Positions 1 to 64,000 of a stretch of 64,000 bases of DNA are shown in pieces (positions within the stretch are counted from its first letter, which is position 1; each line of letters begins with the position of its first letter). The notes under the pieces are model-generated. The model was not told the origin of the DNA. It was given only the letters and a program-made list of their open reading frames with translations, and ran no database searches. The stretch comes from Candidatus Poribacteria bacterium. Lineage in GTDB: Bacteria; Poribacteria; WGA-4E; WGA-3G. The stretch spans positions 102,906 through 166,905 of the forward strand of contig VXMD01000050.1 of NCBI GenBank assembly GCA_009841255.1, written 5' to 3'. Position numbers and translations under genes: made by a program.

Positions 1-238
1 CATTTGTCGCACTAAACGACCATGATGTAATTTCTTTGACGTAATCCTCATCGTTTTTTTCAACGTGACGAGCAGGTCTCGGTGATTTCCAGCGTGCCAC
101 ACGTTTCAATAGTTTTTTGTCAAGGTAACCCTGTTCTTGCACCACAGGTCTGATCTCAATAAAATGGGCTTCGGTAGATCCGAACTCGTATCGTTCAGCC
201 CATTCACGGATTTCGGATTCATGGAAACGTAGGTTCAT
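1..238 (-). CDS. Conserved-looking hypothetical protein, N-terminal part only
   Basis: The reading frame starts with ATG at 238-236 and runs off the left edge, giving 79 codons. It begins MNLRFHESEIREWAERY and contains a basic stretch with LLKRVARWKSPRP. An AGGA ribosome-binding site lies 8 bases upstream of this ATG. A second in-frame ATG at 244 is too close to that site. The charged helical N-terminus resembles proteins sometimes annotated as DNA-glycosylase-like hypotheticals, but the diagnostic part is outside the window. No function is assigned. Confidence 0.6.
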   Translation of the reverse strand, partial: MNLRFHESEIREWAERYEFGSTEAHFIEIRPVVQEQGYLDKKLLKRVARWKSPRPARHVEKNDEDYVKEITSWSFSATN

Positions 239-474
239 GTACATATTCCTTTTGGTATAAAATGATGGTTTGTGTTGTTTTGTCGGATAGAGATATGATA
301 AGAGGTTTTGGGGGATACGTCAAGAGGAAAATGGCAGATAGGGTTTCATCTCTGGAGTTTGTTCTTTAGAGGCAATATGGTTTTCTACACAAATGTCGCC
401 CCGCTGGGACTGGTCCTTCTGGGAGTATGGAAAGGCGAAGTTGGATGGAGATTAAAAAATAATTGGGTAATGAC

Positions 475-490
475 GGGCAATGAATTGCCC
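475..490. repeat. Short perfect inverted repeat in a gene-free stretch
   Basis: GGGCAAT and ATTGCCC flank two bases. The surrounding 239-587 stretch has no convincing gene. The 64-residue frame at 308-502 has no ribosome-binding site and low-complexity composition. The palindrome could be a small dispersed intergenic repeat or a weak hairpin. Confidence 0.4.
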
Positions 491-521
491 TACTACAAGT
501 AACAGTCATCAGAAGTAAATA

Positions 522-551
522 CATGATTTTTCATGAAATATGTGTTATACT
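522..551 (+). promoter_or_regulatory. Candidate promoter/operator of the antitoxin-like gene
   Basis: The inverted repeat CATGA-TTTT-TCATG (522-535) sits just upstream of a TATACT -10-like box (546-551). The next gene starts at 588. A palindrome overlapping a promoter in front of an antitoxin-like gene would fit autoregulation, but no clear -35 box is seen. Confidence 0.35.
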
Positions 552-587
552 CAAATTACTAAGTTTTGACGTGAATAAGGAGTTAAC

Positions 588-965
588 ATGTTGAACGAAA
601 TACAAACCGCTCAGGATATATGGTCCCAACTATCTTCTATTGTATTTGTTCCGCGAACAGAGAGTGATTATCGGCGGCTTTCTGCTTTGCGAAGTGACTT
701 AATACATCTCATCGACGAGAACGAAAATCACCCGTTGGCTTCATTAATGGAAGTCGTTGAGGCACTTATTGAAAAATATGAGTCGGACCAAGAATCAATG
801 GAGCGTGAAGCTTGGTATTATCTCTCTATGCAAACCCTTGCCCGCACGTACGGAACGGATGAACCTGAGTACACAGCGGATATGTTGAAATGGATAAATC
901 CAGATTATGAGGGAAAGTTCGGAGGTGCAAACGAAAAAGCACACAATGCGTCATACCATATTTGA
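588..965 (+). CDS. Antitoxin-like protein (HigA-type N-terminus without HTH)
   Basis: A 125-residue soluble protein with a good AAGGAG site 6 bases before the ATG. Residues 25-65 (SDYRRLSALRSDLIHLI, then HPLASLMEVVEALIEKYE) resemble the N-terminal dimerisation region of HigA-type antitoxins. The helix-turn-helix that normally follows is absent. Instead the C-terminus carries LARTYGTDEPEYTADMLKW and NPDYEGK, which recalls small stand-alone antitoxin-like proteins (AYGxDEPEY...NPDYEG). The two halves may be a fusion of antitoxin pieces. No toxin gene lies next to it. The end overlaps the following transporter gene, so it may be co-transcribed by chance. The family match is by eye only. Confidence 0.6.
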   Translation: MLNEIQTAQDIWSQLSSIVFVPRTESDYRRLSALRSDLIHLIDENENHPLASLMEVVEALIEKYESDQESMEREAWYYLSMQTLARTYGTDEPEYTADMLKWINPDYEGKFGGANEKAHNASYHI

Positions 966-1803
966 ACCCCGCACGAAAATTCTGATGATGCTCATCAGCG
1001 GATGCCTCGTCATTTTGCTCGACAGCCCGACGGCACTGCTCGTCTGTTTCCTTGGGAGCCTGGCGTTGGTCGCACTGTCCGTCCCGACGTGGCGGCAGAT
1101 CGGGTTGCTCTGCGCCTTCCTCTTCTTTACAACGTGGGGGCTGATTTACAGTCAAGCGATCTTTTATAACGAATTTCCACGCACCGTGCTGTTCACGCTT
1201 GTGCCTGCCGACCTGCCGCTCATTGGGAAGATGACAGGCGGCATCCGTGTCTATCGAGAAGGACTCTTCCACGGCATCGTTCAATCCCTCCGCTTCAACA
1301 CGACGCTCGTTATCGGATGCTTTATCGTCTGGACGACGCAACCCCGTGATCTGCTCTTGGCGTTGGCGCAGTTGCGTGTGCCTGCGACCCTCGCTTTTAT
1401 GGTGACGACGGCGTTGCATTTCATTCCTGTGATTGCGAATGAGGCGGCGACTGTGTTCCGTTCGCAGCGGTTAAGGGGATTCCGGTATCTCCGTCTGAAT
1501 CTTTTCGTAACCTGCCGCGGCGTTATTAACAGTTTTCGTCCGATCTTAGCGGGTAACATTCGGCATGCGACGCACCTCGGCGAATCTGTTGAAAGTCGAG
1601 GGTTCTCGCCAGAGATGGCAACACAGCGCACCTCACTCCGAGCGTTGAAGATGGGGGCGTGGGATTATAGCCTGCTCACCGTGTTGTTCGTCTGTTTGAT
1701 CGGTGTCGTTGGGTTGAAACTTCTCTATTTCTTTTACGCGAATGGTATCTATTATGCCTCGTGGTTGCGGCATGCGTATACGTTCACCCGTGAGGTGCTA
1801 TAG
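946..1803 (+). CDS. ECF transporter transmembrane component EcfT-like
   Basis: A polytopic membrane protein of the CbiQ/EcfT family, which couples substrate-binding S components to the ATPases of energy-coupling-factor vitamin and metal importers. It opens with FEPRTKILMMLISG, has about five hydrophobic segments, and carries two Arg-Gly-containing coupling motifs (SQRLRGF and ESVESRGF) in the cytoplasmic helices, as expected for EcfT. No ATPase or S-component gene is adjacent, so it probably works with units encoded elsewhere. Starts at 907 (ATG) and 925 (GTG) are also possible; 946 was chosen because it begins at the conserved part, though no start has a strong ribosome-binding site. It ends 3 bases from the convergent moaB. 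Confidence 0.82.
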   Translation: MRHTIFEPRTKILMMLISGCLVILLDSPTALLVCFLGSLALVALSVPTWRQIGLLCAFLFFTTWGLIYSQAIFYNEFPRTVLFTLVPADLPLIGKMTGGIRVYREGLFHGIVQSLRFNTTLVIGCFIVWTTQPRDLLLALAQLRVPATLAFMVTTALHFIPVIANEAATVFRSQRLRGFRYLRLNLFVTCRGVINSFRPILAGNIRHATHLGESVESRGFSPEMATQRTSLRALKMGAWDYSLLTVLFVCLIGVVGLKLLYFFYANGIYYASWLRHAYTFTREVL

Positions 1804-1805
1804 GG

Positions 1806-2327
1806 CTAACGTCCGACTTCCCATGCTAAGTGTTGCAATTCCGGTCCAATCAACTTTTCCCATGCCAATTGCACAGCGGCAGTGGAGCCGGGTGTGGAGA
1901 TCACGACTTTTCCGCGGTAGACCCCGGCTGTCGCTCGTGAGAGCATCGCCGCGGCACCGACCTGATCGTAGCTAAACATCCGGAAGAGTTCGCCGAATCC
2001 GGGCAAAGTCTTTTCCAGTTTGCGATCGAGAATGTCAAAGGTGGTGTCCCGCGGGGCAATACCCGTGCCACCGTTGAAGAGAATAACTTGGGCATCGCTT
2101 TCCGCCATTTTATCTAATACTGCGGCGACTTGGTCGGGCTCGTCTTTTATAATTTGGTATGCGGCGACGCTGTTGCCCTCTGCGGCGAGTTGTTCGCGGA
2201 GAAATACGGCGTTTTTGTCTGTTTCAGGGGTGCGTGTGTCGCTCACGGTGACAATCGCGACGGCGACGGGTCCCTGTTCGGTTGCCATTTCTCGATGTTG
2301 TTGTGTACTTGTAGAACTTGTTGACAT
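1806..2327 (-). CDS. moaB: Molybdenum cofactor biosynthesis protein MoaB/MogA
   Basis: A 173-residue protein of the MoCF-binding fold that adenylates molybdopterin during molybdenum cofactor synthesis. Family signatures are [15 protein letters not shown] near residue 25, [14 protein letters not shown] in the middle (the pterin-binding GGTG loop), and [16 protein letters not shown] near the C-terminus. Length is normal for MoaB. An AAGGAG site lies about 11 bases upstream. No other moa genes are in the window. It is convergent with ecfT and separated by a short repeat-rich gap from the methyltransferase gene upstream. Confidence 0.93.
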
Positions 2328-2362
2328 TATAGTGTCATCTCCTTTTGGTTGTTAGTTTTCAG

Positions 2363-3553
2363 TCAGTTTTGGTCCCGTAATATTGGGACATCCGGCAAGG
2401 AAAACTTTAGCGTTGCATTCGGTCTCTTGTCAATATAACTGTGAGGTGCCACATCTTCTGATGCCGCGGGATCGATAAGTTCGATGTGATAGTCTGTTAT
2501 TTTCGGACTGCCGAAGTTAATCCATTCCTCTATTCCCGCAATAAAGCGGTCGACACGTTGCGGATTGCCGTAGGCATCTACACGATTTTCGGGCTTAGGC
2601 TCGCGTATGGACCGAGGAACACATAAGGTGGGTAATTCCCTGTCCAGTAGGACGGAGTACATTCCGCTTTGTCCGTTGTACTCCCAAAGCGTTTCCATCG
2701 GTTCTCCGTTTAGGCGGAGATAGAAGGCACAATCGGATGCCACATATACACGAAGTGGGACAAATGTCGGTTCCTCTTGCAATAACGCTTCTACGACTGG
2801 ATCCGCAGAGGGGTCTAATGTATCCTCAGCGGAAGATTGGAAATCTCCTTGCAGGTTCATGAAGCCAGCCCATTGCGTGAATGTGCCTGTCAGTTTGTTG
2901 CCCTGTTTGTGCAGCCGAAGAATCGGATCCCCGGCACCTCTTGTCTTAAGCGGCATCACCAAAATCCCGCCCTCTGCCAACGATTCAATCCACGCCGGCG
3001 GAATATCAGGTGAACCGACTGTAACGATGATCCGATCAAAAGTTTCTCCGTCCCATCCGAGTCCACCATCACCCGCTCTCAGATTGACACGATTGAATCC
3101 AGCAGAACTCAGATGTTTTCGGGCTTTCTCTACCAGATCCGCTTGGAGGTCAATGGAATAGACGAGACTTTCATCCCCGACGTGAAACGCCATCAGTCCA
3201 GCGTTCCATCCACTTCCTGTCCCGATCTCTAAGACCTTGCATCCGTGGGTTAGTTTGAGATCGTTCAACATGCTAAAGATAAGCGAGGGTTGGGACGCGG
3301 CACTGTGTGGGTCTTCTCGGATCATCAAGCCTCTATTGGAGTAGATTGCTGAGAGTTGCTCTTCTGTCGGTATGGGTGATTCGACGTGAACAATGCCGTC
3401 CGGTCCTTCGCCATCATAATATTGTTCGATGAACAGGTGACGCGGTACATTGAAAAGTGCCTGTTGCAACCAATCGGCGTTGGCTCGGAGATGGTCCATC
3501 TTTGCCAAGTGATTGAATAGATTTTCAATGTGAGAGCGAATCGTTGCGTCCAT
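2363..3553 (-). CDS. Protein-L-isoaspartate O-methyltransferase-like protein
   Basis: A 396-residue SAM-dependent methyltransferase. Residues 60-240 match the Pcm family: an N-terminal region with HSAASQPSLIFSML, the SAM-binding motif LEIGTGSGWNAG (about 108-119), an acidic post-strand motif (YSIDLQ), and GGILVMPL at the end of the fold. Pcm proteins repair isoaspartyl residues. The protein is longer than the usual 210-230 residues, with about 150 extra C-terminal residues of mixed character, as in long Pcm-like proteins that may act on peptides or other substrates. The exact substrate is unknown. The start has AGGA 7 bases upstream. Confidence 0.85.
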   Translation of the reverse strand: MDATIRSHIENLFNHLAKMDHLRANADWLQQALFNVPRHLFIEQYYDGEGPDGIVHVESPIPTEEQLSAIYSNRGLMIREDPHSAASQPSLIFSMLNDLKLTHGCKVLEIGTGSGWNAGLMAFHVGDESLVYSIDLQADLVEKARKHLSSAGFNRVNLRAGDGGLGWDGETFDRIIVTVGSPDIPPAWIESLAEGGILVMPLKTRGAGDPILRLHKQGNKLTGTFTQWAGFMNLQGDFQSSAEDTLDPSADPVVEALLQEEPTFVPLRVYVASDCAFYLRLNGEPMETLWEYNGQSGMYSVLLDRELPTLCVPRSIREPKPENRVDAYGNPQRVDRFIAGIEEWINFGSPKITDYHIELIDPAASEDVAPHSYIDKRPNATLKFSLPDVPILRDQN

Positions 3554-3571
3554 ATTAATTCCTGTATTTTA

Positions 3572-3628
3572 TGGTTATCAGTTAAAGAGGTTTTGACGAC
3601 ATCAGAATTCTCTTTAACCGACAACTAA
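3572..3628. repeat. MITE-like intergenic repeat, copy 1
   Basis: GGTTATCAGTTAAAGAGG at the left and CTCTTTAACCGACAACTAA at the right form imperfect terminal inverted repeats. The same ends recur near 22.6, 41.7, 45.5, 52.6 and 55.9 kb. Confidence 0.5.
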
Positions 3629-5839
3629 TTACTGGTTCGGATAGGTTCTATTGAGGTGTTTCGGCATTGTAAAAAAGCGTCCGCCCGTCTGTTCTGCGAG
3701 TTTTTTCTGAAAATCTGTGGGACCCGGATGTCCGATAATATAGGCGCGGATCCCTAACGACTGACAGAGACTGAGTGCGCGTTCAGGCGGATATTTTCCG
3801 GTTGTCGGTTCATCTGTCAGAATGAGCAGGAACCGGCTGGCATACGGACTGAATTTAACTTTCGGCACCCCTTCCACAATTGCATCGATAAGGTGTTCGT
3901 CTCCGCCAAACGGTGCCTCCATCGAACTTTCGAGCATGGATTCGTTGAGCGGCATCTGCGTCACAACCGCGCCGTTGATAACTTTAATGGCATCCTTCGC
4001 CTCGGCGAAACGGATTAATCCGATCCGATATTTAATCGGTAGGATGTCTAACCTACCGATAAGTGTGCTTAAACCGAGCATAATCGCTTCGGATTTGCCG
4101 CCCATACTCCGACTGTAATCGAGCATCACCACAATGTCGACGACGGGTTCAAATCCTCTCACCGCGCTGTCAGGAGATGCGCTGAGTACTGCCCCGTCGT
4201 AGATGTTCAATCGGTCTTTTTCATTTCGGATGGTGTACATGCGACGATGGGTTCGGTCGTTTATGAGCCATCTGTTGCCGCGCTTTTGTGTCATTGCCGT
4301 GAGACTGTTAGAGAGATTCCAGCTTTCAGGATAGATACCCGCGAAAACGTTCAATTTATTGTCCTGTTTACGGATGGTGTAGACGCGGCCGTTTGAATAA
4401 TCGGTGATGACCCACAAATCCTCCTTCTGTTTCTCCCAGACCATGGAACTGCCGAACGGGTTATCAACACCGGCTATAGAGACACCGTTCTTCTTAAATT
4501 CGCGTTGCAACTTTTTAATTGGAACATCGCCATCCTCAAGTAGCACCTCGAATTTGGACTCCATACTGAAGAGCAGTCGTCCCCCGTTTCGGCGAATGTC
4601 CTTGACAATATCCCGAAAAACCTTCATAAATGCTTCATTGGCGACCCGATCACTTGGAAGCGTGGTTGCCTTACCGAAACCGCCCGGAATGGGCTGCCAG
4701 AGTCCGCCCGTCGTTTCTGCTAACTCTTGTTGAAACGGTTCCGGAACGCCAAGGACGTTGACACGGATCCCTTGAAGTTGATATTCTTTGATAACCTTTT
4801 CCCGCATTGCCTCGTAAGACCCGTCCTTTCTCATGTGTGTTGATGCGGGTTCGTCGGTTACGAGGATGATGTATTGGTCAGCATCGGCATGGAAATCTAT
4901 ACGATACGGTGTATCCAAGAGAGCGTCGAGGGCGTGTTCATCTCCGCTGAGTGTCGCTTTTTGCATCCGTCTACGGAGCATACCGACATCGGGCAACAAT
5001 GTGCGGATCTCCAGTTTTTGCCCTTCGTATCTGACGCTGAATTCCGACATGCCGAGGTGGTACTCCAGGTTGACGAGATCGAACTCGTCAGTCATGGCAA
5101 ACAGATTCGCGGCGACTTCTTGGATGTTATCGCGCATGCTCGCACTCGTGTCAATTACGAAGACGACGTTCACCTTATCCAACTCTCGTGTTCCGATGAT
5201 GTGATCGGCGATACGTTTGAGTGCTTTCGCGAACGGATTGCTATTTCCTTTGCCCGTGCCTTCACCTTCGCCTTTGCCCTCACCGTCCCCGATCGTTCCG
5301 ATTTCAGATGCCCCTGTGGATTGGAGTCTGTGAAATCCACCACCGCCGTCCCCTTTGACGCGTTGTCGTAAGCTATCTACACCTGCACCTGCAGTCGTCT
5401 GAAATGGACTCGCAACCTCTCCTGAGATCGGTGTTTCTCGGCTGTTGGTCCGTTTTGCGTCCGTGGTCACATCGGGGAGTGTTGTTTCAAGGTCAGACAC
5501 GGATCTCGTTGCGCTGTGTAGGAGTGCTTCTTCCGATTGTCGCATCGTTTCATCGATTAAATTTGCGGAAGCCATGAGGTCGAGATGCCGTTGATTTGTT
5601 TCGGTAGAGGGATCTGTGTGCTGCGGTGTTCGGAGTTTTTTGGGTGGTGGCGGTTTGAGGGTGCGCCGTTGTTCCCGAAAGGCTGCCGGATTGAGGAGTT
5701 CCACCGCCAGTGCGTCTTCACCCCTGTTCTGCCTCGGCGTATAGAAGGAGAACATAAAGGTAATGGCGAGACAAAGATGAACGATGCCTGCAAAGAGCAG
5801 GGCGCGCATGGAACGGTGTCGCCTGTAAGAGCGGTTCAT
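3629..5839 (-). CDS. Membrane-anchored protein with two von Willebrand A domains
   Basis: A 736-residue protein with one N-terminal membrane segment (about 13-32), a proline/basic stretch (KPPPPKKL), and a Gly-rich linker (about 163-200). Domain 1 (about 222-385) has a complete VWA metal-ion site DTSAS at 230-234. Two YTIRxxxxxLNxY-type repeats lie at about 465-550. Domain 2 (about 566-730) has a second site DYSRS at 574-578. VWA domains bind metal and mediate protein contacts. The N-terminal topology places both in the periplasm or at the cell surface. It stands alone between an operonless methyltransferase gene and the TolB-like genes. No partner is evident and the role is unknown. Duplicate VWA domains in one anchored chain are uncommon but not unique. 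Confidence 0.8.
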   Translation of the reverse strand: MNRSYRRHRSMRALLFAGIVHLCLAITFMFSFYTPRQNRGEDALAVELLNPAAFREQRRTLKPPPPKKLRTPQHTDPSTETNQRHLDLMASANLIDETMRQSEEALLHSATRSVSDLETTLPDVTTDAKRTNSRETPISGEVASPFQTTAGAGVDSLRQRVKGDGGGGFHRLQSTGASEIGTIGDGEGKGEGEGTGKGNSNPFAKALKRIADHIIGTRELDKVNVVFVIDTSASMRDNIQEVAANLFAMTDEFDLVNLEYHLGMSEFSVRYEGQKLEIRTLLPDVGMLRRRMQKATLSGDEHALDALLDTPYRIDFHADADQYIILVTDEPASTHMRKDGSYEAMREKVIKEYQLQGIRVNVLGVPEPFQQELAETTGGLWQPIPGGFGKATTLPSDRVANEAFMKVFRDIVKDIRRNGGRLLFSMESKFEVLLEDGDVPIKKLQREFKKNGVSIAGVDNPFGSSMVWEKQKEDLWVITDYSNGRVYTIRKQDNKLNVFAGIYPESWNLSNSLTAMTQKRGNRWLINDRTHRRMYTIRNEKDRLNIYDGAVLSASPDSAVRGFEPVVDIVVMLDYSRSMGGKSEAIMLGLSTLIGRLDILPIKYRIGLIRFAEAKDAIKVINGAVVTQMPLNESMLESSMEAPFGGDEHLIDAIVEGVPKVKFSPYASRFLLILTDEPTTGKYPPERALSLCQSLGIRAYIIGHPGPTDFQKKLAEQTGGRFFTMPKHLNRTYPNQ

Positions 5840-5895
5840 GATATTTTCCTCATTTCGATATAAGTCTATTTATCCTTCAATCCGATCAGTACTCA

Positions 5896-6954
5896 CTATT
5901 GAATGTTCTGTTTAATTTTTTCTTTTCCCCAAGTCGTAGTTAACAGTTGAGGTTGTGGAGAAACCGGCAACGCATACGCCGGATCGAACCAATCTCCTCC
6001 AGTATTCCCAAATCTGGGCATTCCCGCTACGTGTGTTAACTGTGTCCGAATCCCGCTGTTCACGTCGACTTTGAAGATATGAAACCGTCCATTACGTCCA
6101 TTAATTTGCTGTGTATAAAGGACTTCCTCTCCATTTGGAGATACCGCTGGATACAGTGCCGCCTGACCGTCTTCAGGCACCAGTTGTTTGAGCCCTGTGC
6201 CGTCGCGATTGACGATGAAGATGGTGTCTTTAGCCGCCCATGCGTTGTGCAGATCCCTATCCAAGATAGCAGGTTTCTGATGCTTGTTCCCTACAAAAGC
6301 GAGTTTATCGCCGGTCGCTGACCAAGACGGGGCTTCTTGGCTAAAGAGTGCCTTCTTGGGGAGGAGGCGTTCGTGCTTTCGTGTGCGTGTGTTCATTAAT
6401 ATAAGCCATGTTAGTCCTGGTTGTGCTGCACTGCAGGCGATTTCTGTTCCGTCGGGTGACCATGCTGGTTGAGAAAACATCCCGGTGAATTCGGGGTCTT
6501 GTTCGCCTAAGGTCAGGACGTACATACCAGTTGTGTCCCCTCCGCTGAAATCCCATTGGTCGTAAGCGATCTGTTTTCCATCGGGTGACCAGGTTGGGGT
6601 TGTTCTCCATGCTTCTATTTTTTTCTTGAAGACGCGTCGAACGTCGGATCCGTCAGGATCCATCAGATAGAGGTCTCGAGTGCCTCTGGGGCGAAAGTCC
6701 CCGCGATTGGAGACGAAAAGAATCTGTTCACCCGTCGGAGACCAGATGGCGCCTTGGTCAAGTGCGGGATGTTTTGTTAGATTTACCTGTTCAGAACCAT
6801 CAGGGTTCATAATGTATATTTCACGATTACCATCCCGTGAGGAGGTGAACAGGATTTTGGGTGTCGTTGGTGCCTGTGCGAAAAGCGGCGGAATGCTTGA
6901 GTTTAGCAGTAAAAGAATAGATATAGCAAGAACTAAGAATCGTGTTGTTTTCAT
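5896..6954 (-). CDS. Secreted TolB-like beta-propeller protein, paralog 1
   Basis: A 352-residue protein with a signal peptide (MKTTRFLVLAISILLLL, cleavage after FAQA) and six PD40/TolB-type blades, each with a WSPDGxxIAY or WSPTGEQILF signature. The first blade carries REIYIMNPDGSEQVNLT. These propellers bind proteins or peptides in the periplasm; no catalytic site is visible. The ATG at 6954 is preferred over upstream starts because it opens the signal peptide. This is the most downstream of three tandem copies (5.9-9.1 kb) that share the order and sequence of all blades, so it arose by local duplication. The substrate or partner is unknown. Confidence 0.85.
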   Translation of the reverse strand: MKTTRFLVLAISILLLLNSSIPPLFAQAPTTPKILFTSSRDGNREIYIMNPDGSEQVNLTKHPALDQGAIWSPTGEQILFVSNRGDFRPRGTRDLYLMDPDGSDVRRVFKKKIEAWRTTPTWSPDGKQIAYDQWDFSGGDTTGMYVLTLGEQDPEFTGMFSQPAWSPDGTEIACSAAQPGLTWLILMNTRTRKHERLLPKKALFSQEAPSWSATGDKLAFVGNKHQKPAILDRDLHNAWAAKDTIFIVNRDGTGLKQLVPEDGQAALYPAVSPNGEEVLYTQQINGRNGRFHIFKVDVNSGIRTQLTHVAGMPRFGNTGGDWFDPAYALPVSPQPQLLTTTWGKEKIKQNIQ

Positions 6955-7015
6955 ACAATATCCTCCGTTCATAGAGGGGCGGAGAACCCAATACCTGCCC
7001 CTGTAGTTTGGACAA

Positions 7016-8038
7016 CTACTGCTTTTTGACCTTTCCCCAAGTTGCGGATAGCAGTTGGGGTTGTGGAGAAACCGGCAACGCATACGCTGGGTCGAACCAA
7101 TTTCCGCCACTGTTCCGATCGATGTGCGTCAGTTGCGTCTGAACCCCACTGTTCACATCAACTTTGAAAATCTGACTCCACGCATTAATCCGCTGTGTAT
7201 AAAGGACTTCCTCTCCGTTCGGCGATAATGCAGGAGCCCATGCCTCCTGACCGGCTTCCTCAACGAGTTGTTTGAGCCCTGTGCCATCTCGGTTGACGAT
7301 AAAGACCGTCTGTTTATCCCGCCACGCGTTGTGTAGATCCCTATTTAAGATGACAGGTAAGGGATTGTTGTTCCCAACAAAAGCGAGCTTATCGCCTATT
7401 GCTGACCAAGACGGTGCGTTTTGCCAAGGGAGTGCTTTCTTGGGCAGAAGTCGCTCATGCTCTCGGGTCTGTGTGTTCATTAATATAATCCATTCTCGCC
7501 CTGGTTGAGCTGTCTCACAGGCAATTTCTGTTCCATCGGGTGACCATGCTGGAGAAGAAAACTTCCCGATGAATTCGGGGTCTTGTTCGCCTAAGGTCAA
7601 AATGTATACTCCACTTGTGCCGCCTCCGCTGCGATCCCATTGCCAGTAGGCGATCTGTTTACCGTCGGGTGCCCAGGTTGGTGCTGTTCTCCAACCTTCT
7701 ATTTTTCTTTTGAAGACGCGTCGGACGTTGGATCCATCAGGGTCCATCAGATACAGATCTCGATTGCCCCTGGGACGAAAGTCCCCGCGGTTGGAGACGA
7801 AAAGAATCTGTTCACCTGTTAGGGACCAGACGGCTTCTTGGTCAAGTGCGGGATGTTTTGTCAGGTTCACCTGTTCCGATCCATCCGGGTTCATGATGTA
7901 TACCTCGCCATTACCATCTCGTCCGGAGGCAAACAGGATTTTGGGAGTCGTCGGTGCCTGTGCGAAAAGTTGGCAAATACTGGAATTCAACGCCCACAGG
8001 ATAGATATGGCAAAAACTAACAATCGTATCTTTTTCAT
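7016..8038 (-). CDS. Secreted TolB-like beta-propeller protein, paralog 2
   Basis: A 340-residue secreted protein with signal peptide MKKIRLLVFAISILWAL and cleavage near FAQA. It is very similar along its whole length to the copies on both sides. The blades repeat WSPDGTEIAC, WAPDGKQIAY and LSPNGEEVLYTQ. The C-terminus LPVSPQPQLL...TWGKVKKQ is the intact form of the family tail. It lies 61 bases upstream of paralog 1, and all three genes read the same way, so one transcript is plausible. Function is as for the neighbours: a periplasmic or surface binding propeller of unknown partner. Confidence 0.85.
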   Translation of the reverse strand: MKKIRLLVFAISILWALNSSICQLFAQAPTTPKILFASGRDGNGEVYIMNPDGSEQVNLTKHPALDQEAVWSLTGEQILFVSNRGDFRPRGNRDLYLMDPDGSNVRRVFKRKIEGWRTAPTWAPDGKQIAYWQWDRSGGGTSGVYILTLGEQDPEFIGKFSSPAWSPDGTEIACETAQPGREWIILMNTQTREHERLLPKKALPWQNAPSWSAIGDKLAFVGNNNPLPVILNRDLHNAWRDKQTVFIVNRDGTGLKQLVEEAGQEAWAPALSPNGEEVLYTQRINAWSQIFKVDVNSGVQTQLTHIDRNSGGNWFDPAYALPVSPQPQLLSATWGKVKKQ

Positions 8039-8133
8039 ACAATGTCCTTCCTAAAGGATAGAAGAACCCAAGACCTTCCCTACAGACTATGCGGCTATTG
8101 CTTTTTGACGTTTCCCCAAGTCGTGGTAAGCAG

Positions 8134-9126
8134 TTAGGGATGTGGTGAAACGGGCAAGGTATACGCTGGGTCAAACCAATCCCCGCCGAAATTCCACTCG
8201 GTATGTGTCATCTGGGTCCGAACGCCACTGGTTAGATCTATTTTGAAGACTTGGAACTGCCTGTTAATCTCCTGTGTATAAAGGAGTTCCTCTCCATTTG
8301 GAGATAACACGGGATACTGTGCATAGTTGCCGTTTTCACCGACAAGTTGTTGGAGTTCAGTGCCGTCACGGTTGGCGCTGTAGATGGTCTCCTTATTTCT
8401 CCATTCTGGAGGAAAGCGATCGACTCGTGGGTTGAAGTCTGGAGGAAAGGGGTGCTTGCACCAAGAGAAAACGAGTTTGTCACCGGTGGTGGACCAAAAT
8501 GGTCTATTTTGCCAAAACATGGCTTTCTTCGGTAGAAGAAATTTTTGTTTTCGTGTATGAATGTCAATCAGTGTAACTCGGCGGACCTCCCCCCATCCGG
8601 GGACGGGCAAACCAGTATAAGCAATTTCTGTTCCATCTGGCGACCAGGCAGGTGCAAAGCCGTCAACGAGGAGTTCCCTTCCTTGCTGTTCACCTAAGGT
8701 TGCAATGTAGATATAGCTCTTGCCCGCGTCCCAATTCGTGTACGAGTAAGCAATCTGTTTTCCATCTGGCGACCAGGTCGGTGATGTTCTCCAAGGTTCT
8801 ATTTTTTTTCTGAAGACGCGTCGGACATTGGATCCATCTGGATTCATCATATACAGATCTCGGACACCTCTACTGCGATCGGAGACGAAGAGAATCTTCT
8901 CACCCGTCGGTGACCAAACGGCTCGCAGATCGTTTGCGCCGTGTTGTGTGAGGTTTACCTGTTCGCTACCATCCGGATTCATGATGAAGACTTCGTAATT
9001 GTCACCTACCCCGGAGGTGAACAGGATTTTCGGAGTTGTCGGTGCTTGTGCGAGGAGCGAAGGAACACTTACGTTGTACACTAACAGGGTGGATATGGCA
9101 AAAACCAACATTTGTGTCGTTTTCAT
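8134..9126 (-). CDS. Secreted TolB-like beta-propeller protein, paralog 3 with shortened C-terminus
   Basis: A 330-residue secreted protein with signal peptide MKTTQMLVFAISTLLV and TolB-type blades such as NPDGSEQVNLT and WSPDGKQIAY. Compared with its two downstream paralogs it stops early: where they read PVSPQPQLL, this copy reads PVSPHP followed by TAA. The frame beyond the stop still encodes LLTTTWGNVKKQ and then TAG at 8098-8096, matching the paralog tails. A CAA to TAA change therefore removed the last 13 residues. The blades are intact, so the product may still fold. It is the first gene of the tandem trio. Confidence 0.83.
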   Translation of the reverse strand: MKTTQMLVFAISTLLVYNVSVPSLLAQAPTTPKILFTSGVGDNYEVFIMNPDGSEQVNLTQHGANDLRAVWSPTGEKILFVSDRSRGVRDLYMMNPDGSNVRRVFRKKIEPWRTSPTWSPDGKQIAYSYTNWDAGKSYIYIATLGEQQGRELLVDGFAPAWSPDGTEIAYTGLPVPGWGEVRRVTLIDIHTRKQKFLLPKKAMFWQNRPFWSTTGDKLVFSWCKHPFPPDFNPRVDRFPPEWRNKETIYSANRDGTELQQLVGENGNYAQYPVLSPNGEELLYTQEINRQFQVFKIDLTSGVRTQMTHTEWNFGGDWFDPAYTLPVSPHP

Positions 9127-9304
9127 AAGACGTAACCCAAGGAATCAAAATGCGTTTTCATAATATATGTAAAGAGAGGGATAATTGGCGTTTTCCGGAA
9201 TTCAGGTTATTATATCATTTAAAACGAAGTCGATCAAATTAAAGTTGACAAAATTGATACATTCTGCTAAAATTATAGAAATTCGGTTGTTTTGCACTTT
9301 TTTC

Positions 9305-9334
9305 TTGCAATTCATATTTGAAAAGTGCTATAAT
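9305..9334 (+). promoter_or_regulatory. Promoter of the secreted protein gene at 9573
   Basis: TTGCAA (9305-9310), an 18-base spacer, and TATAAT (9329-9334) preceded by TGC as an extended -10. Transcription from here would give a leader of about 230 bases. Confidence 0.6.
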
Positions 9335-9408
9335 TTATTGTGTGTTTTCTCTCAACTTCTCGAGGTGACGTATACTATCTCGTGGAAGTTCAAAAGAAAA
9401 AACGCACC

Positions 9409-9459
9409 GCTGACGGATGACCGGTGAAGCGTCAGCATTAAAAAGCGTGATTTGCACGC
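9409..9459 (+). promoter_or_regulatory. Structured 5' leader with two hairpins
   Basis: Inside the predicted long leader, GCTGACG (9409-9415) pairs with CGTCAGC (9430-9436) around a 14-base loop. GCGTG (9445-9449) then pairs with CACGC (9455-9459). I do not recognise a known riboswitch class. The stretch 9127-9572 holds no gene. Confidence 0.4.
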
Positions 9460-9572
9460 AGTACTGCTATCACCAAAAGTAAAATTTGATGAGGTGATGA
9501 GGTTTTGGGAAGCGCGCTTCTTGCTCAAGAACTCTGAACCTTGTGTATATTGAAGAAGGAGATTTCATAGCT

Positions 9573-10295
9573 ATGAAAAAATTCGCAATCTTTATCGCAC
9601 TTGCTTGCGTTGTCATGATTTCGCCGATGGCATTCGCGCAGAATTGGCAACCGGCGGGTGATAATTGGATTGAAAAATGGTGGGGACTTGATCTCGTCAC
9701 CAGTACGGGTGGTTTTAACACCTCTGCGACGATTGACTACCTCGCTGAAGGCAGCGGTGGTTTGATTTCTAATGCGTCCGTTTCCACACGCGACGGTGCC
9801 GGAAAAACCGCGAACGCCATCGTGAACCTTCCTGATAATGGTGGCTCACTCGCTTGGTCGATCGTCGACATCAATACCGAAGACCAGTTGAACATGTCCA
9901 CAAGCCACGGTATCCCTGATGGTCGAGACATCACATGGCACGGTATCATCGTCGTTATTGCACCGGATGCCCGGACGACGACAATGCACCCTGCCCACGA
10001 TGATTACGCCCAAATCTGGATCAACGGCGAACAGGTCTATGACAACAGTGCTTGGACAGGTGGGGTTCGTGAAGTCACAACGCCAACCGAGATTCAATTC
10101 AAGAAGGGTGAGAATTTCTTGCACTTCAAATGTGGTGAATCGGGGGGTGCGGATTATGTCAATCTCCGCTTTGAACCTACCGACACCGACCTTCTCATCG
10201 CGCCTACGAAGGATAACCTCTTCTTGGATGTCCTCACACCGGTTGAACCGCAGGGCAAACTGGCGACGCAGTGGGCAGATCTCAAGCGTCAGTAA
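9573..10295 (+). CDS. Secreted protein with PA14/jelly-roll-like domain
   Basis: A 240-residue protein with a clear signal peptide (MKKFAIFIALACVVMI, cleavage after AFAQ). The mature part starts NWQPAGDNWIEKWW and contains a beta-rich region with HDDYAQIWINGEQVYDN and KKGENFLHFKCGE. These resemble the sugar-binding or cell-surface jelly-roll segments seen in PA14 and related modules. No catalytic residues are evident. The ATG at 9573 has AAGGAG 12 bases upstream. It is monocistronic, with its own promoter, a long structured leader and a terminator. The domain match is by pattern only. Confidence 0.72.
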   Translation: MKKFAIFIALACVVMISPMAFAQNWQPAGDNWIEKWWGLDLVTSTGGFNTSATIDYLAEGSGGLISNASVSTRDGAGKTANAIVNLPDNGGSLAWSIVDINTEDQLNMSTSHGIPDGRDITWHGIIVVIAPDARTTTMHPAHDDYAQIWINGEQVYDNSAWTGGVREVTTPTEIQFKKGENFLHFKCGESGGADYVNLRFEPTDTDLLIAPTKDNLFLDVLTPVEPQGKLATQWADLKRQ

Positions 10296-10312
10296 TTTCT
10301 TCTATTGTTAGC

Positions 10313-10349
10313 GAAAAACCCGTGTCCGAGTCAGGATGCGGGTTTTTTG
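10313..10349. terminator. Rho-independent terminator, possibly bidirectional
   Basis: AAAAACCCG and CGGGTTTTTT form a hairpin ended by a T run, 18 bases after the stop at 10295. On the other strand the A run also gives a T run, so it could serve the convergent gene ending at 10354. Confidence 0.75.
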
Positions 10350-10353
10350 TTGT

Positions 10354-12009
10354 CTACTCTTCCGACTCTACGATTGTTAAAGTTTGATTGGTAGAGAGGT
10401 CTTGCAATTCTTGCATGGTTCCGCTTTGCCAGACGATGCTTACTTTGTCAACACGTTGATTTTCTCCCAAACCGAATAGCAGGCGTATATCACTGCCTGA
10501 TGCGTAGCTGGAGCCGCTCTTTACTTCCCTTATTTGCATTGTGTCTCCTGTCGTGATCGTGACCTTCGTTCCGATTCCGTCACGATTGCTTTGCGTTCCG
10601 ACCAGTTTAATGCTCAGCCAATTTTTCAGGTTCTCACCATCGTTCCGAAGCAGCACGGCACGCTGATTGGAATTCATGATGACAATATCAGGATCGCCGT
10701 CGTTGTCATAGTCGGCAGTCGCGGCGGCTCTACCCACGAGGGGTTCTGAGAAGTACGCTCCGGCGGTTGCAGAAACATCGGTATAGGTGCCGTCGCCATT
10801 ATTTTGAAAGATTTGGTCGCGTTGGGCATAGGTTTCATTGTCTCCCAATATCTCAATAACATCTTGTGGGTGTCCGTTTGCACAGAACATGTCGAGGTGT
10901 CCGTCGTTATCGTAATCCAGAAAGAGCGGACTAAAGCCGACAAACGGGAGCGTCGGTTGTTCCAATCCACTGTCGGCGGTGGCATCTGCGAAGAAGAGTC
11001 CCTCCTCGTTCTTATAGAGGGTTGCCTTCTCAGAATTTGCAACGATCAGGTCGAGCCATCCATCGCCGTCGTAGTCGGCACAGTCTACCCCCATAGATCC
11101 TTCGGCGACACCTCTATCGTCATAGCCCACGCCAATGAAAATGCTTTCATCTGTGAAGGTGCCATCGCCGTTATTATGATACAGGAAGTTTCTATTGGTA
11201 TCGTTGGCGACGTAAATATCGGGCAGCCCATCTTGATCGTAGTCCCAGGCAACGGCTGCCATACCTCTTCCCTCGACAGGGTCTGTTACGCCTGCTGTCT
11301 CAGCGATATTCGTGAAGGTGCCATCGCCGTTATTTCGGTAGAGCGCATCGGGGGTTCCTTGGTAGCTACGTGGATGTCCATAGCCGACAATGCCTTTATA
11401 GATGGATACCGGCATTGACAATTCGTACACCAGATAGTTGACGACGAAGATGTCCAAATCGCCATCGACATCGAAATCGAGGTAGACAGCGGCGATACTC
11501 CAGAGCGTATTATCAATACCAGCAACTTCGGTGATGTCGGTAAAAGTGCCGTCTCCATTGTTTCGATAGAGTCTATCCTGCCCGAAGTTAGCGACATAGA
11601 GGTCGGGATCGCCGTCGTTGTCGATGTCCGCAGCGGATGCCGCCATCCCGTATCCTGTGTCTCCTGTTCCTGAGGTTTCGGTAACATCCGTGAAACGTCC
11701 ATTGCCTTCGTTTCGATACAGGACGTTCCCGAGCGTTTGTGGGTTGCCTTGAGGAATGTTCCCACTGTTAACGAAATAGAGATCGGGATCACCGTCGGTG
11801 TCGTAATCGAAGAAGACCGTACCGGACCCCATTGTCTCAATGATATGTTTGTGTTCGGTCGTTCCTTTGTTATGTTTGAAGTGGATACCTGCTTCTTCGG
11901 TGACATCCACGAAGATAGGGGATTGCGAGACGGCAGTGCCTACGGTTAGCAGAAGGAATAGGAGTACCTGTAATGACGATTTTTTAAGTGTGCCTTGCGG
12001 TTCGGTCAT
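10354..12009 (-). CDS. FG-GAP/VCBS repeat protein with ASPIC/UnbV C-terminal domain
   Basis: A 551-residue secreted protein. A hydrophobic signal (SSLQVLLFLLLTVGTAVS) precedes PIFVDVTEEAGIHFKHN. Seven or so FG-GAP-type repeats follow with calcium-binding DxDxDG-like loops (DYDTDGDPDLYF, DIDNDGDPDLYVANFG, DYDNDGHLDMFC). The C-terminal 70 residues fit the ASPIC/UnbV domain (GTKVTI, QIREVKSGSSYASGSD, FGLGE, VDKVSIVWQSG). These proteins form calcium-stabilised propellers at the cell surface. The start at 12009 was chosen just before the signal, although its first codons lie inside the dispersed leader element. It is the last gene of a TPR / SUMF1-like / ASPIC operon. Confidence 0.85.
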   Translation of the reverse strand: MTEPQGTLKKSSLQVLLFLLLTVGTAVSQSPIFVDVTEEAGIHFKHNKGTTEHKHIIETMGSGTVFFDYDTDGDPDLYFVNSGNIPQGNPQTLGNVLYRNEGNGRFTDVTETSGTGDTGYGMAASAADIDNDGDPDLYVANFGQDRLYRNNGDGTFTDITEVAGIDNTLWSIAAVYLDFDVDGDLDIFVVNYLVYELSMPVSIYKGIVGYGHPRSYQGTPDALYRNNGDGTFTNIAETAGVTDPVEGRGMAAVAWDYDQDGLPDIYVANDTNRNFLYHNNGDGTFTDESIFIGVGYDDRGVAEGSMGVDCADYDGDGWLDLIVANSEKATLYKNEEGLFFADATADSGLEQPTLPFVGFSPLFLDYDNDGHLDMFCANGHPQDVIEILGDNETYAQRDQIFQNNGDGTYTDVSATAGAYFSEPLVGRAAATADYDNDGDPDIVIMNSNQRAVLLRNDGENLKNWLSIKLVGTQSNRDGIGTKVTITTGDTMQIREVKSGSSYASGSDIRLLFGLGENQRVDKVSIVWQSGTMQELQDLSTNQTLTIVESEE

Positions 12010-12066
12010 GTGGGTTTTGACTTTCGATCGCCTTGGCGTAGAGTCGCCCTCCATTTCATTACGGGC
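11980..12066 (-). repeat. Dispersed leader element, copy F (overlaps a gene start)
   Basis: On the minus strand, GCCC/GGGC hairpin ends (12066 and about 12046), then a spacer, then CCGCAAGG followed by an A/T-rich tail. The 3' half codes for the first residues of the ASPIC protein (TEPQGTLKK). A second CCGCAAGGTAAG core lies at 12098-12087. Confidence 0.55.
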
Positions 12067-12084
12067 TTGGTTTCCCGTCAAGAC

Positions 12085-12957
12085 TTACCTTGCGGTTTTT
12101 TCGGTAGATTTTGCCAATCGGAAACCCACAAAGGAGGTCTTTAGGTTAGGATAGAGATAAAACCGAAATGTGGTGCTGCATCGGGCGATCATATCAATCC
12201 ACGAGCCTCCACGGATAACACGCCAACTGCCAACCGTCGGTCCTGTCGGATTCTGCTTCGGACGTTTCGTGGCGGCTTGTGAGGTGTAAGTATAGTAGAC
12301 GTCGCTGTACCAATCGGCTGTCCATTCCCAAACGTTGCCTGCCATATCCATTACGCCGTAGTAGCTTTTGCCTTTCGGGAAACTACCGACAGGTGCGAGG
12401 CAGTTCTCATAACCATCATCATTCACAGCGGTGTTCGCGTACGGTTCAAGCGCATTACCCCAGGGCCATGTCCTGTTGGTATAACCACGCGCTGCTTTCT
12501 CCCATTCCGCCTCTGTCGGGAGTCGCATGCCTTTCCACGTTGCGTAAGCGTTTGCATCGTGCCATGATACACCGACGACGGGATGATTCGGGAATTGTTT
12601 TGCGCGTGCGGGCCAATCGCCGATTTGTGGGAGGTGGGTGAAGTTTTCTGGGGTGTGTTGGGGCGTTTGTCCGGGAGAAGTCGTCTCTAATTGCTGTTTC
12701 CAAAATTCATAGTATTCGGCGTTTGTGACCTCATATTTACTGATGTAATAGGCACCGAGATAGACTTTATGCATCGGTTTTTCATCGGCAGCGCGGGTGT
12801 CACTTCCCATTGTAAAGGTGCCTGCGGAGATTAAGATGAGATTCTCTGCCTCCTGCGCCGATACGTCAAAACTGATACCAACGCTGAAGAGCAGGAGAAA
12901 CAGACCGCGGACGGCGATGCGGAAAAGGCTATTTCTGTTTGGACAAAAGATATTCAT
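12085..12957 (-). CDS. Secreted SUMF1/formylglycine-generating-enzyme-like domain protein
   Basis: A 290-residue protein with a signal peptide (RIAVRGLFLLLFSVGISF, cleavage near VSAQ) and a full FGE-sulfatase fold: ISAGTFTMGSD, YYISKYEVTNAEY, PVVGVSWHDANAYATW, RLPTEAEWEKAARG, MDMAGNVWEWTADW and VIRGGSW. True formylglycine-generating enzymes need two cysteines after the GGS motif. Here GGSWIDMIARC keeps only the second position and has Asp at the first, so it is probably not a sulfatase activator. It more likely belongs to the large group of SUMF1-like domain proteins. It overlaps the end of the TPR gene by 29 bases, which suggests translational coupling. Confidence 0.87.
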   Translation of the reverse strand: MNIFCPNRNSLFRIAVRGLFLLLFSVGISFDVSAQEAENLILISAGTFTMGSDTRAADEKPMHKVYLGAYYISKYEVTNAEYYEFWKQQLETTSPGQTPQHTPENFTHLPQIGDWPARAKQFPNHPVVGVSWHDANAYATWKGMRLPTEAEWEKAARGYTNRTWPWGNALEPYANTAVNDDGYENCLAPVGSFPKGKSYYGVMDMAGNVWEWTADWYSDVYYTYTSQAATKRPKQNPTGPTVGSWRVIRGGSWIDMIARCSTTFRFYLYPNLKTSFVGFRLAKSTEKTAR

Positions 12958-14131
12958 AGATACGATGATGTTCCTGCGCGAGTCTTTGGTTGCCCATGCC
13001 CTGATAGAGCCTTGAAAGATTGAGGTGGTAGTAAGGTTCGTCGCTGTCGAGTTCGACTGCTTTTCGGAATGCGTTCAGTGCCTTTTGCGATTCGCCTTGC
13101 ATGGCGTAAGTGCTACCGAGGGTGTTGTGGAGAACCGCTTGATTCGGCATCAGTTGGACGGCTTTTCTGGCGGCTTCTGCGGCATGTTTCGGATAGTTGA
13201 GGCTCATGAAGGCACGGCTCAGTCCATGGTAAAAATTGGCGTTATTGGGTGCAAGTTCAATGCATTTCTGAAAGACGGAGACCGCTTTGGCATAGTTTTT
13301 TTGATGCATCAGGAGTGTGGCTAATTCCGTCCATGCCTCCAGGTTATTCGGTTCCGCGCGTGTGAGACGAGTGAGGCGTTCGTATTCAGCGAACTGCTTT
13401 TGAAGTTGCTGATAGATTTGCATCTCCACTCTGCTTTTCTCCCGGTCCCCTGATCGAAAATATGCCGTTCCGAGCCCGTGATGTGGTTCCGCATAACCTG
13501 TTGGGCCGTGCGCTATTGCCAGTTTGAAGTTCTCTATCGCTTCGGGGTATGCTTTTAAATTGAGATGCGACATGCCGAGTTCATAATAGAGACCTGCGGC
13601 GTGTGGTGTCAGTGAGAGTGCCTTGGTCAGGATCGGAACGGCTTCTGAATACCGACGCAGTTTTACAAGTGATTTACCGAGCATTTCATGCCCGCGTGCG
13701 TGTTGCGGGGAAAGTTCTATAACCCGCTGGAGGGGTGGCACGGCATCTGTCCACTGATCAAGTCTGAAATACGCAACACCGAGTGAGTAGAGTGCTTCGA
13801 TGTTGTCAGGCATCAGTGCTAAGGAGCGTTGGCAACTTTCAACGGCTTTGTTCCAGAATTCCGCTTGGGCGTGTGCCATACCGAGGTAATGCAAGATTTC
13901 ATAATGATCGGGTTCAATCGCGAGGGCGGCTTCAAACTCGGAAATAGCACTGAGATTATCGCCTTGGAACATGAGGATGAAGGCTCGCTCTACGTGTTGG
14001 ACGTATGTGCTATGGTCGTCGAGGTTCTCGTCAGTGATTCCAGACAATGGCGAACAGAGCCAGAGGATAATTACAATCGTCAATTTTCTAATTATACCTT
14101 GCGGTTCGTTGAGATGAGTTCGTGATTTCAT
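12929..14131 (-). CDS. Secreted TPR-repeat protein
   Basis: A 400-residue protein with an N-terminal hydrophobic signal (KLTIVIILWLCSPLSG) followed by about ten tetratricopeptide repeats (for example NIEALYSLGVAYFRLDQWTD and PDHYEILHYLGMAHAQAEFW). TPRs form a helical scaffold for protein binding. It is the first gene of an operon with the SUMF1-like and ASPIC genes, a combination that suggests an envelope complex. The ATG at 14131 lies inside dispersed leader element copy A, so the first 15 or so residues (HLNEPQGIIRK) are encoded by the element. A TTG at the start of the signal segment is an alternative start. Confidence 0.83.
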   Translation of the reverse strand: MKSRTHLNEPQGIIRKLTIVIILWLCSPLSGITDENLDDHSTYVQHVERAFILMFQGDNLSAISEFEAALAIEPDHYEILHYLGMAHAQAEFWNKAVESCQRSLALMPDNIEALYSLGVAYFRLDQWTDAVPPLQRVIELSPQHARGHEMLGKSLVKLRRYSEAVPILTKALSLTPHAAGLYYELGMSHLNLKAYPEAIENFKLAIAHGPTGYAEPHHGLGTAYFRSGDREKSRVEMQIYQQLQKQFAEYERLTRLTRAEPNNLEAWTELATLLMHQKNYAKAVSVFQKCIELAPNNANFYHGLSRAFMSLNYPKHAAEAARKAVQLMPNQAVLHNTLGSTYAMQGESQKALNAFRKAVELDSDEPYYHLNLSRLYQGMGNQRLAQEHHRIYEYLLSKQK

Positions 14132-14170
14132 GTTCTATCCCGTATATCCGCCTGCGCCGTTGTTGCAGGC
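14084..14170 (-). repeat. Dispersed leader element, copy A
   Basis: On the minus strand, GCCTGC (14170-14165) pairs with GCAGGC (14155-14150). This is followed by GGATATACGGGATAG, a spacer, and CCGCAAGGTATAATTAGAAA. The element covers the start region of the TPR gene. Confidence 0.6.
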
Positions 14171-14260
14171 TACAATAAACCTGATCGTAACGAAGTGAAT
14201 TAAATTTTAACCGTAGTGCGGAAAAAAGTCAAGTTTTTCATAGATAAAATGACGTATAGG

Positions 14261-14269
14261 TGCTATACT
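14261..14269 (+). promoter_or_regulatory. Extended -10 promoter candidate for the sialidase-like gene
   Basis: TGC directly before TATACT (14264-14269) forms an extended -10. No good -35 is visible. The gene starts 158 bases downstream, beyond leader element copy E. Confidence 0.4.
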
Positions 14270-14342
14270 TGTCTGTAAATTTTTTAACGGAGAAACTTGT
14301 GGAGCATTGTTGTGGTCTATTCTTTGTCCTCTAAAACCCGTA

Positions 14343-14427
14343 GCCCGTAATGTAATGGAGGGCGGTCTTGAGAATAGTCTGTTAGAGTTCTAACCCACGT
14401 TGTTTCTCCGCAAGGTAAGATTAAAAA
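14343..14427 (+). repeat. Dispersed leader element, copy E (abuts ATG)
   Basis: GCCC (14343) and GGGC form the hairpin ends. GGTCTTGAGAATAG and a spacer follow. The core CCGCAAGGTAAGATTAAAAA then runs directly into the ATG at 14428. Confidence 0.65.
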
Positions 14428-15531
14428 ATGGAGACAAGGATGCGACAGGTTACAATTTATCGCGAATCGGGTCGTTACGCCGGTTGGCCAGCAAATTACG
14501 GTATTTGGGCATGGGACAACGAGATCGTTGTCGGATTTACGGTTGGGTATCATAAATCGGACGCGGGGTTCCATCGCCGCGACCGGGATAAACCGTTTGT
14601 AGGGATGCAGGCACGAAGTTTTGATGGCGGTGAGACATGGAATGTCTCGGAAACACCGTGTCGTTTGCCCGCAAGAGGGACACTCTCTGCGGATGAACAC
14701 GTGGAAGAACGGCATCGGCTAACGGTTGAGGCTTCTTTTGAGACCCCCTCGCGTGTGGATTTTATGCACCCTGATTTTGCGATGATGTGTAGTAGGTCCG
14801 GGTTGAGAGCGGGTGCCTACTCGTGGTTTTATACCTCTTTCGACCGGTGCCAGAGCTGGGAGGGGCCATTTCGACTTCCGATGTTTGATTATACCGGTAT
14901 CGCCGCTCGGACGGATTATCTCGTTTCAGGTCAGGATGAATGCCTGCTATTTCTCACCGCATCGAAAGCGGATGGTGAGGAAGGTTTGATATTCTGTGCA
15001 CAGACAACCGATAGCGGTGAATCCTTTTCATTGTTATCTCAAATCGGACCGGAGCCCGAAGGGTTCGCAATTATGCCAGCGAGTGTTCGATTATCCGATT
15101 CAAAAATCCTGGTAGCGGTTCGGTGCCGAGGCGGTAGTGGTAATGCGAATGCTGACTGGGAAGAACGGCAGAATTGGATTGACCTCTACGCCTCAGATGA
15201 TAACGGGCAGACGTGGAATTACATGAATCGACCTATAGAAAATACGGGGCGCGGCGGGAACCCACCAACGCTGACCCATCTTCACGATGGACGACTCTGC
15301 CTTATTTATGGGTACCGGGATGCACCGTTTCGGATATGTGCGAAGCTAAGCGGTGATGCCGGTGAGACGTGGGGTGAAGAGATCGTTTTGCGTGATAATG
15401 GCGGAGATCACGATATCGGGTATCCTCGCACGGTTCAACGTCCTGATGGAACTATAGTGACTGCCTACTATTTTGATGAGGAACCCGACGGTGAGAGATT
15501 CATTGAGGCGACATTATGGAAACCTGAGTAA
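14428..15531 (+). CDS. Sialidase/neuraminidase-like (BNR) protein
   Basis: A 367-residue protein of the six-bladed sialidase fold with BNR/Asp-box motifs (SFDGGETWNVS, SFDRCQSWEGP, TTDSGESFSLL, SDDNGQTWNYM, GDAGETWGEE). The N-terminus RESGRYAGWPANYGIW and the late RTVQRPDGTIVTAYYF match exo-sialidase-like proteins found in carbohydrate-using bacteria. There is no signal peptide, so it may be cytoplasmic, or its start may be mis-set. An in-frame ATG at 14440 with GGAG 8 bases upstream is an alternative. It could act on host glycans or be a non-catalytic relative; I did not identify a full catalytic Arg triad. Confidence 0.78.
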   Translation: METRMRQVTIYRESGRYAGWPANYGIWAWDNEIVVGFTVGYHKSDAGFHRRDRDKPFVGMQARSFDGGETWNVSETPCRLPARGTLSADEHVEERHRLTVEASFETPSRVDFMHPDFAMMCSRSGLRAGAYSWFYTSFDRCQSWEGPFRLPMFDYTGIAARTDYLVSGQDECLLFLTASKADGEEGLIFCAQTTDSGESFSLLSQIGPEPEGFAIMPASVRLSDSKILVAVRCRGGSGNANADWEERQNWIDLYASDDNGQTWNYMNRPIENTGRGGNPPTLTHLHDGRLCLIYGYRDAPFRICAKLSGDAGETWGEEIVLRDNGGDHDIGYPRTVQRPDGTIVTAYYFDEEPDGERFIEATLWKPE

Positions 15532-15544
15532 AAGGACACGCGTC

Positions 15545-16867
15545 TCAGTTTTTTGGGGAGGTGAGGGCGAAGCAGACTAACCTGTCTTTGCCGCGCACGT
15601 ATAACAGTCCGTTTGACAAGGCAGGTGCCGACCATGCCGGATATTCTATGAATTGCCTTCCATTTCCGTCTCTTGGAACCGCTTCAGCAAGGATCTCCAT
15701 CTTTTCAGGGGTGCATTTGAGCAGCATCATCCGTCCGTATTCACCGAGGAAGATGAAATACTCATTTACCCAAAGTAAAGACGCACGTTCGTCAACGCGT
15801 TGTCCCCATACGACTTTGCCTGTCTTGATATTTACACACCGAAGTTCTGCACCGCTGGAGTGTCTGTTGCTACAGGCGTAGAGATAGCCCTCGTGATGTA
15901 TAGCGGTGTTCCAGTGCAACCGCAGGGATTGGTCTCGGCGGCGCCGTGAATCTTTCCAAACAACTTTGTAACCGCCGGGATATACTTGGAGGACGGAGCT
16001 ACCGACCTCGTAAGATTCACTGATAAATACGAGATCGTCAGCAACAACTGGATTCGAGGCATTGACGGATTCAATCTTCGGGCAGCGCCACGGATAGTGA
16101 AAGTCGAGTTTGCCGGTTGCCGGTTCAAAACCGACGAGTCCACCGCGAGCGAACATAAATCCCCAACGGCGTCCATCAATTGTTGTCGTGATGGGACTGG
16201 CGTAACTCGCTAATTCGTCACTAATTTCGTAAACGACCTTTCCTGTCTGTTTGTTGAATGCGACGATACCGGTGCCGTTTGGTGGTGGGTTACCGTTTGA
16301 TGCCCAAATATTTTTCGGGGTGCCTGGTGGAGAACCGCCGATTTGGGTGATGAGTAGATCGCCTTCAACAATTGGGGTTGAGGCGGTACCGAAAAAATTT
16401 TGAACCACATTATAACGGGCTACTGTATCCACCTTCCATAACAAGTTTCCATCCGAAACATTCAGACAGTGCAACTTTCCCTGAACGCCGAAGATATAGA
16501 CCCGTTCTCCGTCAACGACAGGGCACGACCTCGGTCCATTGTTATATCCGTACATATCCTCATAGTCTGTCGGATATTCAAATCGCCAAAGCTCAGTACC
16601 GGTGTCGCTTTCCATACAGGTGAGCCGCGCCATGTCACCGTGACGTGCGAAGATAAACAAGCGTCCGTCTGCGATGGTGGGTGCCCCGTAACTGGTACCG
16701 ATCTTTTTGTGCCAGATGACCGGGGGACCCGTGTTTCTCCATGGCGCGATCTCTATCTTCTCTCGCGATTTGCCGTTTCGTTCTGGACCGAGGAAGTCGT
16801 TCCAATCCGCCGACACGATGAGCGGGAGGCTTAACAAAAGTAAAAAGGCTCGTGCGGATGTCCTCAC
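15545..16867 (-). CDS. Secreted PQQ-like beta-propeller protein
   Basis: A 440-residue protein with a signal peptide (ARAFLLLLSLPLIVSA) and repeated blades of the PQQ/BamB type (GTELWRFEYP, DGNLLWKVDT, TGKVVYEIS, TGKVVWGQRV). The mature start WNDFLGPERNGKS is typical of the outer-membrane biogenesis-like PQQ propellers common in planctomycetes and relatives. No dehydrogenase active-site residues are seen, so it probably has a binding role. It begins with GTG inside a GTGA overlap with the stop of the preceding mannonate dehydratase-like gene, which is strong evidence for translational coupling. Confidence 0.83.
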   Translation of the reverse strand: MRTSARAFLLLLSLPLIVSADWNDFLGPERNGKSREKIEIAPWRNTGPPVIWHKKIGTSYGAPTIADGRLFIFARHGDMARLTCMESDTGTELWRFEYPTDYEDMYGYNNGPRSCPVVDGERVYIFGVQGKLHCLNVSDGNLLWKVDTVARYNVVQNFFGTASTPIVEGDLLITQIGGSPPGTPKNIWASNGNPPPNGTGIVAFNKQTGKVVYEISDELASYASPITTTIDGRRWGFMFARGGLVGFEPATGKLDFHYPWRCPKIESVNASNPVVADDLVFISESYEVGSSVLQVYPGGYKVVWKDSRRRRDQSLRLHWNTAIHHEGYLYACSNRHSSGAELRCVNIKTGKVVWGQRVDERASLLWVNEYFIFLGEYGRMMLLKCTPEKMEILAEAVPRDGNGRQFIEYPAWSAPALSNGLLYVRGKDRLVCFALTSPKN

Positions 16868-17883
16868 GCAGCGACCTCCTCGTTCGCTCGCTTCACGAGT
16901 GCATTCATGTAGGCGATTGTGTATGCTGTGCCGACGCGACCGTCGTCTCCCATCTGTGGGATATGATCAGGGATCAGTACGCCGTTGAAATTGACCTCGC
17001 GGAGGGCTTTTGCGACATGGTACATATCCTGATAGCCGTTATCAACGAAAGTCTCAACGAAGTGTGGAAGCGGCTGATCTACGTTGCGGAAATGGACTTT
17101 GAAGATTTTGTTCCGCTCGCCGAAGTAACGGATGGATTCAATGACATCTTTACCCATGAGTTCACCGCCCTCCAGCCAGCATCCCACACAGAAACACATA
17201 CCGACATTTGGGCTATCGGCGATTTCAAGGGCGCGTTTGTAGCCTTCAAAACTGCTGAAGATACACCTCGGGATTCCAGCGAGATGCACCGCGGGTGGAT
17301 CGTCGGGGTGGATACCGATCATCACGCCCGCTTCCTCAGCGACGGGTGCGGCTTGTTTGATGAAATAGGCGTAGTTATCCCAGATTTCATCTTCGCTGAA
17401 TTCACGTCCGTGTGAAAGGGGCATTGGATACAGTTTGCCGCCCCAATGTCCCTCCTGTGCGACGTCGAGATTGAATGCCCTTGCGCTTGCACCGCCACGG
17501 GTCGTTTCACGTTCTGTGCTCCAGATGCCATTCCCCATGTGCGCATAGGTCGTATACGGAATCCCGGCTCTACCGAGATCACGGATGTACCGCTTGTACT
17601 GTTCGATCTTCGCGTCGCGGTTCTCTAAGTTCAGCACGATCCCATCCTGATTGTGGACATCACTGTTGCCAAACCCGTAGATTTTGAGTCCTGCGTTCTC
17701 AAAAATTTCGCGACGGCTCATGAAATAGTCGTAATTCGCATTTTCCCCGTTCGTCCAGAGGACGACGTATTCGACGTCCATCTGCTTGGCGAGCTGCAAA
17801 TCTGCCTCACTCGGTTCCGGCGACATCTGTGCCGTAACTTTCATACCGGGTTCAATTTTGCTTAAAGGGGTTTGCGTTGCCAT
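16864..17883 (-). CDS. Mannonate dehydratase-like TIM-barrel enzyme
   Basis: A 339-residue protein resembling UxuA, which dehydrates D-mannonate to 2-keto-3-deoxygluconate in hexuronate breakdown. Matching segments are VMIGIHPDDPP, NVGMCFCVGCW, KVHFRNV and LIPDHIPQMGDD, which carry the metal-binding His/Cys/Asp set. The ATG at 17883 was chosen because GGAGG lies 5 bases upstream; the ATG at 17895 overlaps that site. It follows a sulfatase gene after 18 bases and overlaps the next gene by 4 bases. The cluster therefore suggests degradation of a sulfated uronate-containing polysaccharide. It could instead be a related sugar isomerase-like enzyme. Confidence 0.78.
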   Translation of the reverse strand: MATQTPLSKIEPGMKVTAQMSPEPSEADLQLAKQMDVEYVVLWTNGENANYDYFMSRREIFENAGLKIYGFGNSDVHNQDGIVLNLENRDAKIEQYKRYIRDLGRAGIPYTTYAHMGNGIWSTERETTRGGASARAFNLDVAQEGHWGGKLYPMPLSHGREFSEDEIWDNYAYFIKQAAPVAEEAGVMIGIHPDDPPAVHLAGIPRCIFSSFEGYKRALEIADSPNVGMCFCVGCWLEGGELMGKDVIESIRYFGERNKIFKVHFRNVDQPLPHFVETFVDNGYQDMYHVAKALREVNFNGVLIPDHIPQMGDDGRVGTAYTIAYMNALVKRANEEVAA

Positions 17884-17901
17884 TTTTGCCTCCATATCTA
17901 A

Positions 17902-19299
17902 CTACTCTTCGTCTTTTGCTTCTGCTTTGAGTCGATACAACTCCGCTGTCAATTCGGTGACAATGTCGGCATACGCCGGATCGTCGTAGACGCTGCACAT
18001 CTCGTTCGGATCCTTCTCAAGATCGAAGAGTTCCCATTCGGGTTCTTTCGATTCATCAATCGAACCCGTAGTGCCGAGTGCCTCGCCGTAGTAATAGATG
18101 AGTTTATAACGATGCGTCCGTATCCCGTAGTGTGCGGGAACATAGTGGTGTGTGAGATGCATCCAGTAACGATAGTACATTGAAGTTCGCCAATCGTCAG
18201 GTGTATCGCCGTTGAAGAGTGGACGCAGGCTCGTTCCCTGCATGTCGTCTGGGATGGAGAGTCTAGCATAGTCGAGCCAGGTCTCTGCGAAATCTATGTT
18301 CAGTGCCATTGCGTCGCATGAGCTGCCGGGTTGGATCTCGCGCGGGTAGCGGACAAGGAACGGCATCCGCAAGGATTCTTCGTACATGAACCGCTTGTCA
18401 TACCAGCCGTGGTCGCCCAAGAAGAAGCCCTGATCGGAGGTATAGATGACGATCGTATCGTCCGCGAGACCTTCTTCGTCAAGATAGTCGAGCATGCGTC
18501 CAACGTTGTCGTCAATTGAGGCGACGCAGCGGAGATACTCCTTGATGTATCGTTGATACTGCCAGTTTGCCAACTCCTTCTCCGACAATCCTTCAGGTGG
18601 CGGACCGAGTGTGTCAATCTTGAGGTCTCTTTCGGTCATGTGCCCGAAGACCCGCATTTTCGCGTCCCTTGCGGCGTTTGAGCGGTTCTCGTAATCGTCG
18701 AAAAAGTTATCCGGCATTGGAACGTTTTCGTCCTCGAACATGTGTGCATGCTTCTCATCGGAATCCCACGGACGGTGGGGTGCCTTGTGGTGACACATCA
18801 TAAAGAACGGTCGCTCCGTGTCCCAATTCTGCAACCATTCCAACGAGAAATCGGTGATGATGTCGGTGGTATAACCTTTATGGGTTTTCTCGCCGTCGGG
18901 TTCGAGCATCACTGGATCGTGATAGAGTCCTTGTCCGGGTAAGACGTTCCAGTAGTCGAAACCTGTCGGATCTGCGTTCCCGCCGTGACCGAGGTGCCAT
19001 TTGCCTACCATTGCGGTCTGATAGCCGTCCGATTGGAGCATCTTCGCGACGTTTGGTCTCCTACCGTCAAGGGGGTCTGATAGCGTCTTAACGCCGTTGA
19101 GATGGCTGTGTGTGCCAGTCAAAATGTTCGCACGACTCGGTGTACAAATGGAGTTGACGCAGAAACAGTTTTGAAGAATCATGCCCCCATCGGCGATACG
19201 ATCGAGGTTCGGGGTTTGGTTAATCCGACTCCCGTAACTGCTGATAGCGTGTGAAGCGTGGTCGTCGGACATGATGAATAGGATATTCGGTCTGCTCAA
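17902..19299 (-). CDS. Cys-type sulfatase
   Basis: A 465-residue arylsulfatase-family enzyme that hydrolyses sulfate esters. It starts SRPNILFIMSDDHA, with the metal-binding Asp pair. The formylglycine-forming motif C-T-P-S-R (ICTPSRANILTG) follows, then VGKWHLG, HHKAPHRPW and TSDQGFFLGDHGWYDKR, with C-terminal ELFDLEKDPNE. The TTG start at 19299 is supported by AAAGGAGG 5 bases upstream; an upstream ATG at 19332 would bury that site. No signal peptide is visible. The activating enzyme is not evident in the window, since the SUMF1-like gene near 12.5 kb lacks one key cysteine. It heads the operon with the mannonate dehydratase-like gene. Confidence 0.9.
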   Translation of the reverse strand: MSRPNILFIMSDDHASHAISSYGSRINQTPNLDRIADGGMILQNCFCVNSICTPSRANILTGTHSHLNGVKTLSDPLDGRRPNVAKMLQSDGYQTAMVGKWHLGHGGNADPTGFDYWNVLPGQGLYHDPVMLEPDGEKTHKGYTTDIITDFSLEWLQNWDTERPFFMMCHHKAPHRPWDSDEKHAHMFEDENVPMPDNFFDDYENRSNAARDAKMRVFGHMTERDLKIDTLGPPPEGLSEKELANWQYQRYIKEYLRCVASIDDNVGRMLDYLDEEGLADDTIVIYTSDQGFFLGDHGWYDKRFMYEESLRMPFLVRYPREIQPGSSCDAMALNIDFAETWLDYARLSIPDDMQGTSLRPLFNGDTPDDWRTSMYYRYWMHLTHHYVPAHYGIRTHRYKLIYYYGEALGTTGSIDESKEPEWELFDLEKDPNEMCSVYDDPAYADIVTELTAELYRLKAEAKDEE

Positions 19300-19346
19300 T
19301 TTTTCCTCCTTTAGATTTATAAATGCGTCCAAATTTGGGCTGTCGA

Positions 19347-20102
19347 CTATTCGACAACTTCGGGCAATGGTGGTGCCTCGTCAAGAACGTACCCAAGTGT
19401 TTTCGACTCCTGTTGTCTCTGATGCCATTCCATCCACATTTGTCGTGCTATGCCAGTCCCCTTTATATTTCCTCTTATCCCTTGATAACTGGAGAGAGAC
19501 CCATGTATAGCCGCCAGAATAGCAATGTCAGGAAAAGACTGCACGAGATAACGCACTGCTTCTACGATGCCATTGCTCGGGTACAGGATCGTAGCTAACA
19601 GCGCAAAAGCAGAAAACCAGCATGAAAAATGGCAAACAAAGAACATCAAACGTTGAATTGGGCGCAACAAGATGCTTTGTGCTTCTCTGACAGAACGGAG
19701 GGTTCGCATACTTTCTGATGCTGATAGTTCTTCAAGAGTGTTTCCTTGTGTTATTGTCTCCTGTTGTCGCAGATACCATTGTGTCCAACTCTGATTTTCT
19801 TTGGTAAACCCTCTTACGTAACAGCCTGCCCGCCAGAAACTGATGAAGAGGGCACAGGGGAGGGCAATCCAATATACCTCATATGCGAAATCGGCAACGA
19901 TATCTCCGATGATAAGCGTAAAGGCTGTTAGAATAGATGCTGCCTCAATTATATCTGGCAACGTGCCATATATGAACGGATCGTCTGAGAGCGTAGCTAG
20001 TGCAGAGAATGAAATCCAACTCACGCACAAAGAGACCATAAAGGTTATCATAAAGGTTATCGGATTCAGAACCCTGAAGAGCAGCGTTTTTGGGATTTTC
20101 AT
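19347..20102 (-). CDS. Four-helix membrane protein of unknown function
   Basis: A 251-residue protein with four hydrophobic segments, arranged as two pairs (about 12-35 and 55-95; about 150-175 and 185-205). A central cytoplasmic loop carries WTQWYLRQQETITQGNTLEEL, and the C-terminal tail carries WMEWHQRQQESKTLGYVLDE. The two loops look alike (W..W..RQQE), so the protein may be an internal duplication. I do not recognise a family. It lies upstream of the sulfatase operon but 47 bases away, with an A/T-rich gap. Confidence 0.65.
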   Translation of the reverse strand: MKIPKTLLFRVLNPITFMITFMVSLCVSWISFSALATLSDDPFIYGTLPDIIEAASILTAFTLIIGDIVADFAYEVYWIALPCALFISFWRAGCYVRGFTKENQSWTQWYLRQQETITQGNTLEELSASESMRTLRSVREAQSILLRPIQRLMFFVCHFSCWFSAFALLATILYPSNGIVEAVRYLVQSFPDIAILAAIHGSLSSYQGIRGNIKGTGIARQMWMEWHQRQQESKTLGYVLDEAPPLPEVVE

Positions 20103-20249
20103 GGCATCTACTTCTCACGAAGCGAAGTTGAAATGAACCGCACTATTATAAACCTTTAAATTCACAATTTTTCACATCATACCGTATTCTGTGATTGGAG
20201 TCAATCTTTTTATGGGATAAGTGTTTTGTGTGAATCTTAGAGCAAAACA

Positions 20250-20278
20250 TTGAAATAATTTAGTATCTGGGATATACT
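20250..20278 (+). promoter_or_regulatory. Strong sigma70-type promoter
   Basis: TTGAAA (20250-20255), a 17-base spacer, and TATACT (20273-20278), 49 bases before the lipoprotein ATG at 20328. Confidence 0.7.
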
Positions 20279-20327
20279 GACAGATAGGGAATGCTAAAGA
20301 TTCACTAACTGCTATGGAGGAAATACG

Positions 20328-20989
20328 ATGAAAATTACCTCGATTTTACTCACATGCCTTCTGAGTCTGCCGCTTTTTATCGGTTGTGGCGAGACAGAAG
20401 ATGCCTCTGAGTCTGTCCTTCCTGTCGATTCTGTATCAGCGTTGCCAGCGGACGACGACATTGAAGGACTCTATCGACTCGGAATCCTGACAGACTGGTA
20501 TAATACAGAAGACCCAGTAGTATAACCAAATACCTCCGGGCACGCCTTCTATGGAAATTTGGGAATCTACCAGAAATCCACATCGTCGCGGATATAGAAC
20601 TCAAAAAACGACAACGGCTCTATCCAACGCTTGATGAATACATCCAGTACCTCCAAGCATGCTGTCGCCTTTGGCCAAGTCCACAGTTAGTAAAAGAAGT
20701 TGGAGACATTCGGAAACGGAAAGCCGAAGCAAAACCGTTTATCATGATATATGATACCATATATACGGATAATATGGGTACCCCGTCAGCAAACGCCCTA
20801 AAGGGGTTAGAGACAATTTACCAACGAGAACTCTCAAGAGACGAAGAGATTGCGTCTCTATTGGCGATAGCAGGTAATACGGAAAGCCAGGCGGCACTCG
20901 ACTGGCAGGTACATAGAGAAGACTTCCGAACGATACACATATATCTACTGCATAATTTGAGAATAGTCTGGTATCCAGTGCGAGATTGA
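20328..20989 (+). pseudogene. Lipoprotein gene broken by a frameshift
   Basis: The first frame (20328-20525) encodes a lipoprotein signal with lipobox LPLFIGC and about 45 more residues ending DWYNTEDPVV. Immediately after the stop, another frame stays open from 20504 to 20989 with protein-like composition (TKYLRARLLWKFGNLPEI, then LYPTLDEYIQYLQ). One extra or missing base near 20520-20525 would join the two into a lipoprotein of about 215 residues. It has a good promoter and a TGGAGG site before the ATG. Either the gene is recently inactivated or the sequence has an error. The function is unknown. Confidence 0.6.
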
Positions 20990-21010
20990 AGATATGACCT
21001 GCCCATTGCC

Positions 21011-22039
21011 TTATTTGGCTTTAATCTCTTCCCATGCTCGGTTGTAGTGCCTCGTAAAATCCCCCGGATCTTTCAGCCATTCAAGGGATTCCAAAACTTC
21101 TGCAGGCGGATAGATGAATTTGTGTTCTCGTAGATGTTCCGGTAAGTATTCTTTCGCTGTCGGGACGCAGGTTCCGTATTTCGTGAAAGCCGTAATCTTG
21201 GCATTGACTTCAGGACGAAGAAGGTAATTGATAAATTGCTCGGCGAGTGCCTTATGTGGTGCGGACTTCGGAATACAAACGGCGTCGATGAACTGACTGG
21301 ATCCTTCTTTGGGAATGACGTACCGGACCGTTGGTCGGGTCTCGGTTGCTCGGAACGCATCGCCACTCCAGCAGTGTGCCATAACGACATCTCCTGCGAT
21401 AAGGAGTTCTTCCGCCTCGCTCTTATACTGTTTGACGAGCGGTTTCTGGGCGATGAGTTTCTCTTTCGCTGCTTTAATCTCTTTTAGATCGGTGGTGTTG
21501 AGGCTGTATCCGAGCAGTTTAAGTGCCGCACCAATGGTCTCGCGTTGGTCATCTAACATGCTGAATTGGTTCTTGTATTGCGCGTCCCAAAGCACTGTCC
21601 AACTGTCGGGTGCCGGTGTGACGACGGACGAATCGTAGGCGATCCCCGCAGTTCCGAATGTGTAAGGAATAGAATATCGGTTTTCGGCATCGAAGTATTT
21701 GCCGAGGAACAGCGGACTAATATTCTGGAAGTTAGGGATGTTGTCGCGGTTTAGTTCAGCTAACAGGTTTTGTTTGATTAAGATCGACACCATATAGTCG
21801 GACGGCATGATGATGTCATATCCCGTCGCACCTGCTAACAACTTCGCGAGGAGGTCCTCGTTGCTAGCGTAGGTATCGATAAGAACGTTCACCCCGTATT
21901 CGTTTTCAAATCCCTCTCGGATGTCGTCGCTGACGTAACCCGCCCATGTAAAGACGTTGAGTTGTTTCTTTTGTCCATCGCTATCGCCGACAAAAAGCGC
22001 GAGGAGTATCAATAATAAAAGAATACATTTGTTGCGCAT
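21011..22039 (-). CDS. potD: Spermidine/putrescine-type ABC transporter substrate-binding protein
   Basis: A 342-residue periplasmic binding protein with a signal peptide (ILLLLILLALFVG) and the PotD/PotF fold: LNVFTWAGYVSDDIREGFE, VLIDTYASNEDLLAKLLAG, GYDIIMPSDYMV, YSIPYTFGTAGIAYD and FIDAVCIPKSAPH. Aromatic and acidic residues that bind polyamine amines are placed as in the family. No permease or ATPase genes flank it, so it is an orphan component here. It faces the rhodanese gene's 3' end across a gap that holds partial leader element copy H. Confidence 0.88.
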   Translation of the reverse strand: MRNKCILLLLILLALFVGDSDGQKKQLNVFTWAGYVSDDIREGFENEYGVNVLIDTYASNEDLLAKLLAGATGYDIIMPSDYMVSILIKQNLLAELNRDNIPNFQNISPLFLGKYFDAENRYSIPYTFGTAGIAYDSSVVTPAPDSWTVLWDAQYKNQFSMLDDQRETIGAALKLLGYSLNTTDLKEIKAAKEKLIAQKPLVKQYKSEAEELLIAGDVVMAHCWSGDAFRATETRPTVRYVIPKEGSSQFIDAVCIPKSAPHKALAEQFINYLLRPEVNAKITAFTKYGTCVPTAKEYLPEHLREHKFIYPPAEVLESLEWLKDPGDFTRHYNRAWEEIKAK

Positions 22040-22117
22040 AATTTTCTCCCTTGGGGTCTATACAGTGTAACATCAAAAACCAAGCTTGAAACGAAGTGGA
22101 AAGTGACTCTTAAAAAG

Positions 22118-22168
22118 GCGCGTCAAACTCTAAACCAATATTGTTTTCCCGCAAGGTATAATTAAAAA
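22118..22168 (+). repeat. Dispersed leader element, partial copy H
   Basis: GGCGCGTC, a spacer, and CCGCAAGGTATAATTAAAAA end without a start codon on this strand. It lies between divergent and convergent gene ends, so it is probably non-functional here. Confidence 0.5.
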
Positions 22169-22232
22169 TTTGCTCGATACCGAAATGTTGACAAGGTCTG
22201 TTATCTATGCTAATCTATGTGCATAGATGGCC

Positions 22233-22598
22233 TTATTCATCGGATTCTTCGGTTGGGAGTCCTTCGGCTTTCCAACCGCGGAAACCGCCCGTTAGCACTG
22301 AGACGTTTTCATAGCCCATGTTTTTTAGCGTGTGCGCGGAGAGCGTCGCACGGGTGCCACCGCCACAGTACGTAACGATATGTGTGTCTGCGTCAGGGGC
22401 AATCTCATCAATATCGAGTTCAAGGTAGCCGCGTGGTAGAGAAACGGCCGCCGGTAGATGTTCTTCATCGTAATCGGGTTCGTCACGGACATCTATCAGG
22501 ACAACCGATTGGTTTGCGTCCGTAAGTTCGGCGGGTGAAATGTGTCCGACGTTCGCTTTCGCTTCGGCAACGAGTTGTTCAAGGGTTTTCAGTGGCAT
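22233..22598 (-). CDS. Single-domain rhodanese-like sulfurtransferase
   Basis: A 121-residue protein with one rhodanese domain. It has LIDVRDEPDYDEEHLPAAVSLP (the CH2A-like region) and the active-site loop TYCGGGTRAT with the catalytic Cys in C-x-x-G-x-R form. It probably transfers sulfane sulfur; the physiological acceptor is unknown. GGAGG lies 6 bases before the ATG. It is monocistronic, behind a repeat element and a recognisable promoter. Confidence 0.9.
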   Translation of the reverse strand: MPLKTLEQLVAEAKANVGHISPAELTDANQSVVLIDVRDEPDYDEEHLPAAVSLPRGYLELDIDEIAPDADTHIVTYCGGGTRATLSAHTLKNMGYENVSVLTGGFRGWKAEGLPTEESDE

Positions 22599-22617
22599 TG
22601 TTTTCCTCCATTTATAG

Positions 22618-22680
22618 TTGTCGGTAGTCGGTTAAGAGGTTTTTGTCTAACAGAACCCTCTTGTAACTGATAGCCTATGA
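22618..22680. repeat. MITE-like intergenic repeat, copy 2
   Basis: GTTGTCGGTAGTCGGTTAAG at the left and CCTCTTGTAACTGATAGCC at the right are imperfect inverted ends of the family described at 41.7 and 52.6 kb. It sits within the rhodanese leader. Confidence 0.5.
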
Positions 22681-22688
22681 TCATGCAC

Positions 22689-22718
22689 ACTATAGCATAA
22701 TGTCCGTAGATGCGTCAA
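22689..22718 (-). promoter_or_regulatory. Promoter of the rhodanese gene
   Basis: On the minus strand, TTGACG (22718-22713), an 18-base spacer, and TATAGT (22694-22689). It lies just downstream of leader element copy I. Confidence 0.55.
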
Positions 22719-22720
22719 TA

Positions 22721-22899
22721 TTTTTTAACTTACCTTGCGAAATCATAAGCGTGGTTTTGTGAGTGACGTGCCTTCCTCTGGAGTCGCCTGCGTGTTTTTG
22801 CGAATCAGAATCAACGGTATGAAGCCCGTGTGGGCTTCAAATCAACGGTATTCATGCCGTGTGGCATTCCCCGGGGTATTTCTGCGTATTGTTGCAGGC
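22721..22899 (-). repeat. Dispersed leader element, copy I, carrying two nested hairpin modules
   Basis: On the minus strand, GCCTGC (22899-22894) and GCAGGC (22791-22786) are the hairpin ends. Between them lie two modules of the form stem-ACAC-stem followed by ATACCGTTGATT: GAATGCC/GGCAT and GAAGCCC/GGGCTTC. The 3' core reads CGCAAGGTAAGTTAAAAAA at 22739-22721. Confidence 0.6.
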
Positions 22900-22930
22900 T
22901 TGCGGTTTGGCATTTTAGAAAGGAGAAGAT

Positions 22931-23374
22931 ATGGAATTGGTGAAAGAATCGGTTCAATCTGTGCTTGAGAAGGAACGGATTGGGAGTCCAGTGTTTCTAC
23001 GATGCGTCCTACATGTAGCCGGTGATGCATCGGATCTGCTATCACCGGTGTCAGAGATGGCGGCACTCGCGAATGGATGGATGCCCTCACTGCCAGCGCG
23101 TGTCTATGCCCAAGGAGAGGCAGAGGCAACACAGGTTACGGTAATGCTCCACTATGTGGGCGGGCAGATGGCGTTGTTGAGTGTCAATCGGGTCGAAGTC
23201 GAGACGGCGATTGACATTATGTTGGTCGGCAATAAAGGCGTTATCTATCATGAAACGCCGGTGGGCCGGCACTACCTGAACGCCACATCACCACAATTGG
23301 GTGGTAGCGGTGAATTGACAGCGGCTATCGCGCAATCGCTTGAGAGCGGTCAACCTATTACCTTGGAGGCTTAA
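22931..23374 (+). CDS. Small protein resembling a Gfo/Idh/MocA C-terminal domain
   Basis: A 147-residue protein of unknown function. The middle (VTVMLHYVGGQMALLSVNRV and DIMLVGNKGVIYHETP) looks like the beta-sheet domain of Gfo/Idh/MocA oxidoreductases, but there is no nucleotide-binding Rossmann motif. The gene ends 2 bases before the full oxidoreductase gene, whose GGAGG site lies inside its last codons, so the two are translationally coupled. It may be a regulatory or structural partner of that enzyme, or a degenerate paralog of it. Confidence 0.72.
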   Translation: MELVKESVQSVLEKERIGSPVFLRCVLHVAGDASDLLSPVSEMAALANGWMPSLPARVYAQGEAEATQVTVMLHYVGGQMALLSVNRVEVETAIDIMLVGNKGVIYHETPVGRHYLNATSPQLGGSGELTAAIAQSLESGQPITLEA

Positions 23375-23376
23375 AC

Positions 23377-24519
23377 ATGCAACAGAATGGAAAATATGGG
23401 GTTCTCCTACTCGGTGGAAATCGCACGCATCAAGAGAATTACGCCTTGAGTTTTGCGCAGGATACACGCTGTCGGTTGGTCGCTTTCGCCGATGAGCCGG
23501 ATGCACCCCCAGAGCGGATTCGGTTGGCACGTACGCTCGCTGAATCGTTGGATTTGCCGTTCATAGACCTCGACGCGGCACTCGCGCGCGAAGATGTACA
23601 TATCGTCAGTCTCTGTACAGATGTAGAACGTCGCGGACGTATAGGCGCGAAATGCGCGGAAGCGGGAAAGCACGTCTATCTCGATAAGCCGATGGCATTC
23701 ACTCCGGAAGATGCGGAACGGATCGTTGCAGCCGTTGCGAAGAGTGGTGTGCGGAGTCAAATGTTCAGCAACATTCACAGTGCGTGGGCGCGCACCGTCC
23801 AGCAGGCGTTGACAGGTGGAAGCATCGGCGAACTTCGGGCAGTCCATTGCGATGTCCTGTTCTCCAAAGGGCATCCCGGTAGTGCACCTGTCGGAGAAAA
23901 AAGGATCGAAAAATCCGAACGCGAACGCTACAGTTTTGTTGAAGCGAAACCTGAAATGTTTGATGTCGGTGTCTACGCTGTGTCTATGGTGAATTGGTTG
24001 ACCCAGAAACGGGTACAGCGTGTTTTTGGTGGAACGGCGAACTATTTCTTTAAGGAACACAGCGGCTGTGATGTTGAAGACTTCGGGGCTTTGCTCCTGA
24101 CGTTGGAAGATGGGATCACAGCCACGATCGCCGGTGGACGTTACGGGTGGCAGAGTCATGCCCAGGGTGGGGTCCGAAAGGTGCATCTCGTCGGCACTGA
24201 AGGGAGTCTGACCTTTGATGCGTCAGCGAACCGTTTGGAGGTATTTGCGGCTGAACCGGCGTTTGAACCCCCCTCACCGCATCCGCTCGATCCGATGGGG
24301 ATGTGGAGTAGCACACAAGCAGAGATTAAGATGCCCCCGAAGCAACAGTGGATAGATGTCGGGAGTGATGACGACAGTGCACGTGAATTCGGTGCATTTG
24401 TCGATTGTATTGAAAAGGGGGTAGAGAGCGAAATGAACGCAGAATTTGCGGCGCATTCCGTAGAAATTATCTGTGCAGGGTATCGTTCGGCAGCCACTGG
24501 AAAGGTTATCGATCTCTAA
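23377..24519 (+). CDS. Gfo/Idh/MocA family NAD(P)-dependent oxidoreductase
   Basis: A 380-residue sugar dehydrogenase-like enzyme. The N-terminal Rossmann domain begins YGVLLLGGNRTHQENYAL, followed by RLVAFADEPDAPPER. The conserved EAGKHVYLDKPMAFTPEDAERI (the EKP-like catalytic Lys motif, here DKP) is at about residue 105. The C-terminal half has the beta-sheet domain with VGTEGSLTFDASANRLEVF. Members oxidise sugars, inositols or sugar acids. The substrate cannot be told, but nearby sulfatase and uronate-type genes suggest sugar catabolism. The GGAGG site lies 7 bases before the ATG. Confidence 0.87.
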   Translation: MQQNGKYGVLLLGGNRTHQENYALSFAQDTRCRLVAFADEPDAPPERIRLARTLAESLDLPFIDLDAALAREDVHIVSLCTDVERRGRIGAKCAEAGKHVYLDKPMAFTPEDAERIVAAVAKSGVRSQMFSNIHSAWARTVQQALTGGSIGELRAVHCDVLFSKGHPGSAPVGEKRIEKSERERYSFVEAKPEMFDVGVYAVSMVNWLTQKRVQRVFGGTANYFFKEHSGCDVEDFGALLLTLEDGITATIAGGRYGWQSHAQGGVRKVHLVGTEGSLTFDASANRLEVFAAEPAFEPPSPHPLDPMGMWSSTQAEIKMPPKQQWIDVGSDDDSAREFGAFVDCIEKGVESEMNAEFAAHSVEIICAGYRSAATGKVIDL

Positions 24520-24670
24520 GCGAGACGTTTTGTTTTTTGTTAGCGGGATTGGATGAAAATTAATAAAATATTTCGGTAATTTGATGTTTTTCCCAGGCCC
24601 GGTAGGGCTTTTGCTGAGGTGTTTCTTCACGGTTTGCAACCAGGGTTTCCACTTTTCGGATTCGGCAACA

Positions 24671-24847
24671 CTATCGCGCACCGACGAGCCGGAGCAGCCA
24701 GTTTGGAGATTTCCGGAACTTTTCGTCTGCTGGCGGCAGGCGAGCGTGCTTTTCGGCTTTCTCTGCGGATAACAGGTCGAGGAGTTTGGATCGCTCGTCG
24801 ATGAGTGCGTTTTCACGTTGATGCGACAGGGTGAGTTGTGCCTTGAA
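24671..24847 (-). pseudogene. In-frame coding relic after the antitoxin stop
   Basis: After the antitoxin stop TAG the same frame stays open for 58 codons. It encodes a charged coiled-coil-like piece (KAQLTLSHQRENALIDERSK) ending in WLLRLVGAR and TAG. It has no start codon of its own and looks like the C-terminal tail of another protein, perhaps mobile-element borne. The stretch 24520-24670 holds nothing I can identify. Confidence 0.35.
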
Positions 24848-25171
24848 CTAAACCGTAATAACCCGCTGTTGCCCCTCTCTGTATCCTGAGGAAGTAATGC
24901 GAATCTCAATATCGCGGTTCAATCGATTCAGAAACGTCAACAGCCGTTCAACGCTATAATGATTAAACTTTCCTTTTTTGAGTCGTGAGATTTCAGGCTG
25001 CTTCACTCCGAGAATCTTCGCCGCTTCCGCTTGGGTGAGCTGACGACCTTCTATAATCTGAAACACTTCAAACCCAAGTTTCGCTTTAAGAAACAGTTCG
25101 TCGGCGTCCGGCAAGTCTAAATCCTTAAACACGTTGCCTGAACTCTTTTCACATTCAATCTTCTTGCTCAT
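24848..25171 (-). CDS. higA: HigA-type XRE antitoxin
   Basis: A 107-residue DNA-binding antitoxin. The helix-turn-helix is at about 45-75 (LTQAEAAKILGVKQPEISRLKKG), with a C-terminal strand IEIRITSSG, as in HigA-like regulators paired with DUF891/RelE-family toxins. It neutralises the toxin and probably represses the pair. Its start overlaps the toxin gene by 17 bases, with the toxin first, which is the usual HigBA order. The gene carries a following in-frame coding relic beyond its stop. Confidence 0.88.
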   Translation of the reverse strand: MSKKIECEKSSGNVFKDLDLPDADELFLKAKLGFEVFQIIEGRQLTQAEAAKILGVKQPEISRLKKGKFNHYSVERLLTFLNRLNRDIEIRITSSGYREGQQRVITV

Positions 25172-25529
25172 AATTCTTCTCCAGTTCCTGCGCCATTCTG
25201 AGGCGTCTCTTGATAAGGTCTACGTCTTTCTTGGAGGTCTTAATTCCGCGCCTTGATTTTTTCTGAAAACAATGCAGGACATAAACCCTCTCTCCAATTT
25301 TCACCGCATACACGGCTCGATAAGTGTCCGTCCTAGAATCCGCTCGTATCTCAAAAACCCCTGAGCCAACGCCCTTGAAGGGTTTAGCCGCCGGAGACAT
25401 ACTTCCCGCCTGTGCAATAAACAAAGCGTCCCCTATATCCTTTTGAACGGACTGCGGAAATTCCTTCAGCTTTGCCTTAGAATCCCCGACCCATATAGCG
25501 TCTCTTAAGTTCAGCCTTTCGTGATCCAT
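25155..25529 (-). CDS. higB: HigB/RelE-family toxin (DUF891/Gp49-like)
   Basis: A 124-residue toxin of the RelE superfamily, expected to cleave mRNA at the ribosome. Diagnostic stretches are AIWVGDSKAKLKEFP, GVFEIRADSRTDTYRAVYAV and ERVYVLHCFQKKSRRGIKTS, the basic/aromatic strand typical of this toxin group. The promoter places transcription within a few bases of the ATG, so the message may be leaderless, and there is no ribosome-binding site. It is the first gene of the pair. Confidence 0.88.
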   Translation of the reverse strand: MDHERLNLRDAIWVGDSKAKLKEFPQSVQKDIGDALFIAQAGSMSPAAKPFKGVGSGVFEIRADSRTDTYRAVYAVKIGERVYVLHCFQKKSRRGIKTSKKDVDLIKRRLRMAQELEKNYEQED

Positions 25530-25534
25530 AATGT

Positions 25535-25563
25535 ATTATAACCAAATGGATATAATATGTCAA
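25535..25563 (-). promoter_or_regulatory. Consensus promoter of higBA
   Basis: On the minus strand, TTGACA (25563-25558), a 17-base spacer and TATAAT (25540-25535), both perfect consensus. The -10 box ends 5 bases before the toxin ATG. Confidence 0.75.
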
Positions 25564-25793
25564 GAATCTCAATCACCACGAAGCCCACCGACCTCTCCCC
25601 CTGGAAAACCATGCCTTAGCGGACGTAGTTGGTGAATATGAGCAAGCCATGAAGAGGTACACACCAGTGTTGATATAACCGGCACGGCAGGTAGGTTGTT
25701 TCTCGCGGAAGGCTGTAATTCTTTCTTCGCTGTCTGCCACGATTTCACTGTAGGGCCGAATATCAGGGACACGAATACTCAGTAATAGTCCTG

Positions 25794-25886
25794 CTATGTC
25801 CGGATAATCAGGTAGTTTATCGTCCCTGTCAAGAGCAAGCCGACAAGTAGGATCAAGGCAATGAGAACCTGGCGTTGATCGCTCAT
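25794..25886 (-). CDS. Possible 30-residue single-span membrane peptide
   Basis: A short frame MSDQRQVLIALILLVGLLL plus TGTINYLIIRT, consisting almost entirely of one membrane helix. Its ATG lies 2 bases after the stop of the T5orf172-like gene, so it could be translated by re-initiation; no separate ribosome-binding site is seen. Small hydrophobic peptides beside nuclease-like genes can act as toxins or membrane anchors, but nothing here proves expression. From its end to 25564 I see no convincing gene; a 110-codon frame in that interval has poor composition and starts inside the neighbour. Confidence 0.35.
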   Translation of the reverse strand: MSDQRQVLIALILLVGLLLTGTINYLIIRT

Positions 25887-25888
25887 CT

Positions 25889-26737
25889 TTAGTTGTTGCT
25901 CTCATATTCTTTGACTATTTCGGAGTTTTTTAGAGATTTTTCAGCGTATTCCATGAGTTGTTCCTCACTCATTTTCTCCAATTCTTCCTTAGAACGAGAT
26001 GCTGAATCTGCCAAAAACTTTTTCGCCTCCTGATATCTCATATATTTCGTGTTTCTCTCTTCCTCTAACAACTTAAGAGAATAAAAAACATCTTTGACTT
26101 CAGTTGGATTTGTCGAAAACCATTCGATGCCGATAACATCGGATGCCTCTGGATTTAACCACCGCCCCTGCCGCTCTAATTTATCGTGTATTAGCCCTTC
26201 CAGTGTCACGCAATCATTTGTTTGCATAACAAGTGAGAGAGTTGCTTTCTCTGGAAGTTGACCGCCAATCTGTTTAGCCACTCTGTTTTCTGGGCTGTCC
26301 TCAGAAGTACAACCTATATTGCATTGCCAATAATTTAAACCTTCTGATTCAGCGTATTGCTTATAAGTACGGAAATAAAAAAGATAAACAAATTCATCTC
26401 CTTGCCCTATATACTCTGTCCCAGATGAGTCAACTTTTTTTGGGGCTTTCGTTGTACCCAACCTCTTATTCCTCAGACGATCGCGTGTATTGTAAACCTG
26501 ATGCCTCGCTTTATCTACTTTCTCCCACTCTTTATCTTCAGGATCAAGTATTCCTAACATCCTTGCCAGTGGTGTATCGGAAATAAAGGCATACAAGTCA
26601 GGATTGTTTTCGTCCTTGTCCAGATTCATGTGTTTTAGAACAGAGCGTATCGCATCTGTCTCTTTACCTTGTTGTGCGATGGTGAGTTTTGCTTTTTCAA
26701 GCAATTGAGAGAAGTTCTCATCATGAGCTTTAGCCAT
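25889..26737 (-). CDS. T5orf172/GIY-YIG-like nuclease domain protein
   Basis: A 282-residue protein. The N-terminal 110 residues are helical and charged. The central part (about 118-225) resembles the T5orf172 branch of GIY-YIG nucleases: FVYLFYFRTYKQYA, NIGCTSEDSPENRVAKQIGG (an Arg after the glycine turn), TLEGLIHDKLE (the metal-site Glu) and GIEWFSTNPTEV (the EWF motif). The C-terminus is an acidic, helical tail. Such domains nick DNA and are common in phages and defence-linked genes. AAAGGAG lies 6 bases before the ATG. Its neighbours are a DUF4268 protein and another GIY-YIG-like protein, all in one orientation. The match is by motif only. Confidence 0.7.
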   Translation of the reverse strand: MAKAHDENFSQLLEKAKLTIAQQGKETDAIRSVLKHMNLDKDENNPDLYAFISDTPLARMLGILDPEDKEWEKVDKARHQVYNTRDRLRNKRLGTTKAPKKVDSSGTEYIGQGDEFVYLFYFRTYKQYAESEGLNYWQCNIGCTSEDSPENRVAKQIGGQLPEKATLSLVMQTNDCVTLEGLIHDKLERQGRWLNPEASDVIGIEWFSTNPTEVKDVFYSLKLLEEERNTKYMRYQEAKKFLADSASRSKEELEKMSEEQLMEYAEKSLKNSEIVKEYESNN

Positions 26738-26852
26738 CGTTAACTCCTTTGTTAAGTTGGTTTTCCTTGCGAGAGTGGGACCTTAGGTTCCGCGATGCGG
26801 TTACTCAGCACCATGTCAGACGATCAGTTTATGCGTTATCCCGATACAAAAA

Positions 26853-26945
26853 CTATCTTAACGGGGTGCGGTGCGACCCGAAAGCGATCTCAATGTGATC
26901 GACCCCGATGAATACATCTCCCAGACGCGGCTCCACCTGTTCTTC
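26853..26945 (-). pseudogene. In-frame relic after the DUF4268 gene
   Basis: Directly after the TAA of the DUF4268 gene the frame stays open for 30 codons (EEQVEPRLGDVFIGVDHIEI, then AFGSHRTPLR) and ends with TAG. It has protein-like composition but no start. It may be a remnant of a lost C-terminus or of another gene. The remaining bases to 26738 show nothing. Confidence 0.3.
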
Positions 26946-27425
26946 TTATTTGTTGAAACCAGCGAGTCTCTCAATACGTGGACGGAATATTTCATTGAAT
27001 CGTTCAAGTTTCCTGGCGATCCATTCATGTTGATTTGACCAATCTTGTTCATCGGCGGGGTCCATATCCTTTCTTTCTAAGTATATGTGTGATTCCTTTT
27101 TCTGTTCTGAAAACCACCATTTTAGGGATTCACCAAATTCTTCCTCAATTTCTGCTTGTTGCGTCTTCAATGAGTGGAAGTAAGTTTTTGCAGTTCCTAT
27201 CATGACAAACGCAACCGTGATCGCGATCGGTCCGTACTTGGAGTTAATGACCTGCCTTGCTCTCACGACGCATCCAATGCCTATCCTAAAAGCTATATAG
27301 TGCTTCTCTTTAGATGTTGGGGTTGGAGAGTGGAGTTGGCTCCCTTGCAGTTCCAAGTAGTCGCAAAATTCAGTCCAGTATTTTATGTTCTGTGTTTCTC
27401 TGGACGATTTAGAAAGATTTGCCAT
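26946..27425 (-). CDS. DUF4268-type protein
   Basis: A 159-residue protein that resembles DUF4268 domains: YWTEFCDYLE at the N-terminus, HYIAFRIGIGCVVRARQVIN, an AKTYFHSLKTQQAEIEEEFG helix, LKWWFSEQKKESHIYLERK and WSNQHEWIARKLERFNEIFRPRI. This domain is often the C-terminal part of restriction-associated or nuclease-like proteins and is of unknown activity; here it stands alone. AAGGAG lies 7 bases before the ATG. It starts 15 bases after the upstream GIY-YIG-like gene and is followed by the T5orf172-like gene after 208 bases, so the three may form one unit. Confidence 0.72.
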   Translation of the reverse strand: MANLSKSSRETQNIKYWTEFCDYLELQGSQLHSPTPTSKEKHYIAFRIGIGCVVRARQVINSKYGPIAITVAFVMIGTAKTYFHSLKTQQAEIEEEFGESLKWWFSEQKKESHIYLERKDMDPADEQDWSNQHEWIARKLERFNEIFRPRIERLAGFNK

Positions 27426-27440
27426 TGAAAATCTCCTTTA

Positions 27441-27839
27441 TTAACTTCGGCTTCTATTTCGTCTTAGTTCCGCGATGTGGCTCATATCAAGGACAAAGGA
27501 CGGATCATAGTCGCAATGTGTCTCAATGTAGTCGCGAACCTTTGTGTCGTCTGCGACTAACTCGCTCTTTGGGCGCGCCCTGCCGAAGTTGCGTAGAAGT
27601 TGTTTCTCCTTGCGTCCTGCTTTGGCTCTTGAGCTGGTCTGACAGGACTCGATCCCCAAATATTCAATACTCTCGACGAAATACCGCTGTGCCTCTTTGT
27701 GCCGTTTGTGGAAGTTGCCATTGGCGATCTTTGAGATTCCAACTTTTATGATGTCACCAATCGGTAACTTTAAAAAATAGATGAAATATTCTTGTTTTGT
27801 GTCCTCGTGTAACTCGTCGAACGTTACTTCATCTAACAT
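27441..27839 (-). CDS. Small GIY-YIG-like protein
   Basis: A 132-residue protein with a GIY-YIG/T5orf172-like core: EYFIYFLKLPIGDIIKVGIS (the first strand pair with the glycine turn), an HKRHKEAQRYFVE helix with Arg, and KEKQLLRNFGRARPKSELV, where the Glu after KAGRK aligns with the metal-binding position. A clear GGAGG lies 7 bases upstream. It is the first gene of a probable operon with the DUF4268 and T5orf172-like genes. Two different GIY-YIG-like proteins in one cluster suggest a role against foreign DNA, which is inference. Confidence 0.68.
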   Translation of the reverse strand: MLDEVTFDELHEDTKQEYFIYFLKLPIGDIIKVGISKIANGNFHKRHKEAQRYFVESIEYLGIESCQTSSRAKAGRKEKQLLRNFGRARPKSELVADDTKVRDYIETHCDYDPSFVLDMSHIAELRRNRSRS

Positions 27840-27993
27840 CGTTTTGCCTCCGATTTGTAAATCTACAATAATTTGGACAATTTTGTGAGAAACATGACCC
27901 GTTCCCTATAGCTTTGAAGTGCCAATTAGATCAGCCACAAACTTAACTCATACGAGTTGTGCTAAATAACTATTTGTAAAATATTGATTCACA

Positions 27994-28164
27994 TCAGCAT
28001 AACGTTTTCTCCCTAACTCTCATATATGGATATGAGTTGAGTCCCGTAGGGACGATATGTTTATAGAAATGCGTCATTAACACCCCTTTTACCCGTTCTG
28101 CTAAGCCAACAATTTCCAATTCAATGACAGCTTCTCGGTCTGCCCTAATTTTTCCTATAATCAT
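27994..28164 (-). pseudogene. Truncated clan AA aspartic-protease-like gene
   Basis: The frame starts at an ATG that overlaps the stop of the 88-residue gene (ATGA). Its first 28 residues (MIIGKIRADREAVIELEIVG) resemble the beginning of retropepsin-like clan AA proteases that often follow such genes. After GVLMTHFYKH the frame enters a palindromic repeat (GTCCC-GTA-GGGAC at 28041-28053) and ends. The catalytic DTG region is missing, so the gene has been cut by a small repeat or deletion. The rest of 27840-27993 holds no gene. Confidence 0.5.
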
Positions 28165-28427
28165 TGTGTTAGATCCGAAATTCTAAAGCCAAGGCGATAA
28201 ACGGCTCCAAAACCGATTCGCAGACCGTAAGTCATAGCCTCTGGATTCTTAGCAAGAAGGCGTTCTGTAGCGACCATATCCTCATCCGCGATTTCATAGT
28301 TTCCTGTTTCAATGTCGACCACGAAAAACTGACCTTTGTAATGAGATTCAAGTTCTTCACGGTACTGCTGATAGATTTCCTCGCCGCGACTGACGATAGC
28401 ATCGGAGGTGTCATCAGAATATGACAT
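28161..28427 (-). CDS. Conserved small protein of a protease-partner type
   Basis: An 88-residue protein with YKGQFFVVDIETGNYEIADE, ATERLLAKNPEAMTYGLRIG and GAVYRLGFR. This resembles small proteins that are widespread in cyanobacteria and other phyla and often precede clan AA aspartic protease genes, possibly as antitoxin-like or regulatory partners. Here the following gene begins in a 4-base ATGA overlap but is truncated, so this gene has lost its partner. The function is not established. Confidence 0.65.
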   Translation of the reverse strand: MSYSDDTSDAIVSRGEEIYQQYREELESHYKGQFFVVDIETGNYEIADEDMVATERLLAKNPEAMTYGLRIGFGAVYRLGFRISDLTQ

Positions 28428-28524
28428 GATAATGCTCCTTGTAAAATATTATGTGGAATACCTCGTGGGGCGCTATGCAGTATAACACAAAATTGGATTG
28501 TGTGCTAATGCATAATTTTCTCTA

Positions 28525-30339
28525 CTACCTGCTAATTCCGATGGCTTCTAGTTGAGCAATTTGTTTTACCCATGACTCTCGGATTTCTGGAGAATATTCC
28601 CCCGGCAGCAGCGATTTACGCGTGCAATTGACGAGTGCCTGTAAGGTTTGGTAACGTCGAATCGGACCGATATTCGGTAGGAGGCGGTCTGCCGCGACAG
28701 CGATGATTTCATCGAGTGTCAGTTTGTCTCGCTTGATGAGACTGGCGGCTTCCAAATCGGAACGTAGCGATGCGAAACTCGCCGCAGAATAGTCTTCGGT
28801 CAGTTGCACAAGTCGTTCGATTGCATCTTCAGGGAGGGGACCCGGAAGAACTTTGGCGAGGGTCCAGTGGAGGAACGCTTCGCGGTCTTCACCCTTTGGG
28901 TCGAGGACTGGGATTACCATGTCACCGACTCTGCCCTCTCGCCGTAGATCGGGAGAGAGGTGATAAATCCGAGCGGTCATCAGAAGCCACGTGATGTTGC
29001 CGCGGAGTTGCGGGTCTGACATCATCGCCTGTATCTTTCCTGTCAAACGCCGTTCTGTGCTATGGGCATCCGTCCCGACACTGCCGAATTGGGTGTCCGC
29101 TTCGTCAACGAAGATAAGCACTTTTACGAGTGCCATCAGCAATCGACGCAGGCGTTCAAAGATAACGTCTGTCTGTCCGAACCACATACTCCGAATGTTC
29201 TTGAGGACCAGCACAGGGATGTCGAGTTCACCAGCGAGCCCCTCAAAAATGAACGTTTTTCCGCTACCGATGGGGCCGCAGACGCTCATGCCGGGAATCG
29301 CGTCAGGACCGGTTGAGGTAATACGCGGGATCAATTGCGTCTTCAGAAAATCCACCAATTTTTTGTTGCCAACGATGTCCGTGAGACTGTGTGCAGGCTT
29401 TTTGAACTCTACAACATCTTCCCCTAACTGACCTTGGATGAATTCAGACACTTTATGGATAACATCTTCAGGTCGTAATCTCTCACCGGAGTAACGCGCC
29501 GAAAGGAGCATCTGTCGCAGGGCTTGGAGGGATAAACCGGCTGTGAGCATCGCCAATTGGGCTTGTGTCCCCCAAAGGTTTAGCGGTTTTTCCACTAACT
29601 TCGGTGTATTGTTAAACCATGAGATAAAATGTTGGCGTTCTACCATCCCGGGTGCTGGTATTTCGAGGGGGATAACCTGTGGCAGCCTTGTAATCCGAGA
29701 ATTCAGAAGACTCGCCGATTCTGCGATGAAAATGACGGTGTCGCTACCTTCCATGAAACTGGAATCCGAGATCCAATCTTGAATGATGCTGACCCGATGC
29801 CTGTCCTGTAGCGATAAACTCCGAATTTCACCTTCCGGTAGCAACATGTCCGTTGCTTCAATCAGGATTATCAATTTTTCCTCTAATAGTTTTTCGCCTT
29901 GCGCGTTTGTGGTGCGGGAGAGCAGACAGAACTGTCGTAGAAGTTCAAGTGCCAACGTCGGACTGCCGATTGCATCGTTCATGTACTGTGTAAAAGAGGT
30001 ATCTGTCGGGTCATCAGCTTCGGTAGGCGTGGTGCGTTCAACGGCTCTTTGCAGTGGCGGGGGAAGACTGCCGCTGGCGTTTACGTCGAGGTTTGTCTCC
30101 GTTGCGCCGCGCCATACATTGAACGCCCGCTTCACTTTTTCGCGTTCGGCTGCTTTCGCAAATCGGATGGGTCCATTGAGCTCATAAACGATTAGGATGA
30201 ACCCTGGAATGTCCCAGTTACGCGTCAAGAAGGGGACGAGTGGAATATAATCCGTGTCATCTCCGTCGCGGACGAAGAAGAGGTCGTGGATATTTCCGGA
30301 TAAGACGAGGCTACGAGAGGTTCCCGAATTGATGAGCAT
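28525..30339 (-). CDS. AAA+ ATPase linked to a PspA-like gene
   Basis: A protein of at least 604 residues. The N-terminal half is an AAA-like segment without a clear P-loop (LVLSGNIHDLFFV, then EEKLIILIEATDMLLP). The C-terminal half is an active AAA+ module with Walker A GPIGSGKT at 355-362, Walker B VLIFVDEAD, sensor region LLMTARIYHLSPDLRREGR and a helical lid. The frame is open and conserved-looking upstream of this ATG to about 30417 (VKSPTYTFLKEAG), and the ATG lacks a spaced ribosome-binding site, so the true start may be an ATT or other codon upstream. It follows the PspA-like gene in the same direction. AAA+ proteins of this kind probably remodel membrane-stress or phage-shock complexes. 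Confidence 0.78.
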   Translation of the reverse strand: MLINSGTSRSLVLSGNIHDLFFVRDGDDTDYIPLVPFLTRNWDIPGFILIVYELNGPIRFAKAAEREKVKRAFNVWRGATETNLDVNASGSLPPPLQRAVERTTPTEADDPTDTSFTQYMNDAIGSPTLALELLRQFCLLSRTTNAQGEKLLEEKLIILIEATDMLLPEGEIRSLSLQDRHRVSIIQDWISDSSFMEGSDTVIFIAESASLLNSRITRLPQVIPLEIPAPGMVERQHFISWFNNTPKLVEKPLNLWGTQAQLAMLTAGLSLQALRQMLLSARYSGERLRPEDVIHKVSEFIQGQLGEDVVEFKKPAHSLTDIVGNKKLVDFLKTQLIPRITSTGPDAIPGMSVCGPIGSGKTFIFEGLAGELDIPVLVLKNIRSMWFGQTDVIFERLRRLLMALVKVLIFVDEADTQFGSVGTDAHSTERRLTGKIQAMMSDPQLRGNITWLLMTARIYHLSPDLRREGRVGDMVIPVLDPKGEDREAFLHWTLAKVLPGPLPEDAIERLVQLTEDYSAASFASLRSDLEAASLIKRDKLTLDEIIAVAADRLLPNIGPIRRYQTLQALVNCTRKSLLPGEYSPEIRESWVKQIAQLEAIGISR

Positions 30340-30450
30340 TCCTGCTTCTTTCAGGAATGTATAGGTTGGACTTTTGACGGCTATGGCGCGTCGCCCCCTT
30401 CTGTTTGAAATAGCAATCTACGGATAAGATGCTGCGTATTTTCTGGCGCG

Positions 30451-31287
30451 TTAGACGGGCAGTTCAGAATCGGAATCTGTTGTCTTTTTGGGAGACTCCG
30501 TTTCTGTCTTTGCGTCGGTTTGCTGTGCGCCGAAAATTAAGGCATCGAATTCGTCATTGGTAGCAGAGGAACGCGCTGCAGAGAGGAATTCCTCTTCTTC
30601 GCTTTTTGAATCGGTACCAGCCAATTCCTGTGCGACTGTCGAACGTGCTTTCGCTTTCTCCCGTATTTCGCGCATGCGGGTCAATTCGGCAGAGGTGCCG
30701 TCCATGCTGATACCGGAAAGCATATCGGCGATTTCTTCTTGCTCCCGTGCGGTAATCAGGTCCGCAACTGCCTCAGACTGTTCGGACTTAATCTTATCTA
30801 AATCCCGATGAAGACTGGTAATCTGAAGTTTGTGGGACTCGATATCAGTTTGTGCACCTTCAATCTCGTTTTCGAGTTCCGTAATACGGCCGGTTTTCTC
30901 TGTCAAATTGGAGTTGAAATCTTGATAAGCAGTGACGCATCGCGTGTATTCACTGTGCTGCTTGATTGCTTCCGGTGAGAGTCCTTCGCCTTGTAATTGG
31001 GCAGCGGTCTGCTGTGCCTTGGCGATCGCTCCTGATTTGAGTTCTTCGAGTCGTTCGACTTCGTCGGTCAGGCTTTTAACCGTAGATCTTTTCTGTTCAA
31101 CGAGCGCGATAAGTTGTCCTATCGCTGCCTTATAGCGTTGGATATTCCCCTTTTTGTCGTTGATGATGTCTTCGTAAGCCCCTCTAACGGCTTCGGGGTT
31201 CTCCATCATTCTATCTGCCGATTCGTGTGCCTTTCCGGACAGTGTGTACCAGATACCCTTAAAAAATCGTGTGAATCCATTTGCCAT
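30451..31287 (-). CDS. PspA/IM30-like coiled-coil protein
   Basis: A 278-residue protein. The N-terminus MANGFTRFFKGIWYTLSG is an amphipathic membrane-binding helix like that of PspA. Long heptad-rich helices follow to about residue 210, and an acidic disordered tail ends the protein. PspA/IM30 proteins assemble on damaged membranes as ESCRT-III-like polymers. The ATG at 31287 has GGAGA 7 bases upstream and matches the start of the amphipathic helix; a longer frame to 31413 has no supporting site. The next gene is an AAA+ ATPase, a recurring partner for PspA-type proteins. Confidence 0.75.
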   Translation of the reverse strand: MANGFTRFFKGIWYTLSGKAHESADRMMENPEAVRGAYEDIINDKKGNIQRYKAAIGQLIALVEQKRSTVKSLTDEVERLEELKSGAIAKAQQTAAQLQGEGLSPEAIKQHSEYTRCVTAYQDFNSNLTEKTGRITELENEIEGAQTDIESHKLQITSLHRDLDKIKSEQSEAVADLITAREQEEIADMLSGISMDGTSAELTRMREIREKAKARSTVAQELAGTDSKSEEEEFLSAARSSATNDEFDALIFGAQQTDAKTETESPKKTTDSDSELPV

Positions 31288-31413
31288 TGTTGTCTCTCCT
31301 GTTGAGCGTGCGCATGAGAACGCTGTCTTCCTATATTGGATTTGCGAGTGATATCGGTGCCCTCTGACGATTGTATCCTGCGTCCAGACACCTATATTAC
31401 GGTATTTTAACAT

Positions 31414-31442
31414 ATTGTATCTAAAACTGCAAGAAAATTTTT
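31414..31442 (-). promoter_or_regulatory. Promoter of the pspA-like gene
   Basis: On the minus strand, TTGCAG (31442-31437), a 17-base spacer and TAAAAT (31419-31414). Confidence 0.6.
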
Positions 31443-31481
31443 GTAATGGCAGTCAGCGATCAGGTGTCGATGGAATTCTGC

Positions 31482-31510
31482 TTGACATAGCGAAGATATC
31501 TCAGTAAAAT
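31482..31510 (+). promoter_or_regulatory. Promoter of the membrane metallopeptidase gene
   Basis: TTGACA (31482-31487), a 17-base spacer and TAAAAT (31505-31510), 31 bases before the ATG at 31542. Confidence 0.7.
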
Positions 31511-31541
31511 AGACACTAAACTCGATCGTCAATTTTAAGAG

Positions 31542-33953
31542 ATGCCTATAACACTCACGGTTCACAGGACATTTTCATATTGGTTGTGGCTCGTTGGATT
31601 CGGGGTATTGGCACTGGTGCTTGCCAATGTCCCGTTGTTTAACATTCTTGCCTTTGAGTTTTGTGCCGTAATGGCGCTCAGTATCTCTTTCGCGGGCGCG
31701 CACGTAACGCTGACAGTGTTGCGGCAGATGAAACGACAGCCCAGTGCCCTTACCGGTACGCCGGGACAAATCGTCATGCGGTGTTTTAGTGAGGCGTTGA
31801 TATTTAATACGGGTTTATTGGGATTACCGCTCGGTATTATTCTGCTGAATGCGCTTCGCGTTGAAAACTGTAACTTCGGCGAGGGGTTCCTCTTCTTTCT
31901 TATTTTGTCCGTAGTTAGTTGTATGTACACAACGGCAGCTGGTCTGTTTTTCGGGTTCTGGATTGAAAGACGGGGGTTGGCATATCTTGCCTATCTCGGT
32001 CATCTTGTGGTTTCTTGTATTCCGGTGGTTATCAATTTAATATTTCATCCACCGGTATTTGCGTATCACGCGACATTTGGATATTTCCCAGGACCGATTT
32101 ACGATTTCGTCATTCCGATAACAGATACGCTGCTGATTGCCCGGGCGGAGGCGCTCTTATGGGCACTCCTGTTTTTGGGGCTTACTGTCAGTATTTGTGA
32201 AGTGAGTAGAGGAACAGGATTGATGCCGCAGTTGAGATGGCATAAGTTTTTTCGTCCGCTGGCAAAACGTGTTTGGTTATATCTGTTAGTTATAAGTTTA
32301 TTGGGTTTCCAAATCTATGCGGGGGCATTGAGAATACGGCCTACGCGCGCCGATATTGCCCGTGAACTCGGAGGCTTTCGTGAAACGGCGCATTTTGAAA
32401 TCTTCTATGCTCGTGAACTCGAAGCAGAGATTGAACGGATCGCTGAAGATTGCGAGTTTCAGTACGCTCGGTTGTCGGATTATCTTGATCCTGAAGGCAC
32501 GATGCAATCTCGAAAAGTCCGGGCGTATATCTATGCATCTCCTGAACAGAAAAAGCGGTTGATTGGTGCACGCAGCACATCTGTCGAAGATCCGTTCGGG
32601 CACGGGTTTCACATTCATGCTCAAGGCTTTCCACACCCTGTTCTGAAGCATGAGTTAGCGCATGTCTTTACTGTGCCGTGGTCGCCGTTGAAGGTGAGTC
32701 TGAAAATAGGACTTCACGAAGGGATCGCGGTCGCCGCGGATTGGGATGAAGGTAGGCTTACGGGACACCAGTGGGCGAAAGCGATGCGTGAGATGGAGGT
32801 TGCCCCTCCGTTGTCAGGGATCATGGGAATCGGATTTTGGGGACATGCTGGTTCTCGGAGTTATCTGTTGGCGGGCTCCTTTGTTCGGTTTCTTGTGGAT
32901 ACTTATGGCATAGAAAAATTTAAAGGTGCTTTTCCAACCGGCAATTTTGTGAAGCACTACGCGAAAGATTTACCTGTCTTGGAAGCGGAGTGGATTGAAT
33001 TTTTGGGAACGGTTTCCTTGCGAGACGATGATGTCGCCTATGCGGCATACCGTCTAAAACGGAGGAGTGTTTTTGAACGGACCTGTGCCCATGAAATGGC
33101 AGCGTTGCGAGATACCGCTTGGCAGGCGTATTACCGCAAAGATTTTGCCACTGCCGTACAGACTTTTGAGGTAATGCTGTCGGATGAACCTCACAATTTG
33201 AGTACACTGCGGGGGTTGATGTACACCGCGTATCGCATGCAGGATTATGATAAAGCACTATCGTTGGCAACCCATATTGCAAGTAAGGAAGACACATGGT
33301 TCAGCCCAGAAGCGATGCTATTGAAGGGCGACATTTATTGGTTGAAAGGCGAATATGAACAAGCCATAAATGCGTACATCGCGGTTAAAACGGAGCATGA
33401 GACCATTGAGCGGCGGCGTATTAAGCGGATTGCAGCATTGTCTTATCCGGATGTAGTTCCAACCCGATGGGATACCCAATTGAACGGAACAGCGCGAGAA
33501 AATAGGTCTCTACGAGAACTACTCCGTGTGGTGTTAGTCGAGCCCAAAGATTCTGGGGAGAAGATGGCATATCTATCGATGTGTATGCAAACAGCGCCTG
33601 ATATGTGGTTGGCGTATCTCTTGGCAGGTGAATTGCTTCATAGAGAAGGCGCGCGGCAAAGTAGTAATCAGTACCTGCGCCAGGCGGTAGTGCGTTTGGA
33701 GAAGGTGCAGACATCGGATAAGGAGTTCCACGAGACACCATCGTTGGGGCAATTGATGCCGCAACAGCACCAAAATCTTGTGTTAGAGGCGTGGAGGACG
33801 ATCGGTATCAATGCGTATCATCAGAGAGATTATGTGAATGCGATAGGGACGTTCTCTCTGATAGCGGAAGACGTAACACTCCCCCTCGGGACGACACTCA
33901 AAGCGGAAGAGTGGAAACAAAGATGTCAGTGGGCACAAAACCGAACGCCGTAA
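31542..33953 (+). CDS. Membrane-bound gluzincin metallopeptidase with TPR repeats
   Basis: An 803-residue protein. The first 270 residues hold about seven membrane segments. A peptidase-MA-like domain follows (about 290-480) with zinc motif HELAH at 370-374 and the third ligand Glu in LHEGIA at 393. It also has SRSYLLAGSFVRFLVDTYG, typical of peptidase MA family proteins. From about 510 to the end, TPR-like helices repeat (AWQAYYRKDFATAVQTFEVM, LKGDIYWLKGEYEQAINAYI). The protease faces the periplasm or cytoplasm depending on topology that I cannot settle. Fusion of a polytopic membrane domain to this peptidase is unusual. It is monocistronic with a strong promoter. Confidence 0.8.
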   Translation: MPITLTVHRTFSYWLWLVGFGVLALVLANVPLFNILAFEFCAVMALSISFAGAHVTLTVLRQMKRQPSALTGTPGQIVMRCFSEALIFNTGLLGLPLGIILLNALRVENCNFGEGFLFFLILSVVSCMYTTAAGLFFGFWIERRGLAYLAYLGHLVVSCIPVVINLIFHPPVFAYHATFGYFPGPIYDFVIPITDTLLIARAEALLWALLFLGLTVSICEVSRGTGLMPQLRWHKFFRPLAKRVWLYLLVISLLGFQIYAGALRIRPTRADIARELGGFRETAHFEIFYARELEAEIERIAEDCEFQYARLSDYLDPEGTMQSRKVRAYIYASPEQKKRLIGARSTSVEDPFGHGFHIHAQGFPHPVLKHELAHVFTVPWSPLKVSLKIGLHEGIAVAADWDEGRLTGHQWAKAMREMEVAPPLSGIMGIGFWGHAGSRSYLLAGSFVRFLVDTYGIEKFKGAFPTGNFVKHYAKDLPVLEAEWIEFLGTVSLRDDDVAYAAYRLKRRSVFERTCAHEMAALRDTAWQAYYRKDFATAVQTFEVMLSDEPHNLSTLRGLMYTAYRMQDYDKALSLATHIASKEDTWFSPEAMLLKGDIYWLKGEYEQAINAYIAVKTEHETIERRRIKRIAALSYPDVVPTRWDTQLNGTARENRSLRELLRVVLVEPKDSGEKMAYLSMCMQTAPDMWLAYLLAGELLHREGARQSSNQYLRQAVVRLEKVQTSDKEFHETPSLGQLMPQQHQNLVLEAWRTIGINAYHQRDYVNAIGTFSLIAEDVTLPLGTTLKAEEWKQRCQWAQNRTP

Positions 33954-34008
33954 ACTCTGTTAGTGTTGCTATTTGCTTTCTTGCGATGTGCATTGATGAG
34001 AAGCTTTG

Positions 34009-34038
34009 TTGACTTATTGGTTAACTTCATACTATACT
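34009..34038 (+). promoter_or_regulatory. Promoter upstream of the kinase-GalU fusion
   Basis: TTGACT (34009-34014), an 18-base spacer and TATACT (34033-34038). Transcription would include the whole of leader element copy B before the ATG at 34232. Confidence 0.6.
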
Positions 34039-34090
34039 ATATTTTCCGCGATGGTCAGTGGTTGAGATTTTCTGTAGACCCAAAGGTGTA

Positions 34091-34231
34091 GCCTGCAACA
34101 ATACGCAGAAATACCCCGGGGAATGCCACACGGCATTCATACCGTTGATTCGCAAAAACACGCAGGCGGATATGAGAAAGGCACGTGAAGTTTCCAACTC
34201 ACGTTGTTTAACCGCAAGGAAAAATTAAAAA
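34091..34231 (+). repeat. Dispersed leader element, copy B (abuts ATG)
   Basis: GCCTGC (34091) and GCAGGC are the hairpin ends. One nested module (GAATGCC-ACAC-GGCATTC, then ATACCGTTGATTC) sits inside. The 3' core ACCGCAAGGAAAAATTAAAA runs directly to the ATG at 34232. Confidence 0.7.
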
Positions 34232-36151
34232 ATGAAACTATTTGTGCCGGGAAGGATTTGTCTGTTCGGTGAACACAGCGATTGGGCAGGCGGGCACCGG
34301 CGAAGTAACGCAGAGCTCGAAAGGGGCTATACGTTAATTACCAGCACAAACCAAGGTGTATACGCCGAGGTTAAACCGCATCCGAACCGTCTGATTTTAA
34401 AAACGACTCTCAGCGATGGCACACGCCACGGTCCCTATAGTCTGCCTATGGAGCGAAACGCGCTTCTTGCTGAGGCAGAAAAGGGTGAATTCTTTAGTTA
34501 TGCTGCTGGGGTCGCCTATGAGATTTTGACGAACTATCGGGTGCAAGGCTTGGAAATCGACAACTATCTCACGGATTTGCCTGTCAAAAAAGGGTTGTCT
34601 TCGAGTGCCGCTATCAGTGTTCTGGTCGCGCGCGCCTTCAACCGGACCTATGATCTTAAATTAACAACGCGCGGAGAAATGGAGTATGCTTACCGAGGTG
34701 AGACGACTACGCCTTCCCGATGTGGACGGATGGACCAAGGGTGCGCATACCAGCGCCCTATCCTCATGACGTTTGACGGGGACCATATTGATGTAAAAGA
34801 CTTCAGTGTGCCTCACGACATGTACCTTGTAATTGTCGATCTCGGTGCCAGTAAAGATACACGTCTGATATTGAGCCAATTAAATCACTGTTATCCATTT
34901 GCAGAGAATGAATTAGAAAAGAATGTGCAACACTATCTCGGTCCGTTGAGTGCAGAGATTACACAGCAAGCGTATCAGGCACTGCGCGATGGCGATGCAG
35001 AGGCAGTCGGTGAACTCATGACCCGGGCACAAGCAGAATTCGATAACCACTTGATACCCGCATGTCCATCACAATTGACGGCACCTGTTCTCCACAAAGT
35101 CCTGAATTATGAACCGATTCAACCGTATATCTGGGGCGGTAAAGGTGTGGGCTCACAGGGTGACGGTTCCGCGCAATTCATTGTAAAAGATGAAGAGAGC
35201 CAACAGCGGGTCATTAAAATTATCGAACGGGATTTGCAGATGTCGTGCCTGAAACTCGTTATTGAGGCGGGTAAACATGTACGCAAAGCCGTTATTCCTG
35301 CTGCTGGCTTCGGAACGCGACTTTTTCCGGCATCAAAGGCGATGAAGAAAGAACTTTTTCCTGTGATTGACAAGTCTGGACGCGCCAAACCGGCAATCAT
35401 GGCAATCGTTGAGGAAGCGATTGACGCTGGTGTTGAGGAGGTCTGCCTTATCGTGCAGCCCGGAGATACGGAGCTTTTTGAATCGTTTTTTAAAACGCCC
35501 CCGCGGATTGAACACTATAACAAACTCAGCAAGGAGAACCAGGCGTATTGCGACGCGCTGCTGGAATTAGGGAGTCGAGTAACATTCGTCACACAAGACG
35601 TTCAAGAGGGGTTCGGGCATGCTGTCTATTGTGCGAGAGAATGGGTTGGGAACGAACCGTTTCTACTCATGCTCGGTGACCATCTCTACGGTTCAGATGA
35701 GGAGAAATGTTGTGCCCGGCAGGTCGTAGAGGCTTATGAACAGGTAGGTCATAGTGTGGTCGGACTGAAGGTGACACCGATTGAACAGTTGTCAAACTTC
35801 GGTTGTGTCACCGGCACATGGAGAGAGGCGAACTCCCTGCTTTCGCTAACGGAGATTTATGAAAAGCCGGATCCTGAATATGCAATGGAACATTTGCACG
35901 TAGATGGGATGGATGTGGACCAATTCTTGACGGTATTCGGCATCTATGTGCTTCAACCTCAAATTTTCGAGTTTTTGGAACGAAATATCACCCATAATCT
36001 CCGTGAGCGCGGTGAATTCCAACTGACGTCCTGTTTGGACGAATTACGGAAGGCGGATGGATTTTCAGGGTATGTTGTTAAAGGGCGACGATTTGATATC
36101 GGTCTCCCTGAGGAGTATCGGCAAACGGTTATTGAGTTCATGGGGGCTTAG
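34232..36151 (+). CDS. GHMP sugar kinase fused to UTP-sugar-1-phosphate uridylyltransferase (GalU-like)
   Basis: A 639-residue two-domain enzyme. Residues 1-345 are a galactokinase-like GHMP kinase: GRICLFGEHSDWAGG (7-21), the ATP-binding PVKKGLSSSAA ending at 127, and the third motif GGKGVGSQGDGSAQ. Residues 351-639 are a GalU-type uridylyltransferase: KAVIPAAGFGTRLFPASKAM, then KKELFPV, LGDHLYGSDE and a C-terminal GLPEEY. The fusion would phosphorylate a sugar at C1 and then make its UDP form, like the bacterial fucokinase/GDP-fucose pyrophosphorylase logic. The sugar is unknown; galactose, arabinose and glucuronate are candidates. A strong promoter, leader element copy B and a terminator frame the gene. 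Confidence 0.9.
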   Translation: MKLFVPGRICLFGEHSDWAGGHRRSNAELERGYTLITSTNQGVYAEVKPHPNRLILKTTLSDGTRHGPYSLPMERNALLAEAEKGEFFSYAAGVAYEILTNYRVQGLEIDNYLTDLPVKKGLSSSAAISVLVARAFNRTYDLKLTTRGEMEYAYRGETTTPSRCGRMDQGCAYQRPILMTFDGDHIDVKDFSVPHDMYLVIVDLGASKDTRLILSQLNHCYPFAENELEKNVQHYLGPLSAEITQQAYQALRDGDAEAVGELMTRAQAEFDNHLIPACPSQLTAPVLHKVLNYEPIQPYIWGGKGVGSQGDGSAQFIVKDEESQQRVIKIIERDLQMSCLKLVIEAGKHVRKAVIPAAGFGTRLFPASKAMKKELFPVIDKSGRAKPAIMAIVEEAIDAGVEEVCLIVQPGDTELFESFFKTPPRIEHYNKLSKENQAYCDALLELGSRVTFVTQDVQEGFGHAVYCAREWVGNEPFLLMLGDHLYGSDEEKCCARQVVEAYEQVGHSVVGLKVTPIEQLSNFGCVTGTWREANSLLSLTEIYEKPDPEYAMEHLHVDGMDVDQFLTVFGIYVLQPQIFEFLERNITHNLRERGEFQLTSCLDELRKADGFSGYVVKGRRFDIGLPEEYRQTVIEFMGA

Positions 36152-36171
36152 GGACTGGAAGACCGGTAGAG

Positions 36172-36200
36172 TGGAAGAAGGTTCTCCGCCTTCTCCTTTT
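36172..36200 (+). terminator. Rho-independent terminator
   Basis: GGAAGAAGG and CCTTCTCC pair imperfectly around TTCTCCG and end in TTTT, 20 bases after the stop of the fusion gene. Confidence 0.55.
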
Positions 36201-36247
36201 GTCTCTATGGAGTGCTTGATATTGCTTTGTGCGTAAGCCCTAAACTG

Positions 36248-39200
36248 TTAGCTTTTAATAACAACGATTGTCAAATCGTCGTATTGTTCCGCTTCACCGA
36301 CGAAATCGTGGACGTCTTCAACGAGGCTTTGAATTACTTCTGCTGCCGTGAAGTTATCAGGGATTTTTGAAACGGATTCGTTTAGGCGTTCCGTTCCATA
36401 CATCTCCTCGTCTGTATTGAGTGCCTCAATAAGACCATCCGTATGAAAAATAAGGATATCACCCTCATTTAAATCGAAGGTTACGGACTCATACTCTACC
36501 TTTTTCATGCTACCAAGTGGGAGGTCGCTGCTTTCAATTTCAATGATCTCCTCCCCGCGCTTAAGGACCGGATAAGGCTGCCCGCCATTTGCATAGTCAA
36601 TCCGTTTCTTGTTTTCATCAAGGACAGCAAGGTTAAGTGCGATGAAGCTCGGGCCGTACATGCGTGGTGCTAACCCTGCATTGAGATCGGTGAGAATGAT
36701 GTCCGCTTCGGATTTAAAACGCGAGACTTCATATAACATTCCATTCGTTAGCACAGCATTCATTGCGCCTCGCAACCCTTTTCCAGCGGCATCTGCCACC
36801 GCAATAGCGGTTTGTCCGTTCGCTACAGTGAGATAATCGTAAAAATCTCCGCCTACCTGCGTTGCAGGGACCGACATCCCCGCGACATCAAAGCCTTTCG
36901 TATCAGGAGCTTCCGTTGGCAAAAGTCCCATCTGAATATTCTGTGCTTCGCTCAACTCGGCACGGATACGCTGCATCTCTGCTTCTTCCCTTTGACGGAC
37001 CTCATTCCGCAGTTGTAGGGTATGGCGGCGGTTTACAATCAAGCGACCAATTAAAGTTAGGACGACGGTCATAAAGATGAGAGTCGGGAGATACGTCCGC
37101 CAACGCGCCCAGAGGGGTGGCGATATACTGAAATCTACCACTGCTGGCGTATGCGTATAGGGCCAGTCTTTGCGGAATGCCGTGATAAGAAAACTGTAAT
37201 TACCTGCTTTGAGTCCTGTGTATCGGATACGCAGAATCCCATTTTGATTTTGGAGTTCTTGAACAATGCTACTGTCGCGCATCGGTTGTTGCGTTGTTGC
37301 TCTGGGTACAGCAGAAGGTGTCCACGCGTCAGATGTAACCCCGGTACCAGTTGCCAGAAGCGAAAACTCCTCTGCCGAAACATTCGTCCAGGTAGGGGTG
37401 TCCAGTCCGATTAATTTAAATCGATAAGAGAGTCCTTCTCGGAGTGGGCTGATACCTTGGATATTTAATATCTTGGTTCCTCGCGACGGTAGCGTTAGAC
37501 TGGCGGAAAGGTCGGTGTAGGTTTTATCAGATTCAAGGGAGGTCAGTCGACATTCTGGCAGCCCACCCCGTGTTGGTGTATATTGCGTGACGCCTCCTTC
37601 GGTAGTAAACCAAATATCTTTATTAGAAGACTCGTGAATCTTCGAGATATTGTTATGGGAGAGACCGTCCTTTGTTGTGAGGTTATAAAAGGTTTCACCG
37701 TCATATCGCACAGTGCCACCGCCCCATGTCGCGAACCATATATTCCCCCGGCTATCCTCTATGACATCTTTCACATTGTCAACGAGAAATCCATCCTCTT
37801 TTGTTGTATAGATTCTGGCGTTTTTTCCATCATAGTGGACCGCCCCACGAGATGTCGCTAACCAAAGGACCCCTGCTTCAGTTGTGAGAGCGTCTTGTAG
37901 TTCAGCAAGTTCAATGTCCGCAAGAGAAATGAGTGATGTGCCGTGATAGGTCTTGAGAGCCTCTGAGAAGAGGAAAGTTATTCGGTTATTTTGCTGTTTG
38001 GGATCCTTCCAAACGGCGATCGGAGCAGAACTGGACTCCCCGTCGAGCGGAAGCGGTTCACCGAGTTCGGTGTCACTCCAAAGTATCAATTTTCCTGTGA
38101 CCGCGTTAAAGAACCACTTGCTTCCTGCAGCGGTTTTTAGCAGGGTTGTCGCTTTAAGCGGAAGGGTTTCAGGTTTGCTCAGGCGAGTTGCGGTATTAAT
38201 TTCTTTCGGGTAGCGCAGGACCGTTCCGTTATCGAAGTGCACCCATAATCTGTCGTTTGGATCGCTGTACAAATCGGTGATAGCCGCTGTACCGAACTCT
38301 ATTGGAGCTATTGGCGCAGGGATAGTATTTGGCCCGATTTCTCGAAAGGGAATCCTCTGAAAGCCGGTGTTTGTAAGCCATAATAACCCGGTGGTGTCTG
38401 CTTTGAAGAGGTGTCCTCCGAAAGCCATCCAAGTCTGTTCTCCTTCGTGAATGAGAACGTTGGTGCTGATATCTGACCGTTCCCCGCCGGGACCAATTAT
38501 TGTGTGGATAGGAATAGAAACTTGACCGAATTTTCCATTTGCGTACCGAAAGAACGTATATCGTAATCGCGTGGAACTGCCGCTCACCCCTGGTTCGTCA
38601 ATAAACCAGACGTGCCTATCAACTTCAAATATTTTTTCGATTTCAGTTCGAGATAACCGAACGCGCTCCGTGGTTCTGGAACCGATCTGGGAGTCGGGTG
38701 ATTGGTCGTTTTGCACTGAGCTGACTCTGAAAATATGTGTGGTCAGTTCTTCGGATTCGGCATCATAACGGGCGACCCCTCCTGGTACACTAAACCAGAG
38801 GTAACCCCGACTGTCTTCAAAGATCATCCGTACCCTATTGGTGCCGAGTCCAGCGTGTGTGCTAATGGCAGGTGTTGGATCGAATGCTGTTACCCCATTA
38901 TCGTGTCCAAACCACAGTTGACCGTCTATGGCTTCAAAAATCGTGTGAATTCCCTCAACTCCGAGTCCGCTATTGATACGATCGGGCATTGGCGTAAGGT
39001 CGGTGTCATACTGATGTGCTCCATTTTCATCAGTGAACCATAGATTTCCCCATGCATCCTCGAGTTCAAGGAACCCAGATAGATTTCCGTACCGGGAACC
39101 ATCCCACCATCTTGTAGTGCGTCCATCGCTGAACCAGATCCGATCTTTCGTATCATTCCGAATTGATGCCAGTCTCTGAATGGATGCGGGCCGACTGCCG

Positions 39201-40111
39201 ACGGATCCGCTTTGTCCCCAAGCTAAAGGCAGGATTTGCTCAAAGACTTCGCCATCAAAGCGTAAGAGAAGATTGTAGCCACCGAACCAAAGGTCCTCAG
39301 AAGAATCTTCACCTATTGCTTCGATTGCATTTACAGCGTTAAGGTTCGATAGGTCATAACGTGTGAACCCAACATTTGGATGAACCTGTTGTGTTCCATC
39401 GTCTGTTTTGTCACGGGTGTCATTACTATCCTCGATTTGTAAGGGATCCTGTACCCAACGATTCTCTCGGAAACTTAGTATGACCCCATTTTTCTGTTCT
39501 TCGCCTTCACTTCCGCCGATCCAAATCGTTCCATCTTTACTTTCAAAGATAACGTTGATTGTCAAATCCGTTGAACGGAGCAGATCTTCACCTACAATCT
39601 CGTTTGGGTGTGCTTGGGGCAACCGTTGGACGCCTGGGGTGATGTACTTCGTGAGTTGCTGATTTTCACCGACCCATATATCGCCATGTTCGTCAACGAG
39701 CAGCGAATTACCTCTACCGATAAGATTAACCGAAGAACCGTCAAACCAACTGATTCTCCCTGAGCTTTCTGAGCGAAAGTGTGTGAGGAACCAGATATGT
39801 CCCCATTTATCTTCAACGATTTGCTGCGTCTGCCCGAGCAGCGCGCCCGGTCCTACATTGGATGTGGGCGCGTTTTCAGAAGTGTCCAAGTATCCAATAT
39901 AGGATTCAAACGTGATCCCATCAAATCGACTCACTCCGCTCCGATCGGAGCCGAACCACAGGTTGCCTCGACTATCCTGAAAAATAACGGGGACAACGGG
40001 ACCTATTAACCCATCTGCAACAGTGTAGGTGAGGATCTGCTCAGACTCCGTCTCAATGCAGACGAGAAAGAGAAAAAAGATGATGCTAAAAATTAAAATG
40101 GAATTTTTCAT
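36248..40111 (-). CDS. Membrane sensor with two-component-type propeller and SpoIIE phosphatase output
   Basis: A 1287-residue protein. A signal segment (SILIFSIIFFLFLVCI) leads to a periplasmic part with many reg-propeller repeats (IFQDSRGNLWFGSDRSGVSR, FEDSRGYLWFSVPGGVARYD), ending in a Y_Y_Y-like domain (about 870-980, EGLSYRFKLIGLD and LKAGNYSFLITAFR). One membrane helix follows (about 990-1010), then a short coiled coil and a PP2C/SpoIIE phosphatase (LLPTEAPDTKGFDVAGMSVP, VGGDFYDY, VADAAGKGLRGAMN, LIFHTDGLIEALN, YDDLTIVVI) with its Asp metal ligands. It should sense an extracellular signal and dephosphorylate an anti-sigma-antagonist-type partner. No partner genes are adjacent. The start abuts leader element copy D. 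Confidence 0.87.
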   Translation of the reverse strand: MKNSILIFSIIFFLFLVCIETESEQILTYTVADGLIGPVVPVIFQDSRGNLWFGSDRSGVSRFDGITFESYIGYLDTSENAPTSNVGPGALLGQTQQIVEDKWGHIWFLTHFRSESSGRISWFDGSSVNLIGRGNSLLVDEHGDIWVGENQQLTKYITPGVQRLPQAHPNEIVGEDLLRSTDLTINVIFESKDGTIWIGGSEGEEQKNGVILSFRENRWVQDPLQIEDSNDTRDKTDDGTQQVHPNVGFTRYDLSNLNAVNAIEAIGEDSSEDLWFGGYNLLLRFDGEVFEQILPLAWGQSGSVGSRPASIQRLASIRNDTKDRIWFSDGRTTRWWDGSRYGNLSGFLELEDAWGNLWFTDENGAHQYDTDLTPMPDRINSGLGVEGIHTIFEAIDGQLWFGHDNGVTAFDPTPAISTHAGLGTNRVRMIFEDSRGYLWFSVPGGVARYDAESEELTTHIFRVSSVQNDQSPDSQIGSRTTERVRLSRTEIEKIFEVDRHVWFIDEPGVSGSSTRLRYTFFRYANGKFGQVSIPIHTIIGPGGERSDISTNVLIHEGEQTWMAFGGHLFKADTTGLLWLTNTGFQRIPFREIGPNTIPAPIAPIEFGTAAITDLYSDPNDRLWVHFDNGTVLRYPKEINTATRLSKPETLPLKATTLLKTAAGSKWFFNAVTGKLILWSDTELGEPLPLDGESSSAPIAVWKDPKQQNNRITFLFSEALKTYHGTSLISLADIELAELQDALTTEAGVLWLATSRGAVHYDGKNARIYTTKEDGFLVDNVKDVIEDSRGNIWFATWGGGTVRYDGETFYNLTTKDGLSHNNISKIHESSNKDIWFTTEGGVTQYTPTRGGLPECRLTSLESDKTYTDLSASLTLPSRGTKILNIQGISPLREGLSYRFKLIGLDTPTWTNVSAEEFSLLATGTGVTSDAWTPSAVPRATTQQPMRDSSIVQELQNQNGILRIRYTGLKAGNYSFLITAFRKDWPYTHTPAVVDFSISPPLWARWRTYLPTLIFMTVVLTLIGRLIVNRRHTLQLRNEVRQREEAEMQRIRAELSEAQNIQMGLLPTEAPDTKGFDVAGMSVPATQVGGDFYDYLTVANGQTAIAVADAAGKGLRGAMNAVLTNGMLYEVSRFKSEADIILTDLNAGLAPRMYGPSFIALNLAVLDENKKRIDYANGGQPYPVLKRGEEIIEIESSDLPLGSMKKVEYESVTFDLNEGDILIFHTDGLIEALNTDEEMYGTERLNESVSKIPDNFTAAEVIQSLVEDVHDFVGEAEQYDDLTIVVIKS

Positions 40112-40224
40112 ATTTTAATTTTACCTTGCGGAGTGATGAAGTGAATGTGGAACTTTGACGCATATTCCTCAAATCCGCCCTCATAGCGCAAGCCTCTATA
40201 GGCTTGCGGGACAATGTTACGGGC
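40112..40224 (-). repeat. Dispersed leader element, copy D (abuts ATG)
   Basis: On the minus strand, GCCC (40224-40221) and GGGC (40180-40177) are the hairpin ends, with an inner 9-bp hairpin (CGCAAGCCT/AGGCTTGCG) between them. The core CCGCAAGGTAAAATTAAAAT then runs straight into the ATG at 40111. Confidence 0.68.
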
Positions 40225-40267
40225 TTACGGTTTGGTTTTATCTTTAATTTTGCGTCCGGAGACAGCA

Positions 40268-40432
40268 GCCTGCAACAATACGCAGAAATACGCAGAAATA
40301 CGCAGAAACACCCAAGCAATACGCAGAAATACCCTATCAAAAACACCCCAAGCAAAAACACGCAGGCGGATATACGAAAGGGCACGTGAAATCATTAATC
40401 CACCTGACCGAACCGCAAAGTAAAATTAAAAA
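40268..40432 (+). repeat. Dispersed leader element, copy C (orphan, overlaps dapL 3' end)
   Basis: GCCTGC (40268) and a distant GCAGGC are the hairpin ends, with short ATACGCAGAA units repeated between them. The 3' core CCGCAAAGTAAAATTAAAAA reads into the 3' end of the opposite-strand dapL and supplies its TAA stop at 40428-40426. Confidence 0.6.
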
Positions 40433-41595
40433 CTGCGAATACGGGAAATTGCTTCCTTGATCACTGTGTCTGGATACGTGAGCGATATTCTGAAATAGCC
40501 TTCACTCCACTGCCCATATCCGAGACCCGGTGTTACCACAACGCCTGCTTCTTCAAGCAGTGCTGTTGCAAAGGCACGGCTTGAACCGTTGAAACGCTCA
40601 GGGACCGGTGCCCAAACATACATTGTTGCTTTGGGTTTCTCGATTGCCCATCCACTGTCTATGAGGGAGGCCACCACCATGTCGCGGCGTTTTTGATAAA
40701 CCGCATTTATTGCTGGTGTAATCTCGTCTGCTATTGACAATGCCTTGGCACCGGCGAATTGAAGCGAGCGGAGTGAACCGTTATCGATATTGTCTTTCAC
40801 TGCTTTGACTGCGCCAACAGCGGTTGGGTTGCCAACGACAAATCCCAATCGCCACCCTGTCATATTGAACGCTTTGCTTAATGAGAAAAACTCAACGGCG
40901 ACTTCAGCGGCACCTTCTACTTGCAATATACTTGGTGAGCGATAGCCGTCATAGGTGTTCTCACTATAGGCGTTATCGTGTGCTATGAGGATGTTGTTTT
41001 GTCTTCCAAACTCCACGACACGCCCGAAAAAATCGAGGTCGGCAGTGGCGGTTGTCGGATTGTTTGGATAGTTGATCCAGAGGACTTTGGCAAGTCGTTT
41101 CACTTCATCAGGAATAGCGTCAAAGTCGATATAGAAATCGTTTTCTCGCAGAAGCGGAGCATAGTAGGTCGTTGCACTGGCAAACACGTGTCCAATGTTG
41201 TAGGTAGGATAGCCCGGACTCGCCGCTATACCAATATCGCCCGGATTGAGTATACCGAGTGCCATTTTGACAATCGCGTCTTTACTACCGAGCGTTGTCA
41301 CTACCTGATCATCAGATAATGTGACGCTATAACGATGCTGGTAAAAGTCGAGGACTGCCTGTGGAAAATCGTCAACAGGGTTGTCGCATCCGTAGCGGTG
41401 CCTGTCTGCATCATCGGGGTTTTGGATCGCACTACATAAAGTTTCTATGACTGGGTCTGGCGTTGGGATATCCGGGTCACCGATGCCGAGGCTAATCACA
41501 TCAACACCTCGCGCTTGTACCGCCTGCATTTTTTGGCGTAAATCTACAAAAAGATAGGGTGGAAGTTTCTCTAACCGTTCTGCGATCGTAATCAT
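40426..41595 (-). CDS. dapL: LL-diaminopimelate aminotransferase (DapL type)
   Basis: A 389-residue class I/II aminotransferase that converts tetrahydrodipicolinate directly to LL-diaminopimelate in lysine and peptidoglycan synthesis. Signatures are VISLGIGDPDIPTPD near the N-terminus, TLGSKDAIVKMALGILNPGD, INYPNNPTTA, AHDNAYSE and the PLP-lysine loop SLSKAFNMTGWRLGF near residue 240. Length and motifs fit DapL better than AspC. DapB is encoded 4 kb upstream on the same strand, which supports this pathway. AAGGTAAATTAAAAAC precedes the ATG, a partial version of the leader-element core. Confidence 0.85.
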   Translation of the reverse strand: MITIAERLEKLPPYLFVDLRQKMQAVQARGVDVISLGIGDPDIPTPDPVIETLCSAIQNPDDADRHRYGCDNPVDDFPQAVLDFYQHRYSVTLSDDQVVTTLGSKDAIVKMALGILNPGDIGIAASPGYPTYNIGHVFASATTYYAPLLRENDFYIDFDAIPDEVKRLAKVLWINYPNNPTTATADLDFFGRVVEFGRQNNILIAHDNAYSENTYDGYRSPSILQVEGAAEVAVEFFSLSKAFNMTGWRLGFVVGNPTAVGAVKAVKDNIDNGSLRSLQFAGAKALSIADEITPAINAVYQKRRDMVVASLIDSGWAIEKPKATMYVWAPVPERFNGSSRAFATALLEEAGVVVTPGLGYGQWSEGYFRISLTYPDTVIKEAISRIRSF

Positions 41596-41679
41596 GTTTT
41601 TAATTTACCTTATTATACTTATCGGTTTTCAGTGCGGTTTTTTCTTGCGAAAAAATCTTGCAGTTTTCAGTTTTAATAG

Positions 41680-41757
41680 TTTTCAGTGGTCAGTTTTCAG
41701 TTAAGAGGCAATCGTTTAAAGGAACCCCTCTTGTAACTGATAACCGATAACTGAAAG
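41680..41757. repeat. MITE-like intergenic repeat, copy 3
   Basis: CAGTTTTCAGTTAAGAGG (left) and CCTCTTGTAACTGATAACCG (right) are inverted ends around a 17-base core. Further half-copies of the left end lie just upstream. Confidence 0.55.
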
Positions 41758-41797
41758 TGAGCGTAGCGAACGCTCTAATAACTATTCCCTCTGACGA

Positions 41798-42541
41798 CTA
41801 TTTCAGCTGAAGGATTGACTGTTGGATTTCGTTGAGACTTTCCATAACGTTCGGGCTGAAATGTAGACCTTGGCCACCCCAATCGGGCATATAGCCGATG
41901 CTGTAGCAGTAATAGAGTGTCCGACGTGGTTTGCCGGAAACATTGATGACAGACCCGTGTGTGAGTGCTTCCGTAAAAATGATGGCGTCCCCTGCTTTTG
42001 CTGGAATTGGGGTCAACACTGGGTTTTCATCGGGATGGCTTCCCCAAGGTTTGGGAAAATTGCTCTTATGTGCACCCGGTATAACAGCGAAACATCCATC
42101 CTCGATCTCACAATCCAGCATCGGAAAGACGGCTTTTGTTAAAGTTGATACCATCTCTCCGTTTTTGCAATGGTATTGGCATTTCGGGATAATCGGTGTT
42201 CCGTGCATGTGCAACCCGGTATAACCACCGCCCCACCGGTAAATTGTGTAGGTATGATTCAGCCGATATGGACCACCGGTTACGCCTTGAATTACATCCA
42301 GCACTTCCGGAATGTCGATCAGCACGTTGAATACACTGTCCGCTTCCAGGATATTGGAGATGTAAAGTTCTTTTTCCGTTCGCTGTGTGCCGAGGCACAG
42401 CGGGGTTGGATAGTCGTCCGGTGGCATATTCTCGTACGCATCTAGCACAGTGTTACACGCGTCAACCACTGTTTGTGGAATAACGTTCTTCAGGACAATG
42501 AACCCTTGCAAATCGAATAGATATTTTTGTTCGTCCGTCAT
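41798..42541 (-). CDS. Phytanoyl-CoA dioxygenase (PhyH)-like protein
   Basis: A 247-residue cupin-fold protein like the PhyH family of Fe(II)/2-oxoglutarate oxygenases. It has FDLQGFIVLKNVIP at the N-terminus, GCFAVIPGAHKSNFP in the middle and GDAIIFTEALTHGSVIN with the distal His195, followed by RRTLYYCYS. The usual proximal HxD is replaced by HMH (111-113), so the metal site is atypical and activity is uncertain. Many such proteins occur in Poribacteria-like genomes. It is separate from its neighbours by repeat-filled gaps. Confidence 0.85.
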   Translation of the reverse strand: MTDEQKYLFDLQGFIVLKNVIPQTVVDACNTVLDAYENMPPDDYPTPLCLGTQRTEKELYISNILEADSVFNVLIDIPEVLDVIQGVTGGPYRLNHTYTIYRWGGGYTGLHMHGTPIIPKCQYHCKNGEMVSTLTKAVFPMLDCEIEDGCFAVIPGAHKSNFPKPWGSHPDENPVLTPIPAKAGDAIIFTEALTHGSVINVSGKPRRTLYYCYSIGYMPDWGGQGLHFSPNVMESLNEIQQSILQLK

Positions 42542-42589
42542 GTTAGTTTTCCTTTTTTCGTCGTCAGTTGTCAGCTGTCGATTAACTCT

Positions 42590-44608
42590 TCACGGAACAG
42601 CTTCATATCTGAGGATTGTTCCGTTTTGCCCAACCGCCCATCCGCTCTCTGTGTTGCTTACATAGATAGCCTTCAAATCCGTTTTGGTATCTGTATACTG
42701 AGGTCTCCAATTTTGTCCGCCATCCTTTGTGTGGAGGACGAGTCCCTCTTTTCCAACAATCCAGCCTTCTGTCTCTGAAACAAAAAAAACATCGTCAAGG
42801 AAATTGCGGGTATAACTCTCTTGACGTTGCCATGTTTTTCCGCCATTCTCGGTGTGTAGAATCAATCCATCCATACCCAAACTACGCAGATCTAATCCGA
42901 CGACCCATCCTATCTTTGGGGTAACAAAGGTGACGGCGTCTAATAGAAAAGTTGGATAACGCTCGCTGAGAGGTGACAACCTCCAATTCGTACCGCCATC
43001 AACTGTAGAAAGCATTGTTCCGTTCAGACCGACTGCCCAACCGCGTCGTTTGGAGGTGAAATGAACATCAAAGAGGTTCCAATTCGTACCGCTCTTTTGC
43101 TGTTGCCATGTTTTCCCACCATTATCTGTGTGGATAATTTCACCGCCACTTCCGACACACCATCCATTTTTTTCATCTACAAAGAAAACACTGAGTAGAT
43201 CCTGCTGTGTTCCTGAAATTTGTCGTTGCCATACGCTTCCACCGTTTATGGTATGCAGAACGACCCCAGCTTCTGCGACTGCCCATCCTATGTGTGGAGA
43301 CACGAAATGTGTTGCGCCGAAACACTCGGTTGTCCGACTATCTTGCGCGCGCCATTCGATCCCTCCATTCTCGGTTCGTAGAATCGCGCCTCGGTCACCC
43401 ACAACGTATCCTTCATCTGGTGAGATGGCACATACACCTACCAAGAGATGACTGGGACTTGATTGTGATTCCCATGTTACACCGCCGTTACGCGTGTGTA
43501 GAATTGTGCCGTTTTCACCGACCGCCCAACCGATTTGCTTGGAGACGAAGTCAACACCCAATAGAACGGCGTCTGCGCTGTTGTGAAACCGGGGCCCCCC
43601 ACGTTGATGTTTCCATTTCTCTTTTCCACCAGACGAAGTGTGAAGAATCACGCCTAAGTCGCCGACAATCCAGCCATTTTGGGCATCTACAAAATCAATA
43701 TCGTAAAGTGTAAAGGTATGCAGCGGCTCATTGCCGAGATAATCGGGTTGACCGTAACTATTTTTATGGCGTTCGTTGGTGCCTCGAGTGACGAAATCCC
43801 ATGTGTTTCCTCCATCGGTTGTTACGAAAACGCTCCGGCGATCACCGACAACCCAACCGGTCTGTTCGTCTACGAAATGGAGATTGAAGAGGGCGGTTTC
43901 TGTCGCGAATTGGACTTCCCAGGTTTCTCCACCATCGGTTGTCCGATAGATGTAGCCGGCGTTTCCCGATTTTGTTGATGTCGGTGTGCTATAGGTAACG
44001 ATCCATCCCCAGTTTTCATCTGCAAAATGGATTCCTTTCAATGACTTGCCGTCGAATACCTTTCCATCAATCTTTGTAAAGGTCTGTCCGCTGTCGGTCG
44101 TTTTCAGAACTGTGCCCCAGTCGCCAACAATCCAGCCGGTTTCAGTGCCTATGAAAAGGTCATGCAGATTATTTTCCGTACCGGTTTCAATGTGCTGCCA
44201 TGTTTGCCCGCCATCGGTTGTCCGGATTAAAACGCCGCCTTCACCGATACACCAGCCTTCTAACGCTGAACGAAAATACACATTTCGCAGCGGTTTGTTG
44301 AAAACCCCGCTGTGCTGTCTTTGCCATGTTTGTCCACCGTCGTTTGTGTGAATGATGAGGCTTTCGGCACCTTCTCCGAAGTCGGTTCCAGGAATTACAT
44401 CTATGGCATTACCAACTGCCCAGCCCTGCTTTTCAGAAATGAAATGGACATCGTATAGGTGTGAACTCCAATCGCCTTCCATGACGGTTTTCCACTCGTA
44501 CCGGACCTGTCTGTCGGATCCTGGTTGTTCACAGCCAACGCTAAATAGGCTAATGCTTATCAGAATGCCTGCTACTAACCGAAAACTATAAAAGGACTTC
44601 GCTGACAT
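42590..44608 (-). CDS. Ycf48/HCF136-like BNR propeller lipoprotein
   Basis: A 672-residue lipoprotein (lipobox LFSVGC, residues 22-27) made of about 14 repeats of the pattern GWAVGxxGxILHTxDGGxTWxxQ, as in the Ycf48 and sialidase-like Asp-box families. In photosynthetic organisms Ycf48 aids photosystem assembly; here there is no photosystem, and members like this are probably envelope-bound binding or assembly factors. Its start overlaps the stop of dapB by 23 bases, so the two genes are coupled, although their functions look unrelated. Confidence 0.85.
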   Translation of the reverse strand: MSAKSFYSFRLVAGILISISLFSVGCEQPGSDRQVRYEWKTVMEGDWSSHLYDVHFISEKQGWAVGNAIDVIPGTDFGEGAESLIIHTNDGGQTWQRQHSGVFNKPLRNVYFRSALEGWCIGEGGVLIRTTDGGQTWQHIETGTENNLHDLFIGTETGWIVGDWGTVLKTTDSGQTFTKIDGKVFDGKSLKGIHFADENWGWIVTYSTPTSTKSGNAGYIYRTTDGGETWEVQFATETALFNLHFVDEQTGWVVGDRRSVFVTTDGGNTWDFVTRGTNERHKNSYGQPDYLGNEPLHTFTLYDIDFVDAQNGWIVGDLGVILHTSSGGKEKWKHQRGGPRFHNSADAVLLGVDFVSKQIGWAVGENGTILHTRNGGVTWESQSSPSHLLVGVCAISPDEGYVVGDRGAILRTENGGIEWRAQDSRTTECFGATHFVSPHIGWAVAEAGVVLHTINGGSVWQRQISGTQQDLLSVFFVDEKNGWCVGSGGEIIHTDNGGKTWQQQKSGTNWNLFDVHFTSKRRGWAVGLNGTMLSTVDGGTNWRLSPLSERYPTFLLDAVTFVTPKIGWVVGLDLRSLGMDGLILHTENGGKTWQRQESYTRNFLDDVFFVSETEGWIVGKEGLVLHTKDGGQNWRPQYTDTKTDLKAIYVSNTESGWAVGQNGTILRYEAVP

Positions 44609-45383
44609 CGTGTAACCCTTTAGGCGCGTTGATGACCCATCTCGCTGCGCGGATTGCGCCTTTGGCGAAAGCCTCTGGACTGTGTGCTCGGTGGACGACG
44701 CTTAATTGTTCACCCTCTGTTGCGAACAGCACCGTATGATCACCGGCGATATCACCCCCTCGGACGGCGTGGATGCCGATCTGCTTCTTCGGTCTCGCAC
44801 CAACGATGCCGTGGCGACCGTAGACACCCACCTCATCTAAATCGCGCTCTAATGCTGTCGCTACCGTTTCTGCTAAGCGGAGTGCCGTGCCGCTCGGTGC
44901 ATCTGCTTTGTGATTATGGTGTGTCTCTATCACTTCAATATCGTAATCATCCCCGAGGGCTTTGGCGATTAATTCCAGTGCTTGTATCATCACGTTGACA
45001 CCGAGACTCATGTTCGGTGCCATTACGCAGCGGATTTGTGATGCGAGTTCCTGAACAGCGGCAAGTTCATCAGGATCATATCCGGTTGTTGCGATTATCA
45101 TCGCTTTATCCGCATTGACGACCTGTTGGAGGTGTTGAATTGTTGCTTCAGGTTTTGAAAATTCGATGACGACATCTGCGCTTTCCAGCACGGCTTCAAG
45201 GTTACCTGTAACCGCTACCCCTATTTCTCCAATACCGGCAACAACACCGGCATCACTCCCGATTTGTGGGTGTTCAGGGAATTCAATCGCGCCAACGATT
45301 TCCATATCGGTTTGTTCGGTAACGCCTCGGATAATGAGCCGTCCCATACGGCCACATGCCCCATTAATAATCACACCAATCAT
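44586..45383 (-). CDS. dapB: 4-hydroxy-tetrahydrodipicolinate reductase
   Basis: A 265-residue enzyme of lysine/diaminopimelate synthesis that reduces 4-hydroxy-tetrahydrodipicolinate with NAD(P)H. It has the dinucleotide-binding VIINGACGRMGRLI at the N-terminus, ATTGYDPDEL and APNMSLGVNVM. The catalytic motif is EVIETHHNHKADAPSGTALR, with the His pair and Lys. The ATG at 45383 has AAGGA 10 bases upstream; a longer frame to 45449 runs into a repeat. It pairs functionally with the DapL gene at 40.4 kb. Confidence 0.95.
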   Translation of the reverse strand: MIGVIINGACGRMGRLIIRGVTEQTDMEIVGAIEFPEHPQIGSDAGVVAGIGEIGVAVTGNLEAVLESADVVIEFSKPEATIQHLQQVVNADKAMIIATTGYDPDELAAVQELASQIRCVMAPNMSLGVNVMIQALELIAKALGDDYDIEVIETHHNHKADAPSGTALRLAETVATALERDLDEVGVYGRHGIVGARPKKQIGIHAVRGGDIAGDHTVLFATEGEQLSVVHRAHSPEAFAKGAIRAARWVINAPKGLHDVSEVLL

Positions 45384-45404
45384 ATTTTTACTGTTCCTTG
45401 AGTG

Positions 45405-45590
45405 GTTATCAGTTATCGGTGAATCAACGGTATGAATGCCGTGTGGCATTCACTGGGATTTTCTACGAAAATCCTTTCGGTTGTCAGTTCGGAGGGCTCT
45501 CGTAACAATCTTCCCTACCTTGGAATATTCCAGGACCCTGGTGAATTGTTACCGAACCCTCTCTTAACTGATAATCGATAACCGAAAGCC
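45405..45590. repeat. MITE-like repeat, copy 4, with an inserted hairpin module
   Basis: GGTTATCAGTTATCGG (left) and CTCTTAACTGATAATCGATA (right) are the inverted ends. Inside lies GAATCAACGGTATGAATGCC plus GTGTGGCATTC, the same hairpin module nested in leader element copies B and I. A second inverted pair (GAGGGCTCTCGTAACAATC and GAATTGTTACCGAACCCTC) is also present. Confidence 0.55.
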
Positions 45591-45619
45591 TGCGCAGCAG
45601 GCGCACTGTTAACTGCCTG

Positions 45620-46549
45620 CTATTTCAATGTGAATAGATACGCCAAAAGATCGTGCATCTGCTTGACGGAAAGAATATCTGCGAAGTTTTCAGGCATAAC
45701 GCCTGCTTGTGGGATACTGGTACTCCTTATATCCGTTTTGAAGTAGGTTGTCCACAACTTCCCGGACTCGTCAAGTATCTGCACTGTTTCAGGGTCCAAT
45801 CTGTCTCTGTGATCATACTGATACCGCTTCCGACCGGTGATTTCCTCTCCATCCTTGGTGAAAAGGGTAATCATTTCATATTCGGGCGCGATATAGGCGC
45901 GCGGATCGAGGATGGACTCGACAATAAATTGTGGCGATCGGGTACGAGCGACATACGTCATATCAGGACCTATTTCGTTACCGGTGCCGGTGGCACCTCT
46001 CCCGTGAACTGTGTGGCACTTACCGCAAGCGTACCCTTCTGAGAAAAAGATGGCTTCTCCTGCTTTGACGTCACCGTCCATATATGGCGTCCAGTCCTCG
46101 GTAGGTTTTACTTTATCCAAAGAGACCCCTGCCGCTTTCGCTTGTTCTGAGCGGAGGTAGCCGACAATCATGTTGATCGCCTCATCAGAGAGTTTGCCAC
46201 CAAACTTTTGCATCTCGGTCCCTGGAAGTCCGTTGAAGACTGTCTGGAAGATACCGTCATCCGTCCAGCCATAGAGCCACTGCGGTTTGAAAAGATCGGG
46301 TGCTGTGCCGCCGCGGGTCTGTGCAGCGTGACAATTCCAACACATCAAACGGAAGTAAAACGCGCCATCAATGACATCTTCTTCATAATTGATGTCGGTG
46401 TCTCTCGGTGCTGCGGGGGCAATGTCTACCTCTAAGTCCTGGGCATTTACAATCGGAAAAAAGAGGAAACTTACACCCAAAGAGAGGAGGAAAATACGCC
46501 ACGTTATTCGGACGGTAGAAGTTGTAACGCGGGTAGAATAATACATCAT
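45620..46549 (-). CDS. Periplasmic dihaem cytochrome c (XoxG-like position)
   Basis: A 309-residue secreted cytochrome c. The signal peptide (RIFLLSLGVSFLFFPIV) is followed by two haem-binding motifs, CWNCH (about residue 75) and CGKCH (about 175), each in a cytochrome-c-like domain. The C-terminal part contains MPENFADILSVKQMHDLLAYL, a typical cytochrome c end with candidate axial Met. It lies directly after the periplasmic binding protein and the PQQ alcohol dehydrogenase, so it probably accepts electrons from that enzyme. Two haems is more than the single haem of classical MxaG/XoxG. GGAGG lies 10 bases upstream. Confidence 0.88.
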   Translation of the reverse strand: MMYYSTRVTTSTVRITWRIFLLSLGVSFLFFPIVNAQDLEVDIAPAAPRDTDINYEEDVIDGAFYFRLMCWNCHAAQTRGGTAPDLFKPQWLYGWTDDGIFQTVFNGLPGTEMQKFGGKLSDEAINMIVGYLRSEQAKAAGVSLDKVKPTEDWTPYMDGDVKAGEAIFFSEGYACGKCHTVHGRGATGTGNEIGPDMTYVARTRSPQFIVESILDPRAYIAPEYEMITLFTKDGEEITGRKRYQYDHRDRLDPETVQILDESGKLWTTYFKTDIRSTSIPQAGVMPENFADILSVKQMHDLLAYLFTLK

Positions 46550-47421
46550 TTCTGTTCATCCTCCTGAAACGGAGCGAAGTAAGGCAAATGATACTTCTCA
46601 CAGAGTTCTTGAAGTTTCTCCGCACTCCATTTCTGTTCGATAATTGTGTTAACAACATCTTGAAGTTCACTTGTTTTTCGTGTTGGTTTATCTTTGCTAA
46701 AAGCGATAGCGACATTCCAACGGAGACGAGCTTCAGGAACGTACCCTTTGACAATCTCTAATTCAGGGTAAGCAGTCTCCGTCTGTTCTGGCTGCTGAAT
46801 TCGGGAACCCTTTTCAATCAACCATCCAATATTTGACCAGACATATCCGTAGGCAATTTGCCCTTTCTTGAGAGCGTCCAAGACAGCAATTTGTGAGCGA
46901 TAAACGCGACGGTTATACCCCATCTGTCGAAGGACATCACTGGCGATAGAACCCGCTTCTGTCCCGATTGTTTCTAACTTAATGGCCTCCAGCGTCTTAG
47001 GGTTCTCTGGATTACTTTTCTGTTTTACCAGGACGTAGCCGGTACCGTAAAAGGGTGTAGAGAAGTCAACGTTTTTTCCTAATTGGATTGACTCACTCAT
47101 GGCGCGCTCCTCAATCGGAACTCCAATCACACAGTCGCAATGTCCACGTATCATGTCAGCAAGCAGGCTATCTCGGAGGGTGTTAAGCCAGTGGAGTTCC
47201 AGCTTAACACCGAGTTCCTCTGCCAGTAGGTGTGCTATCTCAACGTATAATCCAGGAAGTTCCGGATCCGCATTGGAGTAAGGCAGATTTCGGACATCCA
47301 TACAGACCGTTAAGACACCCTCTTTCCGAATTTCTTCCAAGGTGCTGACAGCGTTTGCGTTGTGTAACATCAAAATCGGCAATATGAGAAGCGCGATCCA
47401 CAAAGTGGTATAGTGTTTCAA
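46546..47421 (-). CDS. MoxJ/XoxJ-like periplasmic binding protein
   Basis: A 291-residue secreted protein of the solute-binding type 3 fold (signal LWIALLILPILMLHNANA, then LEEIRKEGVLTVCMDVRNLP, DPELPGLYVEIAHLLAEEL and CDCVIGVP). It lies between the PQQ dehydrogenase and a cytochrome c, in the place taken by MxaJ/XoxJ in methanol dehydrogenase operons, where the protein helps mature or activate the dehydrogenase. Its stop overlaps the cytochrome start by 4 bases (ATGA). The two genes are clearly coupled. Confidence 0.83.
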   Translation of the reverse strand: MKHYTTLWIALLILPILMLHNANAVSTLEEIRKEGVLTVCMDVRNLPYSNADPELPGLYVEIAHLLAEELGVKLELHWLNTLRDSLLADMIRGHCDCVIGVPIEERAMSESIQLGKNVDFSTPFYGTGYVLVKQKSNPENPKTLEAIKLETIGTEAGSIASDVLRQMGYNRRVYRSQIAVLDALKKGQIAYGYVWSNIGWLIEKGSRIQQPEQTETAYPELEIVKGYVPEARLRWNVAIAFSKDKPTRKTSELQDVVNTIIEQKWSAEKLQELCEKYHLPYFAPFQEDEQK

Positions 47422-47452
47422 GGTTACGACCTCCGTGTGTCAATAGCAGATA

Positions 47453-49177
47453 TTACTCGAAGAGCGCGAACACAAAGAGAGTTCCACCTTCGCGCGCATT
47501 AACTTCAGCATATTTCACAGCACCTGACGCTATCGCAACGTATTGGACGCCGTCGAGTTGATAGGTAATTGGCGGTGCGAGCACCCCGGATCCGGTCTGG
47601 AAATCCCAAAGCACTTCACCGGTTTCTGCCGATAATGCCATGAATCTTCCCTCTAAATCACCCGCAAAAACGAGACCGCCTGCCGTTGTAAGGCATCCGC
47701 CCCATTGGGGAAAATTCGTTTTATGTCGCCATTTAATATCACCCGTAGAAACATCGATTGCACTGATGTGTCCCCACATCTGCATATCGCCGGCTTCATC
47801 TCTCTCTGCTGTCATACCGCTTCCGAGGTAAGGTAGACCTTTCACATAGAAAACGCGTCCTTGATGATAGGAACCGCAGAGTTCCAGCGAAGGGACGTAG
47901 AGATAATTTGTGTTCGGATTATAGGCTGAGGGGGGCCAGTTCTTGCCGCCTTCAACACCGGGACACACACGAATCGTACCTTCTTCTGAGGTGGACACGC
48001 CGGGTAGGACGGTAGGACGACCGTTTTCATCGAGCCCTCCGGTCCAGTTCTGTTCGCAGTAAGTGCTTGCGTATAGAAATTTTCCGTTGGTTCTATCAAG
48101 CACATAAAAATAGCCGTTGCGATTCGCTTGCATCAGTGCTTTGACCGGTGTGCCATCTATCTCCATATCGATCAGGACCGGTTCACTCACGCCGTCCCAA
48201 TCCCATAGGTCGTGGGGTGTCGCTTGAAAGTACCATTTCAGTTTCCCCGTATCAGCATCCAACGCAACGATACAGTCAGTATAGAGGTTGTCGCCCCGCC
48301 GGACAGCACCATTCCAGTCTGGTGCGGGGTTACCCGTTCCCCAGTAGACAAGATTCAATTCCGGGTCATAAGAACCTGTGACCCAAGCGGATCCGCCCCC
48401 TGTCATCCATGAATCGCCTTCCCATGTGTCACCACCCGGTTCGTCTTTTGAAGGAACGGTGTAAAATCGCCATGCCTGTTCACCTGTTTCGGCATAATAC
48501 GCATCGATGTAGCCTCGGATGCCATATTCCGCACCTGATATGCCGACAACCACTTTGTCTTTGACGACTAAGGGGGCGACAGTGAGGGATTCAGCGTTAG
48601 TCAAGTCACCGACAACCCTGTCCCATAGGACTCTACCGGTTTTCGCGTCGAGAGCGAGAAGATGTGCGTCGAGCGTAACCCAAAAGATTTTATCGCCCAA
48701 GATAGCCGCCCCACGGTTCACCATACCGCAGCAGATCGCCAAATCGTCGGGGAGTTCATAATCGTACCGCCATATTTCCTTACCGGTTCTTGCGTCCACG
48801 GCGTAGATGGTGCTATAAGGCGTGGTGATGAACATCACACCGTCGACAACCAGTGGGGTACATTCAAACTTGTCAAAAGGTGTTCCAATTTGAAACGCCC
48901 ATTTTGGGACGAGTTTTTTGACGCTTTCAGTGTTAACCTGTGTGAGTTGACTATATCGCCAACTTCTGTAATCCCGTCCATACATCAACCAGCTCTCAGG
49001 GTCATCCTGTGATGAGAGTAGCATCTCGTTCGTGACAGATCGAATCTCCGGTGTGGTGCCGGCTATTATCGGACTTGGTATCGTAGCGAGTGTTAAGCTT
49101 ACGATGAAGATAATGAAACTTACGCGTTTGATGTGTAAACAACAGTTTGATGCTTCGGAGAAAATATACCTGTTCAT
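47453..49177 (-). CDS. PQQ-dependent alcohol dehydrogenase, lanthanide type
   Basis: A 574-residue quinoprotein (signal ISFIIF-type hydrophobic segment, then WLMYGRDYRSWRYSQL). Catalytic features: vicinal cysteines C149-C150 (AICCG) under the cofactor, E217 in SGAEYG, N283 in GTGNPAPDW, catalytic D326 and an extra Asp D328 in DLWDWDG. The second Asp two residues after the catalytic one is the feature that coordinates a lanthanide in XoxF- and PedH-type enzymes; calcium enzymes have Ala or similar there. It oxidises a primary alcohol in the periplasm. The next genes are XoxJ-like and cytochrome c, giving a xoxFJG-like layout. The substrate could be methanol, ethanol or another alcohol. Confidence 0.87.
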   Translation of the reverse strand: MNRYIFSEASNCCLHIKRVSFIIFIVSLTLATIPSPIIAGTTPEIRSVTNEMLLSSQDDPESWLMYGRDYRSWRYSQLTQVNTESVKKLVPKWAFQIGTPFDKFECTPLVVDGVMFITTPYSTIYAVDARTGKEIWRYDYELPDDLAICCGMVNRGAAILGDKIFWVTLDAHLLALDAKTGRVLWDRVVGDLTNAESLTVAPLVVKDKVVVGISGAEYGIRGYIDAYYAETGEQAWRFYTVPSKDEPGGDTWEGDSWMTGGGSAWVTGSYDPELNLVYWGTGNPAPDWNGAVRRGDNLYTDCIVALDADTGKLKWYFQATPHDLWDWDGVSEPVLIDMEIDGTPVKALMQANRNGYFYVLDRTNGKFLYASTYCEQNWTGGLDENGRPTVLPGVSTSEEGTIRVCPGVEGGKNWPPSAYNPNTNYLYVPSLELCGSYHQGRVFYVKGLPYLGSGMTAERDEAGDMQMWGHISAIDVSTGDIKWRHKTNFPQWGGCLTTAGGLVFAGDLEGRFMALSAETGEVLWDFQTGSGVLAPPITYQLDGVQYVAIASGAVKYAEVNAREGGTLFVFALFE

Positions 49178-49253
49178 GTTCCGCCCCCTTGTGTTGATAG
49201 TGAGACAATCCCAATTTCTTGCGACTTCAGAAACCGTGTCGTAAAGGAAACGT

Positions 49254-49290
49254 GAGGCATTTTGCAGTGTTGGGTAAATTAATGCCTCAG
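49254..49290. promoter_or_regulatory. Inverted repeat in front of the PQQ dehydrogenase gene
   Basis: TGAGGCATT (49254-49262) and AATGCCTCA (49282-49290) form a perfect 9-bp inverted repeat 77 bases before the start codon. It could be an operator or a leader hairpin. Confidence 0.45.
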
Positions 49291-49406
49291 ACAGTAGTGT
49301 ATACAGTTTACCAAAAATCGAATTTAATGTAAAGTCTGAAAATTTCTCGGAGATATGTGGATGGCGCGATTTGAGGTGGAAGCAGCGTTAAATGCTGTGA
49401 TGATAG

Positions 49407-50306
49407 TTAGTTTTGTTCTAACCTTGCTTGTTCGCTGGCGTGATAGGAGCTTCGCACTAATGGACCCGACTCTACATGTCGAAATCCCATTTCGATCCCT
49501 GCTTCTTTGATCTCTTCAAATTCTTCGGGGGTATAATAGCGTTGAATCGGTAAATGGCGTGAGGAAGGGGAAAGGTATTGACCCACGGTGAGAATATCGC
49601 ATTCAGTATTGCGGAGGTCTTCCATTGTCTCTAAGAGTTCTGTCACGGTTTCACCCAAGCCTACCATAAGTCCGGACTTTGTGAGCATCTGTGCGTCCAG
49701 TTTCTTACTGGTACGGAGCAGGTTCAGCGTTTGTTGGTAATTTGCATACGGACGGACGCGGCGGTAGAGACGTGGAACTGTTTCTGTGTTATGATTGAGC
49801 ACTTCAGGTCGTGCTTGCACGATGACGGCGAGTGCGTCCCAATTTCCTTCGAGGTCAGGGATAAGGACTTCTACTGTGCATCCGGGACGATGTTTTCGTG
49901 CTTCAGCGATGCATTCGGCGAAAACGCTCGCCCCACCGTCTGCCAGGTCGTCTCGATTGACTGAGGTAATAACGACGTGCTTGAGTTTTAAGTGGCCGAC
50001 GGCTTCACCGAGCCTACGCGGTTCATCGAGATCAACAATCCCGCCAGGCGTGCCTTTTTTTACAGCGCAGAACATACAGCGACGCGTGCAGACATCACCG
50101 AGTATCATAAAGGTGGCGGTGCGGCTATTCCAACACTCACCGATATTCGGACATCGCGCCTCTTCACAGACCGTGTGGAGTTGGAGATTCCGCATTAATT
50201 TCTTGAGCTCAGCGTAGTTACCGCCACTCGGCATCCGAGCTTTAATCCAAGACGGGTGTCGTCTTTGTCGTGTTTCGTGCTGGACTAATGGAAGCGTCTT
50301 TAGCAT
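49407..50306 (-). CDS. lipA: Lipoyl synthase
   Basis: A 299-residue radical-SAM enzyme that inserts sulfur into octanoyl groups. The auxiliary cluster motif CEEARCPNIGEC and the radical-SAM motif CTRRCMFC are intact. Family ends GLMVGLGETVTE and VESGPLVRSSYHA are present. The ATG at 50306 (MLKTL) directly abuts leader element copy G. A longer frame to 50366 is inside that element and was not used. Confidence 0.95.
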   Translation of the reverse strand: MLKTLPLVQHETRQRRHPSWIKARMPSGGNYAELKKLMRNLQLHTVCEEARCPNIGECWNSRTATFMILGDVCTRRCMFCAVKKGTPGGIVDLDEPRRLGEAVGHLKLKHVVITSVNRDDLADGGASVFAECIAEARKHRPGCTVEVLIPDLEGNWDALAVIVQARPEVLNHNTETVPRLYRRVRPYANYQQTLNLLRTSKKLDAQMLTKSGLMVGLGETVTELLETMEDLRNTECDILTVGQYLSPSSRHLPIQRYYTPEEFEEIKEAGIEMGFRHVESGPLVRSSYHASEQARLEQN

Positions 50307-50395
50307 TTTTAATTTAGCCCTAACGGGAGTTGTCGGGCGGGTTTCAGCGTGGCACGTACCTTTCAAAAATCCGCCATGCGCCGTTGTTGCATGGC
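50307..50395 (-). repeat. Dispersed leader element, copy G (abuts ATG)
   Basis: On the minus strand, GCCATGC (50395-50389) pairs with GCATGGC (50379-50373). Compared with GCCTGC/GCAGGC copies, both sides have changed together. The 3' end AGGGCTAAATTAAAA runs directly into the lipA ATG. Confidence 0.65.
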
Positions 50396-50427
50396 TATCG
50401 TTTCTTGCTTAGCTCTTTTTTAGCCGA

Positions 50428-50521
50428 TGGCGGGAGAGGGTGGGAGTCGAACCCACCTATCCACTTGCATGGACAAGCCGGTTTTGAAGACCGGTAGGGC
50501 CACCGGACCCTATCCTCCCCC
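50428..50521 (-). tRNA. selC: tRNA-Sec (anticodon TCA)
   Basis: A 94-base tRNA with encoded CCA. The acceptor GGGGGAGG pairs with CCTCTCCC (8 bp, one G-U). The D arm is 6 bp with a 4-base loop (AGGGTC-CGGT-GGCCCT). The anticodon arm is CCGGT-CTTCAAA-ACCGG. A long variable arm follows, then a 5-bp T arm with loop TTCGACT. The 8+5 acceptor/T layout, 6-bp D stem and TCA anticodon are diagnostic. It lies 38 bases downstream of selB. Confidence 0.97.
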
Positions 50522-50559
50522 ATAGTTGGTGGCGCTGGACGCATACAAACCCAATATGT

Positions 50560-52500
50560 TCATGTTGCTCTGTGCCGCGGATGCAATCTTCGGATATTGC
50601 CATCTCGGATCGTAAGATTCTGGCTATCGCAATATTCCAAGAACGGCACTGCATATTTTCGTGAAGTTTGTGCTGTTTCTCGGAATTCCGCAACGGTTAT
50701 TGTATCATTTTTACGCAGATAAGTCGCTAATAATTCCTGTATCTCTTCAAAAACGGTTTTATGAATAAAGAAATTATCCGCGATTTTGACAAACTGTCCC
50801 AAGTTCAGGAGCGCGTAAAACGTGGATTCAAGCAGTTGCGGTGTATATTCTGGAAATAACGTGCTGAGTTCGTTGAAAGCGGGTGTATTCATGCCGGCTT
50901 CCAAAAATAGTTGCTCAAGTCTTTCTTTTGCGGTTTCTTCCTCTTGGGAAAACTGGATTTCGTGGGATGCCAATCGGAGAAGATTGCCGTCTTTAGCGAG
51001 TTGACCATCGGCAATGAGTCGGTTTTCGAGTTTCTCAAAACCGGTTTCGTCCAATCTGAGTTCTCGACGCAGTTGTGAAGCATTTTGACCGGCAAGGAGA
51101 GGTTCTGCCAAATGGAACGCTGTCAACGTTTCTATGATTTTCTCTTTTGTATTTGCCGTCCGCACTGCGTCAGAAACGAGAGGCGACCTGCCCGATTTAT
51201 CCCAACGTACAATCTTTCCGTCTGCTTCCAAGTTATTCAAGATGGCGTTCACGTTGGGCTGCGACTGCGGTAGATAATAGTGGAGGAAGGACTCTGGCAC
51301 GCAAAGGGTTTCGCTATTTTCTAAGACAGTGTTCACGATCTGTGCATCATCAACTTCTTCCCATTCGGCTAAGGTGTCGATGGTTTCTGGCGTGAACCGC
51401 TTGTGCTTAGGAGCAAATGGGTTAATAACTTCACCACCACCGACTGTATATTGTGCTGAAAAATCGCGTAGAATAATTCTGTCGCCTCTGAACGTTAGAA
51501 TGGGGTGTTCCAAGCGAAGTTGAACCTGGACGGTATCCCCCGGTAGAATGGCATCGTCAACAAGTAGGATTAATCTGCAAAATATTTCGCGAGTGCCGAG
51601 ATATGCCCGGAGACGCGTCCAATGTTCAAGTATCCTTGGAAATGAGGACAAGACTTGCATCGACACATCAATATTGTCCGTCACTTGTGAAAATTCGATG
51701 GGGCAGAGGACATCGCCGCGTTGGAGATCTTGGGCAGAGATACCGGAAAGGTTCAATGCTGTCCGCTGTCCGGCTTGCGCTACAGATGCCGTTTCATTGT
51801 GTACCTGTATCCCTCGAACCCGCACCGCATGACCCTGCGGGAGAATCACCATCCGCTGGTCTCGATGAATCAATCCCCCGATGAGCGTGCCTGTCACAAC
51901 AACGCCGAACCCTTGAACGGTGAAAACTCTGTCAACGTATAACCGCGGAATACCATCATTTTCTTCGGTTTCTGTCGCGAGGGCTACCTGCTTGACGATA
52001 GTCTCTTTTAATGCTTCAATACCTACGCCGGTTATTGCGGAAACACTCACGGTTGGAATGCCTTCAAGACTTGTGTCGATGAGCATCTCCTGGGTCATTT
52101 CGGTTGCTTCCGACAATTCATCAGCGGTTGCCAAGTCCGATTTTGTCATGACGAGGATACCGTTTGAGATTCCGAGCAAATCTAAGATCGCCAGATGTTC
52201 GAGGGTCTGTTCCTGAACGCCTTCTTTTGCATCGACGACAAAGAGGACGATATCCATACCGTAAGCCCCGGAGAGCATACTTCGGATGAATTTTTCATGA
52301 CCTGGAACGTCAACGATACCTGCCCGCGAGTCGTCTGGGAGATCAAAGTAGGCGAACCCTAACTCAATAGACAAACCCCGTTCCTTCTCTTCCTGGAGTC
52401 GATCCGTCTCCATACCGGTAAGTGCCCCGACGAGCGCGGTTTTCCCGTGGTCAACGTGCCCTGCTGTTCCGATGATGAGGTGTCGTCTATCTTGATGCAT
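50560..52500 (-). CDS. selB: Selenocysteine-specific elongation factor SelB
   Basis: A 646-residue translational GTPase that delivers Sec-tRNA to UGA codons marked by a SECIS. The G domain has [17 protein letters not shown] and TKSD. EF-Tu-like domains II and III follow to about residue 350, then C-terminal winged helices ([15 protein letters not shown] near 480 and [20 protein letters not shown] near 600) that bind SECIS RNA. The full-length gene is intact and is followed by tRNA-Sec. Its 5' 843 bases are inside the duplicated unit, so a second, truncated copy of the N-terminus lies at 54.9-55.8 kb. selA and selD are not in the window. Confidence 0.95.
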
Positions 52501-52507
52501 AGGTTTT

Positions 52508-52664
52508 CTTCTGGTTGTCAGTTGCCAGTCGTCAGTTATCAGTTAAAGAGGCCTTTGGGTATAATCCACTGCTTCTTGGAGGGCTCCAGGCTTTTTTCCA
52601 ATTGTTACAGAGCGTCTCTTAACTCTCACTGCGAGGCAAACTGATAACCGATAACTGACAACTA
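52508..52664. repeat. MITE-like intergenic repeat, copy 5
   Basis: GGTTGTCAGTTGCCAGTCG with GTTATCAGTTAAAGAGG (left) and CTCTTAAC, then CTGATAACCGATAACTGACA (right), are inverted ends around about 90 bases. An identical copy lies at 55803-55959 in the second duplication unit. Confidence 0.55.
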
Positions 52665-53435
52665 TTAAGGCTGTGCGTGGATGAGTTTGCCAATTCGATT
52701 AAAACGAACGCTACCTACTATTTTCCATACTTCCCACAATTTCGCTGGACGGGAATCAAAAGACCAGTATACCATAAATGCTTGTCCTTTGATGTCGTTC
52801 ACATCCACGGGTCCCCACGAGCGGCTATCACTACTCTGATCGCGATTATCACCCATAGCGAACACCATACCTTTCGGCACAGTGAACGGTTTACCTTCTG
52901 GGAACTTACGCTTGAATTGACTCGTCGTTAGGTCAAAGTCCGAAAAAGCCTCTGTCTCAGGCAGATACTCTGGTTGGCGGAACGGGGGAAAATCGCCTCT
53001 TCTGAAATGGCTAAAAGTCATATATTTCGTATAATGACCATCGTCGGCCGCCTCGCCGTTTACATAAAGTGTGTCGCCGTTGGTTTCGATTGTATCTCCT
53101 TCAACGGCTACGATACGTTTGATGAAATTTCGTTCCCGATCGTGGGGTGGGATGAAAACGAAAACATCTCCCCGGGTAGGCTTATGGAAATCAAGAACCT
53201 TGATGTCTGTGCCGGGGATTTTAATGCCGTAGATAAATTTGCATACCAGGATCCGGTCTCCGATAAGAAGCGTATCTTCCATTGAACCGGAGGGGATTTT
53301 GAATGCCTCAACAACAAAAGGACGTATGAATCCGAAAACGAGAATGAGTGCTACAACAATGACTTGGGTATATTCCCATACAATTGTCTTCCGAAATTTT
53401 TGCCATTTGGATAATTGCGTGTTGTTGTTATTCAT
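52665..53435 (-). CDS. lepB: Signal peptidase I (first paralog, copy 1)
   Basis: A 256-residue inner-membrane serine protease that removes signal peptides. One membrane segment (YTQVIVVALILVFGFIRPF) precedes the catalytic Ser in FKIPSGSMEDTLL and the general-base Lys in NFIKRIVAVEGD. GMVFAMGDNRDQSSDSRSWG is the family C-box. It is one of two neighbouring LepB paralogs. An identical copy at 55960-56730 belongs to the second duplication unit. Confidence 0.95.
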   Translation of the reverse strand: MNNNNTQLSKWQKFRKTIVWEYTQVIVVALILVFGFIRPFVVEAFKIPSGSMEDTLLIGDRILVCKFIYGIKIPGTDIKVLDFHKPTRGDVFVFIPPHDRERNFIKRIVAVEGDTIETNGDTLYVNGEAADDGHYTKYMTFSHFRRGDFPPFRQPEYLPETEAFSDFDLTTSQFKRKFPEGKPFTVPKGMVFAMGDNRDQSSDSRSWGPVDVNDIKGQAFMVYWSFDSRPAKLWEVWKIVGSVRFNRIGKLIHAQP

Positions 53436-53559
53436 AGTATTATGGTGCCATCATCGGTGAAAAGGCGTTCTCCTTTCCGCATTCTATCTGTACGAATAAA
53501 GCGTGTATAAGGTTGCTCGTTTTAAAGTATCAGTTCTCCAAAAAATAATTTGCTCCAGT

Positions 53560-54360
53560 CTACTGGGAGAACGAATCCGGCTCGGAAGAGATAAGTTTGC
53601 CGATTCGCGTGAAACGAATATTGCCTATCATCTTCCATACTTCCCATAACTTCACTGGACGATTGGCGACCGAAAACACAATTATGAAGGCTTGTCCTTT
53701 GATGTCATCTACAGAGACAGGTCCCCAGAAACGGCTATCGCTACTCTGATCGCGATTATCGCCCATTGCGAACACCATGCCCTTCGGCACAGTGAATGGA
53801 TTCCCTTGCGGAAACTTACGCCTGAACTGACTGTCTGTCAAAGTGTAGTCCTCAAAGTTTTCACCCGTCGGAATATATTCACGCTGCCGGAACGGTGGGA
53901 AATCTCTTCTGAACTGATGAAATGGCAGGTGTTTTGTGTAACTTGCATCGTCGACAGTTTTGCCGTTGACATAAAGCGTATCGTCCCGCGTTTCAACGGT
54001 ATCGCCTTCAATGGCTACAATCCGCTTGATAAAATGTCGATCGTCGTGTGGTGGAATAAAAACAAAAACATCGCCACGGGCCGGTTTGTGAAAGTCAAAA
54101 ATTTTGATGTCTGTGCCGGGGACCTTGACCCCGTAGATAAACTTAGATACCAAAATCTGATCTCCGATAAGCAGTGTATCCTCCATGGATCCGGATGGGA
54201 TCCTATACGCTTCAACAATAAATGGACGTATGAGACCGAAATTGAGAATCAGCACAACAAGGATAAATTTTGCGAACTCATGTGCTCCAATTTTTTCTAA
54301 TTTTTGCTGTTTGGCTGGTGTGGCTTTGGTGGACTGCCAGGGCTTCTGTGTATTATTCAT
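53560..54360 (-). CDS. lepB: Signal peptidase I (second paralog, copy 1)
   Basis: A 266-residue signal peptidase I with one membrane segment near residue 35. The catalytic Ser is in YRIPSGSMEDTLL, the Lys in HFIKRIVAIEGD, and the C-box GMVFAMGDNRDQSSDSRFWG is present. It is about 60-70 percent alike to its neighbour by eye, so the pair is an old duplication. An identical copy at 56855-57655 arises from the recent segmental duplication. Confidence 0.95.
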   Translation of the reverse strand: MNNTQKPWQSTKATPAKQQKLEKIGAHEFAKFILVVLILNFGLIRPFIVEAYRIPSGSMEDTLLIGDQILVSKFIYGVKVPGTDIKIFDFHKPARGDVFVFIPPHDDRHFIKRIVAIEGDTVETRDDTLYVNGKTVDDASYTKHLPFHQFRRDFPPFRQREYIPTGENFEDYTLTDSQFRRKFPQGNPFTVPKGMVFAMGDNRDQSSDSRFWGPVSVDDIKGQAFIIVFSVANRPVKLWEVWKMIGNIRFTRIGKLISSEPDSFSQ

Positions 54361-54418
54361 TCGTTAAAAACCGTTGAATAGAACGATGATCTCCCTTTTC
54401 CAATGTGATCTGTCCATG

Positions 54419-55795
54419 TTACTCATCAGTTGCAAGCATTGCGGTAAACGCTTCTTGTGGAACATCGACGTTGCCGATCTGTTTGAGCCGTTTTTTGCCC
54501 TCTTTCTGTCTTTCAAGCAATTTCCGTTTTCGCGTCACATCACCGCCGTAGCATTTCGCGGTAACGTTTTTTCGGAGTGCTCGCACTGTTTCGCGTGCAA
54601 CAATCTTGTTGCCGATTGCGGCTTGAACCGGGACTTCAAACATTTGACGCGGAATTAGTTCTTTCAACTTGGTCACCAGTGCCTTGCCACGCGTTTCAGC
54701 ATTGTCTTGTGGCAAAATCGTTGAGAGCGCGTCCACGGGGTTCCCATTCAGCAACACATCTAATTTGACGAGTTTCTCGGTTTTATATGCTCCGATATCA
54801 TATTCTAACGAACCGTAACCGCGGGTCAATGATTTAAGTTTCGGATAGAAATCTATCAACATTTCACTGAGCGGGAGTTCGTAAAGCAGCTGCACACGAT
54901 GTGCGTCCAATTGGTTCATCCGCCTATATATACCCCGACGCTTCTGACAAAGCATCGACACATCAATATTGTCCGTCACTTGTGAAAATTCGATGGGGCA
55001 GAGGACATCGCCGCGTTGGAGATCTTGGGCAGAGATACCGGAAAGGTTCAATGCTGTCCGCTGTCCGGCTTGCGCTACAGATGCCGTTTCATTGTGTACC
55101 TGTATCCCTCGAACCCGCACCGCATGACCCTGCGGGAGAATCACCATCCGCTGGTCTCGATGAATCAATCCCCCGATGAGCGTGCCTGTCACAACAACGC
55201 CGAACCCTTGAACGGTGAAAACTCTGTCAACGTATAACCGCGGAATACCATCATTTTCTTCGGTTTCTGTCGCGAGGGCTACCTGCTTGACGATAGTCTC
55301 TTTTAATGCTTCAATACCTACGCCGGTTATTGCGGAAACACTCACGGTTGGAATGCCTTCAAGACTTGTGTCGATGAGCATCTCCTGGGTCATTTCGGTT
55401 GCTTCCGACAATTCATCAGCGGTTGCCAAGTCCGATTTTGTCATGACGAGGATACCGTTTGAGATTCCGAGCAAATCTAAGATCGCCAGATGTTCGAGGG
55501 TCTGTTCCTGAACGCCTTCTTTTGCATCGACGACAAAGAGGACGATATCCATACCGTAAGCCCCGGAGAGCATACTTCGGATGAATTTTTCATGACCTGG
55601 AACGTCAACGATACCTGCCCGCGAGTCGTCTGGGAGATCAAAGTAGGCGAACCCTAACTCAATAGACAAACCCCGTTCCTTCTCTTCCTGGAGTCGATCC
55701 GTCTCCATACCGGTAAGTGCCCCGACGAGCGCGGTTTTCCCGTGGTCAACGTGCCCTGCTGTTCCGATGATGAGGTGTCGTCTATCTTGATGCAT
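54419..55795 (-). CDS. Chimeric SelB (1-281) - LepA (432-608) fusion made at the duplication junction
   Basis: A 458-residue in-frame chimera. Residues 1-281 are identical to the SelB N-terminus: G domain with GHVDHGKT and DVPGHE, domain II and part of III up to NIDVSM. From residue 282, [12 protein letters not shown] onwards is identical to LepA 432-608, i.e. the end of its domain V and the whole C-terminal domain. The junction is exactly the duplication join at 54952/54953. The product would bind GTP and perhaps Sec-tRNA but carry the LepA ribosome-binding tail and lack SECIS-binding helices. It may be harmful, silent, or an assembly artefact. Intact selB and lepA flank it. Confidence 0.85.
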
Positions 55796-55802
55796 AGGTT
55801 TT

Positions 55803-55959
55803 CTTCTGGTTGTCAGTTGCCAGTCGTCAGTTATCAGTTAAAGAGGCCTTTGGGTATAATCCACTGCTTCTTGGAGGGCTCCAGGCTTTTTTCCAATTGT
55901 TACAGAGCGTCTCTTAACTCTCACTGCGAGGCAAACTGATAACCGATAACTGACAACTA
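55803..55959. repeat. MITE-like intergenic repeat, copy 6 (duplicate of copy 5)
   Basis: Identical to 52508-52664 because it lies inside the duplicated unit. Confidence 0.55.
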
Positions 55960-56730
55960 TTAAGGCTGTGCGTGGATGAGTTTGCCAATTCGATTAAAAC
56001 GAACGCTACCTACTATTTTCCATACTTCCCACAATTTCGCTGGACGGGAATCAAAAGACCAGTATACCATAAATGCTTGTCCTTTGATGTCGTTCACATC
56101 CACGGGTCCCCACGAGCGGCTATCACTACTCTGATCGCGATTATCACCCATAGCGAACACCATACCTTTCGGCACAGTGAACGGTTTACCTTCTGGGAAC
56201 TTACGCTTGAATTGACTCGTCGTTAGGTCAAAGTCCGAAAAAGCCTCTGTCTCAGGCAGATACTCTGGTTGGCGGAACGGGGGAAAATCGCCTCTTCTGA
56301 AATGGCTAAAAGTCATATATTTCGTATAATGACCATCGTCGGCCGCCTCGCCGTTTACATAAAGTGTGTCGCCGTTGGTTTCGATTGTATCTCCTTCAAC
56401 GGCTACGATACGTTTGATGAAATTTCGTTCCCGATCGTGGGGTGGGATGAAAACGAAAACATCTCCCCGGGTAGGCTTATGGAAATCAAGAACCTTGATG
56501 TCTGTGCCGGGGATTTTAATGCCGTAGATAAATTTGCATACCAGGATCCGGTCTCCGATAAGAAGCGTATCTTCCATTGAACCGGAGGGGATTTTGAATG
56601 CCTCAACAACAAAAGGACGTATGAATCCGAAAACGAGAATGAGTGCTACAACAATGACTTGGGTATATTCCCATACAATTGTCTTCCGAAATTTTTGCCA
56701 TTTGGATAATTGCGTGTTGTTGTTATTCAT
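55960..56730 (-). CDS. lepB: Signal peptidase I (first paralog, copy 2)
   Basis: A 256-residue protein identical to the one at 52665-53435, with the same Ser (PSGSM) and Lys (FIKRIVA) active-site motifs. It is the duplicate contributed by unit 2. Before the duplication the order here was probably lepA, lepB paralog 2, lepB paralog 1, selB, tRNA-Sec. Confidence 0.93.
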   Translation of the reverse strand: MNNNNTQLSKWQKFRKTIVWEYTQVIVVALILVFGFIRPFVVEAFKIPSGSMEDTLLIGDRILVCKFIYGIKIPGTDIKVLDFHKPTRGDVFVFIPPHDRERNFIKRIVAVEGDTIETNGDTLYVNGEAADDGHYTKYMTFSHFRRGDFPPFRQPEYLPETEAFSDFDLTTSQFKRKFPEGKPFTVPKGMVFAMGDNRDQSSDSRSWGPVDVNDIKGQAFMVYWSFDSRPAKLWEVWKIVGSVRFNRIGKLIHAQP

Positions 56731-56854
56731 AGTATTATGGTGCCATCATCGGTGAAAAGGCGTTCTCCTTTCCGCATTCTATCTGTACGAATAAAGCGTG
56801 TATAAGGTTGCTCGTTTTAAAGTATCAGTTCTCCAAAAAATAATTTGCTCCAGT

Positions 56855-57655
56855 CTACTGGGAGAACGAATCCGGCTCGGAAGAGATAAGTTTGCCGATT
56901 CGCGTGAAACGAATATTGCCTATCATCTTCCATACTTCCCATAACTTCACTGGACGATTGGCGACCGAAAACACAATTATGAAGGCTTGTCCTTTGATGT
57001 CATCTACAGAGACAGGTCCCCAGAAACGGCTATCGCTACTCTGATCGCGATTATCGCCCATTGCGAACACCATGCCCTTCGGCACAGTGAATGGATTCCC
57101 TTGCGGAAACTTACGCCTGAACTGACTGTCTGTCAAAGTGTAGTCCTCAAAGTTTTCACCCGTCGGAATATATTCACGCTGCCGGAACGGTGGGAAATCT
57201 CTTCTGAACTGATGAAATGGCAGGTGTTTTGTGTAACTTGCATCGTCGACAGTTTTGCCGTTGACATAAAGCGTATCGTCCCGCGTTTCAACGGTATCGC
57301 CTTCAATGGCTACAATCCGCTTGATAAAATGTCGATCGTCGTGTGGTGGAATAAAAACAAAAACATCGCCACGGGCCGGTTTGTGAAAGTCAAAAATTTT
57401 GATGTCTGTGCCGGGGACCTTGACCCCGTAGATAAACTTAGATACCAAAATCTGATCTCCGATAAGCAGTGTATCCTCCATGGATCCGGATGGGATCCTA
57501 TACGCTTCAACAATAAATGGACGTATGAGACCGAAATTGAGAATCAGCACAACAAGGATAAATTTTGCGAACTCATGTGCTCCAATTTTTTCTAATTTTT
57601 GCTGTTTGGCTGGTGTGGCTTTGGTGGACTGCCAGGGCTTCTGTGTATTATTCAT
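56855..57655 (-). CDS. lepB: Signal peptidase I (second paralog, copy 2)
   Basis: A 266-residue protein identical to the one at 53560-54360. It lies 58 bases downstream of lepA, in the usual lepA-lepB order, so it probably keeps the ancestral context. It has all catalytic motifs of signal peptidase I. Confidence 0.93.
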   Translation of the reverse strand: MNNTQKPWQSTKATPAKQQKLEKIGAHEFAKFILVVLILNFGLIRPFIVEAYRIPSGSMEDTLLIGDQILVSKFIYGVKVPGTDIKIFDFHKPARGDVFVFIPPHDDRHFIKRIVAIEGDTVETRDDTLYVNGKTVDDASYTKHLPFHQFRRDFPPFRQREYIPTGENFEDYTLTDSQFRRKFPQGNPFTVPKGMVFAMGDNRDQSSDSRFWGPVSVDDIKGQAFIIVFSVANRPVKLWEVWKMIGNIRFTRIGKLISSEPDSFSQ

Positions 57656-57713
57656 TCGTTAAAAACCGTTGAATAGAACGATGATCTCCCTTTTCCAATG
57701 TGATCTGTCCATG

Positions 57714-59519
57714 TTACTCATCAGTTGCAAGCATTGCGGTAAACGCTTCTTGTGGAACATCGACGTTGCCGATCTGTTTGAGCCGTTTTTTGCCCTCTTT
57801 CTGTCTTTCAAGCAATTTCCGTTTTCGCGTCACATCACCGCCGTAGCATTTCGCGGTAACGTTTTTTCGGAGTGCTCGCACTGTTTCGCGTGCAACAATC
57901 TTGTTGCCGATTGCGGCTTGAACCGGGACTTCAAACATTTGACGCGGAATTAGTTCTTTCAACTTGGTCACCAGTGCCTTGCCACGCGTTTCAGCATTGT
58001 CTTGTGGCAAAATCGTTGAGAGCGCGTCCACGGGGTTCCCATTCAGCAACACATCTAATTTGACGAGTTTCTCGGTTTTATATGCTCCGATATCATATTC
58101 TAACGAACCGTAACCGCGGGTCAATGATTTAAGTTTCGGATAGAAATCTATCAACATTTCACTGAGCGGGAGTTCGTAAAGCAGCTGCACACGATGTGCG
58201 TCCAATTGGTTCATCCGCCTATATATACCCCGACGCTTCTGACAAAGTTCCATCGCATTTCCAATATAGTCGCGAGGAACGATAATGTCAATATTGACAT
58301 ACGGTTCTTCAATTCGTTCGATGTTATTTGGTTCTGGGAGATGTGCTGGATTGTCGACCGGCACATAGCCACCCGTTTTCAGGTAAACTCGATACATCAC
58401 ACTCGGCGCAGTTCGTACAAGCGCGAGTCCGAATTCCCGTTCGAGACGTTCATGAATAATTTCCATGTGAAGCAAACCGAGAAAACCACACCGAAATCCG
58501 AAGCCCAGGGCGACGGAGGTCTCAGGTTCAAAATTGAAGGAGGAATCGTTGAGCCGGAGTTTATCGAGTGCCTCGCGCAGGGCATGGAACTGGTTTGTGT
58601 CTGCCGGATAGAGACCGCTGAATACAAGCGGTTTCATTTCTCGATAACCGGGAAGGGGTGTTGCTGTCGGTTTCGTGTGATGTGTGATTGTATCCCCGAT
58701 TTTCGCTTTGTCGATCTCTCGGATGCCGGCGATGAGGTAGCCGACAGCACCCGTGCGGAGTTCAGGGGTCGGTTGCATTTCTGGTGTGAAGATGCCTACC
58801 TCCTCAACTTCATAGGAGCGTTTCGTTTCCATGAGTTGAATCTTTTCGCCTGGCTTCACACTCCCCTCGAAGATGCGTGTGTACATGATGGCCCCGCGAT
58901 AGTTGTTATAGACGGAGTCAAGCACGAGTGCCTTTAAAGGGGCTTCAGGCGCGCCGACAGGTGCGGGGATTCGGTTGATAACTGCTTCTAATATTGCGGG
59001 GATACCGGTTCCCATTTTCGCACTAACGAGAAGTGCTTCGTCGGCAGGGATACCGATGACTTCTTCTATCTGCCGTCGGGCTTCATCGGGTTGTGCGGTG
59101 GGTAGATCGATTTTATTGACGACGGGGATAATCTCAAGATCATTGTCAATCGCGAGGTAAGCGTTTGCTAAGGTTTGCGCTTCGACACCTTGCGCGGCAT
59201 CAACGATGAGAATTGCACCTTCGCACGCCGCGAGGCTACGGGAGACCTCGTATGTAAAATCGACGTGTCCGGGTGTATCGATCAGGTTGAGTTCGTAGCG
59301 GTTTCCGTCAGCGGCGGGGTAATGGAGTTTGACAGCTGTTGCTTTAATGGTAATCCCGCGTTCACGCTCTAAATCCATCAGGTCCAGCACCTGTTCACGC
59401 ATATCGCGCTCAGTGAGCGTGTTCGTGTGCTCGAGGAGTCTATCGCTCAGCGTGCTTTTTCCGTGATCGATGTGCCCTAAAATGCAGAAATTCCGTATGT
59501 TTTCAAGATTCGTTGGCAT
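57714..59519 (-). CDS. lepA: Elongation factor 4 (LepA), intact copy
   Basis: A 601-residue ribosome-associated GTPase. It has [10 protein letters not shown] (P-loop), [14 protein letters not shown], the conserved [14 protein letters not shown] and the family C-terminal domain ([21 protein letters not shown]). The ATG at 59519 is chosen because the conserved [10 protein letters not shown] starts there; a TTG-containing frame reaches 59540. The -10 box ends only 9 bases before this ATG, so the message may be nearly leaderless. The 3' 534 bases are duplicated in the chimera upstream of the second SelB fragment. Confidence 0.95.
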
Positions 59520-59528
59520 AGTGTATAT

Positions 59529-59558
59529 AGTATACCACAATCTTTATTCAATTGTCTA
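59529..59558 (-). promoter_or_regulatory. Promoter of lepA, near-leaderless
   Basis: On the minus strand, TAGACA (59558-59553), an 18-base spacer and TATACT (59534-59529), with the ATG starting 9 bases after the -10 box. Confidence 0.55.
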
Positions 59559-59635
59559 TGGGAATATCATTTTTAGCCCAAGGTCATTTAGTTCTCTATA
59601 TTTTCGATCGTTTTTTCAAACTCTCTTCTGTAGGA

Positions 59636-59650
59636 GCGAGTTGTGCTCGC
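59636..59650. repeat. Small palindrome in a gene-free stretch
   Basis: GCGAG-TTGTG-CTCGC. The stretch 59559-59891 contains no gene; only this palindrome and A/T-rich sequence are seen. Confidence 0.35.
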
Positions 59651-59891
59651 GATATTGCGAAAAAGCGTTAACATTTGCAAACGAAAACCAAAGTCAAAAC
59701 CGAAAACTAAACAGTCCTGATTTTTAGTAAGAACTATTTAGTTTTGGGACAAAAGAAGAAAAAGTCTCCTGATAAGGGGGATTTAGGGCGTTAAAAATGA
59801 GAAATTCGGCGTGCAGTGCTAAATAAGCATGGAAAATGCTCACAGACACAAACCGAAAGACCCTACTGCTTGCTGCGTAAGTTCTATCAAA

Positions 59892-59921
59892 TTGACATCT
59901 GCTTTCTAAACGTGTTATAAT
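59892..59921 (+). promoter_or_regulatory. Strong promoter of the OLD-like ATPase gene
   Basis: TTGACA (59892-59897), an 18-base spacer and TATAAT (59916-59921), both perfect consensus. The -35 reads TTGACATCTG, the same as at 61898. Confidence 0.75.
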
Positions 59922-59976
59922 GCTACTAAAAAAAGCCGTTCCATTACGTAATTGATTTCTTTGTGAAAGGAACTAT

Positions 59977-61824
59977 ATGTATCTGAAAGAAATCTATTTA
60001 GAAAACACTGGCCCTATCTCGAAATGCCATGTCGAGCTGCCATTTAATGAGGAAAATCCCCTCCCTATAGTGATTGTTGGGCCCAACGGATCTGGAAAAA
60101 GTATTTTTCTTTCCTATATTGTTGATGCGCTTACGGAGTTTGCCAGGACAGCCTTCAGAAACTTTAGGTCTAATTTCCGAACCGTTAATCAACACGCTAT
60201 AAGGAGTGGTGAACAATTTAGTTTGAGTCTTCTTCGTTTTGAAACTACTGATGGGGAATCATTTTACTGTGAGAAAGTGGGAGCACTTGATCCATCAAAC
60301 TATCCTCCTGATTTCAAATCCCGGTTTGATTCGGTATGGGATTGTCTGGATGGAGAAGATGACAAAAAGGTTTCAATAGACAAAGATATCGTCAATTCTG
60401 AAATGGAAGAAAATGCCCATGCTTTTTTCTCGGCACGGCGATATGAAAACCCAGACTGGTTGTATAATACGAGTGTAGAAATGGGATTGAGTTCTTCAAT
60501 TACCCGCTCTAATCGGCAACTTGACAAACCGATTCAAGTTGAAACTTGTGCTTCTGAAAATATTTCTTGGATATTAGATGTTTTTCTGGACTCCTTTATA
60601 AATCCAGAGTTAGCACCGGAAGTTCCACGTGCGTTAGACCCTGAGATGCAATTAAGCCCCTCAAGTTCTCCAAAAATCTTGGAATTACGAGAACGATATA
60701 CCCTCGGAATAACTCGGCAGAATATTGAAAGTATATTGCGAACAATACTTCAAGATAAAAATGCGGAGTTATCTTTGAACCTTCGGGATGCCGTGCCATC
60801 AAGACTTGCCATACAACTGACCAATGGTCAGAGAATTCCTAACCTACAATCGTTATCAGAAGGACAATCTCAGTTGTTCCATCTTTTTGCAACAATTATT
60901 CGATATGGTGAACGCGCAGATATCAACGTAAGTACTCGCCTTGATGAAATTACAGGTCTTGTCGTCATTGACGAAATTGATACCCATTTGCATACAACTC
61001 TTCAACATGACATTGTTCCACAACTCATAAAACTCTTTCCGAAGGTTCAGTTCATCTTATCGTCTCACTCTCCACTATTTTTGCTTGGTATGGAGCAAAC
61101 ATTTGGAGCGGATGGACTTGCCATAATTGAATTACCTGAAGGAATCTCAATTAGTAGCGAACGGTTTACTGAATTCGGGAACGCTTTTGAGTACTATCAA
61201 GATACTGAAAGTTTTAAAAAAGAAATAGAACATCGTTTTGCAAATGAAACCAAACCTCTTGTTCTGACGGAAGGTTCATTAGATGCCCGCTATATTCAAC
61301 ATGTTCTTGAGCTGTTAGGGGAGAACGAACTTATTAATTCTCTGGATATTGAATTTGTCGGTATTGAAGATGACAACGGAAAAACACATTTTGGTGGAGA
61401 TACATGGTTAAATCATTTCAGAAACATTTTTGAGGCTAATACATCGTTATATCGTCGTCCTATATTGCTCCTTTACGATTGCGATACTCGAAAGGAAAAT
61501 GAACAAGTTGGAGAAGATGAACGGCTCTGGATTCGTTCAATTAAGCAAAATACAGAAAATACCAAAGTGAAAAAGGGAATTGAAAACCTTTTCCCAATAA
61601 GGTTTTTTGAAAAGGAGTTTGAGTTTAGAGAGGAGTATTATAGTAGAAGACCTAAAGATGATGGTGGTCATGTGGAAAATCTTGATAAGCCAAAATTTTG
61701 CGAATGGATTTGTAAAAACGGTAATAAAGATGACTTTGCAAAGTTTAGTAGCGTAGTAGATATTCTCAAAGAATTTGTTGAAGCCCATCAATCTCATTCA
61801 ATTGAGCAACTTACCACCGAATAG
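59977..61824 (+). CDS. OLD-like ATPase-TOPRIM protein (probable defence nuclease)
   Basis: A 615-residue protein. An ABC-type ATPase starts at YLKEIYLENTGPIS with Walker A GPNGSGKS (35-42), signature LSEGQ (294-297), Walker B VVIDEID (329-335) and switch SSHSPLFLLG. A TOPRIM-like nuclease domain follows, with its Glu in LTEGSLD (E432) and DxD in LLYDCDT (D501, D503). This is the architecture of OLD-family and GajA-type proteins used in phage defence and DNA processing. The usual GajB-like helicase partner is not next to it. AAAGGA lies 5 bases before the ATG. The next gene encodes a protease-TIR protein behind a matching promoter. Confidence 0.85.
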   Translation: MYLKEIYLENTGPISKCHVELPFNEENPLPIVIVGPNGSGKSIFLSYIVDALTEFARTAFRNFRSNFRTVNQHAIRSGEQFSLSLLRFETTDGESFYCEKVGALDPSNYPPDFKSRFDSVWDCLDGEDDKKVSIDKDIVNSEMEENAHAFFSARRYENPDWLYNTSVEMGLSSSITRSNRQLDKPIQVETCASENISWILDVFLDSFINPELAPEVPRALDPEMQLSPSSSPKILELRERYTLGITRQNIESILRTILQDKNAELSLNLRDAVPSRLAIQLTNGQRIPNLQSLSEGQSQLFHLFATIIRYGERADINVSTRLDEITGLVVIDEIDTHLHTTLQHDIVPQLIKLFPKVQFILSSHSPLFLLGMEQTFGADGLAIIELPEGISISSERFTEFGNAFEYYQDTESFKKEIEHRFANETKPLVLTEGSLDARYIQHVLELLGENELINSLDIEFVGIEDDNGKTHFGGDTWLNHFRNIFEANTSLYRRPILLLYDCDTRKENEQVGEDERLWIRSIKQNTENTKVKKGIENLFPIRFFEKEFEFREEYYSRRPKDDGGHVENLDKPKFCEWICKNGNKDDFAKFSSVVDILKEFVEAHQSHSIEQLTTE

Positions 61825-61897
61825 TATAAAATTCAAGTATCATATAATACATCGTATCTGCACTATTACAAGTGATGGTCCACTATCATGAAATCGG

Positions 61898-61927
61898 TTG
61901 ACATCTGTTTGGACAATTTGCTATCAT
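61898..61927 (+). promoter_or_regulatory. Promoter of the protease-TIR gene
   Basis: TTGACA (61898-61903), an 18-base spacer and TATCAT (61922-61927). The -35 region TTGACATCTG and the spacer length match the promoter of the preceding gene. Confidence 0.6.
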
Positions 61928-62010
61928 TGAGGTAGAGACAAAAGATTTCGTCTGCTATAGTAAATATATGAGTTATGCATGAGCCCGTTTATAGAAAAGG
62001 TAAATTTCAA

Positions 62011-64000
62011 ATGCCACATCCTATAGCACCACTTCTATCTGAAAAATACTCAGCAATAGATATTAGCAGCAGTCCGTTTGCACAGCACGGCCAAATTACT
62101 AAGGAAAGGGTCCAGAGACAAAACGGGATTGCTGTACAACTTGCCGAAAAGGCGTTAGCGGCTATAGTGGTTTTAGAGATGGTCCATGTAAATAGTCAAC
62201 CTCTCGGATTTGGGAGTGGTTTTTTTGTGCAGCATGACCAGATCGCTACAAATTTCCACGTCATTGCTGGTGCCTCTCGCGGCACAGCAAGGTTAGTTGG
62301 CAAGCCTACGACGTACGATATTGAAGGTATAACAGCAAGTGATGAAGAAAATGATCTTGTTATTCTAAAAGTCTCTGATTCTAGCGTTCAGCCTCTCCCG
62401 CTTGGTGACAGCGATGCCGTCCAGTTTGGCGACACAGTTTACGTTTCCGGGAATCCAAAGGAATTAGAAGGCGCGTTCTCGGATGGCACTATCAGTGGTT
62501 CTCGCGAAATTGGCAACCAAACATTTCTGCAGATGACAGCACCAATTTCGCCAAGAGGCAGCGGCGGGCCCGTGTTAAATGAGAAGGGGGAAGTGATAGG
62601 TCTTTCTTTCGTAACTCTTGAAGATGGACAGAGCCTTGATTGCGTTATCCCTTCAAACTATCTCAAGGCACTAATCTCTAAGTCTGAGGCAGTGAGACCT
62701 TTGATGGAAGAAAAACAATCGGTATCTGCGGAAATGTACTTCTATCGTGGAAATGAGAAGTACTTGATGAGAATCTATCAAGATGCGATTACAGCGTATA
62801 ATGAGGCTATCCGACTGCAACCAGATTTCGCTAATGCTTATGTTAACAGAGGTTTAACCAAGGAAAAACTCGGACAACACGAGTCCGCTATTATGGACTA
62901 TAGTAGTGCTATCAAAATTGACCCAACTCTTGCAGGGGCTTATAACAATCGGGGCAGCGCACAGCGCAGGTTAGGACAGCACTTCTTAGCCCTTGAGGAT
63001 CTGAATACTGCTATCCAGCTAGATTCCCATTATGTCAAAGCTTACATCAATCGCGGCAATGCGAAGAACAGTTTAGGGCACCCTAATGAGGCTCTTGAAG
63101 ACTTTAATACTGCTCTTGATCTCGACCCAAATTCTGCCGAAGGATACAATAACCGAGGGGTTGCAAAAGCTACCCTAATGCAACTCCCTGATGCTATTAA
63201 AGATTTTGACACCGCGATCAAACTTAATCCAGAGTTGACTAATGCTTACTATAGTCGAGGGGTCGCAAAATACATTATAGGCAGACAAATTCGGGAGGCG
63301 AAGTCGGATCTTCTAACTGCACTGAAATTAGCAAAAAGGTACGACGATGCGAATCTCAAATCTAACGTTGAGTTGGCATTGTCCCTCCTGGCAGAAAGTA
63401 CATTTCGTGTACAAGAAAAAACAAAAAACAATTCAATAAGACTCTTTATAACTTATTCACATAAAGACATAAAAGCAAAAGATCAGTTGATAACGTATCT
63501 TGCTGTGATGAAGCGCGAGGGTTTGATAAACATCTGGCACGATAATGAAATCCTCCCTGGAGGCACTTGGCGTGATTCCATATCTAAAAACCTTGCAGAA
63601 TCAGACCTTCTCCTCTATCTGGTCTCTGTTAACAGTCTTGCCTCCGAAAATTGCAACCAGGAATTGGCAGAAGCATTAAACGCAAACATAAGAGTCGTAC
63701 CAATTATCCTTGAACGTTGCGATTGGCTAAATCATCAACTCAGCGGTTTCCAAGTTCTTCCAGACAAAGGTAAACCTATTAACGCATGGGAAAATGAAAA
63801 CGCAGGTTGGCAAAGTACATTTGCTGGTATCCGAAAAGTTATTCACCAAATGCAGACTCAGATAACTTCATCGTCCGATATTCCTCAAGAGGAGATAATA
63901 GCAGAACTTGAGTTTGAACAAGGTAATTTCTTGATGGTACTTAGAGAAATAGAAGAAGCAATCAAAGCATACTCGGATGTAATTGAACTGAATCCTGGCT
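62011..64000 (+). CDS. Trypsin-like protease - TPR - TIR - TPR protein, 3' end cut by the window
   Basis: At least 663 residues, open to the right edge with no frame break. Residues 35-225 are an HtrA-like S1 protease with a full triad: His83 in TNFHVI, Asp115 in ENDLVIL and Ser184 in RGSGGPV. About six TPRs follow (240-445, e.g. AYVNRGLTKEKLGQHESAI). Residues 475-610 are a TIR domain (RLFITYSHKDIKAKDQL, then IWHDNEILPGG, and SENCNQE with Glu551 at the catalytic NADase position). TPRs resume at about 630. No signal peptide is seen, so it is probably cytoplasmic. AAAGG precedes the ATG by 10 bases. TIR domains with catalytic Glu deplete NAD or make signals in bacterial immunity. The protease could be the effector or the trigger. 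Confidence 0.88.
   Translation, partial: MPHPIAPLLSEKYSAIDISSSPFAQHGQITKERVQRQNGIAVQLAEKALAAIVVLEMVHVNSQPLGFGSGFFVQHDQIATNFHVIAGASRGTARLVGKPTTYDIEGITASDEENDLVILKVSDSSVQPLPLGDSDAVQFGDTVYVSGNPKELEGAFSDGTISGSREIGNQTFLQMTAPISPRGSGGPVLNEKGEVIGLSFVTLEDGQSLDCVIPSNYLKALISKSEAVRPLMEEKQSVSAEMYFYRGNEKYLMRIYQDAITAYNEAIRLQPDFANAYVNRGLTKEKLGQHESAIMDYSSAIKIDPTLAGAYNNRGSAQRRLGQHFLALEDLNTAIQLDSHYVKAYINRGNAKNSLGHPNEALEDFNTALDLDPNSAEGYNNRGVAKATLMQLPDAIKDFDTAIKLNPELTNAYYSRGVAKYIIGRQIREAKSDLLTALKLAKRYDDANLKSNVELALSLLAESTFRVQEKTKNNSIRLFITYSHKDIKAKDQLITYLAVMKREGLINIWHDNEILPGGTWRDSISKNLAESDLLLYLVSVNSLASENCNQELAEALNANIRVVPIILERCDWLNHQLSGFQVLPDKGKPINAWENENAGWQSTFAGIRKVIHQMQTQITSSSDIPQEEIIAELEFEQGNFLMVLREIEEAIKAYSDVIELNPG

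Follow-up and report, generated by a model that had tools for sequence, protein, structure and literature searches.

Can a bacterium of the Candidatus Poribacteria, dominant sponge symbionts whose host association is known from the phylum literature, oxidise alcohols with a rare-earth enzyme, and if so, where does the PQQ come from? The question is raised by a locus in a 64,000-nucleotide stretch of one such genome (the window). Here, three open reading frames at 45620-49177 on the minus strand had been described as a lanthanide-type PQQ alcohol dehydrogenase operon of XoxF-J-G layout. Judged from its sequence, the locus is a predicted three-gene set for extracellular alcohol oxidation, built around a dehydrogenase of rare-earth type. 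Literature searches that combined Poribacteria with lanthanide, PQQ, methanol dehydrogenase or alcohol dehydrogenase listed no publication whose title and abstract opening report such an enzyme; PMC3909097 has one passage on PQQ.

The operon and its dehydrogenase

The three reading frames were confirmed. The first (47453-49177) encodes the dehydrogenase of 574 residues, the second (46546-47421) a family-3 periplasmic binding protein of 291 residues, and the third (45620-46549) a two-haem cytochrome c of 309 residues, the likely electron acceptor. The predicted ATGA overlap between the stop of the binding-protein gene and the start of the cytochrome gene (46546-46549, minus strand) is confirmed by the junction, which reads AAATGATG. 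The operon is flanked on the same strand by lipA upstream (49407-50366) and by dapB downstream (44586-45449). The order dehydrogenase-binding protein-cytochrome is kept in 19 of 20 Poribacterial loci. In the twentieth (L082, genome G067), an internal deletion runs from codon 331 of the dehydrogenase to codon 94 of the cytochrome. Because this gene order recurs, and because the dehydrogenase exceeds the cut-off of TIGR03075, the PQQ alcohol dehydrogenases of the methanol/ethanol family, of which it is a member (661.2 bits, cut-off 480.05), we do not regard the locus as a chance arrangement.

The N-terminus of the dehydrogenase, judged by eye, resembles a signal peptide. Residues were checked in the translation and in an alignment of 61 of 80 relative loci (8 Poribacterial and 53 others, the relatives being the best 80 of 269) plus nine plasmid loci. 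Vicinal cysteines C149-C150 (48728-48733), the metal-ligand positions E217 (48527-48529) and N283 (48329-48331), and the D-x-D motif D326-W327-D328 (48194-48202) are all encoded on the minus strand. Positions 326 and 328 are both Asp, upholding the claim of an extra Asp two residues past the catalytic one. The dehydrogenase thus has the residues for PQQ and, with D-x-D, for the metal that lanthanide enzymes have, and the compared pocket and metal residues are all intact and invariant in A1. A structure model built with 44 sequences reached a pLDDT of 88; an earlier run with 16 near-identical sequences (pLDDT 51) was discarded. The best structural match of the model is the lanthanide-dependent alcohol dehydrogenase PedH of Pseudomonas putida (6zcw), with Z 55.3 and rmsd 1.4 over 521 residues at 44% identity. 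PedH is also the best match by sequence, scoring 467 bits in a search of the PDB against 397 bits for XoxF.

Phylogeny, partner proteins and metal site

As the original prediction had proposed, the enzyme was placed by phylogeny, and it groups with neither XoxF nor PedH. All Poribacterial copies form a fully supported clade of their own, outside the XoxF/MxaF and PedH/ExaA clades, in a tree whose reference set contained no ExaF sequence and from which L097 and L146 (internal stops) and L102 (a fragment) were omitted. The XoxF and MxaF anchors close at 100/100 to the exclusion of the Poribacterial rows, while PedH pairs with ExaA (98/95) inside a 100/100 clade that holds no Poribacteria.

The partner proteins are also less close to the XoxF system than the predicted layout implied. 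The binding protein, described as MoxJ/XoxJ-like, is a family-3 binding protein within the operon, but scores 64.6 bits with TIGR03871, its best family name (quinoprotein-associated binding protein; cut-off 212.15), and 34.8 bits with TIGR03870 (cut-off 258.1). "XoxJ-like" is therefore a designation by context and best family name. A profile search with the Poribacterial proteins found no homologue of it near the enzyme in 60 non-Poribacterial loci. Two haems had been noticed in the cytochrome, and CXXCH occurs in it twice, at residues 70 and 175. The protein combines a cytochrome domain at its N-terminus with a TIGR02603 haem domain at its C-terminus. It is not of the one-haem MoxG/XoxG type, scoring 23.4 bits with the MoxG model against a cut-off of 147.8. 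The two haems are no peculiarity of the Poribacterial locus, since a homologue with two haems is encoded close to the enzyme in 21 of the 60 related loci from outside the Poribacteria.

These results bear on whether the operon encodes a true XoxF methanol dehydrogenase which, with XoxJ and XoxG, serves methylotrophy. The gene layout, the D-x-D motif and the family name of the binding protein would fit such a system, but we find it scarcely credible given the tree, the cytochrome type, the preference of the PDB search for PedH and the absence of the formaldehyde-activating enzyme Fae from all 38 genomes of the genus. XoxF membership is rejected on the tree position, the cytochrome and Fae; what stands of the predicted layout is an operon of enzyme, binding protein and cytochrome.

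The extra Asp had been taken as the hallmark of rare-earth enzymes. D-x-D occurs in all 70 aligned loci and does split the methanol/ethanol-family anchors, being present in four of four lanthanide enzymes and in none of four that we take to be calcium enzymes. As an exclusive hallmark it is rejected, and it is no proof of lanthanide use, because E. coli Gcd carries D-x-D in the alignment as well. Enzymes of the lanthanide type are recognised by D-x-D instead of D-x-A, D-x-S or D-x-T, and the dehydrogenase has D326-W-D328. We therefore consider it most likely a lanthanide-type enzyme, with a lanthanide presumably occupying the site. The same enzyme could instead pair scavenged PQQ with calcium or whatever divalent ion is at hand, and D-x-D would then be simply tolerated. 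Passages of PMC11996626 can be cited on both sides, as Gcd is reported there to be active with Ca, Mg, Zn and Sr, whereas the motif is treated as a direct indicator of lanthanide binding. The position of the Poribacterial clade outside the clades with proven lanthanide members would suit a divalent ion; the split among the anchors argues against it, and we find this alternative unlikely.

Synthesis and uptake of PQQ

The original prediction was to be refuted by absence of a PQQ supply, a check whose outcome goes halfway against it. PqqC was found in none of the 38 genomes of the genus, including enzyme carriers assembled in a single contig (G079, G082 and G083), and across the phylum in one of 84 genomes as a half-length fragment only (83 bits, cut-off 240). 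As a control, the same search was applied to 16 other genomes that carry related enzymes, and it exceeded the cut-off in four. PqqB and PqqE gave only matches below cut-off (best 49 bits against 245, and 149 bits against 381). As far as the models reach, the genus is without PQQ-synthesis genes. This absence leaves PQQ use unrefuted because, according to a passage of PMC12124388, many quinoprotein-bearing bacteria scavenge PQQ. With no PQQ-synthesis genes of its own, the bacterium therefore probably borrows PQQ from neighbours.

Alternatively, PQQ could be synthesised in the cell through a pathway missed by the models. Although the weak PqqB-like and PqqE-like matches could be read in this way, they occur equally in genomes without the dehydrogenase, and PqqC is absent even from the single-contig carriers, making hidden synthesis highly improbable. 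In the relative G015, which is listed with 7% contamination, a PqqC-like half-length piece (83-84 bits, cut-off 240) lies at a contig edge with no adjoining pqq genes.

To our knowledge, PqqU is the sole known high-affinity importer of PQQ. A receptor of this type with the published signature (Y/F/W99, R304 and R365) was found in no genome of the genus; five of 84 phylum genomes have a match at 1e-20, all outside the genus. The uptake route is therefore missing from the picture. Receptors with the signature are present in the relatives G015 and G010, that of G015 scoring 409.7 against the NCBI PqqU model cut-off of 1200 despite the signature.

A TonB receptor on contig C26 of the genome under study lacks the signature. 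Of the 84 genomes, 10 encode it, and every one of these also carries the dehydrogenase. Within the genus it is present in 10 of 26 carriers and 0 of 12 non-carriers (Fisher p 0.016, uncorrected for kinship), raising the possibility of a new type of receptor for PQQ or a PQQ-lanthanide complex. A role as general PQQ importer is unsupported, as the receptor has no PqqU signature and is absent from 16 of the 26 carriers, three near-complete genomes (G080, G082 and G083) among them.

Retention, repeated loss and known systems

The dehydrogenase is under strong purifying selection, with a median dN/dS of 0.064 over 82 of 91 pairs (those with saturated dS or dS < 0.05 were omitted), compared with 0.053-0.063 for lipA, dapB and selB. 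The gene is nonetheless absent from the 12 non-carriers among the 38 genomes. In ten of these, lipA adjoins dapB, and two of the ten, G064 and G056, keep a remnant of the cytochrome gene. In the same check, the contigs of G053 and G063 stop before dapB. Well-supported branches of the lipA tree force at least four changes between carrier and non-carrier state, a count from a single gene tree of 34 of the 38 genomes (G049 and G059 yielded no lipA, while G055 and G069 were left out). The best reading is that the operon was lost repeatedly within the genus.

Such losses, like the lack of both PQQ synthesis and PqqU in the genus, might be expected of a relic that has lost PQQ binding and serves some other purpose or none. 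The protein also resembles the "acido-empty-quinoprotein" model TIGR04528, though at 517.8 bits it is below the cut-off of 650. We consider a relic quite improbable, as the pocket and metal residues are intact, dN/dS equals that of the housekeeping neighbours, and the cytochrome and binding protein are retained alongside the dehydrogenase.

Taken together, our results make it reasonably probable that the operon encodes a lanthanide-type alcohol dehydrogenase chain, run on scavenged PQQ and repeatedly lost. The dehydrogenase, a predicted eight-bladed propeller holding PQQ and metal through E217, N283, D326 and D328, would oxidise a small alcohol or aldehyde, its metal most likely being a lanthanide. 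The two-haem cytochrome would accept the electrons in the periplasm and feed them into the respiratory chain, and the binding protein may help to load or assemble the enzyme, as is thought for partners of the MoxJ/XoxJ/PedG type. PQQ would not be made by the cell but taken from outside, and the operon would be dispensable, with several deletions in the genus, because the cofactor comes from neighbours. More tentatively, the genus may run rare-earth alcohol oxidation on community-made PQQ through uptake other than PqqU, in which case the operon could be a readout of cofactor supply, deleted where supply or substrate fails. The locus places a D-x-D quinoprotein in a sponge-symbiont phylum, in genomes where neither PQQ synthesis nor PqqU was found, and cofactor sharing in the host community therefore becomes directly testable.

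Among known systems, scavenging by E. coli (Gcd with PqqU, in a passage of PMC12124388) is similar in that a quinoprotein is kept without PQQ synthesis, but it relies on a PqqU with Y99, R304 and R365 that was not found in the Poribacterial genus. PedH (6zcv/6zcw) shares the fold, the PQQ site, the vicinal Cys pair and the metal residues E, N, D and D. It differs in its clade with ExaA and in about 44% identity, and the Poribacterial enzyme is accompanied by a two-haem cytochrome and a divergent binding protein. The XoxF/XoxJ/XoxG system is alike in operon make-up and D-x-D, unlike in clade, cytochrome type and Fae. The closest enzymes beyond the phylum, at up to about 50% identity among the best 80 of 269, are from PQQ alcohol dehydrogenase loci of Acidobacteriota (for example L087 and L092). 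In many of these the enzyme adjoins a homologue of the two-haem cytochrome, as in Poribacteria, although mostly upstream and, among the 60 loci searched, in no case with a binding-protein homologue nearby. A two-haem cytochrome and D-x-D are traits of a broad enzyme group rather than of XoxF.

Gene content of the operon

All three predicted open reading frames are present on the minus strand. The first (47453–49177) encodes a PQQ alcohol dehydrogenase, scoring 661 bits against TIGR03075 in a profile search (cut-off 480) and 326.6 bits against Pfam PQQ (cut-off 26.7). The second (46546–47421) encodes a family-3 solute-binding protein. It had been called MoxJ/XoxJ-like, and the quinoprotein-associated TIGR03871 is its best NCBIfam name, but its 64.6 bits fall short of the cut-off of 212. 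Of 19 Poribacterial copies, 18 keep the motif CDCVIG[VI]; locus L067 does not match the pattern. When 60 related non-Poribacterial loci were searched with a Poribacterial profile, none showed a homologue of the binding protein close to the enzyme. The third (45620–46549), joined to the binding-protein gene by a real ATGA overlap as proposed, encodes a cytochrome c with two CXXCH motifs, whose C-terminal domain is TIGR02603 (76.9 bits, cut-off 68.15). The original prediction had singled out the two haems. Both motifs are there, but the arrangement is not unusual, as the cytochrome homologue near the enzyme has two CXXCH in 21 of the 60 related non-Poribacterial loci. Two are also found in Poribacterial locus L078 and, leaving the window's own copy aside, in all 18 other intact-operon Poribacterial cytochromes checked; the cytochrome of L082, truncated by a deletion, has one.

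Retention and loss in the genus

TIGR03075 is above cut-off in 25 of 84 phylum genomes: 24 belong to the window's genus and the remaining one, G015, to another family. Including G067 and G076, carriers number 26 of the 38 genus genomes and non-carriers 12. Four further genomes have remote matches to the enzyme family at about 180–190 bits.

Within the genus the operon lies between lipA and dapB. Of the 12 genomes that lack the enzyme, 10 have these two genes 172–505 bases apart; in the other two, G053 and G063, contig edges are reached at this site. A cytochrome remnant persists in G064 and G056, where the last 41–45 codons are fused to the sequence that precedes the enzyme start, indicating that the operon-less state is derived in both. 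Relative to locus L077, some 2.07 kb are missing from G067, between codon 331 of the dehydrogenase gene and codon 94 of the cytochrome gene. Because the G067 contig is only 4.2 kb, this is possibly a chimeric assembly. Mapped onto a 34-genome lipA tree, enzyme presence requires five changes, with well-supported branches forcing at least four, a count that is provisional because it depends on a single gene tree and gene exchange is possible. A short stretch about 40–118 bases after lipA, possibly a terminator or promoter, is similar whether or not a genome has the operon. dapB has two tandem copies in many Poribacterial relatives (L063–L082, region after the operon) and one in the window. Elsewhere in the window, a 3,295-bp stretch occurs twice, head to tail, with zero differences (51657–58247). 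It repeats two signal-peptidase genes and creates a hybrid reading frame of selB start and lepA end (54419–55795), and stems either from duplication in the very recent past or from faulty assembly.

In pairwise comparisons of Poribacterial copies, the operon genes have median dN/dS values of 0.064 (enzyme), 0.138 (binding protein) and 0.131 (cytochrome), compared with 0.063 for dapB, 0.053 for lipA and 0.063 for selB. The ratios are rough, with many dS values near or above 1, but they exclude neutral evolution.

Source of PQQ

PQQ supply had been named as a check on the original prediction, and own synthesis is not borne out: PqqC (TIGR02111) had no match in any of the 38 genus genomes, among them the single-contig carriers G079, G082 and G083 and the three-contig G080. 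Because the 14 control genomes of this search hold no PqqC, a positive control was added, in which TIGR02111 was above cut-off in 4 of 16 genomes with related enzymes, one an uncultured Bryobacterales. Across the phylum the model matches in 1 of 84 genomes, with a half-length piece below cut-off in G015. This PqqC-like piece sits at a contig edge (L187, 1–377) with no other pqq genes adjoining, and may be genuine PqqC or a related protein. PqqB-like (77/84) and PqqE-like (68/84) matches, none above cut-off, occur in carriers and non-carriers alike.

With E. coli PqqU as query, strong matches were confined to G015 (1e-100) and G010 (4e-97), and the G015 receptor as query at 1e-20 matched 5 of 84 genomes, none in the window's genus. 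These PqqU-type TonB receptors (L188 of G015, 6057–8123; L052 of G010), from two Poribacteria that lie outside that genus, satisfy the published signature of Phe 99, Arg 304 and Arg 365. Both have Glu 274, modelled as a co-bound metal site in PMC12124388. Other TonB receptors are present in all 38 genus genomes, at 8–19 matches each. One, on contig C26 of the window's own genome (L208, 1366–3789), is confined to carriers: 10 of the 84 genomes have it (10/26 carriers versus 0/12 non-carriers, p 0.016, uncorrected for kinship). It does not have the PqqU signature, however, and is missing from 16 carriers.

Since the enzyme is kept under selection in genomes without PQQ synthesis, the best explanation of its retention is PQQ taken from outside. 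PMC12124388 reports that 23% of PqqU carriers make PQQ and that many bacteria use outside PQQ. The window's genome is 5.73 Mb, the window lying on contig C50, and Candidatus or uncultured Poribacteria make up 20 of the best 80 of 269 related loci, the nearest named ones, at 83–98% identity. Poribacteria are described as dominant in marine sponges (PMC3909097), and we infer sponge association for this very genome.

Relationship to PedH and metal use

The operon had been described as having a XoxF-J-G layout. In a maximum-likelihood tree of 77 rows, built without ExaF sequences, the nine Poribacterial rows form a single clade (100/100). The XoxF and MxaF anchors form a separate 100/100 clade, as do PedH and ExaA, and both exclude the Poribacterial rows. 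The Poribacterial clade is placed among Acidobacteriota-type enzymes, but this deeper position has weak support (84/71). PedH is the best PDB match by sequence (467 bits) and, using a predicted model of mean pLDDT 88, by Foldseek (E 1.8e-63) and VIA-align (Z 55.3, rmsd 1.4 over 521 residues, 44% identity), followed in the latter by 1yiq (Z 53.6) and 1kv9 (Z 53.5). Taken together, the tree and the matches leave a XoxF identity unsupported, and that the dehydrogenase would work like PedH is well supported. From this likeness, the probable substrates would be ethanol or further short-chain alcohols and aldehydes. Fae, the common formaldehyde entry into H4MPT-linked oxidation, is absent from all 38 genus genomes (two control archaea match, one above cut-off), which counts against methylotrophy of the H4MPT-linked type only.

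Aligned with eight solved enzymes, the window enzyme shares with PedH C149-C150, R155, E217, N283, D326, D328, R353, N413 and W414, positions with functional roles described for this class of enzymes. D328 is the predicted extra Asp two residues past D326. All 70 aligned loci have Asp at position 328; they were picked by similarity, but the extra Asp is not part of the scan patterns (PHD[LV]WDW, WLMYGRDY). The position is Asp in all four lanthanide anchors, labelled from PDB names or titles (4mae via 6fkw, identical sequence), and Ala, Ser or Thr in the four calcium anchors, which we take to be calcium enzymes. E. coli Gcd, like the window enzyme, has Asp at the equivalent position. The D-x-D motif therefore makes lanthanide use likely, not certain. 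An Acidobacteriota-type group that has lost the vicinal cysteines (L106, L108, L112, L117, L119, L123, L125, L127, L129, L131, L132) has Asp for the metal-ligand Glu, with D-x-D retained.

Fold and chemistry are ordinary and the setting unusual: this D-x-D alcohol dehydrogenase forms a separate clade, is maintained by selection in genomes with neither PQQ synthesis nor PqqU, and has been deleted repeatedly.
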